Positions 1-64,000 of a stretch of DNA of 64,000 bases are shown one piece after another. The stretch's first letter is position 1. Each line of letters begins with the position of its first letter. The notes beneath the pieces are model-generated. The model worked only from the letters and a program-made list of their open reading frames with translations, was not told the origin of the DNA and made no database searches. The position numbers and the translations under genes were made by a program. The stretch is from Chitinophagales bacterium (GTDB taxonomy: Bacteria > Bacteroidota > Bacteroidia > Chitinophagales > UBA2359), in assembly GCA_020629005.1 (NCBI GenBank), contig JAHDEE010000002.1, positions 1 to 64,000 of the forward strand, in the 5' to 3' direction.

Positions 1-357
1 AAAGGGATCATCTATGAGCAACGAATCGCCTTCACAAAATACTGCCAACGTATAATCTTCGGTGAAGATACCACAGGGATCGGGAAGCGCTCCCGGAAGG
101 AAGCTGAGGCTGATAATCTGACTATAGCCCACATGCTGCCCCACTTGTTGATCATCCTGGTATAGGCGCACAGAAAGAGACGAGGGCGGATCTCCTACGA
201 TATTCAGTATGATATCGAAGCTGGCTGGAGCACCCATACATACCTCAATATCAGAGTCTACCGCAAGGATATCACTAAAATTGCAGCCTGCCCTGCAGGG
301 CAAAGCAAACAGGGCCGTTGTTAAGACAAGGGACCAAAAAAGTTTAGTTGCCACCAT
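1..357 (-). CDS. Secreted protein of unknown function, N-terminal part only
   Basis: An open frame runs from an ATG at 357 leftwards through the window edge without a stop (119 codons visible). The product begins MVATKLFWSLVLTTALFALP, a clear Sec signal peptide with a hydrophobic core and small residues before a likely cleavage point near residue 24. The mature part is acidic, beta-prone and contains spaced cysteines, like the N-termini of the T9SS-secreted repeat proteins elsewhere in this window. No domain is recognisable in the visible part. Export is well supported; any function is unknown, and the C-terminus that would show a sorting domain lies outside the window. Confidence 0.75.
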   Translation of the reverse strand, partial: MVATKLFWSLVLTTALFALPCRAGCNFSDILAVDSDIEVCMGAPASFDIILNIVGDPPSSLSVRLYQDDQQVGQHVGYSQIISLSFLPGALPDPCGIFTEDYTLAVFCEGDSLLIDDPF

Positions 358-365
358 CAATATGC

Positions 366-837
366 AAAATATGCAGGAATTGTAGCCGCAGCAAACCTTT
401 TGAGTAAATATTTGCAATATATTCACTCAGTTACCGGCCGGAATGCCGCCCGGGCTGATCTTGATCCGATTTGTTTAGAGGCAGATCAGCCAACAAGAAA
501 CGAATCCAGGCTACTGAAGACTACTGGTAAATCTGAGTGGGGACCCGGAAAATCATACCAATTGGCAGATTTGCAACAAAGAGTAATCCGGAATTTAGAA
601 GCATTCTAAGATTCCGGATTTGACTAATGCTTCAGGAACTGAATAATGGCAAAGTAAGATAAACTTGCTCTTTGTCTACCAGGCTGGCAGAATTGATCTT
701 GGACTACGTGAATGACACTCAAGGGGCAAAAAGTGGTTGCAATAGCAGCTATTTTAGTGACCGTTATTTGCTCCTGATGCAATTAGTCTTTGGATTTCTA
801 AGTGAGAACTAGGGATGCAATGGTTATTTCTTAATGG
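366..837. other. Intergenic stretch without recognised features
   Basis: A 69-codon open frame with a TTG start (400-609, plus strand) lies here. It has no signal peptide, motif or convincing coding character, and I do not count it as a gene. I see no other structure in this stretch. Confidence 0.5.
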
Positions 838-866
838 CAAAAAAGCACGGGGCGCACACCCCGTAC
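838..866 (-). terminator. Rho-independent terminator-like hairpin with T tail
   Basis: The stem ACGGGG/CCCCGT (847-852 with 859-864, loop of 6) can extend by a G-C and a G-T pair. On the minus strand it runs straight into TTTTTT. No protein gene ends here; the nearest minus-strand gene upstream is tRNA-Lys, which has its own terminator. The plus strand also has a weaker T-rich tail. Confidence 0.5.
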
Positions 867-952
867 TCTTTTGTTGGAAACACTAACTCGCAAAGACTGA
901 TCCTAATGAGATTCTATCTATCTAATCTCCTCATTCAGGAACTTCGTCGGAG
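838..952 (-). ncRNA. Candidate small RNA of about 110 nt
   Basis: On the minus strand a perfect TAnnTTTG box (TACATTTG, 958-965) is followed about 100 nt later by a GC-rich hairpin and a run of six T (838-866), with no convincing open frame between. The predicted transcript could form a closing helix of GTACTC (950-955) with GAGTAC (863-868), although two of those bases also serve the terminator stem, and an internal hairpin GAGATT/AATCTC. No -33 TTTG lies at 19 bp spacing, so the promoter is only half supported. This is an inference from promoter, terminator and fold; no known RNA family was recognised. Confidence 0.25.
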
Positions 953-957
953 TACTT

Positions 958-965
958 CAAATGTA
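958..965 (-). promoter_or_regulatory. Bacteroidota -7 box (TACATTTG)
   Basis: Exact match to TAnnTTTG on the minus strand, placed to drive the candidate small RNA ending at 838. A TTTG lies only 14 bp further upstream (980-983), shorter than the usual spacing of about 19 bp, so support is partial. Confidence 0.3.
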
Positions 966-987
966 GGCTAAAGAAGAAGCAAAGGGC

Positions 988-1040
988 TTGATTTCGGGGT
1001 CTAATTATGAAGTCATAATTAGGCTCAAAAGCGAAATCAA
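988..1040. other. Long imperfect inverted repeat, possible RNA structure
   Basis: The inner arm CTAATTATGA (1001-1010) pairs perfectly with TCATAATTAG (1013-1022) across a 2-nt loop. An outer arm TTGATTTCG (988-996) pairs with CGAAATCAA (1032-1040). Two nested helices in noncoding DNA suggest a structured transcript or a protein-binding palindrome. No family is recognised and either strand could be the functional one. Confidence 0.4.
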
Positions 1041-1205
1041 AACACTAAAACAGCAATCGTTTAGAATTGACAATCAGCTTGTTATAGCGTTTCCAGGGAG
1101 AGAACGGATTTTGACCTATAACGGAAATGAGCGAGCTCTGTACCCGGCTTCAAAGCGGCCGTAATCAAGCTGAAAATGCCCGAATTACACACTTTGGTAG
1201 TAGCC

Positions 1206-1243
1206 ATGAAAGAAAGGCTCTTCAGTTTTCACTGAAGAGCCTT
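1206..1243 (-). terminator. Terminator of the tRNA-Lys transcript
   Basis: A perfect 13-bp stem (1214-1226 with 1231-1243) closes on a GAAA tetraloop as read on the minus strand and is followed by the T-rich TCTTTC. It lies 8 bp beyond the 3' end of the tRNA, as expected for a single-gene tRNA transcript. Confidence 0.8.
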
Positions 1244-1251
1244 GTAGTTTG

Positions 1252-1324
1252 TGACTCGGCAGGGGCTCGAACCCTGGACCCTCTCCTTAAAAGGGAGATG
1301 CTCTACCAACTGAGCTACCGAATC
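1252..1324 (-). tRNA. tRNA-Lys (anticodon TTT)
   Basis: A complete 73-nt cloverleaf can be folded by eye. The acceptor arm is GATTCGG/CCGAGTC with discriminator A, the D arm GCTC/GAGC, the anticodon arm TCTCC/GGAGA with loop CTTTTAA (anticodon TTT), and the T arm CAGGG/CCCTG with loop TTCGAGC. CCA is not encoded. It reads AAA/AAG lysine codons. It sits alone between its own promoter box and terminator. Confidence 0.97.
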
Positions 1325-1336
1325 CCAAAAGCGAGG

Positions 1337-1368
1337 CAAAGATAGCAATAAAATCGGATAGCTAACAA
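1337..1368 (-). promoter_or_regulatory. Promoter of tRNA-Lys
   Basis: On the minus strand a TATCTTTG box (1337-1344, exact TAnnTTTG) lies 12 bp before the first base of the tRNA. A TTG (1366-1368) lies 21 bp further upstream and can serve as the -33 element. The geometry predicts transcription starting a few bases before the mature 5' end. Confidence 0.6.
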
Positions 1369-1407
1369 GCGATTACGCCATTTTCTTGCCCAACTTAGCG
1401 AATTATT

Positions 1408-1923
1408 TTACTTGAGCCTTAGACTCTCTGCCTCGAAGGCAATTGCGACCTCTGGCTCCGTGATTTTTGCGATCTCCTCAGCACTGGCACCGGCATCTTC
1501 CGCATAATGTCTTAACCATTCTACGGAGGTTGTGTCAAGGTAAGCACGGCCTTCCAACACAGCTTCTCTTCCTTCACAATCAAGGGGAACGAAAAACGCA
1601 TAGTCCTTAAACATCACCCTGATGGATTCAGTCCCCTCTTCTGCCACAGTCATCCAACAACCCTTCACCTTGCAAACTGATTCGACTTGAGTTTCAAGCT
1701 TTACATTCATCTCTGTCTTGCCTTCCATCTGCTTATTGAGCTCAGCCAAACCGATGGAACCACCACTTTCCAGTTTCTTTACACCGCGATAGTACATTCC
1801 ATTTTCTTCCAGCTTGATGAGCTGGGGCTTTTCTTTGACCGCCGAATTTACGGAGCCTTGACCAGGAGATTTACAGGCAAACATGCAGGTGCAGAATAGG
1901 ACAATCAACGATAGAAACCGCAT
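1408..1923 (-). CDS. DUF4920-like lipoprotein
   Basis: A 171-residue protein with an N-terminal hydrophobic stretch and a lipobox-like MFAC at residues 14-17, so probably a membrane lipoprotein. The core contains VCKVKGCWMTV, the cysteine-centred signature I associate with the DUF4920 family of Bacteroidota, whose function is unknown. The ATG at 1923 is preferred to one at 1953: the longer version puts arginine-rich sequence before the signal peptide, and the upstream ATG lies against a TAnnTTTG box at 1951-1958. It stands alone between tRNA-Lys and the PorU2-like gene, all on the minus strand. Family assignment rests on the short cysteine motif and overall size. Confidence 0.8.
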   Translation of the reverse strand: MRFLSLIVLFCTCMFACKSPGQGSVNSAVKEKPQLIKLEENGMYYRGVKKLESGGSIGLAELNKQMEGKTEMNVKLETQVESVCKVKGCWMTVAEEGTESIRVMFKDYAFFVPLDCEGREAVLEGRAYLDTTSVEWLRHYAEDAGASAEEIAKITEPEVAIAFEAESLRLK

Positions 1924-1950
1924 AGAAAATCTTGTTTGATTCCGAAAACG

Positions 1951-1958
1951 CAAAATTA
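1951..1958 (-). promoter_or_regulatory. -7 box for the DUF4920-like gene (TAATTTTG)
   Basis: Exact TAnnTTTG on the minus strand, 27 bp upstream of the ATG at 1923. It overlaps the alternative start at 1953 and so supports the shorter protein. No -33 TTTG is seen at 19 bp spacing (one lies at 24 bp). Confidence 0.45.
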
Positions 1959-1993
1959 CAGTTTTCGGGAATCACATGCTGCCAAATACTCTA

Positions 1994-4900
1994 TTACTGC
2001 AATATTATTTTCTGCGCAGCCACGTTCTGCTGATCTATTGCTAAAAGCAGTAAATACATCCCTGATTGAAAAGCCGATACATCTAATTGATGCTCCGCCA
2101 TGCTCATTGACCACTCCCCTAGTTCGCGGCCAGTCAGATCCTTGAGGGTCAATTTATACTGCCCCTGACGAACGGCCAACAGCTCAACGTTGAGGACATC
2201 TCTGGTCATCGTTGGATACACAGCCCACAATCGAGGGACGGCCTGCACATTGGAGCTTAAGAAACTGACGGTAATTTCATCAGAAGCACTACAGTTTGTA
2301 TTGTTGTCAACAACCGTAACACCGTAGGTCCCGCTTGCAGTGACGGTCAGGGTTGGGCTGCTATCACCTGTGCTCCAGTTATACGAAAAATCTCCCGGCT
2401 GAGAAACAGGATTTAGCAAGTACTCATTACCAAATTGCACATCTGTATTCGGTCCCAGGTCCACGACCGGCGTACTTTGAAAATCCATGAAAGTTGATGC
2501 CTCCCCGGAACAACCTCCTGCCGTGCTCACGACGACCGAATAGTTGCCAGGTGTGCTAACCTGAATGCTTGCCGTTTGTTCACCAGTCGACCAAAGGTAA
2601 TTTTCAAAAACATTGTCCAATTGTAATACTACCTCCGTTCCAGCACAAAGATTGCTTGCATCTGGGGCCAATATGTTTGTCTGGATGGCTCCTCCCCCCT
2701 CGATATTAGCGAGAAAGCTACCAACACAACCTTGCTCATTAGTCACCACTAAGAGATAGTCACCTGGCTCCGTAATGACAATGCTATTTTGACTTTCCGG
2801 ATACTCCAGCGGACTGCTGTTGAGAAACCACTCATATTTTTCAAAGGACTGCTCACAGGTTACTGTCAGTGGTTCGTCGTTGCAAATTGACAATTCTCCA
2901 GTATCAGAAATCAATACTGGTTCCGGAGCAGGAATCACTTCGACAAATACACTCATTTGATCTAAGCAACCGTTCGGCTGACTCAAAAAGGCAGTGTATT
3001 CGCCACTGCTGGTCACCTCTAGCGGACCGGTGGTACCGTCTTGCCATTCCATACTCACCTCTTGTTCTGCGGTATTAAAATCGAGAAACAAAGATGCCTG
3101 CCCTTCACAATAAAAGAACTCGCCTGTATTACTGAAAATTTCCCCCTGTATTCCCGGAGCTGACACAAAGGAAATGGCCGCTCCCTGGCACCCTGCATCA
3201 TCTGCCACTATTACATTGTATTGCCCTGGCTCCGCTACTTCCAGGCTCTGACCTAAAGCCCCAGTACCGATCCACTGATAGGCAGAAAAGCCATCGGTTA
3301 CTTCCAGCATCACTGACTCATCGACACACAGATCCCCGATTTGAGATATCTCTGCAACAGGATCCTCTCTCACATCTACCAGCGTTTCTGTAGTATAGGA
3401 GCAATCTCCATCAATCCAGGTATAACGGACCGTATCAATTCCGCTGCCGCTTTGCAATGGATTATACATTGATCCCATGATTCCAGATCCGGAAAAGACA
3501 CCACCGGCAGGATTTGCAGAAATTTCAAAAGGCGGATCAAAGAGGCAAACTGCGTCAGGCAAATTTGCAATGTACAGAGCTTGATCTATGCAACCTTCGG
3601 CTACACAGGTAAGTGGGCCACTAAATCGATTTCCACATATTTCATTGCCAAAGGCTGTCAGTGCAAAGGTGATTTCGTCCCCCAACTCAAGATTGTCCAC
3701 TGTATACTGATTTATGTCAGCGTCCAAAACCACTTCAGATTCGTTTACCTGGAGCAAATAAGATTCTGCTGCTAGCTGTGGTAGCCAACTTACGGTGACA
3801 GAACTTAGATCAGTGGACTCGCAGATCAATCCAGGGTCTTCCAGTGGTAAGGCCACCTGAACATTGATCACATAACTCCCGAAACATTCATCTTCCTGAA
3901 CAATAAGGCTGACTGACTTTTGGCCTCCTGTTGTCCATAAGACTTCATGAGGACCTAAGCCTGTAATGTCGCCACCGATAGCTCCAGAACCAAAATCCCA
4001 AATGTAATTGGCCGAAGAAGAAGCATTGCCAACATATTCAAAGACCAGATCCTCATAGAGGCAGGCTTGCGTTGAACTTGCCTGAAATATTGCCGCCGGC
4101 CCTTCTGTAACCAGAAAGCTGGACTCAAAGATAGAATCGGGACAACCCTCATCTTCGCTCTCAAGGGTATAGGAAACTTCATGTAGCCCCACACCGAGTT
4201 CCGTAGGATTTATCGTGTCACTGCTTTCTCCGTCAATCAGAAAACTTCCACCAGCGGGACTTCCTTCCAGTAATCCACCACTTCCCGTCAAGCAATAGGA
4301 CTCCTGTAGATTGGGAATTTGCACGATTTCCTCACTACAGCCGAGATCATTGAGGAAGAGACTAACTTCTTTAGCATTGTTTTCAAAACAAAGTTCATCT
4401 GACTCTTCCTCCGGATTGATCAGGATTTCAATCTGATTCAAACCCAGGATTTCCTCATAAACCTCAATCTCAAGACTATATACGTTGTCCTCTCCTTCCA
4501 CATAAGTCTTGATACCTTCAAAAAGAAGATCTGTTGATGTTTCAGAAGACCTTATAACTTGTACCGCAAATTCCTGATCGGCTGGATAACCGATATTGCT
4601 GACTCGATAAAACAAATCGACACTTGAAATCCCTTCTTGATTTACAATTGGCGTAAACCAAACATCGCCGGGTTCTAATATGGTAAAATCCGGAAGGGCT
4701 TCTCTTTGAATTCTGATGGCAGGATCTCCCAGGAATTGCAGGTTTTCCAATGTATAACGATCATAGTCGTTTTCTGAAGTCAAATACTGCGAGATTGTTG
4801 CATTCCATGTTTCTCCAACTGGCTCTGCAAAAGCAGAACCTTGGAGCTCACTGACAAATTGATGCAGTACAGGTTCCAGTGATCTATAATAGCTTTTGCC

Positions 4901-7069
4901 ACTAGACCCTATAACAGCGATTGCACCTCGGTTTGCTGCCGTCAGCAGCTTCTGTCCCAGTACTGAATTACCTTGTCCTTGAAAACTTGCGGTTGTGTAA
5001 TCACTGGCAGAAAAGACCAAAGGATAGGCCGCTTGATTTCCCCAACTTGCTGGGTTCGTATTTTCTTCCAGATTCCACCAGGCACCATTACTATCACTTT
5101 CTCCAAAATAGCAAAGCATTCCTGCACCCTCTACAATCCACTCATGGAATTCTTCGAAGTTGGCTGGAACATCATCCTCTGTATTCTCAATCCATGTTTG
5201 CATACCCATTGATAGTGGGCCGGACTCCGAGAGGGCCTCCAGATTGGAAAACAGTCCCGAAAGCCATTCGGATTCTTCTGGATTCCTGGCATGCCCAAGA
5301 AGTGCTTGCCGTTCTCGATATTGGTAGGGTCCTCTTTCGCAGGAGCGGGTCTGTTCTTCATATTGCTGCACCTTATCCAGATAAGCCTGACCTTCTGCAT
5401 TAGACACAATAGGTAGACGTCCAATTGATGCGGTGCTTAGACGTTGATCATTGGAAAATGCATACAGAAAATCGCAAGCAGGACTTCCAATGGCTGGCAT
5501 CAGATTTTCATCCTTCAGTTCTGAATCTTCGGTCAACTGTTTTAGATCCACCCCTGTTCCAAGCAGCAAAACATGCTTTGGTTTGTCCGAAAAATTCTCT
5601 TCCGCAAATGCCAGAAAATTTCGAATGGCCAATGGATGGCCATCAACACCATAAGCAAACTGATCGTACAAGGAGGCCACATTAATCAATACGGATGTGT
5701 TTCCCCCACCAGGATTAGAAGTTCTGTAAAGACCGAAAGAGATGGCTGTCGCCTCTAACTCCTCCGGATACAATATAACATACTTGCCTTGGTTTGCCTG
5801 GAAGTCGAAATTGGTAAAGTTTCGTTCCTCCAACTCAGTGATGTTTTGAATGTTTTCAATCTTCTGGAGAAACAGCTCCCTTACCTCTTCTGATTCAGAT
5901 AGCCTGAAGTGAATAAGGTCATTGATGTTGTTGCCAAAGTAGCGTTCATTGGTCGTCAAATCGTACAAGAGCGGGAACTGCAGATTGGAGCTGAAATTTG
6001 TAAAGGTTAAATGTGGATCAGGGATTAATGGATTGTATACAGTGAATCGCAAAAAACTGACTCCTTCCAGGTCAAAATCTCGGGCATATCGAAGGCTGGC
6101 GTATGCCGCACTTATTTCGTCAAGCTCGCCTAAATCTCCCAAAGATTCTATTTCAAGCAAGTTCACATTCTGCAATTGAGGGGCAGGAATATTGAGTTGA
6201 TACTGAAGCTGCTCATACCCTTCGAGGGTCAGATCATCCATTACTTCTTCATTCCACCTGACTTCGAGATGGTGATCAGGGCTTATAGACAGATCATTGG
6301 AACGACCCAATAGCCCCATTCGCAGGATAGCATTGGGAGTATTTGGGGACAATACTGCTGCATCAGCCTGCAAACCCCTAGATAAGACCTCGCCTGAGCT
6401 AACTGGCTCACTGGAGAAACCTTCACCGGCCTGCATGGCAGCTCTGTTATCCCAACTGGAAGTCCATTCTGAAGCGGCCAAGTCCTGCTCATTTGCATCC
6501 AGCAAGTTTTCTGGTACATATCGGGAACCCAAAAGTCTCGGTTCGCCTCTGTAGTACTCCTCATCAAATACAATCCTGGATTCGTACCAACAATAGCTTT
6601 CCGGTTCTGGTGCACCGGCCAGACTGTTGGTTCCCGTTCCAATGCGAAGATTCTGCTCGGAGTCGGAATCAGTCAAGAAATAAACAGCCTGATTTGAGTA
6701 GAGGCTCTGCGAGCTTTGCATTTGCCAGGATGAATCATCGTACAAGTCCTTATCCAAAAAACCATCGTTTGGCTTCGCGTGAAACTCAATAAAATCTCCT
6801 TGAGCAAACTCCTGAGCAGTAGTCACAAAAATGGGAACCTGCTGTCCATTATTCCACAATTGGAAGCTGCTGCCCTGCATTTCTAGATTGGTGCTGGACA
6901 ATACAGAATAGGGAATCCGGAAGATTCCTTCGTTGCTAATTGAAAACTTGTAATAATGTTTGCTGATGTCAATCCACTCGTTGCCCAGTTGCGCAAATAG
7001 ACAAACGCTTTGGCCAAGGAGCAGGAAAAAAAATAACACTCCTCTAAACCACAACTTATGTTTATTCAT
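1994..7069 (-). CDS. PorU2-like T9SS-secreted protein with a degenerate C25 (gingipain-type) protease site
   Basis: A 1691-residue exported protein. A signal peptide ends near FAQ. An N-terminal beta-rich part is followed by a gingipain/C25-like domain (roughly residues 460-750), a CARDB-like beta segment, several Ig/PKD-like modules and a type A T9SS sorting domain in the last 75 residues. The order matches putative T9SS sortase PorU2 proteins. In that family a His follows FG and a Cys follows a small-residue strand; here the aligned positions are Glu657 (YFGESDS) and Asp690 (FSASDY), so proteolysis is unlikely. The internal ATG at 7069 (MNKHKLW) is preferred to the one at 7099 because it starts a normal signal peptide. 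It may be a structural surface protein derived from a protease. Confidence 0.85.
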   Translation of the reverse strand: MNKHKLWFRGVLFFFLLLGQSVCLFAQLGNEWIDISKHYYKFSISNEGIFRIPYSVLSSTNLEMQGSSFQLWNNGQQVPIFVTTAQEFAQGDFIEFHAKPNDGFLDKDLYDDSSWQMQSSQSLYSNQAVYFLTDSDSEQNLRIGTGTNSLAGAPEPESYCWYESRIVFDEEYYRGEPRLLGSRYVPENLLDANEQDLAASEWTSSWDNRAAMQAGEGFSSEPVSSGEVLSRGLQADAAVLSPNTPNAILRMGLLGRSNDLSISPDHHLEVRWNEEVMDDLTLEGYEQLQYQLNIPAPQLQNVNLLEIESLGDLGELDEISAAYASLRYARDFDLEGVSFLRFTVYNPLIPDPHLTFTNFSSNLQFPLLYDLTTNERYFGNNINDLIHFRLSESEEVRELFLQKIENIQNITELEERNFTNFDFQANQGKYVILYPEELEATAISFGLYRTSNPGGGNTSVLINVASLYDQFAYGVDGHPLAIRNFLAFAEENFSDKPKHVLLLGTGVDLKQLTEDSELKDENLMPAIGSPACDFLYAFSNDQRLSTASIGRLPIVSNAEGQAYLDKVQQYEEQTRSCERGPYQYRERQALLGHARNPEESEWLSGLFSNLEALSESGPLSMGMQTWIENTEDDVPANFEEFHEWIVEGAGMLCYFGESDSNGAWWNLEENTNPASWGNQAAYPLVFSASDYTTASFQGQGNSVLGQKLLTAANRGAIAVIGSSGKSYYRSLEPVLHQFVSELQGSAFAEPVGETWNATISQYLTSENDYDRYTLENLQFLGDPAIRIQREALPDFTILEPGDVWFTPIVNQEGISSVDLFYRVSNIGYPADQEFAVQVIRSSETSTDLLFEGIKTYVEGEDNVYSLEIEVYEEILGLNQIEILINPEEESDELCFENNAKEVSLFLNDLGCSEEIVQIPNLQESYCLTGSGGLLEGSPAGGSFLIDGESSDTINPTELGVGLHEVSYTLESEDEGCPDSIFESSFLVTEGPAAIFQASSTQACLYEDLVFEYVGNASSSANYIWDFGSGAIGGDITGLGPHEVLWTTGGQKSVSLIVQEDECFGSYVINVQVALPLEDPGLICESTDLSSVTVSWLPQLAAESYLLQVNESEVVLDADINQYTVDNLELGDEITFALTAFGNEICGNRFSGPLTCVAEGCIDQALYIANLPDAVCLFDPPFEISANPAGGVFSGSGIMGSMYNPLQSGSGIDTVRYTWIDGDCSYTTETLVDVREDPVAEISQIGDLCVDESVMLEVTDGFSAYQWIGTGALGQSLEVAEPGQYNVIVADDAGCQGAAISFVSAPGIQGEIFSNTGEFFYCEGQASLFLDFNTAEQEVSMEWQDGTTGPLEVTSSGEYTAFLSQPNGCLDQMSVFVEVIPAPEPVLISDTGELSICNDEPLTVTCEQSFEKYEWFLNSSPLEYPESQNSIVITEPGDYLLVVTNEQGCVGSFLANIEGGGAIQTNILAPDASNLCAGTEVVLQLDNVFENYLWSTGEQTASIQVSTPGNYSVVVSTAGGCSGEASTFMDFQSTPVVDLGPNTDVQFGNEYLLNPVSQPGDFSYNWSTGDSSPTLTVTASGTYGVTVVDNNTNCSASDEITVSFLSSNVQAVPRLWAVYPTMTRDVLNVELLAVRQGQYKLTLKDLTGRELGEWSMSMAEHQLDVSAFQSGMYLLLLAIDQQNVAAQKIILQ

Positions 7070-7237
7070 ATATGCCTGATCTTGACCTAAAAATAGCAAT
7101 ATAGATGCCAGATAACAACAAAACTCTACTAATCAGAGCATATGTAGCTAACCAAACATTAGACGCAAGAAAACAGGCTGGAGATGCCCAAAAAGGTCAA
7201 TTTCGGAAAAAAATTTAATGAGTTTTGGAGCTGCAAG

Positions 7238-7289
7238 CCCCTTCTCTTTGCTCCTTTCTCTTTTCTCTTTGCTCCCTTCTCTTTGCCCC
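7238..7289. repeat. Pyrimidine-rich imperfect tandem repeat
   Basis: Three to four imperfect copies of a TTCTCTTTGCTCC-like unit lie between the tubulin-calpain operon and the PorU2-like gene. The plus strand is almost purely C/T. It could be slippage-prone DNA; no hairpin or gene is seen in it. Confidence 0.65.
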
Positions 7290-7344
7290 GGGTTGACAAA
7301 AATATCAGCTCGTAAAAGGTGTCAAATACTATGTTTAAACAACT

Positions 7345-10300
7345 CTAGATGCTGCTTGGATTAAATTCCTTGATAATACGGTAGTCAATCTCGTCAAAAT
7401 CGTTTGCCTCAGAGGATAAAAAATCCTTCATTGACTTGGCAATCGCAGTGTCTTCCGCATTGTAGCTCTTTTGGGCAAGACTGATCTTATCTTCGAGTCT
7501 TTCCAGCAAATCTCTGCCCTTTTGCAAAGCGAGAAAATCTCTGGATTTGATGAGCGTTTCACCAAGTAAATTCCCCTCAAACCGATAGCCATCTGGACCT
7601 TGCACCAACAAGCCAAATAGTCTGGCAAATGTAAGAGCCCGCCTTTGCCTATCGGTGTTTCCGCCCATTAAAAGAAGACTGGGAAACATTTCCTGATCAA
7701 CTGCTCTTGGAAAAGCAAAGAAATCCTTAGCATCTAGCTTGGAAGTTTGCTGGAGCTTTTGGAATTTAGATCGGCACTCCTGAATGATATTGATCTTGAA
7801 GGCCGGGAATCCCATACGCACATACATCAAATTGATGTTGTTCTTGTCCTTGATCGCAAAAGTGCTCACTTTGGTTCCACTCGCTGCAGCAACAAGCTCT
7901 AGTATCTTTTCCCCTTGCGGAAATCGTTCATCTCGGCACAGTTGAAGCACATTTAGTGAGCGGTCAGCTTCAAGCATACTTTCCAAATTGATATAGGGTT
8001 TTGCCGCATCCACCAATTTCTTGATCTCTCGATTCAGGTCCCTGTCTATGCTGTTGCTGATTCCTTGCTTACGATCAATTTCCTTGTATTCTTCCCGATC
8101 AAAGTCCCCAGCTATCAGCTTGCTGTAAATATCGCTTCCGCTAAGTGCAGCACCCTTTTCACTGAAGTGATCCTCTAGATCGCGGTTCAGTTTGTCTAGA
8201 TTGTTGCTTTTCACGAAATCCTGATAGTAGGACAATACCTTTTCAGGCTTGTCAAAAAAGTCACCCTTTTGATACGTTTCCTTGAAGTGGTCTTCCACTG
8301 CTTCTTTTCCGATGATATAGCGAACAAAGAGGTTGTTCTTAAATTTCTGCTTATTGACCTTTACCTCTTCCTGCACCATCTGTTCCTGAATCTTCTTCTT
8401 GAAGTGATGGATATTTTCTTTCTCATAGTGAATCTCGTCTATCAGCTGCTGTAGACAGTCGTAAGCGGCTTCATGCTGAAAATACTCCGATTGCTGCTGA
8501 TACGCGGATGCTTTGTTCTCGACAAAATCCCTCAGCAAAGTGATCTTATCGGTAGCTACCGAATCATGAAAAGCAATACTTTGATCCAACGGAGCTTTGA
8601 ACTTTTTTCTGTATCGCATGATGAAAATCACATAATACACAGCGAATACAAGGACAATAAACGGTAGAATAAACTTCCAGGCATTGGTAGTGAAAACCAA
8701 TTCCCATTCTAAAATTGCATTAACCGCAAAAACTGCAAGAATCACCAAGGGCAAGATCACCAGCCACCATCGGATGTACTTTGAACACTTCTCCTTCCAG
8801 CTGCTAACCCTGCTTCTGGCATCTACAAGTTTGGTTTCTGTTTCATGAATCTTTGCTTCCAGCTGTTCGGCTTTCTCATCAAACTGTTTCTTGTCCGTTT
8901 CCCAAAGTTGCTTCCTGGTACTGCTCTGCCGTAAATTGACTTTGAAGTCTTCGTAGTTCTTGTAGTCCGATTCAAACTGCTTAATTTTTGCCTTGAGTTC
9001 TTCTTCTACTTTAGCGCTCTGATCACGCATCGCCACCAATTCAGATTCCATCTTGATCTTGTCCACAGTCGTCGATTTATCTCCCGCTTCAAGCCTCAGC
9101 TTTTCTCTTTCCAGACGCTCCTCTCCTTGTCGAATCTTGCGATGCAATTCTACCACTTCGCGTTGCTCATTCCCAATCTCGGACTCCATTTGTTTGAGCT
9201 GATTGGCGCCAATGCTAAGACCCAACTTTTCCTGATAAAAACCGAGTATTTCCTGCTCTACTGAGATCAGATCCTTTTCCGGAAAGGTCTCATCATGCGA
9301 TACGCAATCACAATCTTCACGCAATAGGAAACTGGTAAAACCATGTGCGAAATTGATGCCGTTTTCAGACTTCCCAAACTGACTTGCGAGTTCTGCCCGC
9401 AGCTGCGCTTTCAACTTCTTAGCCAAAGCATCAGCACGATTGCCATAAGCGGGTGCAATCTGCACATTGAAATCATTTAGGCGATACTTCTCCTCGGCAG
9501 CGTCGAGTTGCTCCAGGTACTTTTTGGGGTCCAGATTCTCGTCAATCTTGACGAGACTACTCAGTCCTTTGTAAATTGGATTTCCGTCATCTGAGCCTTG
9601 TCCGCACAAATCGTAAATTTTGCTCCAGGAATTCCGCTCAATGAAGGTACTTGTATAAAGATTCAATTCGTCTCTGGCAACTGACTTTGGATCTCGAAAG
9701 AGCCTATCCAGCTCCGACAAGGTGGCCTGCTTACCAAGTGCTTGATAAGTAGTTCTAATCTGCGCCTCTGGAAAGGTCAGCGTCGCCAATCCAAAGGAGG
9801 AGTAGCGATTGGTTTTGCCAGAAGACTCCTCATGCAAAAACAAGTGCGCATTTTCAACGATCGACAATCTACCGCAGAAAAGCATATAAGAAAACTCACC
9901 TAAGGAATCCAGCATGTCCTCAAATCGCCCGATGCTATGATCATCGATATTCTTTTTACCGATGATAAAGGGGTAGTTGATTAGCTGGCCTTCTTGAGAC
10001 AATACCATCTCCATCTCTGCCAAACAGCAATATGCCCTCGCATATTCAAAATCCCGAAGTGTCTTGTATTGAGTAGCAAAAAAGTTATCTGTATCCTTTA
10101 ACTGAAGCAATTGAATGCTTTCGAAATGCTCGTAGAAGGTGTCCATGTCAAGGCCTACCAGGTGATCCTGACCATGTGGATTGTATAAATCAAAAGTCTT
10201 ATTACGCTCGTTAATACGGTGCAATGCGTAGCAATGATTATGAAATAACTCTCCATGCCTCTCTTCTGTTCCCGAATCAGTCTCGCGACTTAGAAAAACA

Positions 10301-11412
10301 ACAGGAAGGCGCTTCTTCTCAAAATGCTCCAAAACTTGGGAGAATAAAACCTCAGTGTCCTTGGTTTCAACTGTCTTCAACTCAATGGCCTGCTCTCCCC
10401 CCAAGGCAAAGGCAAAAGGATACTTTGTTCGATTTCTTCCAGCCGTATTTTCATAGCCCTTGTTTAACTTTGCCCAGGCCTTTTCCAAAATCATCGGCCA
10501 AAGTTCTACAGACTTACCTTCCTTGTCGCCACTCTTTGCATAAATTGTTGCTGTTGTTCCATCTGCAACCCACATCTTATCATCTACTGTGACGAATTCC
10601 TCCTTCCCCTGATCCGAAAAGAACCTTACAGTATAAGTTCCATCAGGATTGTGAACCACCATGTTTTCGATAAAATCAGGAGATTGTAAAGCAATGGCCG
10701 CAAGAGCAGCCATAAAATAGCAGTTCGAAACAGATCCTTGATCTACATCTGAAATGTCTATTGCCGTTCTATCGCCTTCCCCTCGCAGAAACAAGACGCC
10801 ATGTTTGTTGTATTGGCTTATGCTTCGATATACATAAGCGCCCTTGTGCTTATCAAGCAATTCGATTTCTTCAGAGGCTTCATAGTCAGCCACAATCTCC
10901 TCTATCGAATCCTTAGAAAGCCGCGATAAATCGGGCAGCAGCGAAACCGTGAAAACCTCCACCTCTTTATTATTGAGAATCTTTTCGAGCATTCTCAATA
11001 AGGGAATGAAAAAGACAGAACCAACTGTATCAAATAGAGGAGCAAAAATCACAACACGGTGCTTGGAAAGTTCACTGATTCCGCTATCGATCAATCGCTG
11101 TCGATCTTCCAATCGCAGCATGTCATTGATCTTCTCCGTCAGGTAATTTTGCAGGTCCTCTTCTTTGTCGTAGAAGGCCTTCAAATTCTGCTCGAATACA
11201 CGCTCCGAACAAATGTAGTTTTCGCATTCGAGCTTCAGTACCTGCTTCTGATTCGCTCGACTATAGGATCGGACCACACCCTCCTCATCAATCACAAGAT
11301 CAGCAATGATGCTGGCATAGAGCGGATCCTTTGCAATTACAGACTGCACGGCCTTCTGCACAACATTGTCGCCATAAGAGCCCAGGCCGATAAATATAGT
11401 AGGGTGTATCAT
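7345..11412 (-). CDS. Degenerate tubulin-like protein with an inserted calpain-type cysteine protease domain and a membrane anchor
   Basis: 1355 residues and last gene of a five-gene operon. The start resembles a tubulin/FtsZ nucleotide-binding fold (FIGLGSYGDNVV, residues 7-18), but the T4 loop is degenerate (FDTVGSVFF near residue 130, against GGTGSGTF in the neighbour). Residues about 215-420 form a calpain-like domain: Gln225-Gly, Cys231 in SNCYF, His393 in NHCYAL and Asn411 in YNPHG. The Gln to Cys spacing of six is that of calpains. After it the sequence again resembles the neighbour's tubulin-like domain (YPFIIG, then YSSFGLATL), so the protease is inserted within the fold. Then come long coiled coils (about 720-870 and 960-1010) around two membrane helices (about 880-935) and a charged C-terminal region. 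Activity and substrate are unknown. Confidence 0.85.
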   Translation of the reverse strand: MIHPTIFIGLGSYGDNVVQKAVQSVIAKDPLYASIIADLVIDEEGVVRSYSRANQKQVLKLECENYICSERVFEQNLKAFYDKEEDLQNYLTEKINDMLRLEDRQRLIDSGISELSKHRVVIFAPLFDTVGSVFFIPLLRMLEKILNNKEVEVFTVSLLPDLSRLSKDSIEEIVADYEASEEIELLDKHKGAYVYRSISQYNKHGVLFLRGEGDRTAIDISDVDQGSVSNCYFMAALAAIALQSPDFIENMVVHNPDGTYTVRFFSDQGKEEFVTVDDKMWVADGTTATIYAKSGDKEGKSVELWPMILEKAWAKLNKGYENTAGRNRTKYPFAFALGGEQAIELKTVETKDTEVLFSQVLEHFEKKRLPVVFLSRETDSGTEERHGELFHNHCYALHRINERNKTFDLYNPHGQDHLVGLDMDTFYEHFESIQLLQLKDTDNFFATQYKTLRDFEYARAYCCLAEMEMVLSQEGQLINYPFIIGKKNIDDHSIGRFEDMLDSLGEFSYMLFCGRLSIVENAHLFLHEESSGKTNRYSSFGLATLTFPEAQIRTTYQALGKQATLSELDRLFRDPKSVARDELNLYTSTFIERNSWSKIYDLCGQGSDDGNPIYKGLSSLVKIDENLDPKKYLEQLDAAEEKYRLNDFNVQIAPAYGNRADALAKKLKAQLRAELASQFGKSENGINFAHGFTSFLLREDCDCVSHDETFPEKDLISVEQEILGFYQEKLGLSIGANQLKQMESEIGNEQREVVELHRKIRQGEERLEREKLRLEAGDKSTTVDKIKMESELVAMRDQSAKVEEELKAKIKQFESDYKNYEDFKVNLRQSSTRKQLWETDKKQFDEKAEQLEAKIHETETKLVDARSRVSSWKEKCSKYIRWWLVILPLVILAVFAVNAILEWELVFTTNAWKFILPFIVLVFAVYYVIFIMRYRKKFKAPLDQSIAFHDSVATDKITLLRDFVENKASAYQQQSEYFQHEAAYDCLQQLIDEIHYEKENIHHFKKKIQEQMVQEEVKVNKQKFKNNLFVRYIIGKEAVEDHFKETYQKGDFFDKPEKVLSYYQDFVKSNNLDKLNRDLEDHFSEKGAALSGSDIYSKLIAGDFDREEYKEIDRKQGISNSIDRDLNREIKKLVDAAKPYINLESMLEADRSLNVLQLCRDERFPQGEKILELVAAASGTKVSTFAIKDKNNINLMYVRMGFPAFKINIIQECRSKFQKLQQTSKLDAKDFFAFPRAVDQEMFPSLLLMGGNTDRQRRALTFARLFGLLVQGPDGYRFEGNLLGETLIKSRDFLALQKGRDLLERLEDKISLAQKSYNAEDTAIAKSMKDFLSSEANDFDEIDYRIIKEFNPSSI

Positions 11413-11435
11413 GAACTTAGATTTACTCTTGTCTG

Positions 11436-12083
11436 CTAGAACTTTGGCAACTGCTTTCCTCCAGAATTCCGCTTCTGATTATTCACGTTAAATCGATCCC
11501 AAAAACCACCGCGAGAGCGTTTTTCTTTCTTTGGCGCATTCGCTCCATACACTCGCTGGCCCTTAAGTACTCTGCTACTCCTTAGCAACTTGGCCAACTT
11601 GCGCTTCTTTACTTGCAACCATACTTCCCCTTCAGTGAAGTGCGTCTCGTAATCCTTGTAAGAATCCCAAGTGGCTAATCGTTGGCCAAATGCATCCTGA
11701 TCTCTTCGCAACAAGTAGCGATTGCCGTATGCAACTTCGCTGGAGTCACTTTCGTAAAATATGTATTTACCCGCCTCAAAGGCGATACCTACCCTATGAC
11801 TGCCTCGTTGATATAAACAGGTTCCGGGAGTATTTCGTGATACAGTCACCATGTCATAACCCGAACCAGAATCAAATTGCAAAACGCCGAGTTCATCCAC
11901 TTCGATATCACCACTGGTGCCGTCAATTCGCTTCAAAGCAAAGCCGTTAGAAGTATAATACTGTACTTCAGAAAGGTCAATATTGCTTCGCTCCAATTCT
12001 TCTCTCAAAGTTTGGGTAAAGTCAATTTTGCGAGCGCAGGATGACAATAGAATGATAAAGCAAAGGGGTAGTAGGTATCTCAT
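11436..12083 (-). CDS. Small lipoprotein of the tubulin-calpain operon
   Basis: 215 residues with a typical type II signal peptide: hydrophobic stretch and LLSSC lipobox, lipidated Cys16. The rest is a beta-prone domain (residues about 30-160) and a very basic tail rich in Lys, Arg and Gly. No known family was recognised. The ATG at 12083 is preferred to a TTG six bases upstream. It lies 9 bp after the tubulin-like GTPase stop and 23 bp before the calpain-containing gene, so it is almost certainly co-transcribed. The lack of an Asp at +2 favours outer-membrane sorting, but rules in this phylum are less certain. A role as an envelope-side partner is inferred from context alone. Confidence 0.85.
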   Translation of the reverse strand: MRYLLPLCFIILLSSCARKIDFTQTLREELERSNIDLSEVQYYTSNGFALKRIDGTSGDIEVDELGVLQFDSGSGYDMVTVSRNTPGTCLYQRGSHRVGIAFEAGKYIFYESDSSEVAYGNRYLLRRDQDAFGQRLATWDSYKDYETHFTEGEVWLQVKKRKLAKLLRSSRVLKGQRVYGANAPKKEKRSRGGFWDRFNVNNQKRNSGGKQLPKF

Positions 12084-12092
12084 CAACAATGC

Positions 12093-14876
12093 TTACATGA
12101 TCGATGATTCGTACTTGGCAACTAACTCCGCAATAACCCTTAACTCCGCATTGATCAGCTTATAAGTGCTCTCATTTTGCTTCAGCGTTGTCATAGTCAT
12201 ATTGGTGTACTCCTTTACATTTTCCTTGAACTTCTCGTGATACTCTCGAAGCTTATTCAGGACCTGCTCATCACCAAGACGCTTATATTCGGTATCCAGC
12301 AACTTGGTTGTCACTTCAACATGCTTCTTCAGGAATTCATTATAGGCCTCCCTGCGATCCGTTGTGTCCAGATTCACCTTATCATCATTCAATGGATCAG
12401 TTCCCTCTTCCATTTGTACCATATAAGGACCACGCAGTGATTTCCTGCTCACCAACCCAAAGGCATTCGCCTCTGCCCAAACTTTCAAATTGCTTGCCTC
12501 ATCCTTACTCGGGAACAAATCATAGCCAATTTCATCCATCTGCTTCTTCCAGCTTCTGTCGATGTGATAATCATAACGAGCAGACTCACTGAGATACTTT
12601 CTTCTGAAGCGGTCCATCCGGCTCAGTGTATAGGCGGGAACAGCCGCAGCAAACTTATAGAAGTAAATCCTTTGAGGATCATTTGTTACGGCCATACTGG
12701 GTCGGTCTCCCAAAGCAATTTCGAACAAAGGCATCTTATTGGTGGGATCTTCATCTTTCAGAGCAGTATTTCTGTCGTCGTTTACACCGACCAGGTAGAT
12801 ATAGCTTGGCTGATGTACCAACTCTTCTTTGGAATAGGTCCACAGCGGATCAGACTTGGCTTCCAAAGTTTCCAGCAACTTGACCTGCATTTCCTGTGGC
12901 AGTTTACGGAAAGCTGTATCCACATCCATCTCCGAAAAATTCTTGGCCTTATTTGCCGTACCAGCATAGCCAATAAACAAGTCCATCACTTGCTTGCTGT
13001 TGATCGAATTCCAAGACGACACTTTATTCTCACCAATATAGTTGAAGAAGTCAACCATATTATAATCGCTTTCCTGAATCTCAACCTCCGTGAGGAAGAG
13101 GTCATGCAGATCAACCACATACGAAGTATTTCCACCACGTCGATCGGTCAATGCAGTCGTTGTCTGCTGCACCTGCACAGCAATATCTGCAAGGTGCTTC
13201 TCAATATTGGCGATATCCTGCAGCTTGAAATCCATGCTCTCCAGAAGCGCATTATAAAAACGCAAGGCACTATCTCTTCTGGTAATCTCCTTAATGGCAG
13301 TCGCCATCGAAACCACCTTCGCATAATAATCCTCAACCGCTTCTTGGATTCTTCCCTTCTTCCCAAATGGATTAAATCCTTCTTCTTCTTCAAGAATATC
13401 ATCAATCATCAGCTTAGCTTCCTTCTCGTAGCTGGTCTGCTGCTCAAGGTAAGTAGCCTTCTCCGTTTTCATTTCCTCCTTATAGGCACTCAAATTACCT
13501 TTCACCAATGTGATAAATTCCTTGCAGTAGAAAATCCCTCCGCTCTTGTTCAGTTGATCGTTCAGATAGGTATCCACAAGTCCCCGCTTTTCAGCAATCA
13601 GCGCATCTGTATTACCATCCGCAGCTTTCAGATTTTCCTTGATGATCTCCAGGTATTTTTGCGCATTTAACTGCGCCGACTGACTCGTTCCCTTCTTGTA
13701 ACCATCCGGCTCACTTGGGCGGATACCGCTGCCCTGACTTATATCGAAGATCGCATCTATTACCTCATCATGCGGTTGCGCTTCCCTGATCTTCCACTCA
13801 CTCAGCTTTGCCTCCACATCTTCCGAAATTTGCACCTCTGTGGCAGGCATTCTCAGCTTATCAATCATCGCCTTCGTGAGTTTATTGCTGAAGATGCTCT
13901 TAAGCTTCTCGCCATCGTAAAACAACTCCGAAATCCCCATACTACAATAGTTGGAGGATTTACCTTTCACATTCAAGGCATCGTTCACAAATTTCCTAAG
14001 GTTGTCCCATACAGAATCTCCGGCATCACCAATTACACCTGTCGAAAGATATAGACCTGTACCCAATATCTCATTTAAAGCAGAGATATCGTTTTGCCCA
14101 ATCTTATTCTCCGTAATATTATCTATAGTGATTATATTATCGTAAGGACTCATATTCATGGATACAGCATGCTCGCCTCCATAATCTATGCTATCCTTAA
14201 GCAAATGTCCATCGAGCAAGAAGTCCAACTCCTTAAAAGCACCGTAGCTATTGGCCTCCACATTCTTGGTCCCCTCGAACTGAAGGAAAATATTAGGCAT
14301 CATCGTATAAGCCATCATGGTATCCGTATGATCAATCCCAATATCACGAAGCAGATAGGGAATATCCAGGAAGGTACCGGAACCAGTACCTCCTGCTGTC
14401 GAGAATACAGTGGATACCTGAATATCACCACCATGAATCTCATAAGGATCATCAGCGCTAGGACGATAAGTTCTCAAATCGTCTACAATGTTACTGAGTC
14501 GATCTCTTACCTCTTGTTGATTAAAAAACAGCGCCAACCTTCCAAGTGAACGTATCTGACCTGCTCCTTTGTTGATTGCACCTGCATTCTTCTTATTTTT
14601 TTCCGGAAAGAAATTACTGATATGCTCTTTGGCCTCAATGTACTTAAGCCCATTTGGAACTGCAATGTGCAGAAACTCCCGCTTCCCAAAAGTCAACATC
14701 TCTCCTTGCTCGCCACGTAGCTGCTTCATCTTAGGATCGGTGTCCAAAACCAAAAATCTAATCATAGGTGGAATTTCACCATGCACTTTGATCAGCTTCC
14801 GCTTAGCGTACAGCAGAGCCCGTGCCCCCGTTCCTCCTAGTCCAATAAATAGTGATTTCTTCAGTTTCTTTGCCAT
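12093..14876 (-). CDS. Tubulin/FtsZ-like GTPase (tubulin-like domain protein)
   Basis: A 927-residue cytoplasmic protein without signal peptide. Residues 11-20 (IGLGGTGARA) match the first glycine-rich loop and residues 161-169 (AGGTGSGTF) the phosphate-binding signature of the tubulin/FtsZ superfamily; LVLDTDP (43-50) fits the next nucleotide-contacting strand. It is more than twice the length of FtsZ, with long helical, coiled-coil-prone regions in the middle and C-terminus, as in the large bacterial tubulin-like family. GTP binding is well supported; polymerisation is inferred from the superfamily. It lies between two lipoprotein genes, in the same operon as a second, degenerate tubulin-like protein with a calpain insert, which suggests a heterotypic pair. 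Confidence 0.9.
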   Translation of the reverse strand: MAKKLKKSLFIGLGGTGARALLYAKRKLIKVHGEIPPMIRFLVLDTDPKMKQLRGEQGEMLTFGKREFLHIAVPNGLKYIEAKEHISNFFPEKNKKNAGAINKGAGQIRSLGRLALFFNQQEVRDRLSNIVDDLRTYRPSADDPYEIHGGDIQVSTVFSTAGGTGSGTFLDIPYLLRDIGIDHTDTMMAYTMMPNIFLQFEGTKNVEANSYGAFKELDFLLDGHLLKDSIDYGGEHAVSMNMSPYDNIITIDNITENKIGQNDISALNEILGTGLYLSTGVIGDAGDSVWDNLRKFVNDALNVKGKSSNYCSMGISELFYDGEKLKSIFSNKLTKAMIDKLRMPATEVQISEDVEAKLSEWKIREAQPHDEVIDAIFDISQGSGIRPSEPDGYKKGTSQSAQLNAQKYLEIIKENLKAADGNTDALIAEKRGLVDTYLNDQLNKSGGIFYCKEFITLVKGNLSAYKEEMKTEKATYLEQQTSYEKEAKLMIDDILEEEEGFNPFGKKGRIQEAVEDYYAKVVSMATAIKEITRRDSALRFYNALLESMDFKLQDIANIEKHLADIAVQVQQTTTALTDRRGGNTSYVVDLHDLFLTEVEIQESDYNMVDFFNYIGENKVSSWNSINSKQVMDLFIGYAGTANKAKNFSEMDVDTAFRKLPQEMQVKLLETLEAKSDPLWTYSKEELVHQPSYIYLVGVNDDRNTALKDEDPTNKMPLFEIALGDRPSMAVTNDPQRIYFYKFAAAVPAYTLSRMDRFRRKYLSESARYDYHIDRSWKKQMDEIGYDLFPSKDEASNLKVWAEANAFGLVSRKSLRGPYMVQMEEGTDPLNDDKVNLDTTDRREAYNEFLKKHVEVTTKLLDTEYKRLGDEQVLNKLREYHEKFKENVKEYTNMTMTTLKQNESTYKLINAELRVIAELVAKYESSIM

Positions 14877-14927
14877 AATGCTTAAGGTTGAAATTTAAGT
14901 GATGTTAGCCTGGGGCATAACATAATC

Positions 14928-15866
14928 CTATCTGCTCTTTTGAAATCTAAACTTAATATCTTTCTTACCAGACCGCTTGATCTCGAACTCTTCGAAGTCT
15001 TTTACCAGGCCGCGACTATAAGGTCGAATATCAATTCCTGTCTTGGTTTTTAAGCGCACTTGAGTCTTTAGCCCTTTGCGCTTTGGCTGCAATTCAATAA
15101 GAAAGGGTTCGTCCTTCATATACTGTTCGATCTTGCCTGTGAAGATCCGACTAAGCAATCCCTGCTTGATGATTTTTTCGCCGCCCAAATATACCAATCG
15201 TTTTCCCTTCAATCGAATTTTCTTGTGCTGGGGCCAGTCAAAATTGAACTCTCCGCCGGAAAAGCGCGGATACATCAAAGGACGCACAAAAATAAACCAG
15301 GTCAACAGCAAAGACAAAATAAAGACCGAAGTCCAAAACATAATGAACTTCCACAACGGAACCATCAAACGCACCGACCATCCAAGGGGCCCTACGGATG
15401 ACAAAGCCTGATCGTTGATGTAGTCCAGGCTCGCTGCATTGGTCTCCAACAATATCTGACCTTCAAATTTATCCGAACGACCAAGTTTCAATAATCGAGC
15501 AATTCCAGGCTCAACACTGCGGTCCACAAATCGTATTCCCATTTGCACTACACTATCCTGACCCAGCGAATTTGCCCGCACTTTAAGTACTCCTCCTGAC
15601 GATCGTTCACCGTTGAACAACAACTCTGCATGGGGAAAAGTATTCCCCCCCCTATCTGTCAACCGCAAATTCACATAACTGCCCTTCTTGATCGCCTCAT
15701 CGTTGAACTTGAACAGCACACTCCTGGTAGCATCTTCCTTAAAATACGTTTTGCCAAGTTTTATTTCCTGATAGCCCTTCCACATCTGCTTATCTTCATC
15801 ACAAGCAGAGACCAGCAGCAGCACCGGCAAAAGCAATAACAAACTTCTAGTGGTTTTCCAATTCAT
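14928..15866 (-). CDS. Membrane-anchored lipoprotein of the tubulin-calpain operon
   Basis: 312 residues. An N-terminal hydrophobic segment ends in LLVSAC, a lipobox followed by Asp. A beta-rich, probably periplasmic region follows. A strong membrane helix near residues 170-197 (LWKFIMFWTSVFILSLLLTW) precedes a basic C-terminal domain with short beta strands (KGKRLVYLGGEKI). No family was recognised. The ATG at 15866 is preferred to a TTG at 15878 because it begins the standard signal sequence. The gene starts 18 bp after the vWA gene and ends 51 bp before the tubulin-like GTPase. It could link a periplasmic vWA protein to a cytoplasmic tubulin-like polymer; that role is an inference from topology and order. 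Confidence 0.85.
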   Translation of the reverse strand: MNWKTTRSLLLLLPVLLLVSACDEDKQMWKGYQEIKLGKTYFKEDATRSVLFKFNDEAIKKGSYVNLRLTDRGGNTFPHAELLFNGERSSGGVLKVRANSLGQDSVVQMGIRFVDRSVEPGIARLLKLGRSDKFEGQILLETNAASLDYINDQALSSVGPLGWSVRLMVPLWKFIMFWTSVFILSLLLTWFIFVRPLMYPRFSGGEFNFDWPQHKKIRLKGKRLVYLGGEKIIKQGLLSRIFTGKIEQYMKDEPFLIELQPKRKGLKTQVRLKTKTGIDIRPYSRGLVKDFEEFEIKRSGKKDIKFRFQKSR

Positions 15867-15884
15867 CTCAATGGACAATTTGCA

Positions 15885-16940
15885 TTAGTCTTCCAGCACT
15901 TTAATCGTAAGGGTCTTTACTTTTTTGTTGCTGATCAATACATCGACCTCATTTGTACCCTTAGTAAAATAAGCTCTTGCATTGCTGCCCTTCGGATTAT
16001 AAAGCTTTATCTTTCCAGTCAATGAACCTGACTCCAGCGCCTTACTGATCGCCTGCAGAGAAGGTATTCCCCGCAATTGAAACGTCACCTCGTTATTCTC
16101 ATCCACACGATAGCCGTCAAGTTTCGTCAAAGCCAGCAATGTACCGGAAGGCAATTCCTGATCCAGCTCCAGTCTGGCCGAGAAACTTAAGTCCTGAGGT
16201 TTATCTATGATATGAAAACCCAAATTGGCCGCATGCATATTCTGTAGGCTAAAATTCAGGCGATCACTCCTGGCTGTCAAATAAACAATCTTCTTAAAAA
16301 TCTTGTCACCGGAAGGTTTATCAAATGCCAGATTTTCACAGGCAGACATCAGAGAATTCAGCTCACTGTCTCGCAGCAAATCAGGGCGATAAGAAATGAA
16401 GAAGGTGAAATCCTTACCCTTAGTAGACGTTCGACAATACTTCTTGATCACCTCAGACAAACAATCTTCCTTGCTATAAGCCTTCCCATCCATGCGATAA
16501 TCAACATTCTGCTTTCCATCCGTAAACACATAGAATATATTCTGCCGCTCGCTGCCCATAAACATATTCAAACTGTAATCCCAGGCCTCACAGATATTTG
16601 TGTTCGTTACCGCATCTGGTATTTCACTATTTTGCACATAAGCCAGCGCCTTCGCCTTCCCGCTCTCATTATTATCAAATTGCTTTATCTCCGACTGAAT
16701 CACCCCATCCTGAAAAGGGATGATGATAATCTTACCACCATCCATCGGCGCATACCTAATCTGGTTAATCATCGAAGCTTTCACTTCCTGCCACACATTC
16801 TGATTTCCATTATAACCAATCATCGACTTGGTCACATCCATCACAAATATGCGGTTATGCTCTACAAATTGTGCAAGCACCAGCTGACCATTGCCTAGCA
16901 ATAGCCCAACTGAGAGCACCAAAACCGATCGAATAGACAT
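15885..16940 (-). CDS. Exported von Willebrand factor A (vWA) domain protein
   Basis: 351 residues and the first gene of the operon. A cleavable signal peptide (cut near residue 23-24) is followed directly by a vWA domain. FVMDVTKSM contains the metal-binding MIDAS motif as Asp35-x-Thr37-x-Ser39, and FYVFTDGKQN supplies the later Asp-Gly motif. The C-terminal 120 residues are beta-rich and may be a second sandwich domain. vWA domains bind protein partners through a divalent metal. Export places it in the periplasm or facing it. vWA proteins are known companions of FtsZ-like proteins in some bacteria. Transcription probably starts at the promoter just upstream (16966-16996). Confidence 0.9.
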   Translation of the reverse strand: MSIRSVLVLSVGLLLGNGQLVLAQFVEHNRIFVMDVTKSMIGYNGNQNVWQEVKASMINQIRYAPMDGGKIIIIPFQDGVIQSEIKQFDNNESGKAKALAYVQNSEIPDAVTNTNICEAWDYSLNMFMGSERQNIFYVFTDGKQNVDYRMDGKAYSKEDCLSEVIKKYCRTSTKGKDFTFFISYRPDLLRDSELNSLMSACENLAFDKPSGDKIFKKIVYLTARSDRLNFSLQNMHAANLGFHIIDKPQDLSFSARLELDQELPSGTLLALTKLDGYRVDENNEVTFQLRGIPSLQAISKALESGSLTGKIKLYNPKGSNARAYFTKGTNEVDVLISNKKVKTLTIKVLED

Positions 16941-16965
16941 AGTTGCTTCCTTTTACTCTCTGTTT

Positions 16966-16996
16966 CAAAGGTACTTAAGCTACAGCCGAAAACAAA
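16966..16996 (-). promoter_or_regulatory. Promoter of the five-gene tubulin-calpain operon
   Basis: On the minus strand TTTG (16993-16996) and TACCTTTG (16966-16973) are separated by exactly 19 bp, the geometry of the Bacteroidota primary-sigma consensus (-33 TTTG, -7 TAnnTTTG). The -7 box ends 25 bp before the ATG at 16940. This is the best-formed promoter in the window. Confidence 0.75.
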
Positions 16997-17112
16997 AACG
17001 AAGGCTAGCAGTCAAGACAACGAGTGAAGCAGCTACCCGGATTACAATCAAAAAAACGCCGCTCCTAACATTAAATAACAACAATGATCTGACTTGCTTC
17101 GCCTGGAGGATC

Positions 17113-17319
17113 AATTTTTGGGCCTTTCCCTCCGTTCCTTCCACCAGCATTGCATGCTGGCTCCAGTCACTTCGGGCCGGGCTATCCGTTCTTATTCACC
17201 TTGTCCACTGCGGTTCGGCTTATGCGCTCTGTGGTCTCTTCGCATACTCAGAGCCCCCATAGCGCATGCCTCACTCGCAGTGGCCGGCGGCTCATACCAC
17301 TTCTATCCCTAAGGCATTC
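17113..17319 (-). repeat. Dispersed intergenic repeat, copy 1
   Basis: About 200 bp of GC-richer, hairpin-prone DNA. On the plus strand it shares, with small changes, TTCGGGCCG and GCTATCCGTT and the flanking order of the copy at 35.7 kb. It shares a 22-bp identical block (17234-17255, containing GTCTCTTCGCATACTCAG) with the copy at 39.8 kb, where it is in inverse orientation. Open frames inside it are incidental. Similar elements occur between genes in other Bacteroidota; their role is unknown. Confidence 0.7.
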
Positions 17320-17834
17320 ACCGACTCCAAGACCGATTCTACTCCCCCAGGAGAATTCTTTGCTCGCCCTCCACCATTACCACTCTTCATTTCACCAAAT
17401 ACTTCGAAAATCTGCTGCAATCGGCACAAATCGGCACATTGTCTTTTCCTTATCAGCGCAGCCGAATCCCTAAAAACAGTTTTGCACCAAATAATAGCAG
17501 AAAAAACAAACCACAAACAACACTTTGGAACTAATTTTGCATCTCTCTGGTTAATAGTTTGAACCTGGGTCCCTGCCGTGATTCTGATCACATTAATCGT
17601 TAAAGTACGTTAAACTATTTGAGGGTGTCTATGGTCGGACAGATAGAGGATCATTTTTTTCTGAACCTTGTAAAACAGCCAGTTACCTTTGAAGGGTTTG
17701 GCGTTCTATTAATAAATGTTAAGACTTGCCGGCTCACGAACTAAAGCTGATTTTCCGGAGTTCTTAATGTATTCTGAAAGCGGAGGTCTCTTTCCTCGGA
17801 AAAGAAGCCCGCTACACACTTACAACAAACAATT
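17320..17834. other. Leader region upstream of the sigma factor gene
   Basis: This stretch holds two TAnnTTTG boxes on the plus strand (17532-17539 and 17684-17691) and a short direct repeat CGTTAAA-GTA-CGTTAAA near 17600. No gene or strong hairpin is seen. Confidence 0.4.
17684..17691 (+). promoter_or_regulatory. -7 box upstream of the ECF sigma factor (TACCTTTG)
   Basis: Exact TAnnTTTG, 143 bp before the ATG at 17835, implying a long untranslated leader. No TTTG lies at the expected 19-bp spacing, so support is partial. Confidence 0.35.
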
Positions 17835-18347
17835 ATGGCAATCGCAATAAATTTTCATCAGTCCGTGCTAACCGCATCCTTGGCCCTTGAGTCGTTTGCA
17901 CTGCGATTCACTAAAGATGAGGAGGGAGCCAAGGATTTGATACAAGATACCATCCTCAAAGCTCTGTCAAACGAGGACAAATTCAAGCCCAATACAAATC
18001 TTCGCGCCTGGATGTATACCATCATGCGCAACATCTATATTAACCAATACCGTAAGAAGCACAAGCGAAAAACCGTCATCGAGAGCACAGATGACAGCTA
18101 CCATCTCGAAAGCAGAGTTACAACAGCTAATACAGCTGGCTCCAAACTCGTCATGGACGATGTTTTTGAAGCGATTGGAAACTTAAGTACCAAACTCCAA
18201 CGCCCTTTGCTCATGACCTACGAAGGTTATAGCCAGCAGGAAATTGCCGAAGAACTCGGTATTCCAGTGGGAACCGTTAAAAGCAGAATCTTTTTAGCTC
18301 GTAAAAAGCTGATGACGCAGCTTAGAGACTATTACACAGATCGCTAA
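17835..18347 (+). CDS. ECF-type RNA polymerase sigma factor
   Basis: 170 residues, the usual length for group IV (ECF) sigma factors. Region 2 is seen at residues about 25-80 (EGAKDLIQDTILKAL, then NLRAWMYTIMRNIYINQYRK), with the DLIQDT helix that binds core polymerase and the aromatic NxRAW helix that contacts the -10 element. Region 4 at about 115-165 has a helix-turn-helix (QQEIAEELGIPVGTVKSR) for the -35 element. There is no adjacent anti-sigma gene: upstream is noncoding and downstream, after a terminator, is a tRNA-processing gene. It is therefore probably a single-gene transcript controlled through its long leader or at protein level. The regulon is unknown. Confidence 0.95.
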   Translation: MAIAINFHQSVLTASLALESFALRFTKDEEGAKDLIQDTILKALSNEDKFKPNTNLRAWMYTIMRNIYINQYRKKHKRKTVIESTDDSYHLESRVTTANTAGSKLVMDDVFEAIGNLSTKLQRPLLMTYEGYSQQEIAEELGIPVGTVKSRIFLARKKLMTQLRDYYTDR

Positions 18348-18367
18348 GAAAATCAAACCTTTCCAGC

Positions 18368-18402
18368 AAACCGCTTTTTCTTTGGGAAAGCGGTTTTTTT
18401 TA
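18368..18402 (+). terminator. Terminator of the sigma factor gene
   Basis: A 10-bp stem AAACCGCTTT/AAAGCGGTTT (18368-18377 with 18387-18396, 9-nt loop) runs directly into a T tract. It begins about 20 bp after the sigma factor stop codon. Confidence 0.85.
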
Positions 18403-18446
18403 TTTTTGAGCTTTAATTCCTTACCAAAGGCAGCCGCCTGACCGCT

Positions 18447-19901
18447 ATGCTACAGATCCCACCAAAACATCTGCCCTACCTTCATAAGATAGCAGAAGCC
18501 GCACAAGAAGTAGCAGTAGATAGTTATGTTGTGGGAGGTTACGTTCGAGACCTCCTTTTGGGTAAAGGAGCAAAAGACATCGACATCGTTTGTGTGGGAA
18601 ATGGCATCGACCTGGCAAAAGCTGCTGCCAAACGATTCCCTGACAATCCTAAAGTAGTGGTGTTCAAGAATTTTGGCACCGCCATGTTCAAAGCAGACGG
18701 CTTCGAGTTTGAGTTTGTTGGAGCACGAAAGGAATCTTATCAGCGAAACTCGCGAAAACCAGTCGTTGAGGATGGAACGCTGGAAGATGATCAAAACAGA
18801 CGAGATTTCACTATCAATGCCATGGCCATCAGTCTCAACGAAGATTTCGGCCAATTGATTGATCCCTTCGAAGGACAAGAAGACCTTCGACAAGGCCTCA
18901 TTCGAACACCGCTCGATCCACATACCACCTTTTCAGATGACCCACTGCGAATGATGCGGGCAATTCGCTTTGCCACGCAGTTGGATTTTGACATACTTCC
19001 TGAAACCTACCAGGCAATTTCAGCAATGAGCGATCGGCTGAAAATTGTTTCGATGGAAAGAATCATAGTCGAGCTCAATAAGATTATACTTGCCAGAAAA
19101 CCGTCCACAGGTTTCAAACTACTCTTTAACAGTGGGCTTCTTGCTCAGTTTTTCCCTGAGTTTTGTAACCTTCAGGGCGTCGACGAAAAAGAGGGATTGA
19201 GGCACAAAGACAATTTCTATCACACCTTGCAGGTATTGGATAACTTGAGCCAGAATTCTGACGACCTATGGCTACGTTGGGCGGCAATATTACACGATAT
19301 CGCAAAGCCACCGACCAAGAGATTTGAAAGAGGTCACGGCTGGACGTTTCATGGACATGATGCCCTGGGAGCCAAAATGGTGCCACGCATCTTTCGCAAC
19401 CTAAAGCTCCCGTTGAATGATCGCATGAAGTTTGTACAAAAGTTGGTAGCCCTTCATCTTCGACCAATCAGTCTCACAAAGGAAAACGTTACAGATTCCG
19501 CCATTAGACGATTATTATTCGATGCAGGCGATGATATTGATGCACTGATGCTGCTCTGCCAGGCAGACATCACCTCAAAAAATGCGAACAAAGTCAAGCG
19601 CTTTCTCGAGAACTACGAAATGGTGCGCCAAAAACTGCATCAGGTTGAGGAGAAAGACAGGATCAGAAACTGGCAGCCTCCCATTTCTGGGGACGAAATC
19701 ATGGCTACATTCAGTATTCGGCCGTCCAGAGAAGTAGGCATTCTGAAGAATGCGATCAAAGAGGCCATTCTGGAAGGAGAAATCCCCAACAAGTACGAGG
19801 ATGCTTATGCTTTTATGCTGAGACTTGGATCCAAAATCGGACTTGAAGCGAATATAGAAAACGAAGAAAAGTTTCTGGAAAATGATCCTCCCTCTTCGTG
19901 A
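18447..19901 (+). CDS. cca: CCA tRNA nucleotidyltransferase / poly(A) polymerase family protein with HD domain
   Basis: 484 residues of the class II nucleotidyltransferase family that adds or repairs the 3' CCA of tRNAs. The catalytic motif [10 protein letters not shown] (residues 30-39) is followed by Asp44-x-Asp46, which bind the metal ions. RRDFTINAM and [13 protein letters not shown] are the further head and neck motifs. An HD phosphohydrolase domain follows (LHDIAKPP, then HGHDALG). The symbol rests on family: full CCA addition, A-addition or C-addition specificity cannot be told from sequence. It starts the plus-strand cluster that contains miaA, another tRNA maturation gene. Its stop overlaps a possible GTG start of the next frame, but I place that start further on. 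Confidence 0.9.
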
Positions 19902-19953
19902 ACAAAAGTCCTTGTAAAGCCTTCTATCTACGACAGTCTATATTTCCGATTCA

Positions 19954-19961
19954 TACTTTTG
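19954..19961 (+). promoter_or_regulatory. -7 box directly before the pRiA4b-like gene (TACTTTTG)
   Basis: Exact TAnnTTTG that ends only 2 bp before the ATG at 19964. If used, transcription would begin at or just inside the start codon, giving a nearly leaderless mRNA. No clear -33 TTTG is seen. A chance match is possible. Confidence 0.3.
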
Positions 19962-19963
19962 CT

Positions 19964-20419
19964 ATGCTAGTATTTAAGTTTAGAGTCTGGCTGGTAGATG
20001 AGGACCTGACGGTATACAGAGATATCCTGACTTCTTCTACCAATACCCTTCAAGAATTGCAGGATTGCATTCTTTCTTCCGTACGCTTTGACAACAAACA
20101 GGGAGCGCAGTGGCAGTTGACCAATTCTGAGTGGAGAGTCATTCGCTCTCTCAGTCCATCGGATCAGCAGAACAAATTACTTTCAGATCTCATTCTCGAT
20201 CCATTTCAACATATGCTCCTGTTATATGACCCTGATGCCGGTTGGGAGTTCAAGCTGAGGCTACAGGAAGTCTTGCCTGCCCAAGAGGGAGAATTTCCGC
20301 TTTGCACCAATACGTTTGGTATAGCGCCTCCCCAATATACACCTCAGGAGTTTGGCAAGATGGAAAAACAAATGAGTCTTGAAGAAAAGATCCGATACAA
20401 ATCCTCCATAAGATTCTAA
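19964..20419 (+). CDS. pRiA4b ORF-3-like family protein
   Basis: 151 residues. The pattern of an opening VFKFRVWL strand, a LQDCILSSVRFD helix and a later LLYDPDAGWEFKLRLQ segment resembles the pRiA4b ORF-3-like family (also labelled IS1096 passenger TnpR-like), common in Bacteroidota and of unknown function despite its mobile-element name. The ATG at 19964 is preferred over a GTG at 19898, because the extra 22 residues would overlap cca and do not fit the family's short N-terminus. It lies between cca and miaA on the same strand with short gaps (62 and 27 bp), so co-expression with tRNA maturation genes is plausible. No transposon ends are seen. Confidence 0.75.
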   Translation: MLVFKFRVWLVDEDLTVYRDILTSSTNTLQELQDCILSSVRFDNKQGAQWQLTNSEWRVIRSLSPSDQQNKLLSDLILDPFQHMLLLYDPDAGWEFKLRLQEVLPAQEGEFPLCTNTFGIAPPQYTPQEFGKMEKQMSLEEKIRYKSSIRF

Positions 20420-20446
20420 CATCTTCGCCGTACCTTGACCGCAGAA

Positions 20447-21361
20447 ATGTCGGTACAGAAACCTCTTTTAATTGCGATCACGGGTCCTACAGCTGTAGGC
20501 AAGACTTCCTTGTGCATTGAACTGGCACAGCAGCTAGATATTGAGATCCTTTCCTGCGATGCCCGACAGGTATTCAAGGAGCTAAACATAGGGGTTGCCA
20601 GACCAACGATTGAAGAGTTGGCGGCAGTACCGCACCACTTTATTGCAAACAAGAGCATCCATCAAGCCTACAGCGCTGGTCAGTTTGGCCGCGAAGTTTT
20701 GTCCTTTCTAGAGCAATACTTCAAGTCTAAGCAAGCCATCATAATGACCGGAGGTTCAGGGCTCTATATCAAAGCCGTACTGTACGGCTTTGACGAGTTT
20801 CCCGACGTACCTGAAGGAATTCGACAGCAATTAAATGAGGACCTGGAGAAGCATGGCATCGATTTTCTCGTAAAGGAACTAGAAGAAAAGGATCCTGAAT
20901 ATGCCAAGCTTGTTGACAGATATAATTCCAGACGACTCATCCGGGCACTTGAAATCTGTCGCAGCACAGGTCAGCCCTACTCGTTTTTCCGAAGCAAAAA
21001 AAAGCGCGATAACTTTTTCGATCATCTGTTAATTGGCTTGCAGCGGGACAGAACCGAACTATACACTCGTATCAACCAGCGAGTAAATCTGATGCTGACC
21101 GCCGGACTATTGGAAGAAGCAAAGCAACTACACATTCACAAGGATCTAAATGCTTTGCAAACGGTGGGTTATCAAGAGTTGTTTGCTCACTTTGAGGGTG
21201 AAACGAGCTTGCAAGAAGCGACGCAATTAATTCAACAAAATACCAGACGCTACGCAAAGAGACAGACTACCTGGATTCGGAAGGAAGCAAGCGAGCATCT
21301 CTTCCATCCATCGGAGGCAGCTGCAATCATGGATTTGATCAAAACAAGGCTATCTATCTAA
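20447..21361 (+). CDS. miaA: tRNA dimethylallyltransferase MiaA
   Basis: 304 residues from the ATG. MiaA transfers a dimethylallyl group to A37 next to the anticodon of tRNAs that read UNN codons. Visible features are the P-loop GPTAVGKTS (residues 13-21), the substrate motif DARQVFKELNIGVARP, GGSGLYIKAVLYG, and the C-terminal QQNTRRYAKRQTTW segment, all in the normal order and at normal length. Most family members have DSRQVY; here Ser and Tyr are replaced by Ala and Phe, which may be tolerated. A TTG at 20435 could extend the protein by four residues; the ATG at 20447 starts closer to the P-loop as usual. Confidence 0.95.
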   Translation: MSVQKPLLIAITGPTAVGKTSLCIELAQQLDIEILSCDARQVFKELNIGVARPTIEELAAVPHHFIANKSIHQAYSAGQFGREVLSFLEQYFKSKQAIIMTGGSGLYIKAVLYGFDEFPDVPEGIRQQLNEDLEKHGIDFLVKELEEKDPEYAKLVDRYNSRRLIRALEICRSTGQPYSFFRSKKKRDNFFDHLLIGLQRDRTELYTRINQRVNLMLTAGLLEEAKQLHIHKDLNALQTVGYQELFAHFEGETSLQEATQLIQQNTRRYAKRQTTWIRKEASEHLFHPSEAAAIMDLIKTRLSI

Positions 21362-21402
21362 AGTACTGACTAGATTATACTTAGCGACTGCTGGGAATCT
21401 GT

Positions 21403-21410
21403 TACATTTG
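21403..21410 (+). promoter_or_regulatory. -7 box before the FAD oxidoreductase gene (TACATTTG)
   Basis: Exact TAnnTTTG, 14 bp upstream of the ATG at 21425, which would give a very short leader. No TTTG is visible at 19 bp spacing. Confidence 0.4.
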
Positions 21411-21424
21411 TACAAAATCACTAC

Positions 21425-22687
21425 ATGCCTCAATTAGACGTTGCCATTGTGGGAGCTGGGCTTTCAGGTCTAAGCGCCGCCATACATCTGCAAAATGAAG
21501 GACTCAACATCAAGGTGTTTGAGTCCTCGGACGATGTTGGAGGACGAGCACGTACAGATATCGTCGACGGATTCCTGCTGGACAGAGGATTCCAAGTCCT
21601 ATTGACGGCCTATCCGGAGGCGCAGCAAATGCTCAACTATGAAGCACTGGATTTGAAGAGATTTGAACCCGGTGCCCTCATTCAACATCAGGGAAAAAGC
21701 TACCATTTTCAAGATCCCTTCAGAAAGCCTTCAGGATTCTTTAAGACGCTCGTAAATCCACTAGCAAATCTAGGTGACAAGTTAAAGATTCTCGCGCTCA
21801 GAAACCGACATAAACGACTAACTGTCAATGACATATTCCAAAAAGAAGAAAGCTCCACTTTAGACTTTTTGAGAGAATGGAATTTTTCTGAAAGAATGAT
21901 TGAACATTTTTTCAAGCCTTTTTTGGGAGGCGTGTTCTTAGACAATAGCCTACTGACTTCAAGCAGAATGTTCGAGTTTGTATTCAAAATGTTTTCCGAA
22001 GGCTATGCTGCTTTACCTGCAAAAGGAATGGGTGAACTTGCCAAACAACTTGCCGCAAAACTCAGTAAAGACACGGTACAGCTAAACAGTGCTGTAAAAA
22101 AAGTACAGGGAAAGTCCATTATACTATGGGACGATACCGTGATTGAATGTGGTGCAATATTGCTAGCCACCAATCCAATTGTAGCCAATCAAATAGCAGA
22201 TTTGGAGCTGGAAGCAGAAATGCACTCCAGCATCACAATGTACTTCTCGGCAGATCTACCACCTTATAAAAGTGGCTTATTGATGCTCAATGGGGATGAG
22301 AACCGTTTAGTCAATCACGTCTGCATTCCCAGCAATGTACAAAGCACCTATGCTCCCGAAGGAAGAGCATTGATTTCGGTAACGGTACTTGATGATATGG
22401 GCCTCGAACCCGATACCCTGTTGCTCGAAGTCAAGAAATCACTACGATCCTGGTTCAAGAAAGAATTGAAGTTTTGGGAGCATTTGGCAACATATAGAAT
22501 TGAGCAAGCTTTACCGGTGAAAACAACAATCAGTATTCCCGCCAGAAACGAACTGAAGGCTGTCAGAGAATTCCTCTATCTTTGTGGAGATCACATGCAA
22601 TACGGGTCGATCAATGCGGCATTAAATTCAGGGCGGGTTACAGCAGATATGATTTCCTGGGATCTGGCTACCCGACAATCCGATTGA
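21425..22687 (+). CDS. FAD-dependent oxidoreductase (amine oxidase / protoporphyrinogen oxidase-like)
   Basis: 420 residues. The N-terminus carries the Rossmann dinucleotide motif (VAIVGAGLSGLSAA, Gly10-x-Gly12-x-x-Gly15) and the following GGRARTD motif that marks the flavin amine oxidase / phytoene desaturase superfamily. LDRGFQVLLTAYPEA is the conserved stretch after the first cap strand. The C-terminal part has the second FAD-contacting segment (LYLCGDHMQYGSINAALNSGR). No signal peptide is present. The substrate cannot be read from sequence; relatives oxidise amines, carotenoid precursors or porphyrinogens. It has its own promoter-like box and is separated from the next gene by 42 bp. Confidence 0.9.
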   Translation: MPQLDVAIVGAGLSGLSAAIHLQNEGLNIKVFESSDDVGGRARTDIVDGFLLDRGFQVLLTAYPEAQQMLNYEALDLKRFEPGALIQHQGKSYHFQDPFRKPSGFFKTLVNPLANLGDKLKILALRNRHKRLTVNDIFQKEESSTLDFLREWNFSERMIEHFFKPFLGGVFLDNSLLTSSRMFEFVFKMFSEGYAALPAKGMGELAKQLAAKLSKDTVQLNSAVKKVQGKSIILWDDTVIECGAILLATNPIVANQIADLELEAEMHSSITMYFSADLPPYKSGLLMLNGDENRLVNHVCIPSNVQSTYAPEGRALISVTVLDDMGLEPDTLLLEVKKSLRSWFKKELKFWEHLATYRIEQALPVKTTISIPARNELKAVREFLYLCGDHMQYGSINAALNSGRVTADMISWDLATRQSD

Positions 22688-22729
22688 GCTGTTATCGATT
22701 TGCCCGCATTGTGTGCACAATAGCAGACG

Positions 22730-23341
22730 ATGACCCTTTGGCAAAAATTCTTTATCCTCATCCTTTTTCTCCCATCAAGTAATTTCACCAGCCTGGAGAA
22801 AAGCCATATCGCGTTAGAGAAGGGTATTCTGTTATTGCAAGAAATTGATCAAAATAACCCGGAATCGCAGATTGCACTCTGCGATCGCTTGATAGAACAC
22901 ACGGAATTCCTGTTAAGCCAGGCCAGAGACGGCTTTCCCATTTATGACTTCTACGGCCAACAAAACTTATTGAAAAGCAGGAGAATCGAAATTCAGGTCT
23001 TCTCTTTAGATCAAAAGCTTGCGAGATACAGCTACATTAATCCTAAGACCGGTGCCTTAAAGTCAGATCTTCAGGATTTGAGCCAGGAAATTGCTGCAAT
23101 GAATGGTCATATAGGCGAAGCCAAACAAAGGCAACTGGAATCCAGATACCAACAGCTCTACGCTAAGTGCCTGCTTGCAGAAATCGATCGCCTAAGCCAG
23201 CTGTACTTTGCGGGTGAAAGACCAACTCAGGAAGAGACAGCGATGCAAAATCTATTGATATCCAGATTACACGAATTTGTAGGCAACTTTCCGAATCACA
23301 CAAGGCTGGATTCTATGTATAGGTTGATTCGAAAGCTTTGA
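22730..23341 (+). CDS. Helical protein of unknown function with a signal-like N-terminus
   Basis: 203 residues. The N-terminus MTLWQKFFILILFLP looks like a short signal peptide or anchor; the rest is almost entirely helical and charged, with leucine heptad-like spacing. No family was recognised. It follows the FAD oxidoreductase by 42 bp on the same strand. Its last 29 bp overlap the 3' end of rfbD, which is transcribed towards it, so the two mRNAs would be antisense over their ends and no terminator fits between them. Moderate confidence as a gene comes from its length, signal sequence and compatible neighbours. Confidence 0.7.
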   Translation: MTLWQKFFILILFLPSSNFTSLEKSHIALEKGILLLQEIDQNNPESQIALCDRLIEHTEFLLSQARDGFPIYDFYGQQNLLKSRRIEIQVFSLDQKLARYSYINPKTGALKSDLQDLSQEIAAMNGHIGEAKQRQLESRYQQLYAKCLLAEIDRLSQLYFAGERPTQEETAMQNLLISRLHEFVGNFPNHTRLDSMYRLIRKL

Positions 23342-24200
23342 GTCTGGACAGACATCTGTCCAATGCAGCCCCCCAGCTTGGTATCTCAAAAGGCAATATG
23401 CATTGAATCTTCTGCTTGTTCAAAACTGAATAGAATGGTCTTTTTGCCAGTGTCGGATATGCCGAGCTGGGAATGTCCAAAACCTTGCAGTCCTTTCCGG
23501 ATTTACGCATGATGGCCCGAGCGAAATCTGCCCAGGTGGTCGCCCCAACATTAGCAAAATGAAAAATACCTTTTGCATTCTCGCTCAATGTTTGGTCTTC
23601 GCAAATAGTCACCAGCAGTCTTGCCAAATCAGCGGCATAGGTAGGGCTTCCCCACTGGTCAGAAACTACCTTCAATTGCTTTCGCTCCTCAGCAAGTCGA
23701 AGCATAGTCTTTAGAAAATTGCTCCCAAAAGAAGAATATAGCCAGCTGGTGCGTACAATCATCGCAGCGGGATCTACAGCCAAAATAGCCTTTTCACCCG
23801 CAAGCTTGCTTGCACCATAGGCATTTACTGGCCTGGTCTGATGCTGCTCTGTATAAGGCTCTGAGCCGGTGCCATCAAATACGTAGTCTGTGCTTATGTG
23901 TAGTAGTTTGACATCAAGAGACTGGCAAAGCCTGGCTAGAAGCCCTGGGGCATCTGCATTTATTCGCATGGCCTTGTCTATCTCCTCTTCCGCTTGATCG
24001 ACCAGGGTATATGCAGCACAATTGATCAAGTGAGTGATGCCTAGCTCTGTCAAGATCACTTTGACATCCTTTTCGGAACATATGTCGAGTTCTTCCCGGC
24101 TGAAGAAGGAAAAATTAGCCGATGTATTTCTGATCAGCGCAATCTCGGAGCCCAGTTGTCCCGAAGCTCCTGTAACCAGGATTCGTAAAGCTTTTGACAT
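23313..24200 (-). CDS. rfbD: dTDP-4-dehydrorhamnose reductase
   Basis: 295 residues of the extended short-chain dehydrogenase family. RfbD reduces dTDP-4-dehydro-L-rhamnose to dTDP-L-rhamnose with NAD(P)H, the last step of rhamnose donor synthesis for surface polysaccharide. Seen: TGASGQLG (residues 10-17, nucleotide binding), NCAAYTLVDQAE, STDYVFDG, and the catalytic YGASKLAGEK (Tyr and Lys). Length is normal. The other rhamnose genes (rfbA, B, C) are not nearby, so this copy stands apart from the usual cluster. It begins 29 bp after the choice-of-anchor-L gene and is probably co-transcribed with it. Confidence 0.95.
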   Translation of the reverse strand: MSKALRILVTGASGQLGSEIALIRNTSANFSFFSREELDICSEKDVKVILTELGITHLINCAAYTLVDQAEEEIDKAMRINADAPGLLARLCQSLDVKLLHISTDYVFDGTGSEPYTEQHQTRPVNAYGASKLAGEKAILAVDPAAMIVRTSWLYSSFGSNFLKTMLRLAEERKQLKVVSDQWGSPTYAADLARLLVTICEDQTLSENAKGIFHFANVGATTWADFARAIMRKSGKDCKVLDIPSSAYPTLAKRPFYSVLNKQKIQCILPFEIPSWGAALDRCLSRLKAFESTYT

Positions 24201-24229
24201 GACAAGTATGAGATCTGAACAACCTGAAT

Positions 24230-26860
24230 CTAGCGGATCAGCGTACTATTACCCTTTACCTGATACACTTCATCCGAACCATTGGTCTTGAATTCTGCAA
24301 AATAAACGTAGACTCCCATTGGCAACAATTCTCCATTGAGTGTCCCGTCCCAGCCTTGGTTGAGATCGCCCGTATTATCATATACAAGTTGTCCCCAACG
24401 GTCAAAAACCTGGAAGCTGATCAGCTGGTCTACATCATAGGTCAAAGGCATCAGGACATCATTGACAGAATCGCCATTGGGACTGAAAGCGGATGGCACT
24501 AGAAATCTCGGTGGCAGTATTACAGTAAGAAAGTGGGTTGTTTCGAAGATACAGCCATTCTCATCAGTACCAGTAAGAATATATTCTGTACTAACCAGCG
24601 GACGAGCGGATGTGCTGGCTGAGCCGGGAGCCGTTAATGTACCAGTCCCTCCAGACCATTGATAAGTGCTGTTCTCGTCAAGACCAGCCGCGCTGAGGGA
24701 AACAATGTTTCCTTGAACAATGCTGTCCGGAGCATTGATTGAAAGGCCAGGATCGCCAACAACCAGCACCCGGATCTCATCGCTTGTTGCGCAGCCATTG
24801 CTGTCCACTGCCTTTAAAATATAATTCTCGTCCACTCGACCATTTTGCGCAGAAATTTCTAGTTCTGTCCTCGCTGCATTTGAGTCCTGCAAACCAGTGT
24901 CCGGCGACCATTGGTAGGAATAGCCCTCTCGTGCCTCAACCCCTATTTCTGTGATCAAATCTTCGCAGGAAACAATATCCTCCCCCAGAGCAATTTGAGG
25001 CATTGCAACATTAACCTGCACCTCGATCGTGTCGGCACAGGTGCCCAATTGCGAAATTAACTGGTAGCTGGTAGAGCTGCCTGGATTAGCCAATGGATTA
25101 GGGCAGTCAGTGCAGCTCAGTCCTTCTGCGGGGCTCCACTGAAAGTCTGTCCCGCCGCTAGTGTTAATCTGCAAGGATTCTCCGTGGCAGATTAAGGTAT
25201 CCGTGATTTCTGAGGTGAGGAACTCGCCGTTACCCAACACAATATTTGTGGTGATCGTGTCCCGGCAGCCGGCAATCCCATCGATGACGATCACTGCCAA
25301 CTGCTCCTCGTATCCATCACTGAAAACCGGGTTTGGACAGTCGGTGCAGCTTAGATTATCTGGCAGATTAGCACAATTCCAGTCATCAAATACATCATCC
25401 CAAACACACCAGAAAAAGAAAGATCCTCCCTCAACTTCCAATTGAACAGATCCCCCCTCGCAGACTTCGTATTCCGGCTGGATATAGGGATCGTAGTCAT
25501 CATCAATATTAATTTCTACCGTAGCAACAGCTGAGCAGGACCCCACTTGACCAGTCACCGTCAAGATTGTGGATTCCTGTACATTGGCAACAGGATTATG
25601 CACGAATGGATTATCGACAGCATCTGCTGGCTCCCAGGTGTATAGTCCAGCTCCACTTGCCACTAGCGGAATCTCATCACCCGGACAAGCAACCAAATTG
25701 TCTGGCGTAGCGGATACAACAATGCCTTCGAGTATGTAAAAGTCTATGGTGTCGCCTGCCCCCGCACATCCGTCATTTTTCAATATTAAGGAGAGGGATT
25801 CAGGCCCTTCGTCGACTCCATCATCGAAGGCAGCCAGAACCAGAGTGGCTGTCGAGTCTCCAACCGGAACAACCAAACTGTCGACTGGGATGTCAAAATC
25901 GGCGTTTGGACCTCCGTTTTGTGCTGTCCCTTGAAATTCAAAATGCACAACTGTTTCTTCTGATACAGGCTCATCAAAGGTAAATGTAAAAATTCCGTCT
26001 ACACAGCCCTCGACAGCTGTTTCGTAATCAACAGGAGCAGTCGTCGAGGCAGTTACCTGCACCCCATTTGTTGAGAAACTATTACCTTCCAGAAATACTC
26101 CGGAATCGTAGCCAGTATCAAAGCCATCACCGATGGCTATTTTGAAAGTGTACGTTTCACAAGGTGTCACTGCACATCCGGCACTTAGTACCGTAGTAAA
26201 CCCATCATATTGGATTGTTGTCGTAGGTAAGGCACTATTGGCGACGTAGAATTCTGTGTTATCAAGTACGCAGGGAGTTGAAGTATAGTTTGCGGTGCCG
26301 CCATTGACGGTATTGATGGTAACTGGCATATCCGTAGTTCCCGGCAGAATTGTCAAGTTGTTATACGAGGGATATTCAGTTCCTCCCCTGATAAAGAAAC
26401 CAAAAGCATCATTAAAATCGCTGCATACATAATCATCATACTCTTCAGAGCCAAAGACGTAGCTGAAAGTCAGCGTATCACCTTGTGGAATAAAATCGAA
26501 CACCAGGTAACAAACATCCAGCATATCGACACCGGAAATTGATTCCAGCTCGGTGTCACCTACATTGCCACCACTGGTATCCCCAAGATTTCCGACCGTA
26601 TTAGGGCCAATCGCATTCTGTATTGTACCGGTTGTCAAAATGATTCCTTCATCCAACCCCAGGTTAGTTTCTGAGCCGATGAAACTTCCATAAGCCTGTT
26701 GAGGACAGGAAAGTTCTATGGACGTAGGGTCTACAGAAAGCCCGGCACCAACCAGCTGTTCTACCAGCTCTGCAGCTGTGTGATTGTCATCCACCAAAAG
26801 CTGTGCAGCCAAGGTGTGACTGATAATGATTGACAATGTCAGGATGAATAAATGCTTCAT
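24230..26860 (-). CDS. Choice-of-anchor L protein with type B T9SS sorting domain
   Basis: 876 residues, secreted. After a signal peptide (cut near residue 19) comes a choice-of-anchor L domain (about 20-265) with the typical FDFIPQGDTLTFSYVFGSEE and DAFGFFIRG stretches. A Calx-beta-like segment follows (VVHFEFQGTAQNGG, then acidic strands). Then come Ig/PKD-like modules with SCTDCPNP cysteine motifs, and a C-terminal gliding-motility-type (type B) sorting domain from about 790 (PSAFSPNGDSVNDV, then DRWGQLVY). Such proteins are exported by T9SS and held at or released from the cell surface. Ligand unknown. A TAnnTTTG box lies 36 bp upstream; rfbD follows 29 bp downstream. Confidence 0.93.
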   Translation of the reverse strand: MKHLFILTLSIIISHTLAAQLLVDDNHTAAELVEQLVGAGLSVDPTSIELSCPQQAYGSFIGSETNLGLDEGIILTTGTIQNAIGPNTVGNLGDTSGGNVGDTELESISGVDMLDVCYLVFDFIPQGDTLTFSYVFGSEEYDDYVCSDFNDAFGFFIRGGTEYPSYNNLTILPGTTDMPVTINTVNGGTANYTSTPCVLDNTEFYVANSALPTTTIQYDGFTTVLSAGCAVTPCETYTFKIAIGDGFDTGYDSGVFLEGNSFSTNGVQVTASTTAPVDYETAVEGCVDGIFTFTFDEPVSEETVVHFEFQGTAQNGGPNADFDIPVDSLVVPVGDSTATLVLAAFDDGVDEGPESLSLILKNDGCAGAGDTIDFYILEGIVVSATPDNLVACPGDEIPLVASGAGLYTWEPADAVDNPFVHNPVANVQESTILTVTGQVGSCSAVATVEINIDDDYDPYIQPEYEVCEGGSVQLEVEGGSFFFWCVWDDVFDDWNCANLPDNLSCTDCPNPVFSDGYEEQLAVIVIDGIAGCRDTITTNIVLGNGEFLTSEITDTLICHGESLQINTSGGTDFQWSPAEGLSCTDCPNPLANPGSSTSYQLISQLGTCADTIEVQVNVAMPQIALGEDIVSCEDLITEIGVEAREGYSYQWSPDTGLQDSNAARTELEISAQNGRVDENYILKAVDSNGCATSDEIRVLVVGDPGLSINAPDSIVQGNIVSLSAAGLDENSTYQWSGGTGTLTAPGSASTSARPLVSTEYILTGTDENGCIFETTHFLTVILPPRFLVPSAFSPNGDSVNDVLMPLTYDVDQLISFQVFDRWGQLVYDNTGDLNQGWDGTLNGELLPMGVYVYFAEFKTNGSDEVYQVKGNSTLIR

Positions 26861-26895
26861 TGTATTCTAGAGATAGATTATTTCGGTGGTACTAA

Positions 26896-26903
26896 CAAAT
26901 GTA
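26896..26903 (-). promoter_or_regulatory. -7 box before the choice-of-anchor L gene (TACATTTG)
   Basis: Exact TAnnTTTG on the minus strand, 35 bp before the ATG at 26860. No TTTG at 19 bp spacing was found. Confidence 0.4.
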
Positions 26904-27120
26904 GCGAATCAGCTAGGCAATAGCTACTGTACACTTCGATAAATGCTACCAGACGTCTTGATCAATGCCTAAAACATGGGCTGAATACCAAATTTTAACG
27001 GCCAGGGACACTTGTAAGCTAGTGAACCGCGGTGCAGCGAAGATATATAGCCATTTCAGCTGCTGTTGATCGTGCTGGTACACCTACCCGAAAGAAGAAA
27101 TGCTGCGGGTCCGGCAATGT

Positions 27121-27303
27121 TATAATAGCCCCGATCGCAGCGGAAATGCAGGTACAATGGAGCAGACTGAGCGTGCCAGCGATGGAGGCTCGGAGTTTAC
27201 GGAGAGACTGCAGCGCTGGATACGCGAAGCTGCTCCATTGTGCCTGCATTGCAGCGGAGAGCGGGAAGGGCAGTGCGCGTTGAAAACTGCTTCGCTCCAA
27301 AAA
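27121..27303 (+). repeat. Dispersed intergenic repeat, copy 2
   Basis: It begins AATAGCCCCGATCGCAGCGG and ends TTCGCTCCAAAAAA, the same end as the copy at 39.8 kb. The middle (GGCTCGGAGTTTACGGAGAG) is a diverged form of the block shared by the copies at 17.2 and 39.8 kb. Short reading frames on both strands inside it look incidental. Directly after it an 8-bp hairpin AATCTTGC/GCAAGATT (27312-27341) followed by a T run resembles a plus-strand terminator, which may mean the element is transcribed. The rest of 26904-27120 shows nothing recognisable. Confidence 0.65.
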
Positions 27304-27343
27304 ATATTCTAAATCTTGCAAATGGCGTTATTAGCAAGATTTT

Positions 27344-27377
27344 TTTGAAGCACATTAGATACTTTTCTGCATCTTTG
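27344..27377 (+). promoter_or_regulatory. Possible promoter of proC
   Basis: CATCTTTG (27370-27377) differs from TAnnTTTG at one position and ends 4 bp before the proC ATG. TTTG (27344-27347) lies 22 bp upstream of it. Spacing and box are both slightly off consensus, and the leader would be near zero. Confidence 0.35.
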
Positions 27378-27381
27378 TGGC

Positions 27382-28200
27382 ATGAAGACACTTATTATTG
27401 GTGGCGGAAATATGGGTAGAACTTTTGCCAGTAGTTTCCTGACTGCCCACATCCTCCGGCCTGCGGATTTGACAGTTTTGGAGCGGTCGGTTCAAGCATT
27501 GGAATACCTTCGAGGACTCAACATAGAAAACTTACATACAAGACCAGCCGACTACATACAGGAGCAGAATCTGATCGTGCTGGCCGTGAAACCACAGGAT
27601 TCGGACGAATTGTTTCCAACCTTAAAACCGTTTCTGAGTACTAAGCATATCATTCTTTCGATTATGGCGGGTGTGCAGATTGATACCCTGGAAAGCAAAC
27701 TCGGCATTAAGAAGATAATCCGGGCAATGCCAAACCTACCGGCGCAAATTGGAATGGGTATGACGGCGTTTACCGCAAATGAGGAAGTGAGTAGAAAGGA
27801 ACTGATCGAGGTGCAGAATTTGCTGAGTACTACGGGGAAAGCCATCTATTTTGAGCAAGAAAAGATGCTTGATGCGGCTACGGCAGTTTCAGGGTCGGGG
27901 CCTGCATATGTGTTCTATTTCATGAGCGCGATGATGAAGGCAGCAACAAAACTAGGCTTCAACGAATCGCAGGCCGAATTGCTGGTTTGGCAAACTTTTA
28001 GTGGCTCGATAGACCTGCAAAACAAAAACTCATTGACCTGTGATGAATGGATCTCGAAAGTGGCTTCGAGAGGAGGAACTACAGAGGCTGCAATGAAGAT
28101 ATTTGCGGAGCATGGTACCGACGAGATTATTGGGAAGGCCCTGGATGCGGCATTCCAGCGATCGCTGGAACTGGGCAAGAAGAAAAAGAAAAAGGCTTAA
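27382..28200 (+). CDS. proC: Pyrroline-5-carboxylate reductase
   Basis: 272 residues, normal for ProC, which reduces 1-pyrroline-5-carboxylate to proline with NAD(P)H. Seen: the N-terminal Rossmann motif GGGNMG (residues 7-12), VLAVKPQD, SIMAGV, the central RAMPNLPAQIGMG, and the C-terminal dimer signature (AVSGSGPAYVFYFMSAM, then SRGGTTEAA). The C-terminus is a lysine run (KKKKKKA) whose codons form part of a hairpin and T tract serving the opposing gene. It stands alone on the plus strand between two minus-strand groups. Confidence 0.96.
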   Translation: MKTLIIGGGNMGRTFASSFLTAHILRPADLTVLERSVQALEYLRGLNIENLHTRPADYIQEQNLIVLAVKPQDSDELFPTLKPFLSTKHIILSIMAGVQIDTLESKLGIKKIIRAMPNLPAQIGMGMTAFTANEEVSRKELIEVQNLLSTTGKAIYFEQEKMLDAATAVSGSGPAYVFYFMSAMMKAATKLGFNESQAELLVWQTFSGSIDLQNKNSLTCDEWISKVASRGGTTEAAMKIFAEHGTDEIIGKALDAAFQRSLELGKKKKKKA

Positions 28201-28224
28201 CAGTCGATTGACTGCTAAGCCTTT
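28178..28224 (-). terminator. Terminator of the TPR gene, embedded in the 3' end of proC
   Basis: A stem AAAGGCTTA-CAGTC/GACTG-TAAGCCTTT (28191-28205 with 28210-28224, one mismatch, 4-nt loop) lies 25 bp after the TPR gene stop on the minus strand. It is followed there by TTTCTTTTTCTTCTT, which on the plus strand encodes the lysine run of ProC. The hairpin covers the proC stop codon. Confidence 0.7.
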
Positions 28225-28248
28225 AAGTACATTATGCTGCAGCTTTAA

Positions 28249-28935
28249 TTAACTGCCAGGGAACTTCTGTTTCATCTTCTTTTCGATCTCCTGGACCTTG
28301 GCTTCCTGACCTTGTTCGCCATAAAGCTGGATCAGGCTACTGTAGATTTCTTTGTTGTTGTAATCTGCCGATACCAGTTTTTCATAATACTTTATGGCCT
28401 CCTGATTGTTGCCGGCCAGCTTTGAATTAATAGCAATCGAATAGAGCACTGTTGAGTCTAGAGGCGCCATTCTTGGATACTCCAACTCCAGATCATTCAT
28501 CAATTTGGCATTCTTGTAGTAGGGCACAGCCCCAGCATAATCCTTATCCATGTAATGATCTATGCCTTTTTGATTTTCGGCGACTTTCAGGTCATAGACT
28601 TTAGACAGCACTATGTGCCGATAGCGCATTTTCTTATCATATTGCAAGGCGAGGGAATAGGCCTCATGAGCTTCTTCGAAAGCTCCATCCGACAAACCTG
28701 GATCTGAGTTAGCAGCGCAGGCTGCATAAATTTGACCTTTACACAAGAGTGCTTCGGCATCTCGGGTTAAACCAGTGACTGCCTTGTCAATGATCTCTTT
28801 TGCGGCCTCCAAATCGGAAATTGAGGCACTGTTTTCAAACTTGGCGAACGCTTCGGAAGCACCTTTCCAATCGGACTGAGCCCAAGCTTGTCCAAAAGAT
28901 AGCAGCACCGCCATGGTGATTAAAAACCTTTTCAT
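28249..28935 (-). CDS. Exported tetratricopeptide (TPR) repeat protein
   Basis: 228 residues. A signal peptide ends near AWAQ (residue 20). The rest is helical with TPR-like pairs: DAEALLCKGQIYAAC, AYSLALQYDKKMRYRHIVLS, and the clearest unit AGNNQEAIKYYEKLVSADYN near residue 175. The arrangement fits a periplasmic or outer-membrane-associated scaffold; a partner is not apparent. It is the last of a minus-strand series (unknown 1629-residue protein, M48 protease, methyltransferase, TPR), separated from the methyltransferase by 73 bp of A/T-rich DNA, so it may have its own promoter, though no TAnnTTTG is visible there. Confidence 0.85.
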   Translation of the reverse strand: MKRFLITMAVLLSFGQAWAQSDWKGASEAFAKFENSASISDLEAAKEIIDKAVTGLTRDAEALLCKGQIYAACAANSDPGLSDGAFEEAHEAYSLALQYDKKMRYRHIVLSKVYDLKVAENQKGIDHYMDKDYAGAVPYYKNAKLMNDLELEYPRMAPLDSTVLYSIAINSKLAGNNQEAIKYYEKLVSADYNNKEIYSSLIQLYGEQGQEAKVQEIEKKMKQKFPGS

Positions 28936-29008
28936 GAAATTAAATATTAAGCATTAATTAAATAATAAGGAGTACTAAAAAGGCATTTAGCACAAACCAA
29001 CATTCATT

Positions 29009-29704
29009 TTAGTTATTCGTTCTAAAATCGGCGATGATCATTGTATTTCCGCCCATATCATAGCCGTATGCATTTTCAAAGACTACGCTAAACTGTTGTT
29101 CGAAGAAGTCTAGCGAGTCGAGCTTTTGGTCCTCTTTGTCTGTGAGTGTATTATACATTAAGATACCTTGTGGCGCCAATAGCTGTTTGAGAGACTCCAA
29201 AAAAGATGCCCGCTTGAATTTTTCGGGAGTTTTGTCATTTACGAAGAGGTCAACTGCAATAATGTCATAATTTCCACTGTCATTTTGTACAAAAAGCTCG
29301 GCATCCTGACAGACGAGCTGGACTTTTTGCAGCAATGTTTCGCCTAAATAGTTGCCCACCATCTGTACAATCTCTGGATCAATTTCAACACCAGTGTATC
29401 GAGCATCTTGCATAAAAACATCTTCCAACATTAGTGGAATACTACCTAAACCGAAGCCCAAAATCAAAACGGAATCGAGCTTTGTAGCGCCAATATCCAG
29501 ATGTACAAAGCTACGTGAAAAATTGGAATATAGGTCTTCGAATGAATAAGTGGCATTGTTGGCGTCGAGTCTGAAGCGGCCGCGACTTAGCATTACCTCC
29601 AATAAGCCATTGTGGGGACTTTCTCTGGTTTCAATCTTCTGGTCAAAAATAAAGCTCATCCAATATCTTAGACGAGCTTTAAACAATTTTGCGAATTTCT
29701 TCAA
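29009..29704 (-). CDS. Spermidine synthase-like SAM-dependent methyltransferase
   Basis: 231 residues with a class I methyltransferase-type Rossmann core: VLILGFGLGSIPLML (motif I), YTGVEIDPEIVQM (acidic residue for the ribose), and YDIIAVDLFVND (motif IV position). This is the layout of spermidine synthase-like proteins of Bacteroidota; the classical polyamine-synthase residues are not clearly all present, so the substrate is open. The frame opens with a TTG at 29704, directly after the M48 gene stop at 29706, giving MKKFAKLF; an ATG at 29659 (MSFIFDQ) is an alternative start. The tight junction suggests translational coupling with the protease gene. Confidence 0.8.
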   Translation of the reverse strand: MKKFAKLFKARLRYWMSFIFDQKIETRESPHNGLLEVMLSRGRFRLDANNATYSFEDLYSNFSRSFVHLDIGATKLDSVLILGFGLGSIPLMLEDVFMQDARYTGVEIDPEIVQMVGNYLGETLLQKVQLVCQDAELFVQNDSGNYDIIAVDLFVNDKTPEKFKRASFLESLKQLLAPQGILMYNTLTDKEDQKLDSLDFFEQQFSVVFENAYGYDMGGNTMIIADFRTNN

Positions 29705-29705
29705 G

Positions 29706-30503
29706 CTATTTGGCTTTGTAGTATTTTCTGGCCGTTGGTAAAAACTCGTTGAGATCTTTTATTCTTGTGCCATGACTGGGGTGCGTACTCAAGAGCTCCG
29801 GCACATCCGCTCCTCCTTTTTGGTTCATTCGAGACCAAAATGCAGGTGCGTGACTCGGATCATAGCCCGCCATTGCCATAAAGATGAGCCCCATTTTGTC
29901 GGCCTCGGATTCATGCTTACGTGAAAAAGGTAGCAGGAGTCCGGCATTGGAGCCAATTCCGTAAGCCGCATTGATGACATCCTGTGTCTCTTGAGGCTTG
30001 TTTCTGGCAGCGGCAGAAAGGCCAATTCCGCCCAGTGTCAAACCCAGTTGTTGACTCACACGCTCATTTCCGTGTCTGGCAATGGCATGCGCAACTTCGT
30101 GTCCAAGCACCACAGCAAGACCTGTTTCGTCCTTCGTAATCGGTAATATGCCCTTGTACACCACGACCTTTCCTCCTGGCATTGCCCAGGCATTTGCAGC
30201 AGCTTCATCGACCAGGTTAAACTCCCATTTGAAGTTCTTGACACGTTTGAGCTGTTTATGGTCTTTCAGGTATTGATTTGCAGCGGCCGCAATTCTGGCC
30301 CCTACCCGTTTCACTTGATCATAATCCTTACCGCTGCGAATCGGTTTGTTTTCTTTTAGGAACTCCTGATAACTGGTAAGGCTGGAAGCAATTAGGGTGC
30401 TTTCAGGTAATAGATTTACTTGTCTGCGACCCGTTACCGGTACTTTGGTGCATGCAGAAAATACAACGATTCCGCAAAGGGCCAATAAAAGCAGGCTTCT
30501 CAT
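29706..30503 (-). CDS. M48-family metalloprotease lipoprotein
   Basis: 265 residues. A lipoprotein signal ends VFSACTKVP (lipidated Cys18). The catalytic zinc motif HEVAH is at residues 135-139, inside GLAVVLGHEVAHAIARHGNE, and the third ligand lies in the later HESEADKMG. NAWAMPGGKVVVYKGIL is the strand that lines the active site in the family. This matches the soluble, lipid-anchored M48 peptidases (BepA/LoiP-like) that handle envelope proteins, without the membrane helices of HtpX. It abuts the methyltransferase gene downstream and lies 86 bp after the large unknown exported protein. Confidence 0.94.
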   Translation of the reverse strand: MRSLLLLALCGIVVFSACTKVPVTGRRQVNLLPESTLIASSLTSYQEFLKENKPIRSGKDYDQVKRVGARIAAAANQYLKDHKQLKRVKNFKWEFNLVDEAAANAWAMPGGKVVVYKGILPITKDETGLAVVLGHEVAHAIARHGNERVSQQLGLTLGGIGLSAAARNKPQETQDVINAAYGIGSNAGLLLPFSRKHESEADKMGLIFMAMAGYDPSHAPAFWSRMNQKGGADVPELLSTHPSHGTRIKDLNEFLPTARKYYKAK

Positions 30504-30589
30504 AAGCTAAAGTTTAGGTAAATAGTTCTGTACATTGATACCTGGAAAGGCTCAACGTTTACTACTAACGAAAAACCAGCCAAAAATTA

Positions 30590-33500
30590 TCACTCATTTC
30601 TCTGTTGACGTTGTTCGGCATCCCGTTCTTCGAGCATTCGGGACACAAAGTTAGTCTTCTTAAACATCGATGCAACCGTAAACTCAAAAGTCCTCGCTGC
30701 ATCCTTTCCTTCTACTTTCAGCCTCTTCTTGGGATTAAGCTTTGCTATATCCTCGTTGGCGAAGACATTGGAGCTGATCATATGGAGAATTCCATTTTTG
30801 GTGCCTGTCTTCATGTCTGTGTTGTTCTTATAGTAGAAGTAGTACCACTCCTTTCCGCTTGTCTCCACATTTTCGAGTTCGAGGTACAAATGGAAGAAAT
30901 CACCGGATTCCCTGGCCCCAAACTCTATAAACCCGTCTATTTCTTTACCTAGATCGAACTCCCCTATCGACATCAATCCAAACTTGCCAACTGATCGGAA
31001 GGTTTGATTGAGCGTATCCCACACCATGTCAACATGGGAAAGTGCCAGACGCGGCTCAAATCCTTTGGGCTTGGAATAATAACCATCATTCTTGATTTTG
31101 CTCCCCAGTTTCTCAGCGTCTTTGTCGGAAACCACCTCCACAATTGCCGGAAGGAAACCTGGTTCTGTATAGTCAAGATCCTCATTTTCTGCTGCCAGAT
31201 TCTTTACCTCTTCCGCAATTTTGTCATAAATCTTGTCTTCAAAAAAGAAGTCGAAAGTGAGGCAAAGGTCCTCCATTTTGTATCGATTATTTGCCAGGTT
31301 ATGCTGCATGGTGCCTCCGGTTTTCAGATTCAGCATACCCCAATCACGACCAAGCTGGAAAGCACCTTCTGCAGACACTAGCTTTTCCTCATCGTATACC
31401 GACATCACATTGCCTCTATATTGTTCTCCATTCAGCTTCTTTGAAGGCCCAACGTGGTAAGATTTGTCCTCCGACCGGTAATCCAGCTGACCGGAGGTTT
31501 CAAACACAGTAATATCGCTCCAGTTCTTATTGGCATTTAGAAAGAATGTTGACATTTCCATTTCTTCCGCATCATATGAAATGCTCACTTTGAGCGAGTC
31601 CTTCTTCTCGTTCAAGGGGTTATCAATCACAATCTTGATCTCATTTGGATCGATATCATCTTCGAAGCTGAACCAGTCTGGATTTATTCTACCATTCTTC
31701 AGATCCACTTTTGCATAGCCCTTGAAAGTCAATTGAGGGTCCTTGGAATCCAATCTCACCTTTCCCTTAAAGTTAAGAGACTCATCAAGCCGGAGCGGCT
31801 TATCTTCGGGCAATGTGCCTGCACCGTAGGTGTAAGCAACAAAGGTGGACTTATCTGATTTGCGCCCTCTGTCTTTACGTCCCTTTTTCTCTTTTTTCTC
31901 CGGTTCTTTTTCATTTTCTGCCTGCTCATCCCCAGTTTCTTCAGAGGCTTCCTTGTCATTCTCAGACTCCTGCTCTGCTTCTTCGGCAGTCGACTCAGCA
32001 TCTTCCTCAGGGGCTTCTTCATCACCTTCGCCACTCTCGGTCTCCCCTTCAAGATTCATTTTTTCCCTCTCCTTGGCTGCCTCTCGTTCTAACAGCTCTT
32101 TTGCCGTAATCTTCTCCTCTTTGGATTTCTTTTTCTTGTCGGCCTTTTCTTGTTTTGCCACCTCCTTAGCAGCCTTTTGTTTTGCTTTCAACTTAGCGGC
32201 ATTGTCCTTTTCATCTGCCACCAAATCCCGGACATAGATGGAGTCCATGGGTATGAACTGCGTTCCGATTACATTATTGGTATAGTTGTAGTTTCCGGTA
32301 GCAAAGAAATCCTGACTACTCCTAATATCAACAGATGCCTCTGTAATGGTGTGTTGTCGGCTTTCGATGTCGGTGACGATGGTGGCATTCTCAAGGCGAC
32401 TGATTTTTGCATCAGACTTGATGTTCATCACATTGTTTTCTGGTATGATACCTGAGTCGCCCACATAGATCATGGACAGGCCTTCAATCCCGATCGATCC
32501 ATCATTACAATCGACTTTCGCGATTTCTGCGTCGAAGCTAAGGCCTTTCTGAGATTTCTTGGTTGAGGTAAAGGTTTGCATGCCTCCCTCCTCTCTGGCC
32601 TTGAGTGTAACCTGCTGCTCCTTGCCATCCCAAAAGATTCTTCCCGAATTGCTGGAAAACTTTGAAAGTGGCAACAGCACCTGCGTCGTGTCACTATGAA
32701 CGGCAAACTCAGCTTTCTTACCGCTTACACTTATACCTGCTTCCACATCAGTGGCCCTGATTGCAAGGTCCTTTCCTGACCTAATCTGAAAGTTTGCCGT
32801 ATCGGCCTTATAGTATTGAGACTCAAATAAGAATCGTTTCGAACTTACTTCAGCCTCATCAAAGAAACTGGCTCCATTGCCGAGCAATCCTGTTGAAGCC
32901 AAAAGCAAATCACCTTTGAAATCCACCTTATTCTTAAACATTGCAAACTCTGACTCTTGCATTTCAAATTTTAGAGAATCAGTGTAAGGTTCCCAGGTAG
33001 CACGCACTGCTCCATTTCTTACTTCCGGGAAACTAGCTCCCAAATGTTTGCCTTCAGCTATGTAAATGCTATCCGTAATGGTCAAGGTGGAATCTGGGAA
33101 AAACAGATAATCCTGGGAATAAATTTTGGCCGTGAGGAAATCTATCACCCCGCTGCCTCGAAGCCCCTTTGCTATACTCAAATCTACAGAACCATTGAAG
33201 ACTCCTAAACCCCCGTATATCGGCGTGTTATCACCTGTCATCTCATCATCAAAACCAAGGGTCAAATCTTCTTGCAGTGTACTGGTTTGCGGAAGGTCCG
33301 GGAAGATATTGCCATAATGCATCACCCCCTCAAATTTGAACTGCTCTGGCTCCAGCTTGTCCACGGAATTTAGCTTAAATGGCTCCAGCCTGAAGTAAAA
33401 GTCTTCCCTACCATATGCCCCGTTGTGCAGAGACTTGGCATCATAGTAAATAAAGGAGTTTCCGGTTGCATCCATAATCGGATACTCCGGATTATCTGTG

Positions 33501-35479
33501 AGGCCCGATTTGTTATCCGGACGATCAATATACAGTTTGCCAGTGATATCTTCGATCAATGTACGAATCGGTGTAATCTTATTAGGATTCTCGTAGCGCT
33601 CTTTGGGATCAAGTGGTGGAGAATACAGCTGCATCGTTCTCGCCGAATCCAGCGCCACACTAAACTCGTCATAATCAAAAAACAAATCGCGACCATGAAA
33701 ATCCATCATACCAGCTGACAAGGCGCCATCTATCTGCATGTTCCGGTTTCGTTGCAATCTCAGAATTCGCCCATTTGGAAAAAACACAACTTTCTGCGAG
33801 TCAGAAACCAGCACTTTCTCCACACCTGTCACCACCAAATCGTTGTTTTCCAGGTCCAACTGAGCATTCTCCTTTTTGGTCAAAGAAATGATCCTGATAT
33901 TATCATAGTCTACCTTTCCCTGCTTAGAATTCGAGTAATTAATTGCCTTGGGCAAAATGGTGATCATGTTGGTTTCCGGATTATACAGGATAAAACCATC
34001 CTGCACCAGATCGACAATGACTGTCCGTATACTCTCGATGGTGTAGGTCGGTCGAATGTACTGTGCAAAATCGAGGGCGGCCACATCGCTTTCCAGGGTA
34101 CTCTCATACCAGGCAGCCAGCTTTTGAATCGGATTGTAATTCGAGGTAATCAGGTAGTTTGTTACCACTTCCTCATTGTAGTAGTTGGCAGACTCTACCC
34201 TTACAGGACGTAAGGTCCCCTTGCTCAGCATCTTAAAGTCAATCACCGGTTGATTTAGATCCCAATAAAACCCGTCTACATCGATTTCACACTGATGATA
34301 AGAATCTATGAATGCTGCCTGCGCACTGGCCTTCTCCCCGCGAACCAATCTCAACTTCTTGGTGTCACCGTCAAAAAACAGATCGAGGTTGGGGTGATAG
34401 AGCGAATCTTGATCGAAGTACAGAGAAACACGAGTTCGTGAAGAGTTTACTTCACGCATATCATCTATTGAGATATTGGTAGTATAGGCGTTAAGCATCA
34501 GCTCTTTATCTAAATTATAAAAGCCCATTCTACAAGGCTTTTCCGGCGTACCAACACCAAGAATCTTCACACCCCTAATCTCAAATCCACCCATCAACAC
34601 TACCTGATCTATGAGATTCTCCATCTTGATGGATTTGTCATCTGAGCTAAACTGTGGGTACCTGTATTGGCCTCTTACTGGCGCAGAGAACTTGTCCACA
34701 ACCGTACCTTTTAAGGCATTGTCAAACAATGATTTGTAGTAAAACAAAGCCCCCGTTGAGGTATATTCGCCGGTACTCATAGACATTTCATACTCGCCTA
34801 GTTCGCAGTATATATCCAAAGGGTCGAGTCCATTTCTCGACCAATCAATATTCCCTCCTTTGCCGGTCCACATAAACTCCAGTGCATCATAGGTGCCGCT
34901 GGTCTTGCGAATGATCAAGGAGTCTTTAGCCGTTATACCACGTAGATCACACTCAGGAAACCGGACGGTCACCTTGCCCTCACTTTGCTTGAGTTCAAAG
35001 TCCTTTGCATCAACTATATAGGATTTTGAACGCTGAGTAAACACTTTGGAATCCCCAAAATAGTTGTTGGAAAAGTCCATATAGTGGCCGTATTTATTGA
35101 AATTTCCTCTGGGACTCTCGTCAACCAAGGAAGCAGCTATGTCGTGCCACTCGTCAAATTTGCCGACCAATTCCTTTGCAACTAAGGAATTGAAGCCAGT
35201 CATGTAATCGCCAATATGAGGGGACAATCTGTAACGCTTACTCAGCATTAAATTGAATAGTGTCTGCACCTTCGTTAGCTGGTCTCCACTTAGCGTTCCC
35301 GATTCAATCAAGGCGCCAAACTGATTAGCAGCAGTGATGATTTTTTCTTTCTTGCTAGCTTCGCTGGCTGATTTAAGGGCACTCACAAACTCACTTGGAT
35401 CAGCCGGAAATTCGGTCAATTTCTGAGCATACACATTCGACAATGTGAATAGCAACAGCAATACAAAGTACTTTTTCAT
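30590..35479 (-). CDS. Very large exported protein of unknown function
   Basis: 1629 residues with a clear signal peptide (cut after VYAQ, residue 19). The N-terminal 130 residues are helical; most of the rest is beta-strand-rich with many short aspartate/tyrosine strands, without cysteine-rich modules and without a T9SS sorting domain, so it probably stays in the periplasm or outer membrane. Residues about 1090-1210 are a low-complexity, highly charged linker of Lys/Glu/Ala. I know of similar large hypothetical proteins in Bacteroidota but cannot name a family with confidence. Co-directional with the M48 lipoprotein gene 86 bp downstream, which may process it or act in the same envelope task (inference). 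Confidence 0.85.
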   Translation of the reverse strand: MKKYFVLLLLFTLSNVYAQKLTEFPADPSEFVSALKSASEASKKEKIITAANQFGALIESGTLSGDQLTKVQTLFNLMLSKRYRLSPHIGDYMTGFNSLVAKELVGKFDEWHDIAASLVDESPRGNFNKYGHYMDFSNNYFGDSKVFTQRSKSYIVDAKDFELKQSEGKVTVRFPECDLRGITAKDSLIIRKTSGTYDALEFMWTGKGGNIDWSRNGLDPLDIYCELGEYEMSMSTGEYTSTGALFYYKSLFDNALKGTVVDKFSAPVRGQYRYPQFSSDDKSIKMENLIDQVVLMGGFEIRGVKILGVGTPEKPCRMGFYNLDKELMLNAYTTNISIDDMREVNSSRTRVSLYFDQDSLYHPNLDLFFDGDTKKLRLVRGEKASAQAAFIDSYHQCEIDVDGFYWDLNQPVIDFKMLSKGTLRPVRVESANYYNEEVVTNYLITSNYNPIQKLAAWYESTLESDVAALDFAQYIRPTYTIESIRTVIVDLVQDGFILYNPETNMITILPKAINYSNSKQGKVDYDNIRIISLTKKENAQLDLENNDLVVTGVEKVLVSDSQKVVFFPNGRILRLQRNRNMQIDGALSAGMMDFHGRDLFFDYDEFSVALDSARTMQLYSPPLDPKERYENPNKITPIRTLIEDITGKLYIDRPDNKSGLTDNPEYPIMDATGNSFIYYDAKSLHNGAYGREDFYFRLEPFKLNSVDKLEPEQFKFEGVMHYGNIFPDLPQTSTLQEDLTLGFDDEMTGDNTPIYGGLGVFNGSVDLSIAKGLRGSGVIDFLTAKIYSQDYLFFPDSTLTITDSIYIAEGKHLGASFPEVRNGAVRATWEPYTDSLKFEMQESEFAMFKNKVDFKGDLLLASTGLLGNGASFFDEAEVSSKRFLFESQYYKADTANFQIRSGKDLAIRATDVEAGISVSGKKAEFAVHSDTTQVLLPLSKFSSNSGRIFWDGKEQQVTLKAREEGGMQTFTSTKKSQKGLSFDAEIAKVDCNDGSIGIEGLSMIYVGDSGIIPENNVMNIKSDAKISRLENATIVTDIESRQHTITEASVDIRSSQDFFATGNYNYTNNVIGTQFIPMDSIYVRDLVADEKDNAAKLKAKQKAAKEVAKQEKADKKKKSKEEKITAKELLEREAAKEREKMNLEGETESGEGDEEAPEEDAESTAEEAEQESENDKEASEETGDEQAENEKEPEKKEKKGRKDRGRKSDKSTFVAYTYGAGTLPEDKPLRLDESLNFKGKVRLDSKDPQLTFKGYAKVDLKNGRINPDWFSFEDDIDPNEIKIVIDNPLNEKKDSLKVSISYDAEEMEMSTFFLNANKNWSDITVFETSGQLDYRSEDKSYHVGPSKKLNGEQYRGNVMSVYDEEKLVSAEGAFQLGRDWGMLNLKTGGTMQHNLANNRYKMEDLCLTFDFFFEDKIYDKIAEEVKNLAAENEDLDYTEPGFLPAIVEVVSDKDAEKLGSKIKNDGYYSKPKGFEPRLALSHVDMVWDTLNQTFRSVGKFGLMSIGEFDLGKEIDGFIEFGARESGDFFHLYLELENVETSGKEWYYFYYKNNTDMKTGTKNGILHMISSNVFANEDIAKLNPKKRLKVEGKDAARTFEFTVASMFKKTNFVSRMLEERDAEQRQQRNE

Positions 35480-35692
35480 GCTAGGAAGGATTGTAAAAAC
35501 AATTGGATGAAAGCATAAGCCTGGAATTCCAAATCAAAGTGAAAACAGCGTCATTATGCCTCGAATCAAGCCTATAGATTAACGTTGTAAGTTAGTAATT
35601 ATCAATAAAAACGAGGGACGCATAGCCTGCATTGTCGGCTATCTGTTAGGCGCCCGCGAATCAAAGAAACCCTTGAGGTTAAAGATTTGGGA

Positions 35693-35905
35693 TTTTCTAT
35701 TTGGGCCTCTCCCTTCGCTTCCTCAGCACACGCTTTAGGGCGTGTGCCTCAGTCGCTTCGGGCCGCGCTATCCGTTAATACTCACCTTGTAGTAGCCGGT
35801 TCGGCCATTGCCGGTCAGGGTCTCTCCTATCGTCGAGCCCCTGCCCGGCAGGCCTCACACGGCTACTCCGGCGGCTCGTTCCACTCCTATCGCTGAGGCA
35901 TTTAG
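35693..35905 (-). repeat. Dispersed intergenic repeat, copy 3
   Basis: Closest to the copy at 17.2 kb. Both read TTGGGCCT near the start, then CTTCGGGCCG, GCTATCCGTT, TTCACCTTGT-like sequence and CACTTCTATC-like sequence at the end, in the same order and spacing. It contains GC-rich inverted repeats such as CACACGC/GCGTGTG. It fills most of the 620-bp gap between the divergent 30.6-kb and rpmI genes; the 35480-35692 part shows nothing else recognisable. Confidence 0.7.
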
Positions 35906-35999
35906 GTCTCTCGGCCTGGAAATCATTTGATTGTGGCAACAATTTCGATTCATGGCTGCGATTCATGGCTATTTCTTCAGAAATATGCGGCAGAAAGCG

Positions 36000-36007
36000 T
36001 ACCTTTG
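36000..36007 (+). promoter_or_regulatory. -7 box upstream of rpmI-rplT (TACCTTTG)
   Basis: Exact TAnnTTTG 94 bp before the rpmI ATG. No TTTG is present at 19 bp spacing. If used, it gives a leader of about 88 nt that contains the inverted repeat at 36028-36083. Confidence 0.4.
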
Positions 36008-36027
36008 CAGCCTATTATTTAATCTGT

Positions 36028-36083
36028 GATCAATTGCTTCACTATCGGCCTAGCTTCTATTTCGGAATATGGCACAATTGATC
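36028..36083 (+). promoter_or_regulatory. Leader inverted repeat before rpmI-rplT
   Basis: GATCAATTG (36028-36036) pairs with CAATTGATC (36075-36083), a perfect 9-bp helix enclosing 38 nt, between the promoter box and the rpmI start. L20 is known to repress its own operon through leader RNA in other bacteria; this fold could be a local equivalent, but no known leader family was recognised. Confidence 0.35.
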
Positions 36084-36101
36084 TCTAAATTTTGATGCTT
36101 T

Positions 36102-36296
36102 ATGCCTAAGGCAAAAACTCACTCGGGTGCTAAAAAGCGTTTTAAATTAACAGGTAGTGGCAAGCTCAAGAGAAGGTCGGCTTACAAGAGCCATATTCTG
36201 ACCAAAAAGTCTAAGAAGCGTAAGCGTAGACTTAATGTTGCAGATGTTCTTTTCCAGGGCGATGCCGTACGTGTTAAAAAAATGCTCAATCTCTAA
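36102..36296 (+). CDS. rpmI: 50S ribosomal protein L35
   Basis: 64 residues, full length and strongly basic. The N-terminus [20 protein letters not shown] and the following [13 protein letters not shown] are typical of L35, which binds 23S rRNA. rplT follows after 48 bp, the universal pairing. The usual upstream infC (IF-3) is absent; instead there is a noncoding stretch with a promoter box, an inverted repeat and a dispersed repeat element. Confidence 0.97.
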
Positions 36297-36344
36297 TCGG
36301 AGACCCTACCTGGATTTTTTTAACTATTTAAACTTCAAATTAGA

Positions 36345-37652
36345 ATGCCTAGATCGGTAAACGTTGTAGCCGCTCGTAATCGTCGTCGCAAGATGATGAA
36401 ACTGGCGAAAGGCTACTTCGGAAGAAGAAAAAATGTCTGGACGGTCGCTAAGAACGCCGTTGAAAAGGGATTGCAGTATGCATACCGAGACAGACGAAAC
36501 AAGAAAAGAGAATTTCGTAAACTTTGGATCACCAGAATTAACGCGGCCTGCCGTCAGGAAGGTATCAGCTACTCTAAATTCATGTTTGCATTAAAGCAGG
36601 CTGGAGTTGATATCAATCGAAAAGTGCTGGCTGATCTTGCTATGAATCATCCTGACGCCTTTAAATCAATCGTTTCGGAGGTAAAGAGCCATGTGCGCGA
36701 AAAGCCACCTTTGGCAGAGGCTGTGGCTACGGTCAGCTACTTCAAACCTGCCGCTTCAGTGATCTCTGAATCTGACACTCCTGCGCCTGCGCCTGCTGCA
36801 GAACCTACAGTAGTAGAAACTGTGACTGAAACAGTAGAGGTTGTAACAGAGACGGTGGTTGAGAATGTGCCAGAGCCTGTTGTTGAAGCTGCTCCAGAAC
36901 CAGAGCCAGTAGCGGAAACTACACCGGAACCAACGCCGGAGCCTGAGCCAGTGGTAGAATCAGCGCCGGAACCGACTCCGGAGCCAGAAGTAGATGAAGC
37001 TAATTCCAGCCTTGGCCTTGTATCTGAGCAGATCACGGAAACGGTGGTGACTGAGACCATTGTCACGGAAACTATTGTGGAGCAAGTTGTAGCAGATGAC
37101 CTCACCAAAATTGAGGGTATAGGTCCTAAGATTGCAGAAAAGCTTAACGAAGCTGGAATCTATACTTGGGCGAAGCTTGGTGCCACCGAGACCTCAAAGA
37201 TTCAGGAAATCCTGGACAATGCAGGATCTCGCTACACGGTGCATAACCCAGGAACCTGGGCAAAGCAAGCACAAATGGCAGCCAATGGCGAATGGGACGA
37301 ACTCAACAAGTGGCAAGACTACCTGGAAGGTGGCGTTGACCCGGCAGATAAAGCCAATGCGGGCGCTGCTGAAGAGACGGAAACTGTTGCTGTGCCCGAC
37401 GACCTAAAGAAGATCGAGGGAGTAGGTCCAAAGATCGAAGAACACCTGAACGCTGCCGGTATTGTAAACTGGAAGCAGTTGGCAGGGACGGAGGTGGACA
37501 AGCTCAAGGAAATACTTGCCGCTGCAGGCCCAAGATATGCGATTCATGATCCAGGAACCTGGCCCCGACAAGCACAACTTGCTGTTGATGGTAAATGGGA
37601 AGAGCTGGAGAAATGGCAAGACGAGCTAGACGGAGGAAAAGAAGTATCCTAA
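36345..37652 (+). CDS. rplT: 50S ribosomal protein L20 with a C-terminal extension of two helix-hairpin-helix modules
   Basis: 435 residues against about 115-120 for normal L20. Residues 1-118 are a complete L20 ([20 protein letters not shown], then [17 protein letters not shown]). Residues about 140-245 are a linker of repeated Pro/Glu/Val ([10 protein letters not shown]). Then come two homologous 80-residue units starting at 251 and 352, each opening DDL-x-KIEGxGPKI, a helix-hairpin-helix pattern, and ending in NPGTW or DPGTW and a KWQDxLxGG motif. L20 binds 23S rRNA early in 50S assembly; the extension may add nucleic-acid or protein contacts. No frameshift or stop separates the parts, so it is a real fusion at sequence level. 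Confidence 0.95.
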
Positions 37653-37681
37653 TTACGAAAGTAATTACACACACAATCCTT

Positions 37682-37712
37682 AAAGCCCGGTCAAATGACC
37701 GGGCTTTTTTTT
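37682..37712 (+). terminator. Terminator of rpmI-rplT
   Basis: AAAGCCCGGTCA/TGACCGGGCTTT (37682-37693 with 37696-37707) forms a 12-bp perfect inverted repeat with a very small loop, followed by a T tract. It lies 29 bp after the rplT stop. Confidence 0.9.
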
Positions 37713-37786
37713 GGTCTGGATTATGATACAAAAACAGTGCACCACAAAAACATGCGGAGCGTCTCCGCAAGTACTATATTAGCACT

Positions 37787-39745
37787 ATGATACCCCCTCA
37801 AACCGTCGCCCAAATCATTGATGCTGCCGATATTGAAGATGTTGTCGGCAATTTTGTGGATCTCAAACCCAGAGGATCCAACAGAATTGGTTTATGTCCA
37901 TTTCACAATGAAAAGACCCCATCCTTCTCCGTTTCTCCAAGCAAGGGTATTTACAAGTGCTTTGGTTGTGGAAAGGCAGGCTCGGCGGTGAACTTCCTCA
38001 TGGAACATGAGAAGTATACCTACCCTGAAGCACTTCGCTGGCTTGGCGAAAGATACAACATTGAGATTCAAGAGATTGAGAGCAAGGAGGGAAAGGAACA
38101 AAAGAAGGCAAGAGACAGCTTATTTCTGATCAATGAGTTTGCCCGAGACTATTTTATACAGAACCTGATGGAAAGTGATGAGGGTCGCAAGATTGGCCTT
38201 AGCTACTTCAAAGAGCGTGGATACCGGGAAGAGATCATCAAGAAATTTGAACTGGGATATGCAATGGATTCCTTTGAGGCACTTACCAACACTGCCTCCG
38301 ATAAATCTTACAATCTCGATCTGTTGCTCAAACTGGGACTGATCAAACAGAAAGAGACTCGCAAGTATGACTTTTTTCGCGGACGGGTCATGTTTCCCAT
38401 TCACAATCTAAGTGGTAAAGTATTAGCTTTTGCTGGGCGAGTGCTTAAGAAAGATCCAAAAGCGGCCAAGTATGTCAATTCTCCGGAGTCAGACATATAC
38501 AATAAGAGCGCTGTTCTGTATGGAATGTTTCAAGCCAGGAGAGCGATTCGGGAACAAGATCGATGTCTGCTGGTTGAGGGTTATACAGATGTGCTTTCAC
38601 TGTTTCAGGCTGGAATTGAAAATGCAGTCGCTTCCTCCGGCACCTCTTTGACCGTCGATCAAATCAGATTGATCAACCGCTTTACGCCTAACGTGACCAT
38701 GTTGTACGATGGCGACAGTGCAGGAGTTAAAGCTGCCCTTCGAGGAGTTGATCTGATTTTAGAGCAGGGTTTAAATGTGCGGATTGCTCAGCTACCTGAT
38801 GGAGAAGATCCGGATTCTTATGTGCGTAAAGTGGGAGCCGCACGCATGCAGGAATATCTAAGTAATGATTCAAAAGATTTTATCCTGTTTAAGGCCAACC
38901 TGCTGCTGAAAGAAGCGGAAGGCGATCCGATCAAGAAGGCGGGCGTAGTAAACAGCATTGTGGAGAGTATCAGTCTGATACCCGATCCGATCAAACGTTC
39001 TATCTATATCAAAGAGTGCAGCAGTCTCTTGGATGTTTCCGAGGAGGCAATTGCGAATGCCAGTAACAAACAGCGCAGCAATAAGAGAAAGAAGCGGCAA
39101 CAGTCGGTTGCGGCGCCAACAGAGCAACCCTCTCCTACTGCTGAAGCAGTCAAGGCGGTGATCTTGCCTGAAAATCCAAATGCTGCTGCAAAGGTGGTTG
39201 ATCGCGGAATTCAGGTTGTGGAACGGGAACTCCTGGAGGTATTGATTCGATTTGGGCACACAGCCTTGGGGGAATCGGAAGAAAAGGTGGCGGATATCCT
39301 TCGTAAGACCCTGGATCAGTTTCCACCAAAAGCGCCATTATACCTTTCACTTTATGAGCTATATACCAAAGAAATGGATGAAGGAAGATACCGTGAAGAA
39401 GGGTTTTTCTTTCATCATCAAGAGAGCCTCATCAGCAAGATTGCAGTGGACGTATGTGATGTTAGGGCTGACGTGAGCGAAAACTGGGAGAAGAAGCATC
39501 GAATCTTCACTCCGAAAGAAGAGGAAAAGCTCGACAAACGAGTAATGGATTTGGTGAACCGATATCGACTGCTCTGTCTTCAGGATTTGAAAGCCGAAAA
39601 GGAAGCAGAAATGATGCGGATTCACAAAGAAGATCCCACCTCAGACGAAATTCGTCTGCTGATGGGCCAATGCCAACAGATTTCCACCTGGATATCCGAA
39701 CTGTCTAATAGTTATGGAACTGTGATTCATAGGGAGCGGAAGTAG
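37787..39745 (+). CDS. dnaG: DNA primase DnaG
   Basis: 652 residues. The N-terminal CHC2 zinc finger is complete (Cys37, His40, Cys58, Cys61; CPFHNEKTPSF and CFGCGKAG). The TOPRIM catalytic core has Glu264 in VEGYTD and Asp308/Asp310 in LYDGDSAG, followed by QLPDGEDPDSYV. A basic, low-complexity hinge (SNKQRSNKRKKRQQ, near residue 425-440) leads to a helical C-terminal domain that would bind the replicative helicase. It makes RNA primers for DNA replication. It is not in the rpsU-dnaG-rpoD arrangement; it follows the rplT terminator, with a small hairpin (TGCGGAG/CTCCGCA, 37753-37769) in its leader. Confidence 0.97.
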   Translation: MIPPQTVAQIIDAADIEDVVGNFVDLKPRGSNRIGLCPFHNEKTPSFSVSPSKGIYKCFGCGKAGSAVNFLMEHEKYTYPEALRWLGERYNIEIQEIESKEGKEQKKARDSLFLINEFARDYFIQNLMESDEGRKIGLSYFKERGYREEIIKKFELGYAMDSFEALTNTASDKSYNLDLLLKLGLIKQKETRKYDFFRGRVMFPIHNLSGKVLAFAGRVLKKDPKAAKYVNSPESDIYNKSAVLYGMFQARRAIREQDRCLLVEGYTDVLSLFQAGIENAVASSGTSLTVDQIRLINRFTPNVTMLYDGDSAGVKAALRGVDLILEQGLNVRIAQLPDGEDPDSYVRKVGAARMQEYLSNDSKDFILFKANLLLKEAEGDPIKKAGVVNSIVESISLIPDPIKRSIYIKECSSLLDVSEEAIANASNKQRSNKRKKRQQSVAAPTEQPSPTAEAVKAVILPENPNAAAKVVDRGIQVVERELLEVLIRFGHTALGESEEKVADILRKTLDQFPPKAPLYLSLYELYTKEMDEGRYREEGFFFHHQESLISKIAVDVCDVRADVSENWEKKHRIFTPKEEEKLDKRVMDLVNRYRLLCLQDLKAEKEAEMMRIHKEDPTSDEIRLLMGQCQQISTWISELSNSYGTVIHRERK

Positions 39746-39764
39746 GCACGTGGAAGCAGGTGCA

Positions 39765-39946
39765 AAATAGCCCCGGGCGAAACGGAACGAGCTGCTTAGC
39801 CAGCTTAGTGACTGCCAGCCAATGGCGGCTCTGAGTATGCGAAGAGACGGCAGTGGCTGAGCAGGAACAAGCTGGATAAGTAGTGAGTATTAGTGGAGCA
39901 CGGGTAGCCCCTTTCCGCGACCGGGATTGTTTCGCTCCAAAAAAAT
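39765..39946 (+). repeat. Dispersed intergenic repeat, copy 4
   Basis: It begins AATAGCCCCGGGCG and ends TTCGCTCCAAAAAA, like the copy at 27.2 kb. Its middle (39827-39848, containing CTGAGTATGCGAAGAGAC) is identical over 22 bp, in inverse orientation, to 17234-17255. It lies between the convergent ends of dnaG and the giant repeat-protein gene. Confidence 0.7.
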
Positions 39947-39972
39947 GCGGACTCAAAAAAAGAGGGGGAACA

Positions 39973-40012
39973 TGAAAAGAGGCGGAAACATGGCTCAATA
40001 TGTTTCCGCCTC
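39973..40012 (-). terminator. Terminator of the giant repeat-protein gene
   Basis: A perfect 13-bp stem GAGGCGGAAACAT/ATGTTTCCGCCTC (39979-39991 with 40000-40012, 8-nt loop) lies 27 bp beyond the stop on the minus strand and is followed there by TCTTTTC. Confidence 0.8.
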
Positions 40013-40039
40013 ATGTATCAAACAATCATATAAAGTGGG

Positions 40040-43000
40040 CTAGTTCTTGACGAATTTGATTGTACTCTGTTCGCCTTCCCAAGCCAGGCTCAGGAGGTAG
40101 GTACCTGCCGGGAAGTTGGCAGCATCTATTCGCCAGGTGTATTGTCCTTTTTCATCGGACCTTCTTTCTTCAAAGATGAGTCTTCCCAGCACATCGTGAA
40201 TTTGCACTTGCACTGTTCCGTCTGCCGGTAGCAAAAAGTCGACATTGAGGAAATCGAGCACCGGAACTGGCGACAGGTTCATGATACCAAAGCTCAAATC
40301 GCCTCTCGTGAGGCTTACGATATTGCTTGGCGTTTCTGTACCATCAATGTCGGTCAGTATCAACTGGTAATAGCTGGTACCTCGTGGCGCATCCTTATCG
40401 AGATGCTGGTAGTTGATTACCTGCGAGCTATAATTTGCCGCCTCGATTTCTGCGATGGACTCATAGTACTGACCATCGGTGGAGCGCATCAGGGTAAAGT
40501 AATCTGTCGCTTCTTCCATTGCGGTTGACCAATACAAGAGATTACCTTCTTCTTCCACTCTGCCATCAAAACCAAGTAGCTCCATACCCACATTTTCGCA
40601 GTCTCCAACTGCAAGTAATGCTATCGGACATCCTTCAGAATCAATCACAAAAATCTCCAGGTCCCTATCGGCAGGCACAGGGCCAAGGTAAGGTACCGGG
40701 AAGTCTTCAACTGCGATTGTTTCGTTGTAGAATTCTCCTGCATTAATCTGATAGGGTGAATTTCCTCCCACAATAGACAGACCAACAAAGTATTGGTCGC
40801 CATTACAAACGATTGAGGCGTTTGCAGACAGTTCGTTACAATCGAAGCTTTCGTAGAGACCTCCACTGACTTCAGTTACGGTATCGCCCTCCACTAGCTC
40901 TATGATTGGTGAGATGCCTTCTTGATTGAAGTCACTATCAATGCTTTCATCTGTTCCCTCATCCTGCGGGGAAATATTGAGACCAAAGGGCACATCCATT
41001 ATAATGTAGTAGGAACCTGGAGCAAGATTATCGAAAGTGTAGGCACCTGTTTCGTCTGTGACGGTCGTTTGCAGCTGCACATTTTCATCGGTGAACAGTG
41101 TAACGGTTACACCGCCGAAACCATCTTCGTCTTCATCCCGAATTCCGTCTTTGTTTACATCCTCCCAAATGAAGTCGGTGATCATGCCGAGCTCTATCTC
41201 GCCTGCCCAGTTACCACTAATGGTGGTGCCGCAATCATCGACCGTTTCACTAGTGAAGTCTATTTCGTAGTCGCCATTGAAGATTGGGCCAACTAGCACA
41301 AATCCTTCTGTTTGGCCAGACAGTGGACTGTTCACGCCGTCTTCTATAGTCCAGGTTCCGGCTGCTACAAAGTCAACGGCAACATAGAATCTCGTGGCAT
41401 CGAGTACCACAATTTCCGAACTTGTGGAAATGGCGCATTCGTCTTCTCCGCCACCTCCGCCGCCGCCGCCGCCGGGATTGTCTTCGTCACAAACTTTGGT
41501 TCCGCTGGCAGTACGCACGCAGGTTTCATCTGTCTGATCTGTAATGATGAACTCATATTCCTGCTCATCAAATGGCCCAAGAGATAGCGTGCCGCCGGTG
41601 AAATCGGGGATGGATTCTCCCATGCCTTCAATCAAATAAGTACCGGAACCGTCGACGAATAGATCTACTGTATAGGTCGTTGTCTGAGCGATGCAACTTG
41701 CGTTAGCAACCACATCGATATTGCAAGGTACATCGATGCTGCAATTTCTATTTCCGCTTACTGTCTGGAAGCAGTCAGGATTATTCTGGTCAGTTACGGC
41801 GATGGTGTAGGATCCACTTGGAATTGGCCCTACTTCGTAAGTGCCTGCGACGACATCGCCTATAGCTGGATTTACTCCATCAAAAATGATATAAGTGCCA
41901 ATACCTTCCACTGTTAGGCTCACTGAGAAGAAATCATCATCAATGCAGGTGATCTCGCCATCAATACCCAAGGAGCAATCAGGAAGATTTGCACAGTCCT
42001 TGAAGCCGACGATGCTGGAAGTACAATCTTCGATTTGTTCACTTGTCACCGTGATATTATATGCACCATTCGGGAATGGGCCCAGGAAGACCGTTCCCTG
42101 CACCACTCCGGTTAGCACTTGTCCCTGGCCGTCATCTACGGTGTAGGTACCGGTGCCGAGGAATGTAACTTCAACCGAGTAGCTATCTTCGTCGATACAG
42201 GAGACAATTGCCGAGGTGGACAGCGGGCATTCGTCAGGATTTTGATCGCAGACCGCGAAACCGCTAAGCGACTGGCTACAATCTGCCAGGACATCAGAGC
42301 TGATCAAGATGTTGTATGGAGGAGTGGTAAAAGGACCCAATTCGAGTTCGCCCTGACTTACTCCTTCTGCCAAAACTTGCGATCCATCGTAGACACTATA
42401 AGTGCCCGATCCTTCTATATTGATATTGATGTTGTAGAAGTCGGTATCTCCAATACAAGCGTAATCTATGAACTGGGCATTGAGATCACAGTTAGGTGGA
42501 TTGCTGCAATCCACATTTCCTGACTGACCTGCAAAGCACTCGTTGTTTTGTTCGTCTTCTACGAAGATGTCGAAGAAGCCAAATTCAAAATTCTCGATCA
42601 GGAAGTCACCAGCTACCTGACCTTCGAGTGGGGTGAATCCTGAAGCTGTACTGTTGATGGTATAGGTGCTGTTTCCGGTTATGGTTAGTAGTACATTGAA
42701 GAAGTCTTCGCTTACACAAGTTGTTTCCGTACCAAGTTGCAGGGTACAAGTACCATCATCTGAGCAATCGCTGGAACCGGTAAGCTCCTGGAAGCAGCCG
42801 GGATCAATCTCACTTTGAATAGTAACAGTATAGTTATTTGCAGAGAATGGACCGAAAGGATATGTGCCTGCCTCAAGTCCGGTGGTTATATTTCCAAAAC
42901 CATCGTTTACCAGGAAGGTACCTCCTCCATTTATTTCAACTACGAGCTGATAAGTATCCTCTGTGATACATTCATCATCAACATCTGCAATCAGTGTACA

Positions 43001-46000
43001 TTGGAAAGGCTCCCCGCATTGTAGTGCTCCTTCGAGTGTCTGGTTACAGGTCTGATCGGTGGTCTTCTCAACATAAATCGTGTAGGAAGAGCTGAAGAAA
43101 GGCCCCAGATTTATGATTCCGGCAGTCTGTCCAAATAAGTCACCAGCGTCGCTGTAAATATTGTAAGTACCGCTACCCGTGAGTGTCACATCTACTTCGT
43201 ATGAAAATTCATCAATACAATTGTCTTCAGCACTGGCAAAGAGATTACAAAAGTCAACAGGATCGGCCGGACAATCAGTGGAGCCTGTTAATGCCAGGAA
43301 GCACTGGGGATAATCTGTCTGAGTAACCGTAATCTCGTAGGTATCTTCAACACCTCCCACAAAAGGTCCCAGCTCAAGGCTACCTGAAGTCTGTGATAGC
43401 GCCTGATCAGATTGCCCACCAACAATGTTTGCTTCGATATCGTATTGAGCTGCTCCATCGAAGACCACAATCAGGTTGAAGGTTCCATTGTTATTACAGA
43501 CAACTGTTTCTTGAGCAGATGGAGGTACACATCCAGTGATCACACAATTGTTGGTTCCGGAAACTTGTTCGAAACAATCATCATCGGATCGGGCCAGTAC
43601 GGTAAAGGTGCCTCCACTAGCTGGGAATGGGCCAATTAAAAGGGTACCAGCTGCTACATCGGTTTCGATCACTTCATTGTCCAGTAAGATGGTATAGGTT
43701 TCCGAACCTGTTAGCTGTAGTTCTATTGAGTAAACAGATTGATCATCAATCTCATCGCAAATCACCTCTATCAGTTCCAGGCCAACATCACAAAGCGGCT
43801 CATCCGGACATTCTGCAAATGCAGAATTCGTGTAGCTGCAATTGTCTTGCACCAGGCTGATCACTTGTATATCGTAAGTACCTTCCACGCTAAAGGGTCC
43901 GAGTTCAAGCTGACCTTCTACGACTCCTTGTATCTCAAAGGGCTGCCCTCCTATTGTTCCCAGAACCTGATAGGTATCTGAACCGCTAATATCAACGAGG
44001 ATATTGTAGCCTTCTTCAAGGCATTGTACTTCTGTATTTACGAACAGGTCGCATTCCACTTCATCAGAGCAGGGATTTGGAGCCTCCACTACCTGGAAGC
44101 AATTTGAGATATTGCTATCTTCGATTCTGATGGAGTATAATTCCTCAGCCACATAAGGCCCTAGTGTGATTGTTCCTGGAGCTACGCCCTCTATCGTTTC
44201 GTCAGCAGTTGTGATTGTGTACAGGCCATTACCTTCAATCAGAATTGTGACATCGAACAGATCAAAGAAGGAGGTTCCTGAGCAACTGATGTCAATAATT
44301 TCTGCACTGAGGGCACAAGTTGGTGGTTCCGGATTACAGTCCAGTGTACCGGTACTGGTGAAGAAACAGTTGCCATCCAATTCGTCTATCACGTCGACCT
44401 GGTATACGGTGCCAAGGCTTCCACTGTAAGGACCAAATTGATAGACTCCTTCTTGCAAGCCGGATACAGAGTCGCCGGCAGGAAGTATATCAACCGAATA
44501 GGTTGAAGGTCCATTAATTGTGACGGATAAAGTATAAGTATCTTCTCCCGAACAACTGCCATTAACGCTGCTGGTCAAGGAACAATCTACTTCATCATTG
44601 CAAGGGTTCGGCCCACTACTCAGGAAGAAACACTCTGGATTATTGTTACTCTCCACATAAATTTCATAAGCTGTCTGTGCAGTTAAGTCTTCGAAGGTGT
44701 AGATTCCTGCGGGCACATCTTCTAGCAGTTCGTTGTCGACAAAAATTGTGTAGTTATCAGATCCGGTAATCTGGAGAGTCATTGTGAAGAACTGAAAGAA
44801 CAGGAAGCCAGAACATTCTATATCCAATATCTCAACGCCCAGATCACAGGATGGCGGAGGTGCGCAGCTGTAGTTTCCGTTAGTTGCTTCTGAGCAGCTT
44901 GCATCATCTACTTTGGTGACATCAATTGAAAAGGGGCCCCCAGAAAACGGGCCTGCGGTATACGTTCCACTTGCAACATCGTCAATATCGGGTACACCCG
45001 GGCCAGTATCAATATTGTACAAGCCGGAACCGGAGACAGTGACATCAACGAAGTAGGCATCGTTTGCCTCATTACAAGCAGGGGTACCCAAGGTTACGTC
45101 TAAATCACAGATTACTTCCGGTTCGCAGTCGTAACTGCCGTTGAATGTCTTTATGCAGGTTCCGTTGTCTACATCCCGTACCGTAAATGAATAATTGAAC
45201 CCATCAGGAACAGGGCCAACAGTGTGTATCCCTGCAGGAACCGGATCTCCTGGCAGGTTACTCAATTGTATTGTGTAAACACTGGAACCGGTAAGCTGCA
45301 CATCTATGAACACCGAATTGTTTTCGTCACAGAAAATGTTGACGATATCTGCTTCGAGATCACATTCTCCATTATTTGGCGAACAATCCCTGACTCCCAG
45401 GTAATCCTGGAAGCAATCCCCCTGCTCATCAGCGATACTGAAAAAGAATTGATCAAAAGCAAATGGGCCGATAGTCTGTAGTCCGGCAGAGACGTTTGTG
45501 AGCACTACGTCGTTGTCTGTGCCGAACTCATTGACTGTAATCTCGTAGGTAGAAGATCCTTGAATCTCCAAATTGATATAATAGTTATCCTCATCTTCGC
45601 ATTCTAGGTCAAGCACAAAGTCGAGGTCACAGGAGCAATCTCTTACGATCACGAAATCTGCGAAGCAACCGACATTGAAATCGTCAACTAGCAGAATTGT
45701 TGTGCCTCCTGCTGGATAAGGCCCTAAGGTGTACTGACCTGCAGAGATACTAGATAGGATTACGTCACCATTGAAAGGAGGTCCGCCACCAAAAAGTCCT
45801 TCATACATAGTATAGGTACTTGCACCTGCAATATCCATAATTACAAAATAGCTTGAACCGTCTCCTGCACATTCATAAGAGATACTGGTTTCAATGTCAC
45901 AAGCAGGAGGAAAGAAAGGACAATCGTTCACTCCATTACCTGAAAGCTCACAGTCTTCCTTCAGCTGATCTGTGATCAGGTAAGAATAGGCACCATTTGG

Positions 46001-49000
46001 AATCGGACCAAAGGTGTACACTCCTGTCCCAACATCCAGCAAGGTCTCAAAGCCTGGCACCTCAATGTCATATTGACTTGAACCAGAGATATCGACCAGA
46101 AGATTGTAAGAAGGCTCTCCATCAATACAAACCGCCTGTACATTGGCAGTGAGATCACAAGGGATGACTGGTGTACAATCAAAGTCTCCAGCAAATTCCT
46201 GCTGGCAGAGAGAGTTCAATTGATCGTAGACCTTCAGTTCATAGGAACCGTTTGGCAGGCTAACAGTATAGGTGCCAGGGCCAAGATCCTGTTGGTCTGG
46301 ACCAACACCTGTCTCCAGCGTATACTGGCCACTTCCACTAATGGTAACACTGATCTCGTAATTATCATCATCTATACATTCCCGTTGTATATTTGCCACC
46401 AGGTCACATTCTGGTGGTTGCTCGCAAAACTGTCCACCGGAAAGTACCTGGGTACAGTCTGGGAAGTCTTCGCTCTTAACTATAATTTCATAGGCACCGT
46501 TTGTTGCAGGACCAAGCGTGTATGTTCCCGCGGATTGACCTGTTAATGGATCATTGATTCCATCTTCAATCGTATAACTATCATCTCCTTCAATGGTAAG
46601 GATCATGTCAAAAGTGACACCATCCTCATAGCACTCAAAGGCCACATTGGCTACCAGCTCACAAGGTGGATCGGGCAAGCAGTTTGCATTACCAAACAAG
46701 TTTTGTGTACACTCTGGGAATTGGTCAGAGAATATATCGACAAAGTAGAAGAATGGTTCAGGAATCTGGAAAGGATCCTCGGTAAAGGGGCCAAGAATAT
46801 ATTCTCCTGCAGGTACACTCTCCAGTACCTCGCCTTCAAAATCATTTATTGTAAATGTGCCTTCTCCTTCGATGGTAAGAATCAGGTTGTACGAGTCTTC
46901 ATCAATGCACTCCGTATCAACGGCCACCGAGTAGTCGCATTCACAGCTCCATTCACCAAAAATAGAGGTGTTGCAGTCGAAAAAGAACCCATTGCTCTCA
47001 TCTATAAAAATGGAGTACTCATTTGTGAAAGGACCAAGCTCATAAACACCTGCAGTTGCATTATCGATAAAGTTCTCGATAAAGGGGCCCCAGGAGATAT
47101 CATAGGTATCACTTCCATCAATAGTCACAATGACAAAATACTCTTCTGAGTTGGGTTGACAATCGGATATCGCATAAGAAACTGCAAGATCACACTCAAC
47201 TTGTGGCCCGCACTCGTAGGATCCTGAGAATTGGTCAAAGCAAAATCCGTCGTCGGAATTAACGAATATGTTGTAGAAACCGTCATCAAACGGACCAACC
47301 AACACAGTAACGGGAGCTTCCACATCCTCCACAAGAAAACTTCCAAGGAAGCCATCAGAGATATCGAATATTCCTTCTCCTTCGATCTGCACTTCTACGA
47401 AGAACTGATTATCATTGTCACAGACAGGAGTGGCAGTCGTCGTAAAGTCGCATTCGGGGCAATCTCTGGCACCGCTTGCACTTTCGAAACAAGCAAATTC
47501 CTGATTGTCCTGCACGAAAACATTATAAAAATCGTCGATAAAACCTGTTTCCTCTAATTCATACACACCTGCTCCGACATTTTCGATGACCTGGAAGTCG
47601 CTAAAGATGCTATATATACTGGTTCCATCAATCGTAAGCAGCAAAACGACATCATCTCCATCACAATCTACACTGAGAGATATAGAGAGATCGCATTCCT
47701 GTTGTGACATGCATTCCTTGTTGCCGTTGATTCCCTGGAAGCAGATTGGGTTTCCTTCATTGGAGACAGTCACATTGTATGCCCCATCCTCGTAAGGACC
47801 TAATACATATTGCCCAGCCACAGCGCCTTCAAGATTGAAATTTATAGTGGGGTCAGTAATTGTGTAGGTAGCAGTACCGGAAACAGTCAGAATGATTTCA
47901 AAACCGTCAACGCCTTCCTGGAGACAAACGATATCGGACAATACCTCCAGGTCGCAGCTGAACTCATCGGAGCAGTCATTTACTACAGGAACCGTGAATG
48001 TACATTCATCATCGATTTCAGAAGTGATAATGACACTGGTAGTACCATTAGGTAAATCAGCTATACTAATTAATCCAGCAGATTGATTGTTCAACACATT
48101 TCCTTCACCCCATTCAAGTGTGTAGGTACCAGTCCCTGTAAGGGTAAGTAAAGCATCGAAGGTATCCACGGTCGTACATTCTGTATTGACAACCACTCCA
48201 AGATCACAAACAAAATCTGGCGTGCAGAAATAGGTACCGGAAAAGGGGACTAGACAATTATCCAGCTCTTCAGAGCTTACGACAAAATTATACGAACCAC
48301 TCGGATAAGGACCAAGCTCAATGACTCCCGAGGTTTGTCCGGTTAAGACAGTGAATCCATCGTCAATACTGAAGGATCCGAGCCCGGTCAAACTCAGTTC
48401 TACAATAAAATTATTTTCGTCTACACATATAGGCGTTCCAGATAAAGAGACTTCACATACTTCGTCGGATGAGCAATCATTAATTCCTGTGAGATTGGTA
48501 CTGCATTCCTCGTCTTCTTGATTTTCGATGCTGATATTATAAGGACCATTAGAAATCGGGCCCCAGACATAATTGCCTGGAGCGAGTAATTCCGGATCAT
48601 TAACATTGTCATTCACGGTATAGGAGCCTGGACCAGGTAAGGTAAACAAGACATTGTAGAAATCTTCATCGATACATTCGGTAGCTGCGGCAGACGGTAG
48701 TTGACACTGGAAACAAGAAGCGGTTCCTATCAAAGTGGCACTGCAATCAGGAGCAAGCTCGCTTTGTATGGTGATGGCATAGGTGCTTCCCGTGTAAGGA
48801 CCAAATTCATACTGACCGGCAACCAATCCAGCTGTAGAGGGATTTTGTCCATCAGATATCGTGTATGTACCAGATCCCGAAAGCCCCACTATTACAGTAT
48901 AACTTTCAAAATCAATACACTCGGAGGATTCTGAGGCATCAAGGTCACATTCAAAACAATCTTCTACTCCGGTAAGAGTTTGAACGCAAGTCTCATCCAG

Positions 49001-52000
49001 ATTACTGGTAATTGTGACCAGGTAAGCTCCATTAGGATATTCTCCAAGATTGTAAGTGCCCGAACTGGCATCGGTAATAATATTACCCTGACCATCATCG
49101 ATTGTATAGGTTCCAGCGCCACTAAATTCTAGAACTGCGTTGTATTGATCAAAACCATCACAGCTAGTGCTGATCATCGCATCTTGAACACACTCAAAAC
49201 AATCAAATTCTCCATTGATCAATTCTGAGCAGGCCGCATCTTGTTCATTTGTTATTGTAAAAGCATAAATACCGTTCAAGTATGGACCAAGAACGATATT
49301 TCCTGGAGGTTGATTGACGATGATTTCGCCAATTCCATCATTGATAGAAAAAGTACCAGCACCTGAAATCGTAACACTTACTAAAAACTGCTCTTCTGTG
49401 GAGCATTCTGGTACATGGTCTACAGAAAGTTCACATTCAAAGCAATCTTCCTCCCCTGTGATAATTTGTTCACACTCCGGATCCAGCTCGCTAATTACGG
49501 CAATACTATAGGAACCATTCTCGAATGGTCCAGTTGTGAGCACGCCTGCAGTCACACCATTTATGCTCGGATTCACTCCATCTTCAACAGTGTAAGTACC
49601 GGCTCCTTCGATCGACAAGTCAACTGTGAATCCAAGACCATCATCCTGGCAGGTAGCTGTCGGCACAACGTTCAATGTGCATTCAAGACAATTCTCTTCG
49701 CCTGTAAGCTCAAAGAAGCAATCAGGATCTTGCTCACTCGTAACGATCACCGAGTAAGGGCCATTAAGGAATGGACCGACCTGGACACTTCCCGTTTGAT
49801 TAACAAAAGGTGGGTTTTGTCCATCTTCCACAGTGAAGGTACCGCTACCGTTAAGCGAAACATCCACGAAGTAGGAACTCTGGTCGAAACACTCGGTACT
49901 TGCAGCAGGTTGGGCATCGCAAACAAAACAATCAGGCTCCGGAGACAGCACGGAGAAACATCCGGATAACAAGTCACTCGAAACATTGAATGAGAGGTTG
50001 TTGTCTAAAAATGGACCCACTGTGTAAGTTCCTGCCTCCACTGAATTCAGCAGTTCTTCATCACCTTGAAGCACGGTATAAGTATCACTTCCCGAAATAC
50101 TAAGGACCACCGAATAAAGTCCATCATCTATACATTCAACTTCTGCATTAGCGTCAAGATCACATTCCTGACAGTCTTGCGTACCTTCCAAAGTAAAGAC
50201 ACAGGATGTATCAACTTCACTTGTAATGGTGACAACGTACACGTTGCTGGTTAATGAGCCAAATACTGTAGCACCTTCCGAAACACCGGAAAGCGTGGTG
50301 TTGTTACCGTCATCAAGTGAGAAGGTACCTGGCCCCTCAATGTCGATTAACAAATTGTATCGGGGGAAGTCAAGACACTCTACAGATGCACTTGCGGTCA
50401 ATTCACAAGTACATTCGAGTTCGCCAATTACCTCGGTAGTGCAGTCAAAACGTGTTTCGTCTCTAACAAATATTGAATACGGACCTGGAGCAAAGGGACC
50501 AACATTGACACTGGTGCCTGGCCCTACCCCCGGTATTGGTGGGTTAACACCATCTTCAACAGTGTAGGTGTTGCTGCCTTCAAGAATATTCAACACCACC
50601 TCAACCTGGCCATTTACACAAGTTGGTGTACCAGAAGCGAGCAAATCACATTCGAAACAGTCCAATTCTCCGGAAAGGGTTTTAACACAGTCGGCAGACA
50701 ATTCATCCGTAATGGTGATGTTGTAACTGCCGTTTACAAAAGGGCCCAGGTCAAGAGACCCTGCTGATACAGCTGTTTGCACATTGCCTTGCCCATCGTC
50801 CACTATGTAAGAACTGCTGCCGGATATAGATACGTTCAGCTCAAATGTCTCGCCGTCAAGGCAAACCGCAGTTCCTGTTGCATCAAGGTCGCACTCAAAA
50901 CAATCTTGTTCGCCAGTTGCAGCGGATGAACAATCTGGTCTATCCACATCTGTAAAACTTATATTGTAGCTCCCATTTACAAAAGGACCGAAGGTGTGCA
51001 ATCCAGCAGAAAGTACTTGTAGGTTGCCTAACCCGTCATCGACATTATAACTTCCAGAGCCTGAAACAGTCACTTCAACGAAATAATCATCGACGCCATC
51101 GCAGGTTACCAATGGACTTAGTTCCAGGTCGCATTCGAAACAATCTTCCTCACTAGAAATACTAAACTGGCAATCCGGATGATCTTCTTCCGTCACCGTA
51201 ATTGTGAAGCTTCCATTTTGAAAAGGGCCAACTATATGCGTACCTGCAACTACTGTTGATTGATTTCCTTGACCGTCATCTAAGAGATAGTTTCCGGGAG
51301 CTGCAATAGTTATGGAAACTTCAAAGGAGTCATTATCGAGGCAAGTGATCTCGCTGGTTGGTGCCAGAAGACATTCGAAGCAATCCAATTCGTTGCTTAT
51401 CGTTGTCTCGCAATCTTCCGCAAGTTCACTGACTACCGAGACACTGTAAGAGCCCGAAGGATGATCGCCTAAAAGGTATGTTCCAGCCTCTAAATTTGAC
51501 TGAGTGGGATTCACACCATCTGCTACAGTGAATGTACCAGAACCTGTGATCGAAACCGAAAGTTCGTAGGTATCACCATCAACACAGGTCGCATCAGCAC
51601 TTGCCGCTAGATCACAGTTAAAGCAGTCTTGCTCCACCGTTTCTGTAATCGTGCAAGTGTTCACAATCTCACTAGTGACCACTATGTTGTGTTGACCGTT
51701 GGGTAAAGGACCAACTGTATGCACTCCGCTACTTATGCCAGTCAACGGAGGATTTATTCCATCATCAATTTCGAATGTACCGGTACCGACGACAGTCAAT
51801 TGTATCGAAAATTCTGTCGTGCCTTGACAAAAAGGAAGTACATTGGTTTGCAAATCACATTCAAAACAAACCTCGTTGCCAGTAATCTGCTCATTACATG
51901 TTTCATCGCTTTCGTCAGTGATGTCAATCGTATAGTCTCCACTAGGAAAAGGGCCTACTAGTGTGTTCCCGGCAGTCACGCCTGTAATCGGTGCATTCTG

Positions 52001-55000
52001 ACCATCTTCGATTGTGTAGGTTCCCGACCCTTGGATTGTCAAAGTTACATTGTAATTGAAGTCGTCAAAGCAGGTCTCCAAAGCCTGAACCCCGAGATCA
52101 CATTCAAAGCAATCTCTTTCACCAGTTAGATTAAACACACAATCATCGGCCGATTCATCGACGATATCAATAGAATAAGGTCCATTCGGAATAGGGCCCA
52201 AACTAATCGAACCAGCCGTTTGATTCGTGAGAATATTGTCCCCGCTAGTCAGGGTGTAAGAGCCGGAGCCCACGAGTTCAATGATCACAGTATAAGAGTC
52301 TAGATCTATGCACTCCAGCGTTTCTGAAGCTGCGAGGTCACATGTGAAGCAGTCTTCGTTGACAACCCGTTCTTCCCTGCAAGATCCATCCAGCTCGTCA
52401 ACGATTGTGATCGTGTAAGATCCATTATCAAAAACACCTAGATCTATAGTGCCAGCTGACTGTCCCGTAACTGGCCCGTTGACTCCATCATCAATTGTAT
52501 ACGTGCTGGAACCTCCAATAGCTAATTGGACATTAAAAGTTTGTAAGTCTAGACAATTGGTTGTAATGTCCGCCGTCAAATCACATTGGTAACAGTTGCT
52601 GTTGCCATTCACAACTTCGGCGCATTCTTCATCCAGCTCGCTTTGTACAAGAATACTGTAATTCCCGTCTTGATATGGTCCCAAAGTAATAGTGCCGGCT
52701 GCCACTCCAGAAATCGCCGGGCCTACATTGTCGTTTATTGTAAAGGATCCGGTACCGATGATTTCCAGCTCCAGTTCAAAGTTCTCCAGATCCAAACAAT
52801 TGACCGTTTCATTTACTGTTAGCCCGCAATCAAAGCAGTTAAAGGTATCAGAAAGTATGAGTGTACAGCCAGGATCTACTTCGCTGATAATTTCAATATT
52901 GTATATTTCATTGTTATTAAATGGCCCAAAGGTGAATTGTCCAGCCTCCGCACCTGTAATTTCCGGATTTGTCCCATCATCGATTGTAAAGGTGCCGTTG
53001 CCTACCAGATCAAGGATGAGATCAAATGTAGATTCGTCATTACAACTAGTGTCCGTTACGGGATTAAGACCACATTCGAAGCAATCATTGCTTACCGATA
53101 CCTCTTCAATGCAGTTCTCGTCTAGTTCGCTGGTTACTGTAATCACCTCCGTACCATTTGCAAAAGGTCCAAAAGTGATAGTACCTGCTTCGATACCCGT
53201 TTGTGTGCCATTGCTATCAGTGATTGTGAAGGTACCGGTTCCTGAGATCGTGACCGGAACTTCATAGTTAAAAAGGTCTAGGCAGGCGGCTGAACCAGGT
53301 ACAACGCCAAGGTCACATTCAAAGCAGTCCTTCTCCCCTTCAACCGTCTCAACACAAGTTTCATCGAGTTCGCTTGTAATTGTGATCGTGTAAGGCCCAT
53401 TTGGAAAATCACCCAACTGAATTTGCCCGGCGGATTGACCTGTCAAATCAAGAGCGCCGCCATCAGATATACTATAGGTGCCATCACCTCCAAGCTCTAA
53501 ACTCAACTCGTACTCAGTCTGGCCAATGCATGAGCTACTTATGTTCGCAGTAATCTCGCAATTGAAACAGGTCACTTCTTGCGTAATTGAGCAATTGTTG
53601 CTATCACGTATAATTAGATTGTAGGACCCTGTAGGAAGGGTAGGAAATATTCCAGTGTCATTGCTCCCAACCAATCCGCCCAACAAAGTGGTGATGTTAA
53701 ACACATAGGGCGGCAATCCGCCACTTACCACTGCGCCCGTCTGACAACTATAATCAGTCAATACAATTGGGTCGAAAATCGTAACCGCGGTTGTCGCAGA
53801 ACAACCATCTCCAGCAGAGTACTCAAGTGTATAGTTTCCTGCTGGCACATTTGTAAAATTACCAGTAAGGCTTGTCGGCAGCGATATGCCCGTTGCGTCA
53901 TCAGTTAGAATGTATTCCTGAGGTCCCGAGTAACCAGGTATGCTCGCAGAAACCGTGTTATAATCGCAGGATTCATTGGTGATCTCAACTGCGTAGACCG
54001 TGAATGTCAAACTTTCGGTACAATCGTCGGATATATTAGGATTATTGTCATTTACTTCCAAAGTATATTCCCCTGCATCAAGATCTTCAAAAATTCCGGT
54101 ACTATTAGTTGAAACCTCCATACCCTGTGAATCTAGTAGCGTGTATTGGTAATCCACACCAGAGACAAATGGAGCACCAGGATAACCTCCGGATGCCATT
54201 GCCTCGAAAGAGTCCAAGACACATCCAGCACCCTCCAATTCTATTGGGTCAAAAACCTCTACATCAATCTCGATAGCGCAATCTCCCTCGGATACTTGAA
54301 GTACATACTCTCCCGCCGAAAGATCGACGAAAGTTTGTGCACCATCGGCGAAAGAGGCAGTTATCGGATCAGTGACAGAGGAACCAGCTGAAGTGAAGAG
54401 TTCATAGACATAATCTGCCGCATTATCTCCCTCTGATAAACCTCCTGAGGCGGAGACTGTTAGGGTACCATAATCACAATTGTACTCGAACTCGGCAGCA
54501 ATCTCTTCTATCACGGTGACATCAGCACTGGACGGAGGGCAACCGTTTGCATCCACACCATATACCGTGTAGGTTCCAGCTGGGATTGCATCAAACTCCC
54601 CTGTAACATCGGACCCTGAGCCATCACCAGTATCAGTTTGAAGGGCACCTGAACCGCCACTTTGAAATGCTGCACCTTGCGGGTATAGATAGAAATTCCA
54701 ATCCGCCTGGCCGCCTGTAGCAGTTACGCTTGCCTGGCCATAAGCATCACATCCTGCATCAGCAGCTTCCATCGAAGGAGCATCGCTGACTTCCACAGGG
54801 ACTGAGAAAGAGCAGCCACGGTCATCGGTTACAACAACGAAGTATGAGCCTGCCACTACATCAGTAAACTCGGGTGTACCTGGAGCGGCATTCAGATCTG
54901 CAGCAGAGATTGCAGGAACCAGATTCCCACTATTGTCTAATACATCACCAGGTGCAGTCGCTCCAAAGAGGTGAGACACGGAAGAGAGGTATATCGTATA

Positions 55001-57871
55001 GGAAGATCCAGGAAATCCTCCACCAACTGTATTCTGCGGATCACTGCCGCCAGAAACAGAGGCCAGATCGACTAAATTTATTCCTTCGCAATCACCGGCA
55101 CTTAGCTCAATGTCAAAAGCATCATAAGCCTGGGCCTGTGCAACCGACTCCGGACAGCCATTGGCATCCACACCATATACCGTATAGTTTCCTGCGGGGA
55201 CATCAGTGAATGCTCCAAAAGAACTTGCGTCAGCAATAGCCAAAGGTTGACCATTTGTGTCTAAGACAGCACCAGCTGTCGCCAGTGCAGGATCGTAATT
55301 AGAAGGTGCGCCCTGTAAGGGCGAGTTGAAGTCGTAGATATAATAATCGAATGGTCCCGTACCCCCGAGCATGTCCACAGTAATTTGATTTAGGCGAATA
55401 CAAGAACCGGGGCTGACAGCCATTTCTGGGATTTCACTCAAGGTTATTGGTCCGATGGTAGTAGAGCAGTTCTCACCTGAGTCTGGATCCACTCGCTCAT
55501 CCTCCAATAATATGAAGTAGCTCGTGCTGGCATCTAAACCACTAAAGGTAAAAGGAGCATCTGCATTCGGGTTTGAGGTTTGTATAGCATTTGTACCTGG
55601 TGCAGGTGTATTCGAACCATCAACGGAAAGTGTTATGGTATAACTTCCACCAGAAAAATCGGGATTCGATGGATCAAGGCCTCCTGAAGCGCCGTCCACT
55701 GTGATCTCCGTGTTGGCAGAACATGCATCGCTTGTGAAGTCGATCAGCAAGGGATCATATACTTCTACCGAAAGGGATTCTGTACAGCTATTTGCAGGAA
55801 CTACATTAGGATTACTATCGTTTACTGTAACCGTATAAATTCCCGCATCCAATCCTACAAATTCGCCTGTGCCATTAGATTGAAGCGCGGCCCCTGTAGG
55901 TGGATTGCCCTCGAATAATTCATAAACAAAAGAAGCACCAGCTACATTTGGTGAGCCAGCATATCCGCCTGAAGCCACCACCACGGCTGTATTAGTTTCA
56001 CAACTGATAGTCTGCTCCAAATCTATCGGTTCATAAATTTCAATTTCGAATGCTTCCAGGCAAACATCTCCAGTTGGGATTCCTCCCGGGCCAAGATGGT
56101 TATATCGGACCGTGATCAAATGAACACCGGCGGATAGTCCAGTAGCACTAAAATTGCCTGAGGCATCTGCACTTCCTAACACTCCATCAAGGTTTGAAAT
56201 AATAAGAAAATCTGTCAGCGACTGGTTGGGGTGACCTGGTTGTCCGCCCGAAACAGAGCCGGAAAGGCTTCCATAATCCGAGCAATCCCCAGCATCAAAT
56301 TCTAGTGATACCGGATCATATACTTCTGCCTCTACCTCTGCTGAACAACCCGCTGCATCAGTCACTATAATCGTATAGGTTCCCGCCGGGATCGGATCTC
56401 CAGCTGTGGTAGTGTTAAATACACCGGTCGTGTTGGTCCCAGCACCAGCAGAAGTGGCATCAAAAGTATATCCGCTGTTGTCATAGGCTGGTAAACCACC
56501 ACTGGCCTCTATCACCATGGTATTGATGGAACAAGGTTCATTCGCAGGAAGACCGACTATCGGTTCCAGCATCACAAATTCTGCGGTACCCGAAAATGCC
56601 TGACAACCATCTACAAAGTCGGTATCGAAGTCATCCCATATTGTACCGATCACCGTAATAGGCGTGTTGTAGGGAAAGCTGCCATCATTTGTCAAATCTG
56701 CCGACAAGCCTGTTCCTAGATAATTTTGGGCGGGGTTAGCATATGGATCGCTGTTGTTCCAATGTAATTCGAAAGAGCCGTTGGTAGCAGGAATATTTAC
56801 ATTTCCAGCGATCGCTACTGCAACTGTCCCAGTTTCGTCCGGGCACAGAATCTCCTCACCTGCTCCAATTACAAGATTATCCGCTTCAGCGCAATCAAGG
56901 GTAAAAGTAATCTCTTCGGAAACTGTCACGGCTCCTGTGCACTCTTGAGTTGCCTCCCAGCGAATGGTATTGATCCCACAATCCACCTTGTATTGGCCCA
57001 GTCCTGCAATACAAGCAGGTTCATCAGGACAGCCAATCAACTCCGCAGTATAATCGATGAGATCCGTAGTAGTTCCACAGTCACTGACATTGGATTCTAC
57101 TGTAATTCCATTTATTGAAATACTATAAGCATACTTTGTATCTACACAATTACCAGGCGAAGCAGCGGAAAAGTCGGTGTCAAATTCAAAACCACATGGG
57201 ATTACGGCCCCGTCAGCAACATTTGCTGTAACGTTTAGCACTGGAGGAGGGGGTGTACCACCAAGTGTAAACTCATATTCCTGCGGATACGAAGGATTAA
57301 ACCACCCGGTCCCTGAACCGCCATTTGTGATCAAAGTACAAGCATCATTCATCCCTGGCAAATCAGCAGTAGCCGGTGTAAATGCACTACAACACTGATA
57401 TCCGTTATTTCCACCGGTAAACTGAGGATTAAAGGCATAGGTCACCACTTTATAGGTAATCCCATCGCACAAATCTGCAACAGGCACATAGAAAAACTGC
57501 TCGCAACCTCCAGGATTGGAACAATCGCCTGTGTTCGGCGATCCATCGTATACACAATTCTCACTCCAAAAGACATCCTTCAAGGTTCCAGAGGCAACCG
57601 GCGTGTTGTCGATTGGACAAAGTGCGCATTCCGATACCGGGATCAACTCCCAAAAAACATCCAAATCATTGAGACAGGGAGAAAAGAAGGTGTTACAATC
57701 AGTTCCAATGAAGGCAACTGTTGACAATTCAATCTGAAACTCATAATCGGAACCCACCTGTGTAGGATCGGAATTCACATTCGCATATGGCGGATTTTGA
57801 GACCAGGCTTTGGAAGAACATAAAGTCAAGGTCAGAAGCAGACAGAAAATATTTCGTAAATTCATTTTCAT
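40040..57871 (-). CDS. Giant T9SS-secreted surface protein with about 49 four-cysteine repeats
   Basis: 5943 residues. A signal peptide (cut near SKAWSQ) is followed by a cysteine-rich N-terminal domain, about 11 SprB-like repeats (roughly residues 430-1430, boundaries such as VYDPIxLE), then about 49 units of about 84 residues (1438-5556). Each unit has four Cys in fixed places: CDL start, the end of the first strand, before the last strand, and a DC end, around a GSGTYTIDDG core and LGPFxNGxYxI strand. A Gly9 linker precedes the last unit. An SdrD-B-like domain (DFIWEDVNKDG, about 5562-5675), a degenerate repeat, an FN3-like part and a type A sorting domain close the protein. It is likely a filamentous, disulfide-rich adhesin; ligand unknown. 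The ATG at 57871 (57865 also possible) is preferred to 57913 because it begins the signal peptide. Confidence 0.9.
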   Translation of the reverse strand: MKMNLRNIFCLLLTLTLCSSKAWSQNPPYANVNSDPTQVGSDYEFQIELSTVAFIGTDCNTFFSPCLNDLDVFWELIPVSECALCPIDNTPVASGTLKDVFWSENCVYDGSPNTGDCSNPGGCEQFFYVPVADLCDGITYKVVTYAFNPQFTGGNNGYQCCSAFTPATADLPGMNDACTLITNGGSGTGWFNPSYPQEYEFTLGGTPPPPVLNVTANVADGAVIPCGFEFDTDFSAASPGNCVDTKYAYSISINGITVESNVSDCGTTTDLIDYTAELIGCPDEPACIAGLGQYKVDCGINTIRWEATQECTGAVTVSEEITFTLDCAEADNLVIGAGEEILCPDETGTVAVAIAGNVNIPATNGSFELHWNNSDPYANPAQNYLGTGLSADLTNDGSFPYNTPITVIGTIWDDFDTDFVDGCQAFSGTAEFVMLEPIVGLPANEPCSINTMVIEASGGLPAYDNSGYTFDATSAGAGTNTTGVFNTTTAGDPIPAGTYTIIVTDAAGCSAEVEAEVYDPVSLEFDAGDCSDYGSLSGSVSGGQPGHPNQSLTDFLIISNLDGVLGSADASGNFSATGLSAGVHLITVRYNHLGPGGIPTGDVCLEAFEIEIYEPIDLEQTISCETNTAVVVASGGYAGSPNVAGASFVYELFEGNPPTGAALQSNGTGEFVGLDAGIYTVTVNDSNPNVVPANSCTESLSVEVYDPLLIDFTSDACSANTEITVDGASGGLDPSNPDFSGGSYTITLSVDGSNTPAPGTNAIQTSNPNADAPFTFSGLDASTSYFILLEDERVDPDSGENCSTTIGPITLSEIPEMAVSPGSCIRLNQITVDMLGGTGPFDYYIYDFNSPLQGAPSNYDPALATAGAVLDTNGQPLAIADASSFGAFTDVPAGNYTVYGVDANGCPESVAQAQAYDAFDIELSAGDCEGINLVDLASVSGGSDPQNTVGGGFPGSSYTIYLSSVSHLFGATAPGDVLDNSGNLVPAISAADLNAAPGTPEFTDVVAGSYFVVVTDDRGCSFSVPVEVSDAPSMEAADAGCDAYGQASVTATGGQADWNFYLYPQGAAFQSGGSGALQTDTGDGSGSDVTGEFDAIPAGTYTVYGVDANGCPPSSADVTVIEEIAAEFEYNCDYGTLTVSASGGLSEGDNAADYVYELFTSAGSSVTDPITASFADGAQTFVDLSAGEYVLQVSEGDCAIEIDVEVFDPIELEGAGCVLDSFEAMASGGYPGAPFVSGVDYQYTLLDSQGMEVSTNSTGIFEDLDAGEYTLEVNDNNPNISDDCTESLTFTVYAVEITNESCDYNTVSASIPGYSGPQEYILTDDATGISLPTSLTGNFTNVPAGNYTLEYSAGDGCSATTAVTIFDPIVLTDYSCQTGAVVSGGLPPYVFNITTLLGGLVGSNDTGIFPTLPTGSYNLIIRDSNNCSITQEVTCFNCEITANISSSCIGQTEYELSLELGGDGTYSISDGGALDLTGQSAGQIQLGDFPNGPYTITITSELDETCVETVEGEKDCFECDLGVVPGSAACLDLFNYEVPVTISGTGTFTITDSNGTQTGIEAGTITFGPFANGTEVITVTSELDENCIEEVSVSNDCFECGLNPVTDTSCNDESTFDLILDLVGNGTFTIDDGTNPEITGAEAGQFTFGPFNNNEIYNIEIISEVDPGCTLILSDTFNCFDCGLTVNETVNCLDLENFELELEIIGTGSFTINDNVGPAISGVAAGTITLGPYQDGNYSILVQSELDEECAEVVNGNSNCYQCDLTADITTNCLDLQTFNVQLAIGGSSTYTIDDGVNGPVTGQSAGTIDLGVFDNGSYTITIVDELDGSCREERVVNEDCFTCDLAASETLECIDLDSYTVIIELVGSGSYTLTSGDNILTNQTAGSISLGPIPNGPYSIDIVDESADDCVFNLTGERDCFECDLGVQALETCFDDFNYNVTLTIQGSGTYTIEDGQNAPITGVTAGNTLVGPFPSGDYTIDITDESDETCNEQITGNEVCFECDLQTNVLPFCQGTTEFSIQLTVVGTGTFEIDDGINPPLTGISSGVHTVGPLPNGQHNIVVTSEIVNTCTITETVEQDCFNCDLAASADATCVDGDTYELSVSITGSGTFTVADGVNPTQSNLEAGTYLLGDHPSGSYSVSVVSELAEDCETTISNELDCFECLLAPTSEITCLDNDSFEVSITIAAPGNYLLDDGQGNQSTVVAGTHIVGPFQNGSFTITVTEEDHPDCQFSISSEEDCFECDLELSPLVTCDGVDDYFVEVTVSGSGSYNVDDGLGNLQVLSAGLHTFGPFVNGSYNISFTDVDRPDCSSAATGEQDCFECDLDATGTAVCLDGETFELNVSISGSSSYIVDDGQGNVQTAVSAGSLDLGPFVNGSYNITITDELSADCVKTLSGELDCFECDLLASGTPTCVNGQVEVVLNILEGSNTYTVEDGVNPPIPGVGPGTSVNVGPFAPGPYSIFVRDETRFDCTTEVIGELECTCELTASASVECLDFPRYNLLIDIEGPGTFSLDDGNNTTLSGVSEGATVFGSLTSNVYVVTITSEVDTSCVFTLEGTQDCQECDLDANAEVECIDDGLYSVVLSISGSDTYTVLQGDEELLNSVEAGTYTVGPFLDNNLSFNVSSDLLSGCFSVLSPEPDCFVCDAQPAASTECFDQSSYFVDVSLNGSGTFTVEDGQNPPFVNQTGSVQVGPFLNGPYSVIVTSEQDPDCFFELTGEENCLECTLNVVPTATCQDDGLGFTVDLSIEGAGTYTVEDGVNPSINGVTAGVLTTGPFENGSYSIAVISELDPECEQIITGEEDCFECELSVDHVPECSTEEQFLVSVTISGAGTFSINDGIGEIIVNQPPGNIVLGPYLNGIYAFTITNEQDAACSELINGEFDCFECVQDAMISTSCDGFDQYNAVLEFSGAGTYTIDDGQGNIITDASSGTYNLGEYPNGAYLVTITSNLDETCVQTLTGVEDCFECDLDASESSECIDFESYTVIVGLSGSGTYTISDGQNPSTAGLVAGQYEFGPYTGSTYAITIQSELAPDCSATLIGTASCFQCQLPSAAATECIDEDFYNVLFTLPGPGSYTVNDNVNDPELLAPGNYVWGPISNGPYNISIENQEDEECSTNLTGINDCSSDEVCEVSLSGTPICVDENNFIVELSLTGLGSFSIDDGFTVLTGQTSGVIELGPYPSGSYNFVVSSEELDNCLVPFSGTYFCTPDFVCDLGVVVNTECTTVDTFDALLTLTGTGTYTLEWGEGNVLNNQSAGLISIADLPNGTTSVIITSEIDDECTFTVPVVNDCSDEFSCDLEVLSDIVCLQEGVDGFEIILTVSGTATYTITDPTINFNLEGAVAGQYVLGPYEDGAYNVTVSNEGNPICFQGINGNKECMSQQECDLSISLSVDCDGDDVVLLLTIDGTSIYSIFSDFQVIENVGAGVYELEETGFIDDFYNVFVQDNQEFACFESASGARDCPECDFTTTATPVCDNDNQFFVEVQIEGEGIFDISDGFLGSFLVEDVEAPVTVLVGPFDDGFYNIFVNSDDGFCFDQFSGSYECGPQVECDLAVSYAISDCQPNSEEYFVIVTIDGSDTYDISWGPFIENFIDNATAGVYELGPFTNEYSIFIDESNGFFFDCNTSIFGEWSCECDYSVAVDTECIDEDSYNLILTIEGEGTFTINDFEGEVLESVPAGEYILGPFTEDPFQIPEPFFYFVDIFSDQFPECTQNLFGNANCLPDPPCELVANVAFECYEDGVTFDMILTIEGDDSYTIEDGINDPLTGQSAGTYTLGPATNGAYEIIVKSEDFPDCTQVLSGGQFCEQPPECDLVANIQRECIDDDNYEISVTISGSGQYTLETGVGPDQQDLGPGTYTVSLPNGSYELKVYDQLNSLCQQEFAGDFDCTPVIPCDLTANVQAVCIDGEPSYNLLVDISGSSQYDIEVPGFETLLDVGTGVYTFGPIPNGAYSYLITDQLKEDCELSGNGVNDCPFFPPACDIETSISYECAGDGSSYFVIMDIAGASTYTMYEGLFGGGPPFNGDVILSSISAGQYTLGPYPAGGTTILLVDDFNVGCFADFVIVRDCSCDLDFVLDLECEDEDNYYINLEIQGSSTYEITVNEFGTDNDVVLTNVSAGLQTIGPFAFDQFFFSIADEQGDCFQDYLGVRDCSPNNGECDLEADIVNIFCDENNSVFIDVQLTGSSVYTIQLSNLPGDPVPAGIHTVGPVPDGFNYSFTVRDVDNGTCIKTFNGSYDCEPEVICDLDVTLGTPACNEANDAYFVDVTVSGSGLYNIDTGPGVPDIDDVASGTYTAGPFSGGPFSIDVTKVDDASCSEATNGNYSCAPPPSCDLGVEILDIECSGFLFFQFFTMTLQITGSDNYTIFVDNELLEDVPAGIYTFEDLTAQTAYEIYVESNNNPECFFLSSGPNPCNDEVDCSLTSSVNGSCSGEDTYTLSVTINGPSTYSVDILPAGDSVSGLQEGVYQFGPYSGSLGTVYQVDVIDELDGNCFFTSTGTLDCNPEPPTCALSAEIIDISCSGTSFFDLFDVTILIEGNGLYTITTADETIEGVAPGTITLGPYVAEELYSIRIEDSNISNCFQVVEAPNPCSDEVECDLFVNTEVQCLEEGYNILVDISGSDTYQVLGTIGGQPFEIQGVVEGQLELGPFSVEGTYDIQVISLVQDNCSYTNSAFAECPDEPLCDVGLELIEVICDEIDDQSVYSIELQLTGSETYTILLDNEVIETDVAAGTLLIGPFPASGGTFTVLARSDDDCFEQVSGTNNCVITGCVPPSAQETVVCNNNGTFNLIVVFDGAAQYDIEANIVGGQSDQALSQTSGSLELGPFVGGVEDTYEITVTQTDYPQCFLALTGSTDCPADPVDFCNLFASAEDNCIDEFSYEVDVTLTGSGTYNIYSDAGDLFGQTAGIINLGPFFSSSYTIYVEKTTDQTCNQTLEGALQCGEPFQCTLIADVDDECITEDTYQLVVEINGGGTFLVNDGFGNITTGLEAGTYPFGPFSANNYTVTIQSEIDPGCFQELTGSSDCSDDGTCTLQLGTETTCVSEDFFNVLLTITGNSTYTINSTASGFTPLEGQVAGDFLIENFEFGFFDIFVEDEQNNECFAGQSGNVDCSNPPNCDLNAQFIDYACIGDTDFYNININIEGSGTYSVYDGSQVLAEGVSQGELELGPFTTPPYNILISSDVLADCSQSLSGFAVCDQNPDECPLSTSAIVSCIDEDSYSVEVTFLGTGTYTVDDGQGQVLTGVVQGTVFLGPFPNGAYNITVTSEQIEDCTSSIVGFKDCANLPDCSLGIDGEITCIDDDFFSVSLTVEGIGTYIIFDGVNPAIGDVVAGTYEVGPIPSGSYTIAVTDQNNPDCFQTVSGNRNCSIDVPCNIDVVANASCIAQTTTYTVDLFVDGSGTYLIEGMGESIPDFTGGTLSLGPFDEQEYEFIITDQTDETCVRTASGTKVCDEDNPGGGGGGGGGEDECAISTSSEIVVLDATRFYVAVDFVAAGTWTIEDGVNSPLSGQTEGFVLVGPIFNGDYEIDFTSETVDDCGTTISGNWAGEIELGMITDFIWEDVNKDGIRDEDEDGFGGVTVTLFTDENVQLQTTVTDETGAYTFDNLAPGSYYIIMDVPFGLNISPQDEGTDESIDSDFNQEGISPIIELVEGDTVTEVSGGLYESFDCNELSANASIVCNGDQYFVGLSIVGGNSPYQINAGEFYNETIAVEDFPVPYLGPVPADRDLEIFVIDSEGCPIALLAVGDCENVGMELLGFDGRVEEEGNLLYWSTAMEEATDYFTLMRSTDGQYYESIAEIEAANYSSQVINYQHLDKDAPRGTSYYQLILTDIDGTETPSNIVSLTRGDLSFGIMNLSPVPVLDFLNVDFLLPADGTVQVQIHDVLGRLIFEERRSDEKGQYTWRIDAANFPAGTYLLSLAWEGEQSTIKFVKN
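41205..53560 (-). repeat. Coding tandem repeat array, about 49 units of about 250 bp
   Basis: Tandem units read on the minus strand from the first (CEITANISSSC, starting at 53560) to the last, degenerate one (CAISTSS, 41437 down to about 41205). Units 1-21 are mostly joined by the short CFEC-type link (two residues between the Cys pair); later units mostly have longer, acidic links of about 3-10 residues. Copies are diverged at DNA level, so the array is old rather than freshly expanded. Confidence 0.9.
41449..41475. repeat. (CCG)n microsatellite encoding a Gly9 linker
   Basis: An interrupted CCG/CCA/CCT tract, read on the minus strand as nine glycines between the penultimate and last repeat units of the giant protein. 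Slippage would add or remove whole glycines without frameshift. Confidence 0.8.
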
Positions 57872-57945
57872 TTTTTTGAGGCCATTGCCGGCAAAAACAT
57901 GGTTCTCAATCATATCATAATGCCAGCAGATAAATTAATTCAGGG

Positions 57946-60900
57946 TCAACGTACAACAGTCACATTTCCTTTATGGAAGCGTGCTACTTCATCATCGTAT
58001 TTATATCTGGCGTAGTAGACGTATACTCCAATATCGACTGGCTCTCCTTCATAGGAGCCATCCCAGCCCTCTAACACATTATCTGTCGAGTAAAGCAACT
58101 TGCCCCAACGATCATAGATAAACAGCTCCATCTCGACCACATCATTTTGCAGTGCACGGAATACTTCATTTACACCATCTCCATTTGGCGAGAAGGCATT
58201 GGGGAAGGTAAAGGATGGAGGTTGGTTTACGATGATTGTAAGACTGGCTTCTGTACATCCATCCAATGACAACACATTGTAGATAGTTGTGGCAATGGGT
58301 TGAGCAGTGGGATTGGGACAATCGGTGCAACTTAGGGTGTTATCGGGATCAGACCAGACAAAGGAGCCACTTCCTCCGGATATGTTGATCGGCACTGAAT
58401 CCCCTTGGTCAATTGTAATGGTAGCAGGAACATTTATCGGAACTGCTGGTGTGATATTGAGCAAAACGGAATCGACCTGTGTTCCACAGAAGGCACTTGC
58501 AGTAAGGTAGAGATAGACTGCACCAGATTCTGTAATGGCCGGTGTATAGCTCGTCGACTCATTGGCGGGTGAAGAAAATTGCCCTTGTCCACCAGACCAA
58601 AATACACTGTCCGCTCCATCAGCAAATCCTGAAAGATTGATTGTCTCGTTTGAGCAAAGATCACCTCCATCTCCTGCTATTACAACCGGAGTTTCCAAGA
58701 CCTGAATCGTTTGTGTTGTGATATCAATACAGTCAGGCCCGGTAGTCACCGTGTAATTCAGATCGAAAGATTGTCCTCCCTGATCGTTACCAAAGAAGAT
58801 ATTGCCACCTAGCGAACCTGGAGGTGCATTTGTACTCCATTGCCCTCCGGCATCACCAACTACCAAGGTGCTTAGATCCAACTGTTCATCTTCGCAAATT
58901 GCAGCTGGTGCTATAGTGCTAGCGTCTACCTGACAAAGACTTGGGCAATCGATTGGGACCTCAATTTCAAAGACTCCACAATCCAGGCCAGCATCAATGG
59001 CAGCCTGCTGTACTAAAGTGAAAGTAACAATACCAAGATCACCTTCCACAGCCTGATCATACAGGTCTCCTGTTCCTGATGCCCCAAGGTTGTCACCAGC
59101 AGTAACTTCCCAGCTTAGCGAACCAAGAGCGCAAGTCACCCAAGGTCCAGCAACACCAGCATCACAATCATCAAATGTAGGAATCAATGTCATGGCTGGA
59201 AAAATCTCAACAGTATGTGTTAGTGCAAGGTCCTGCCAAATCTCGGGAGTACCAGGATCTTCATCGTCATCACAGGAGATATAGGCTGACAGCACAATCG
59301 TCACAAGGCCGCAATCCGTATTCTGATAATTCAGATCGGACCAAAGCGTTCCTGTAACCGGATCTCCCTCATACCAGACCACAGAGTTTAGATTATCATT
59401 CTGCAATGTGGGAGTTGGTAATGCAGGAACCCCTCCAGAGCAAATCGCCTCAGAGCCATCAGGATCATTTGTCGAAGGACAAGTAGTGCAGTCTACTGCT
59501 GCGCATTCAGCTGTTGTAACATCAGAAAAATCCTGCTCGCAAATTGTGCCAATGAAAAATACACCTGGCCCATTCAGACTCTCCGTGTTTATAGCTCCCG
59601 TACCGCAATCAGGTTGTATTGGAATAAGACTATTATCGCTGGCACATAAAGTTCCATCTGCGGACAGTAAAGTATATGAGGCCGGTAGTGCACAAGTTCC
59701 GCTGACAGGTATGAAATCAAAGGAAGCTGGATAAACAGAGACTGTGTAGGTAAACTGTAGATCGTGATACTCTTCGGGAGTATCAGGATCCGCATCATGG
59801 TCGCAAAGAATGTAAGCACTCAGGCTAAAGTCAATCGCATCACAACCGAGATTCGCAAAATCCTGATCTGCCACTGCGGTGCCAGTTAGTGGATCGTCTA
59901 TAAACCACTCAACCGGGTTTGAATTGTCGTCGACCAATACCAAAGTAGGAGGAATCGGCACAGATCCGGAGCATAGTTCCTCATTGATCGGCGTGCTGGT
60001 TGTTGTTGGACAATCGGTACAAGCAATGGCATCACAATCAGCCGCCACTTCCAGGTCAAAATCTTGTTCACATCCGGAACCTGCAAAAAGAATTCCGGGA
60101 CCGGCAAGCGGCGATGAATTGGTCGTGCCGGAATCACAATCAGGCTCGGCTGGTGCGTCGCCTACAGAGCTATCACAAAGAGTCCCGTCTACGGCAGTCA
60201 AAGTCCACTCTGCCGCCTGATTACACGAACCTGGTGTAGGAACAAAGCTCAAAGGCTCCGGATAAAGGTTGAGTACAAAAGTATAAGTCAGGTCATGGTA
60301 GATTAACGGAGTTGAGTCATCTTCATCATCATCACAAAGAATGAATGCGCTGAGGGTAATCGACCTGAAATCGCAAGTCTCATTTGTCAAATCCAAGTCT
60401 GCCAAAGCAGTACCTGTTAAGGGATCACCTTCAAACCACTCCACTGCTTCTCCATTCTCATCCACTAAAGAAAGCACCGGCAGGCTTGGAACATCTCCTG
60501 TGCAAACGTTTTGCGAAACCGGTACATCTGTTGTACTGGGACAGGCTGTGCAGTCAGTCGCTGTACAAGACGCCTCAACATCATCAAAGAAAAGTTGTGA
60601 ACAAGGAGAGCCGTCAAAGTATAGGCCAGGTGCAACGAGCGTTTCTGTGTTCGTCTCCCCGCTATCGCAAAGCGGATTAGCTGGAATGGCACTTTGGTCA
60701 CTTGCACATGTCGCCCCGTCAACGGAAGTCAATGTCCATGAAGCTGCCAATCCGCAGGCTCCAGTACTTGTTGCGTAAGTAAAGGGAGCAGGGAACAGCT
60801 GGATGGAATAGGCATATGCTAAATCATGGTAGACATCTGCAGTGCCAGGGTCAGCATCGTCGTCGCAAAGAATGAAAGCGTTCAACACAATTACTTCAGG

Positions 60901-63900
60901 ATCGCAAGTCTCATTAATAAAGTCGAGATCCGAAAAGGGAGTACCCGTCGTCGGATCTCCCACAAACCACTCTACCAGGTTTCCTGTCACAATATCGAGT
61001 GTCAGCTGAGGAAGTGAAGGCAGATCACCTGAGCAAACGTCTTCAGCATCCGGAGTACTTGATGTTGTCGGGCAATCTATTGGACAAGCATCTCCCACAC
61101 AGGTAGCAGGAACTGGTTGTTCAAACACTTGTTCACACGTCGTCCCCTGAAATAAGATTCCAGGAGGATCAAGAAATACTTCCGTTGTCATATCACAGTC
61201 GGGTTCCTGAGGAGTCGCCCCTACCGAAGTGTCACACTCTGTACCATCGAAAGCAAACAACTGCCAAGAGGCCCCATTCTCGCAATCACCAGGGACCGCC
61301 ACAAAGTCAAACTGTTCCGGATACACAGTAACAGAGTAGGTATAGGCCAGATCCTGGTAGATTTCAGGACTTGTATCGTCATCATCATCATCGCAAAGTA
61401 TCCATGCTGACAAGCTTACGGTAATGGGCTCACAAGAATTGTTTTCGAATTGGACATCTGTGAAGGCTTGACCGGTAGCAGGGTCCCCTACAAACCATTC
61501 CACAGTATTGAGGTTATCATCAATCAAAGTAAGCTCTGGAATAACTGGCGTTCCCCCTGAACAGATTTCTTCCGAATCAGGGGCATCACTAGTTGTGGGA
61601 CACAAGGTGCAATCTATCGGGTCACACTGTGCAAGCACTACCTCGTCAAATGTCTGCTCGCAGGAAGTTCCCGCAAAAAACACCCCAGGTCCATCAAGAC
61701 TCTCTACATTGGGATCAGCCGTACCACAGGCAGGGTTGGTCGGAACCAGCCCCGTATCACTTTCACAAAGCGATCCATCAGCAGCATTGAGAACCCAGGA
61801 TGGCGCAATTCCACAACCCCCTTCCGTTCCTTCAAAGGTAAATGGTGCCGGATAAATTGTAATTTCTACTGCGAGACCAAGATCAACCGGTTCGGTTTCA
61901 GTTGCACAATCGATAAATGCGTTTATTGTAAGTATAATTTCGCTACAACCTTCGTTGAGTGTAGGCAGATCTGCAGCAGGTACTCCGGTCAAAGGATCAC
62001 CCTGATACCACTGTACAGATTCTCCATTATCGTCTTGTAATGTAACTACAGGTGGTTGTATTGCATCGCCAGAGCAGAGTTCCAGCGTGCCATTGCCATC
62101 ACTAGTGCTCGGGCATGCATCACAATCAGGCGCTTCACAATCGGCTGCTATCGTTATTGCCACATTGAATTCACAGGCAGTGCCAATGAAATAATCCTGA
62201 TTGAAATTAATCGGACGGTTATCATTTAGTCCTGTGCCACAGTCTGGTTCAACAGGCACCTCTCCCGGCAAGACTTCGCATTCCTGGCCGTCGGCAGACT
62301 GAATCGTCAGGATGGCCTGAGTCCCACAGCTGCCTTCCTGTGTTGCAATAGGTACATAGGTGTCAGGATACAGAGTGACTGTATGCGTAAATAGAAGGTC
62401 TTGATAGATTTCCGCTGTAGTGTCATCCTCGTCGTGATCACAAAGAATCCATGCACTTAGAGCCAATGGAACAGGATCGCAGGATTGATTGATTGTTGGT
62501 ATTGTTGCCAAAGCCGCACCGGTATCTGCATCACCAAGGAACCATTCAACAGAGTTTCCATTATCATTCAACAAAACAAGAGTTGGTGGATTAATAGTGC
62601 CTCCTGAGCAAAGTTCCTCATTTGTGGGAACATCAGTGGTACTCGGACAAGAAGTGCATGGTTGATCAGCACAGAGTGCAGGAACCTCCACCACTAAAGA
62701 GAATCCGCATGAAGAAGTATCGAAATAATCATTTTCAAAAGTTATTGTTTCATCATTTGTTAAGCCGCTATCGCAAGCGGGGTTGGCGGGAACCGCTGTG
62801 GATTCAGTGTCACAAACTGTAGCATCAACAGCCAATACATTAATGGTTCCAGCGACACCACAGGAACCTGGTAAAACTTCAGTTGTAAACTGAGCCGGAT
62901 AAATCGAGAATTGATAGCTCACTGAAAGGTCAATATATTCCTCCGCAGTACCTGGATCACCATCTTGATCGCACAATATAAAGGCATTAACAACATGATC
63001 TATCGGATCGCATGTCTCATTTATCGTAGGAATATCTGCCAGAGGTGTGCCAGTTGCCGCATCTCCTTCAAACCATTCAACGCTATTGAGGTTGGGGTCA
63101 TCCAAACTGAGCACAGGCGGTATCACTACATCCGAGCTACAAAATTCTCCACTCGGAGGCAAGTCAGAACTGGATGGACATAAGATTTCACAGGGCTCGG
63201 AAGCACAGGATGCGATAGCCAGATCAGCATACACTCGTTCACATGCAGAACCTTCAAAAAAGATGGTAGGGTCTGTTACTGTGGTTTCGTTAGCAGGAAG
63301 TCCGCAATCTGGTTCTTCGGGAACCACTCCACTCACCTGACTACATTGCGAACCATCTGCTGCTTCTATAAGGATGGATGGAGCAATCACACAATCACCT
63401 GCAGTAGCAGAAACGGTGAAGTCATCCGGATAGAGTCGTACAATCTGTGAGAACGCGAGATCCTGATAAATTTCAGCTGTTGTATCATCAAGATCGTCAT
63501 CACATAGCACAAAGGCATTGAATAAAAATTCTATGTAGTTGCAACCTTGGTTCTCATAAACAACATCGGCAAAGGGCGTACCTGTTTCAGAATCGCCAAG
63601 AAACCATTCTACCGGATTACCATTGTCATCTGCCAGTATCGGGTCTGTCAAAACCGGTATCTCTCCACTGCAAATCTCAATCGGCGCGAAGGCCGGCTCA
63701 ATGGTAGTAGGGCAGGGAGTACAGGGCACAGCATCACAAGTTGCTGTCGCCTGCTCATCAAAGACAAGTGTACAAGTACCGCTAAATATAGTCTCTGCAT
63801 ATATAGCTGTTTCTGTATTGGACCCTGCAGGTCCACAAGGCGGATTTGCAGGCACTGCTGAGTTTATATCTTGACAAACGGTTCCATCCAGTGCTGTGAT

Positions 63901-64000
63901 CAATACATTGGCCGCTACGCCACAGCCACCGTCTGTAGTGGTAACAGTCAGCTGCTCAGGATACACCATCAGTGTATGAGTATATGCCAGATCCTGATAG
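57946..64000 (-). CDS. Giant secreted repeat protein with type B T9SS sorting domain, 3' part only
   Basis: 2017 residues are visible; the frame stays open through the right edge (reading YQDLAYTHTLMVYP), so the start lies outside and the Met at 63969 is internal. About 9.5 units of about 177 residues are seen. Each holds a CSGG-like start, VEWFxGDPxTG, an LSAxILCDDDxD acidic stretch, YxDLxYxYxVxVYP, and paired cysteines ending CPxT. Two Ig/PKD-like modules with SCTDCPNP follow, then a gliding-motility-type sorting domain (NAFSPNGDGVNEVF, DRWGKLLY) in the last 90 residues. It lies 74 bp upstream of the 5943-residue gene on the same strand, probably one surface-protein operon. The repeats could bind calcium through the DDD clusters (inference). 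Confidence 0.9.
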   Translation of the reverse strand, partial: YQDLAYTHTLMVYPEQLTVTTTDGGCGVAANVLITALDGTVCQDINSAVPANPPCGPAGSNTETAIYAETIFSGTCTLVFDEQATATCDAVPCTPCPTTIEPAFAPIEICSGEIPVLTDPILADDNGNPVEWFLGDSETGTPFADVVYENQGCNYIEFLFNAFVLCDDDLDDTTAEIYQDLAFSQIVRLYPDDFTVSATAGDCVIAPSILIEAADGSQCSQVSGVVPEEPDCGLPANETTVTDPTIFFEGSACERVYADLAIASCASEPCEILCPSSSDLPPSGEFCSSDVVIPPVLSLDDPNLNSVEWFEGDAATGTPLADIPTINETCDPIDHVVNAFILCDQDGDPGTAEEYIDLSVSYQFSIYPAQFTTEVLPGSCGVAGTINVLAVDATVCDTESTAVPANPACDSGLTNDETITFENDYFDTSSCGFSLVVEVPALCADQPCTSCPSTTDVPTNEELCSGGTINPPTLVLLNDNGNSVEWFLGDADTGAALATIPTINQSCDPVPLALSAWILCDHDEDDTTAEIYQDLLFTHTVTLYPDTYVPIATQEGSCGTQAILTIQSADGQECEVLPGEVPVEPDCGTGLNDNRPINFNQDYFIGTACEFNVAITIAADCEAPDCDACPSTSDGNGTLELCSGDAIQPPVVTLQDDNGESVQWYQGDPLTGVPAADLPTLNEGCSEIILTINAFIDCATETEPVDLGLAVEITIYPAPFTFEGTEGGCGIAPSWVLNAADGSLCESDTGLVPTNPACGTADPNVESLDGPGVFFAGTSCEQTFDEVVLAQCDPIDCTLCPTTSDAPDSEEICSGGTPVIPELTLIDDNLNTVEWFVGDPATGQAFTDVQFENNSCEPITVSLSAWILCDDDDDDTSPEIYQDLAYTYSVTVYPEQFDFVAVPGDCENGASWQLFAFDGTECDTSVGATPQEPDCDMTTEVFLDPPGILFQGTTCEQVFEQPVPATCVGDACPIDCPTTSSTPDAEDVCSGDLPSLPQLTLDIVTGNLVEWFVGDPTTGTPFSDLDFINETCDPEVIVLNAFILCDDDADPGTADVYHDLAYAYSIQLFPAPFTYATSTGACGLAASWTLTSVDGATCASDQSAIPANPLCDSGETNTETLVAPGLYFDGSPCSQLFFDDVEASCTATDCTACPSTTDVPVSQNVCTGDVPSLPVLSLVDENGEAVEWFEGDPLTGTALADLDLTNETCDFRSITLSAFILCDDDEDDSTPLIYHDLTYTFVLNLYPEPLSFVPTPGSCNQAAEWTLTAVDGTLCDSSVGDAPAEPDCDSGTTNSSPLAGPGILFAGSGCEQDFDLEVAADCDAIACTDCPTTTSTPINEELCSGSVPIPPTLVLVDDNSNPVEWFIDDPLTGTAVADQDFANLGCDAIDFSLSAYILCDHDADPDTPEEYHDLQFTYTVSVYPASFDFIPVSGTCALPASYTLLSADGTLCASDNSLIPIQPDCGTGAINTESLNGPGVFFIGTICEQDFSDVTTAECAAVDCTTCPSTNDPDGSEAICSGGVPALPTPTLQNDNLNSVVWYEGDPVTGTLWSDLNYQNTDCGLVTIVLSAYISCDDDEDPGTPEIWQDLALTHTVEIFPAMTLIPTFDDCDAGVAGPWVTCALGSLSWEVTAGDNLGASGTGDLYDQAVEGDLGIVTFTLVQQAAIDAGLDCGVFEIEVPIDCPSLCQVDASTIAPAAICEDEQLDLSTLVVGDAGGQWSTNAPPGSLGGNIFFGNDQGGQSFDLNYTVTTGPDCIDITTQTIQVLETPVVIAGDGGDLCSNETINLSGFADGADSVFWSGGQGQFSSPANESTSYTPAITESGAVYLYLTASAFCGTQVDSVLLNITPAVPINVPATITIDQGDSVPINISGGSGSFVWSDPDNTLSCTDCPNPTAQPIATTIYNVLSLDGCTEASLTIIVNQPPSFTFPNAFSPNGDGVNEVFRALQNDVVEMELFIYDRWGKLLYSTDNVLEGWDGSYEGEPVDIGVYVYYARYKYDDEVARFHKGNVTVVR
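58960..64000 (-). repeat. Coding tandem repeat array, period about 530 bp
   Basis: The GGACA-type boundary codons (the CPxT end of each unit) recur at about 59481, 60009, 60539, 61069, 61599, 62112, 62648, 63175 and 63711, spacings of 513-536 bp. Units are clearly homologous but diverged, and the array continues beyond the window. Confidence 0.9.

Follow-up and report, generated by a model that had tools for sequence, protein, structure and literature searches.

A calpain-type domain is very probably inserted in a tubulin-like domain, between its LLPD strand and the next helix, in a protein encoded in the window studied here, by which we mean the whole stretch of 64,000 nucleotides that was analysed (positions 1 to 64,000 of the forward strand of contig JAHDEE010000002.1, assembly GCA_020629005.1, from a Chitinophagales bacterium, GTDB UBA2359, hereafter the source genome). 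To judge from profile and homologue comparisons, the protein as a whole is a full-length but strongly diverged duplicate of FtsZl1 carrying this insert. We favour an insertion in a diverged FtsZl1 duplicate because the tubulin-like profile matches are ordered, because they stand above shuffle controls, because matches span the junction once the calpain is removed, and because the C terminus is homologous to that of a neighbouring gene product.

The open reading frame of this calpain-bearing divergent FtsZl1/Tubulin_2 paralogue (the calpain-tubulin protein) covers positions 7345-11412 of the minus strand, on which all the features described below also lie; it starts with ATG, has no internal stop and encodes 1355 residues. 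Profile matches assign residues 1-203 (10804-11412) to the first half of the tubulin-like domain, with a T1 loop, strands, a degenerate T4 loop and the LLPDL strand. The inserted segment holding the calpain domain follows at residues 204-447 (10072-10803), and residues 448-735 (9208-10071) contain, again according to profile matches, the second half of the domain (a helix close to NxYAxxKELDF, a strand close to YDxxxxIxN and a GKxxRYSSxG motif) together with a conserved GINFAHxF region. The initial annotation had then announced coiled coils and two membrane helices. Coiled-coil-like sequence is indeed present at about residues 738-868 (8809-9201), with a weak match to Rod_CreS (crescentin rod) as its single basis, while hydropathy places two hydrophobic helices at residues 883-901 and 914-932 (8617-8766); they make up a predicted two-helix membrane hairpin (residues 883-932) sitting in the coiled-coil stalk. 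Residues 1166-1353 (7354-7917) form a C-terminal domain akin to that of the Tubulin_2 neighbour. Homologues of the calpain-tubulin protein are patchily distributed: the set comprises seven Chitinophagales MAGs, namely the source genome, G396, G399, G408, G412, G434 and G415. The gene of G434 might be taken for a split gene, a reading which we rejected, as what interrupts it is a string of X in the translation, standing for unknown bases.

Pfam recognises Peptidase_C2 (PF00648) at residues 218-418 (10159-10761) with 81.3 bits for a cut-off of 23.8 (E 8.4e-23). This profile search had been proposed as a check by the initial annotation, and the significant match spans Cys231, His393 and Asn411. 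The four residues which had been placed in calpain motifs, Gln225 (codon 10738-10740), Cys231 (10720-10722), His393 (10234-10236) and Asn411 (10180-10182), are found at those very positions, in register with the active-site residues of some 30 further bacterial calpains. Six of the seven homologues keep the full active site, Gln and Cys being missing only in G415. A sequence search of the PDB (phmmer) with the calpain-tubulin protein retrieved calpain-1, -2, -3, -5, -8 and -9. The whole-genome profile search gave a single calpain match in the source genome (E 1.5e-23), and PF00648 found none in 14 control genomes. By its profile and its active-site residues, the protein is a member of calpain family C2 and a putative protease.

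For the tubulin-like flanks, we built a Tubulin_2 profile from ten other Tubulin_2 proteins and compared the seven calpain-tubulin proteins with it. Every one of them displays either ordered matches on both sides of the calpain or a match spanning the site. The pieces preceding the calpain fall within model positions 2-93 and 123-206 and those following it run from 209 up to 412, which means that the profile is broken at the calpain around model positions 206-209 in all seven homologues. Taken piece by piece, some proteins miss some of the pieces, and the lone pre-calpain pieces are weak. The total scores range from 14 to 26 bits; with 300 shuffled sequences per protein (2100 in total), the maximum was 12.9 bits and most values were below 8, and both reversed sequences and 19 unrelated calpains stayed below 0 bits. 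The source protein matches the profile in order with its residues 3-94 and 470-601 at 22.0 bits, compared to 4.3 bits at most in its own shuffles. These two matches agree with the tubulin-like start (PTIFIGLG) and with the return to tubulin-like sequence after the calpain that the initial annotation had described, and its proposal that the protease lies inside the tubulin-like protein is supported at the level of sequence by consecutive matches in seven of the seven proteins and by junction-spanning ones in three of five.

The junction-spanning matches were obtained by excising the calpain in silico: a Pfam Tubulin_2 match then extends across the junction in three of the five proteins, including the source protein (E 4.7e-4, 0.0048 and 6.8e-6). 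When the proteins are left uncut, the Tubulin_2 match is absent or, for the source protein, involves the second half by itself (E 0.023). The Pfam cut-off of 27 bits is missed by the intact source protein (14.4), by its calpain-excised version (19.9) and by the best excised homologue (26.0), and we regard the calpain-tubulin protein as a divergent Tubulin_2 relative, below Pfam-level membership. One can notice that a sliding-excision control is nearly flat over many positions, since most of the signal comes from the second half, around GKxxRYSSxG. In a spliced profile-profile alignment with the 927-residue neighbour the score was 40.7 (P 1.9e-4), and five shuffles did not exceed 21.4. The C-terminal domains of the two proteins are related as well (hhalign score 42.5, P 5.7e-5, no shuffle above 15.9). 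As homology between the two thus reaches the C-terminal domain, we consider the entire protein, and not its tubulin-like part alone, as a probable duplicate. A calpain-free version with an empty site was sought with the post-calpain profile and found neither in 399 genomes of the order nor in 20 of the family. No Tubulin_2 homology was detected at other calpain loci outside Chitinophagales.

The AF2 model of residues 1-735, computed from the seven sequences, has a mean pLDDT of 57.7. Confidence is good over residues 1-160 (mostly 66-90), moderate for the calpain and for residues 444-512, and below 50 at residues 161-229 and 515-619. The initial annotation had expected residues 1-210 and 420-620 to pack as one tubulin-like domain; to this the model gives a partial answer, being confident over residues 1-160 but not over the two low-confidence stretches. 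A Foldseek search of the PDB with this model ranks calpain on top (E 1.9e-7), while ranks 4-8 are all occupied by the tubulin superfamily, with gamma-tubulin, CetZ (probability 1.00) and TubZ (probability 1.00), at weak E values of 0.007-0.018. Hence the predicted model supports the presence of both folds, the joint packing of the two tubulin halves being outside its reach.

The T4 (GTP-binding) loop position, residues 118-140 (10993-11061), reads PLFDTVGSVFFI in place of GGTGSG. The GGTG(S/T)G loop is degenerate in all seven calpain-tubulin proteins, and a glycine-rich loop GGTG(S/A/G)GT is kept in all six Tubulin_2 neighbour proteins. GTP binding by the calpain-tubulin protein appears unlikely. 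Since the GGTGSG loop is gone from the host domain, the latter probably acts as a pseudo-GTPase partner instead of polymerising with GTP by itself.

In the source genome the gene stands last in the order vWA, membrane adaptor, Tubulin_2, lipoprotein, calpain-tubulin, with gaps of 3-51 bases. The first gene (15885-16940) encodes an exported vWA-domain protein of 351 residues with a conserved DVTxSM (MIDAS-like) motif (VWA_2, E 3e-6). It is followed by a probable trans-membrane adaptor of 316 residues (14928-15878), which has a lipobox-like N terminus, one membrane span and a conserved C-terminal domain, then by the canonical FtsZl1 of 927 residues (12093-14876; Tubulin_2, PF13809, E 2.3e-52), whose GGTGSG loop is intact, and by a predicted lipoprotein of 217 residues (11436-12089) which is seen in this genus only. 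For the 927-residue neighbour, AF2 gave a pLDDT of 52, too low for an overlay of the two models, and a sequence search of the PDB yielded no relevant match. Six of the seven genomes which carry the calpain-tubulin protein also have the Tubulin_2 partner, on the same contig as the calpain gene in the source genome, G396, G408, G412 and G434; in G399 the two genes are on different contigs, the partner on C649, a short one, and the calpain gene on C494. The vWA and adaptor genes were found in six genomes of the seven (the source genome, G396, G399, G408, G415 and G434). They share the partner's contig in three of them (the source genome, G396 and G408) and are on separate contigs elsewhere; in G399 and G434 the pair stops at a contig end, which fits assembly breaks. 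The two genes were not found in G412, where the contig begins at the Tubulin_2 gene. The calpain-tubulin gene belongs to the vWA-adaptor-Tubulin_2 operon wherever the assembly permits a check.

The seventh genome, G415, is peculiar. The Tubulin_2 profile finds no match anywhere in this 97%-complete assembly. Directly after its vWA and adaptor genes comes a SurE-like gene (named from the way its sequence begins). The calpain gene is found elsewhere, on other contigs, and the gene upstream of it is unrelated. The calpain of G415 is the one devoid of Gln and Cys; a frameshift as the cause of the missing Cys was rejected, since no frame that would restore it is seen in the DNA. Between G434 and G415 identity drops to 46% in the calpain, compared to 58% in the post-calpain segment, and the G415 branch is the longest of the inserted-calpain clade (0.78 versus 0.37 for G434). 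This pattern fits a loss of proteolysis once the partner is gone, as one case in a draft genome.

As an overall explanation, we give an even chance to a proteolysis that is tethered to the membrane and controlled by co-assembly of the protein with its GTPase partner. The exported vWA protein would sense the outside and the membrane adaptor would relay its signal to the cytoplasmic GTPase partner, the 927-residue Tubulin_2 protein. This canonical partner and the membrane-anchored pseudo-tubulin would form an assembly which, by itself or through its nucleotide state, would position or unmask the calpain, and the latter could then cleave substrates in the cytoplasm or associated with the envelope. 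In that case the role of the pseudo-GTPase would be to dock the protease in a regulated manner. A functional coupling between partner and protease is suggested by the fact that G415, without Tubulin_2, has a calpain without Gln and Cys, a single case. The narrower proposal that GTP-dependent assembly of the partner directly switches the inserted calpain on or off, with the exported vWA sensor in control, we put forward tentatively, as possible rather than probable.

The inserted calpains form one clade (support 99/97). The sequences sampled come from loci of a single pattern-based scan; among them, the sister of this clade is the eCIS_core-calpain protein L051 of Methylobacter titanis (99/97). 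This tree would most simply be read as one capture event, with a calpain of the effector type as the source. The operon could be viewed as an NTP-dependent conflict system with tubulin/vWA-based sensing, and with the calpain as a toxic effector which kills or arrests the cell upon infection or envelope breach. The fusion of the nearest calpain to eCIS_core, typical of injected effectors, speaks for such a role, as do the patchy distribution and the description of tubulin and vWA neighbourhoods as GTPase-centred conflict systems, some of which, in Firmicutes, have two tubulin genes (Kaur et al. 2020, PMC7159879). However, neither inspection of the operon nor Pfam revealed a TRAFAC GTPase, GAP1 or any further gene of the conflict type, the genes flanking it resemble secretion and housekeeping genes, and the PADLOC defence library returned a weak coiled-coil match and nothing else, so that we hold this role to be rather unlikely. 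PHROGs gave no match.

A lower probability goes to a membrane-remodelling complex in which the calpain acts on the complex alone, by self-processing for disassembly, or is a structural module. Membrane remodelling was proposed for the FtsZl1 (Tubulin_2) and vWA operons when these were described in 2010 by Makarova and Koonin (PMC2875224); the predicted membrane hairpin and the retention of the calpain fold in G415 without Gln and Cys go in the same direction. Yet the active site is whole in six of the seven homologues and conservation is usually highest in the calpain segment, which suggests selected catalysis and makes this alternative improbable in our eyes. Of the three segments compared, the calpain ranks first in conservation once the pairs with G415 and the within-genus pair are set aside. 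In the within-genus pair it diverges faster (70% identity versus 82-86% for the flanks), the synonymous sites of the within-genus selection estimate being saturated. Lastly, a tandem fusion, in which a calpain is joined end to end with an N-terminal fragment on one side and an unrelated protein on the C-terminal side, would accommodate the low AF2 confidence beyond residue 515 and the fact that in the intact proteins the calpain alone reaches its Pfam cut-off, but it is highly improbable in view of the ordered and consecutive Tubulin_2 matches above the shuffle controls, of the Pfam matches spanning the junction after excision and of the C-terminal homology to the neighbour.

If the insertion of a protease in the tubulin domain is accepted, FtsZl1/vWA systems would gain a directly assayable read-out; no biochemical read-out for them is reported in the literature searched. 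The protein would also be a case where a domain of the tubulin superfamily may scaffold and regulate an enzyme, and it offers for testing a natural pair of pseudo-tubulin and GTPase together with a natural loss-of-activity lineage, G415.

Finally we must compare this protein with known systems. Searches of the open-licence literature found no description of a calpain within a tubulin/FtsZ-like protein. The bacterial calpains of family C2 (Rawlings 2015, PMC4631099) have the Gln, Cys, His and Asn residues and the Peptidase_C2 match in common with ours, but none of their architectures is tubulin-like, and tubulin and FtsZ have 0 occurrences in that paper. The sister calpain of Methylobacter titanis has the same NPHG motif at the Asn; unlike ours, it is fused to an injection-system core domain and the tubulin part is absent. 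The GAP1-N2 systems (PMC7159879) resemble the operon by their paired coiled-coil tubulin genes and their vWA genes, membrane-proximal in character; they differ by the TRAFAC GTPase and GAP1, which the calpain-tubulin operon lacks, and the word calpain is absent from the text of PMC7159879. There is also a likeness in layout with the FtsZl1 systems themselves, for which the sections of PMC2875224 used here name an N-terminal protein kinase in Planctomycetes as the only domain fusion: the tubulin-like N terminus, the coiled-coil middle, the helical C terminus and the vWA and membrane-associated operon partners are common to both, whereas, relative to the systems of those sections, the calpain insert, the loss of GGTGSG and the predicted membrane hairpin in the stalk belong to the calpain-tubulin protein.

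When we compared the window protein with its homologue from the same genus, the fastest-changing stretch of the calpain was found at residues 301-380 of the calpain open reading frame (window 10273-10512, minus strand), where identity falls to 61%, against 82-86% in the tubulin-like segments on either side of the calpain. Despite this fast change, the active site of the calpain is kept within the genus.

Directly downstream of the operon, on the minus strand, lies a gingipain-type (C25) peptidase of 1701 aa with a type IX secretion tail (window 1994-7099); a gene of similar size occupies the matching position at locus L032 (10449-15521). Upstream of the vWA/Tubulin_2/calpain operon of G408, a Chitinophagales MAG, there is an AAA/MoxR-like ATPase together with a CoxE-like vWA gene (L034:15502-17885), and no such pair was seen adjoining the operon in the window genome. 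Elsewhere in the window, an open reading frame of 5957 aa extends over 40040-57913 (minus strand).

The window genome carries a second, ordinary FtsZl1 protein of 1130 aa (at locus L125, G000:C363:5000-18000). It is adjoined by a 691-aa protein whose N-terminal start, LVVMTLDDSGSM, is vWA-like in appearance, and for which a Pfam search at E 0.01 gave no match.

Finally, calpain and eCIS_core domains are fused in single proteins of Methylobacter titanis (L051:8038-10881) and of genome G064 (L003:1405-3093), both of which are candidate cargo of an extracellular contractile injection system.
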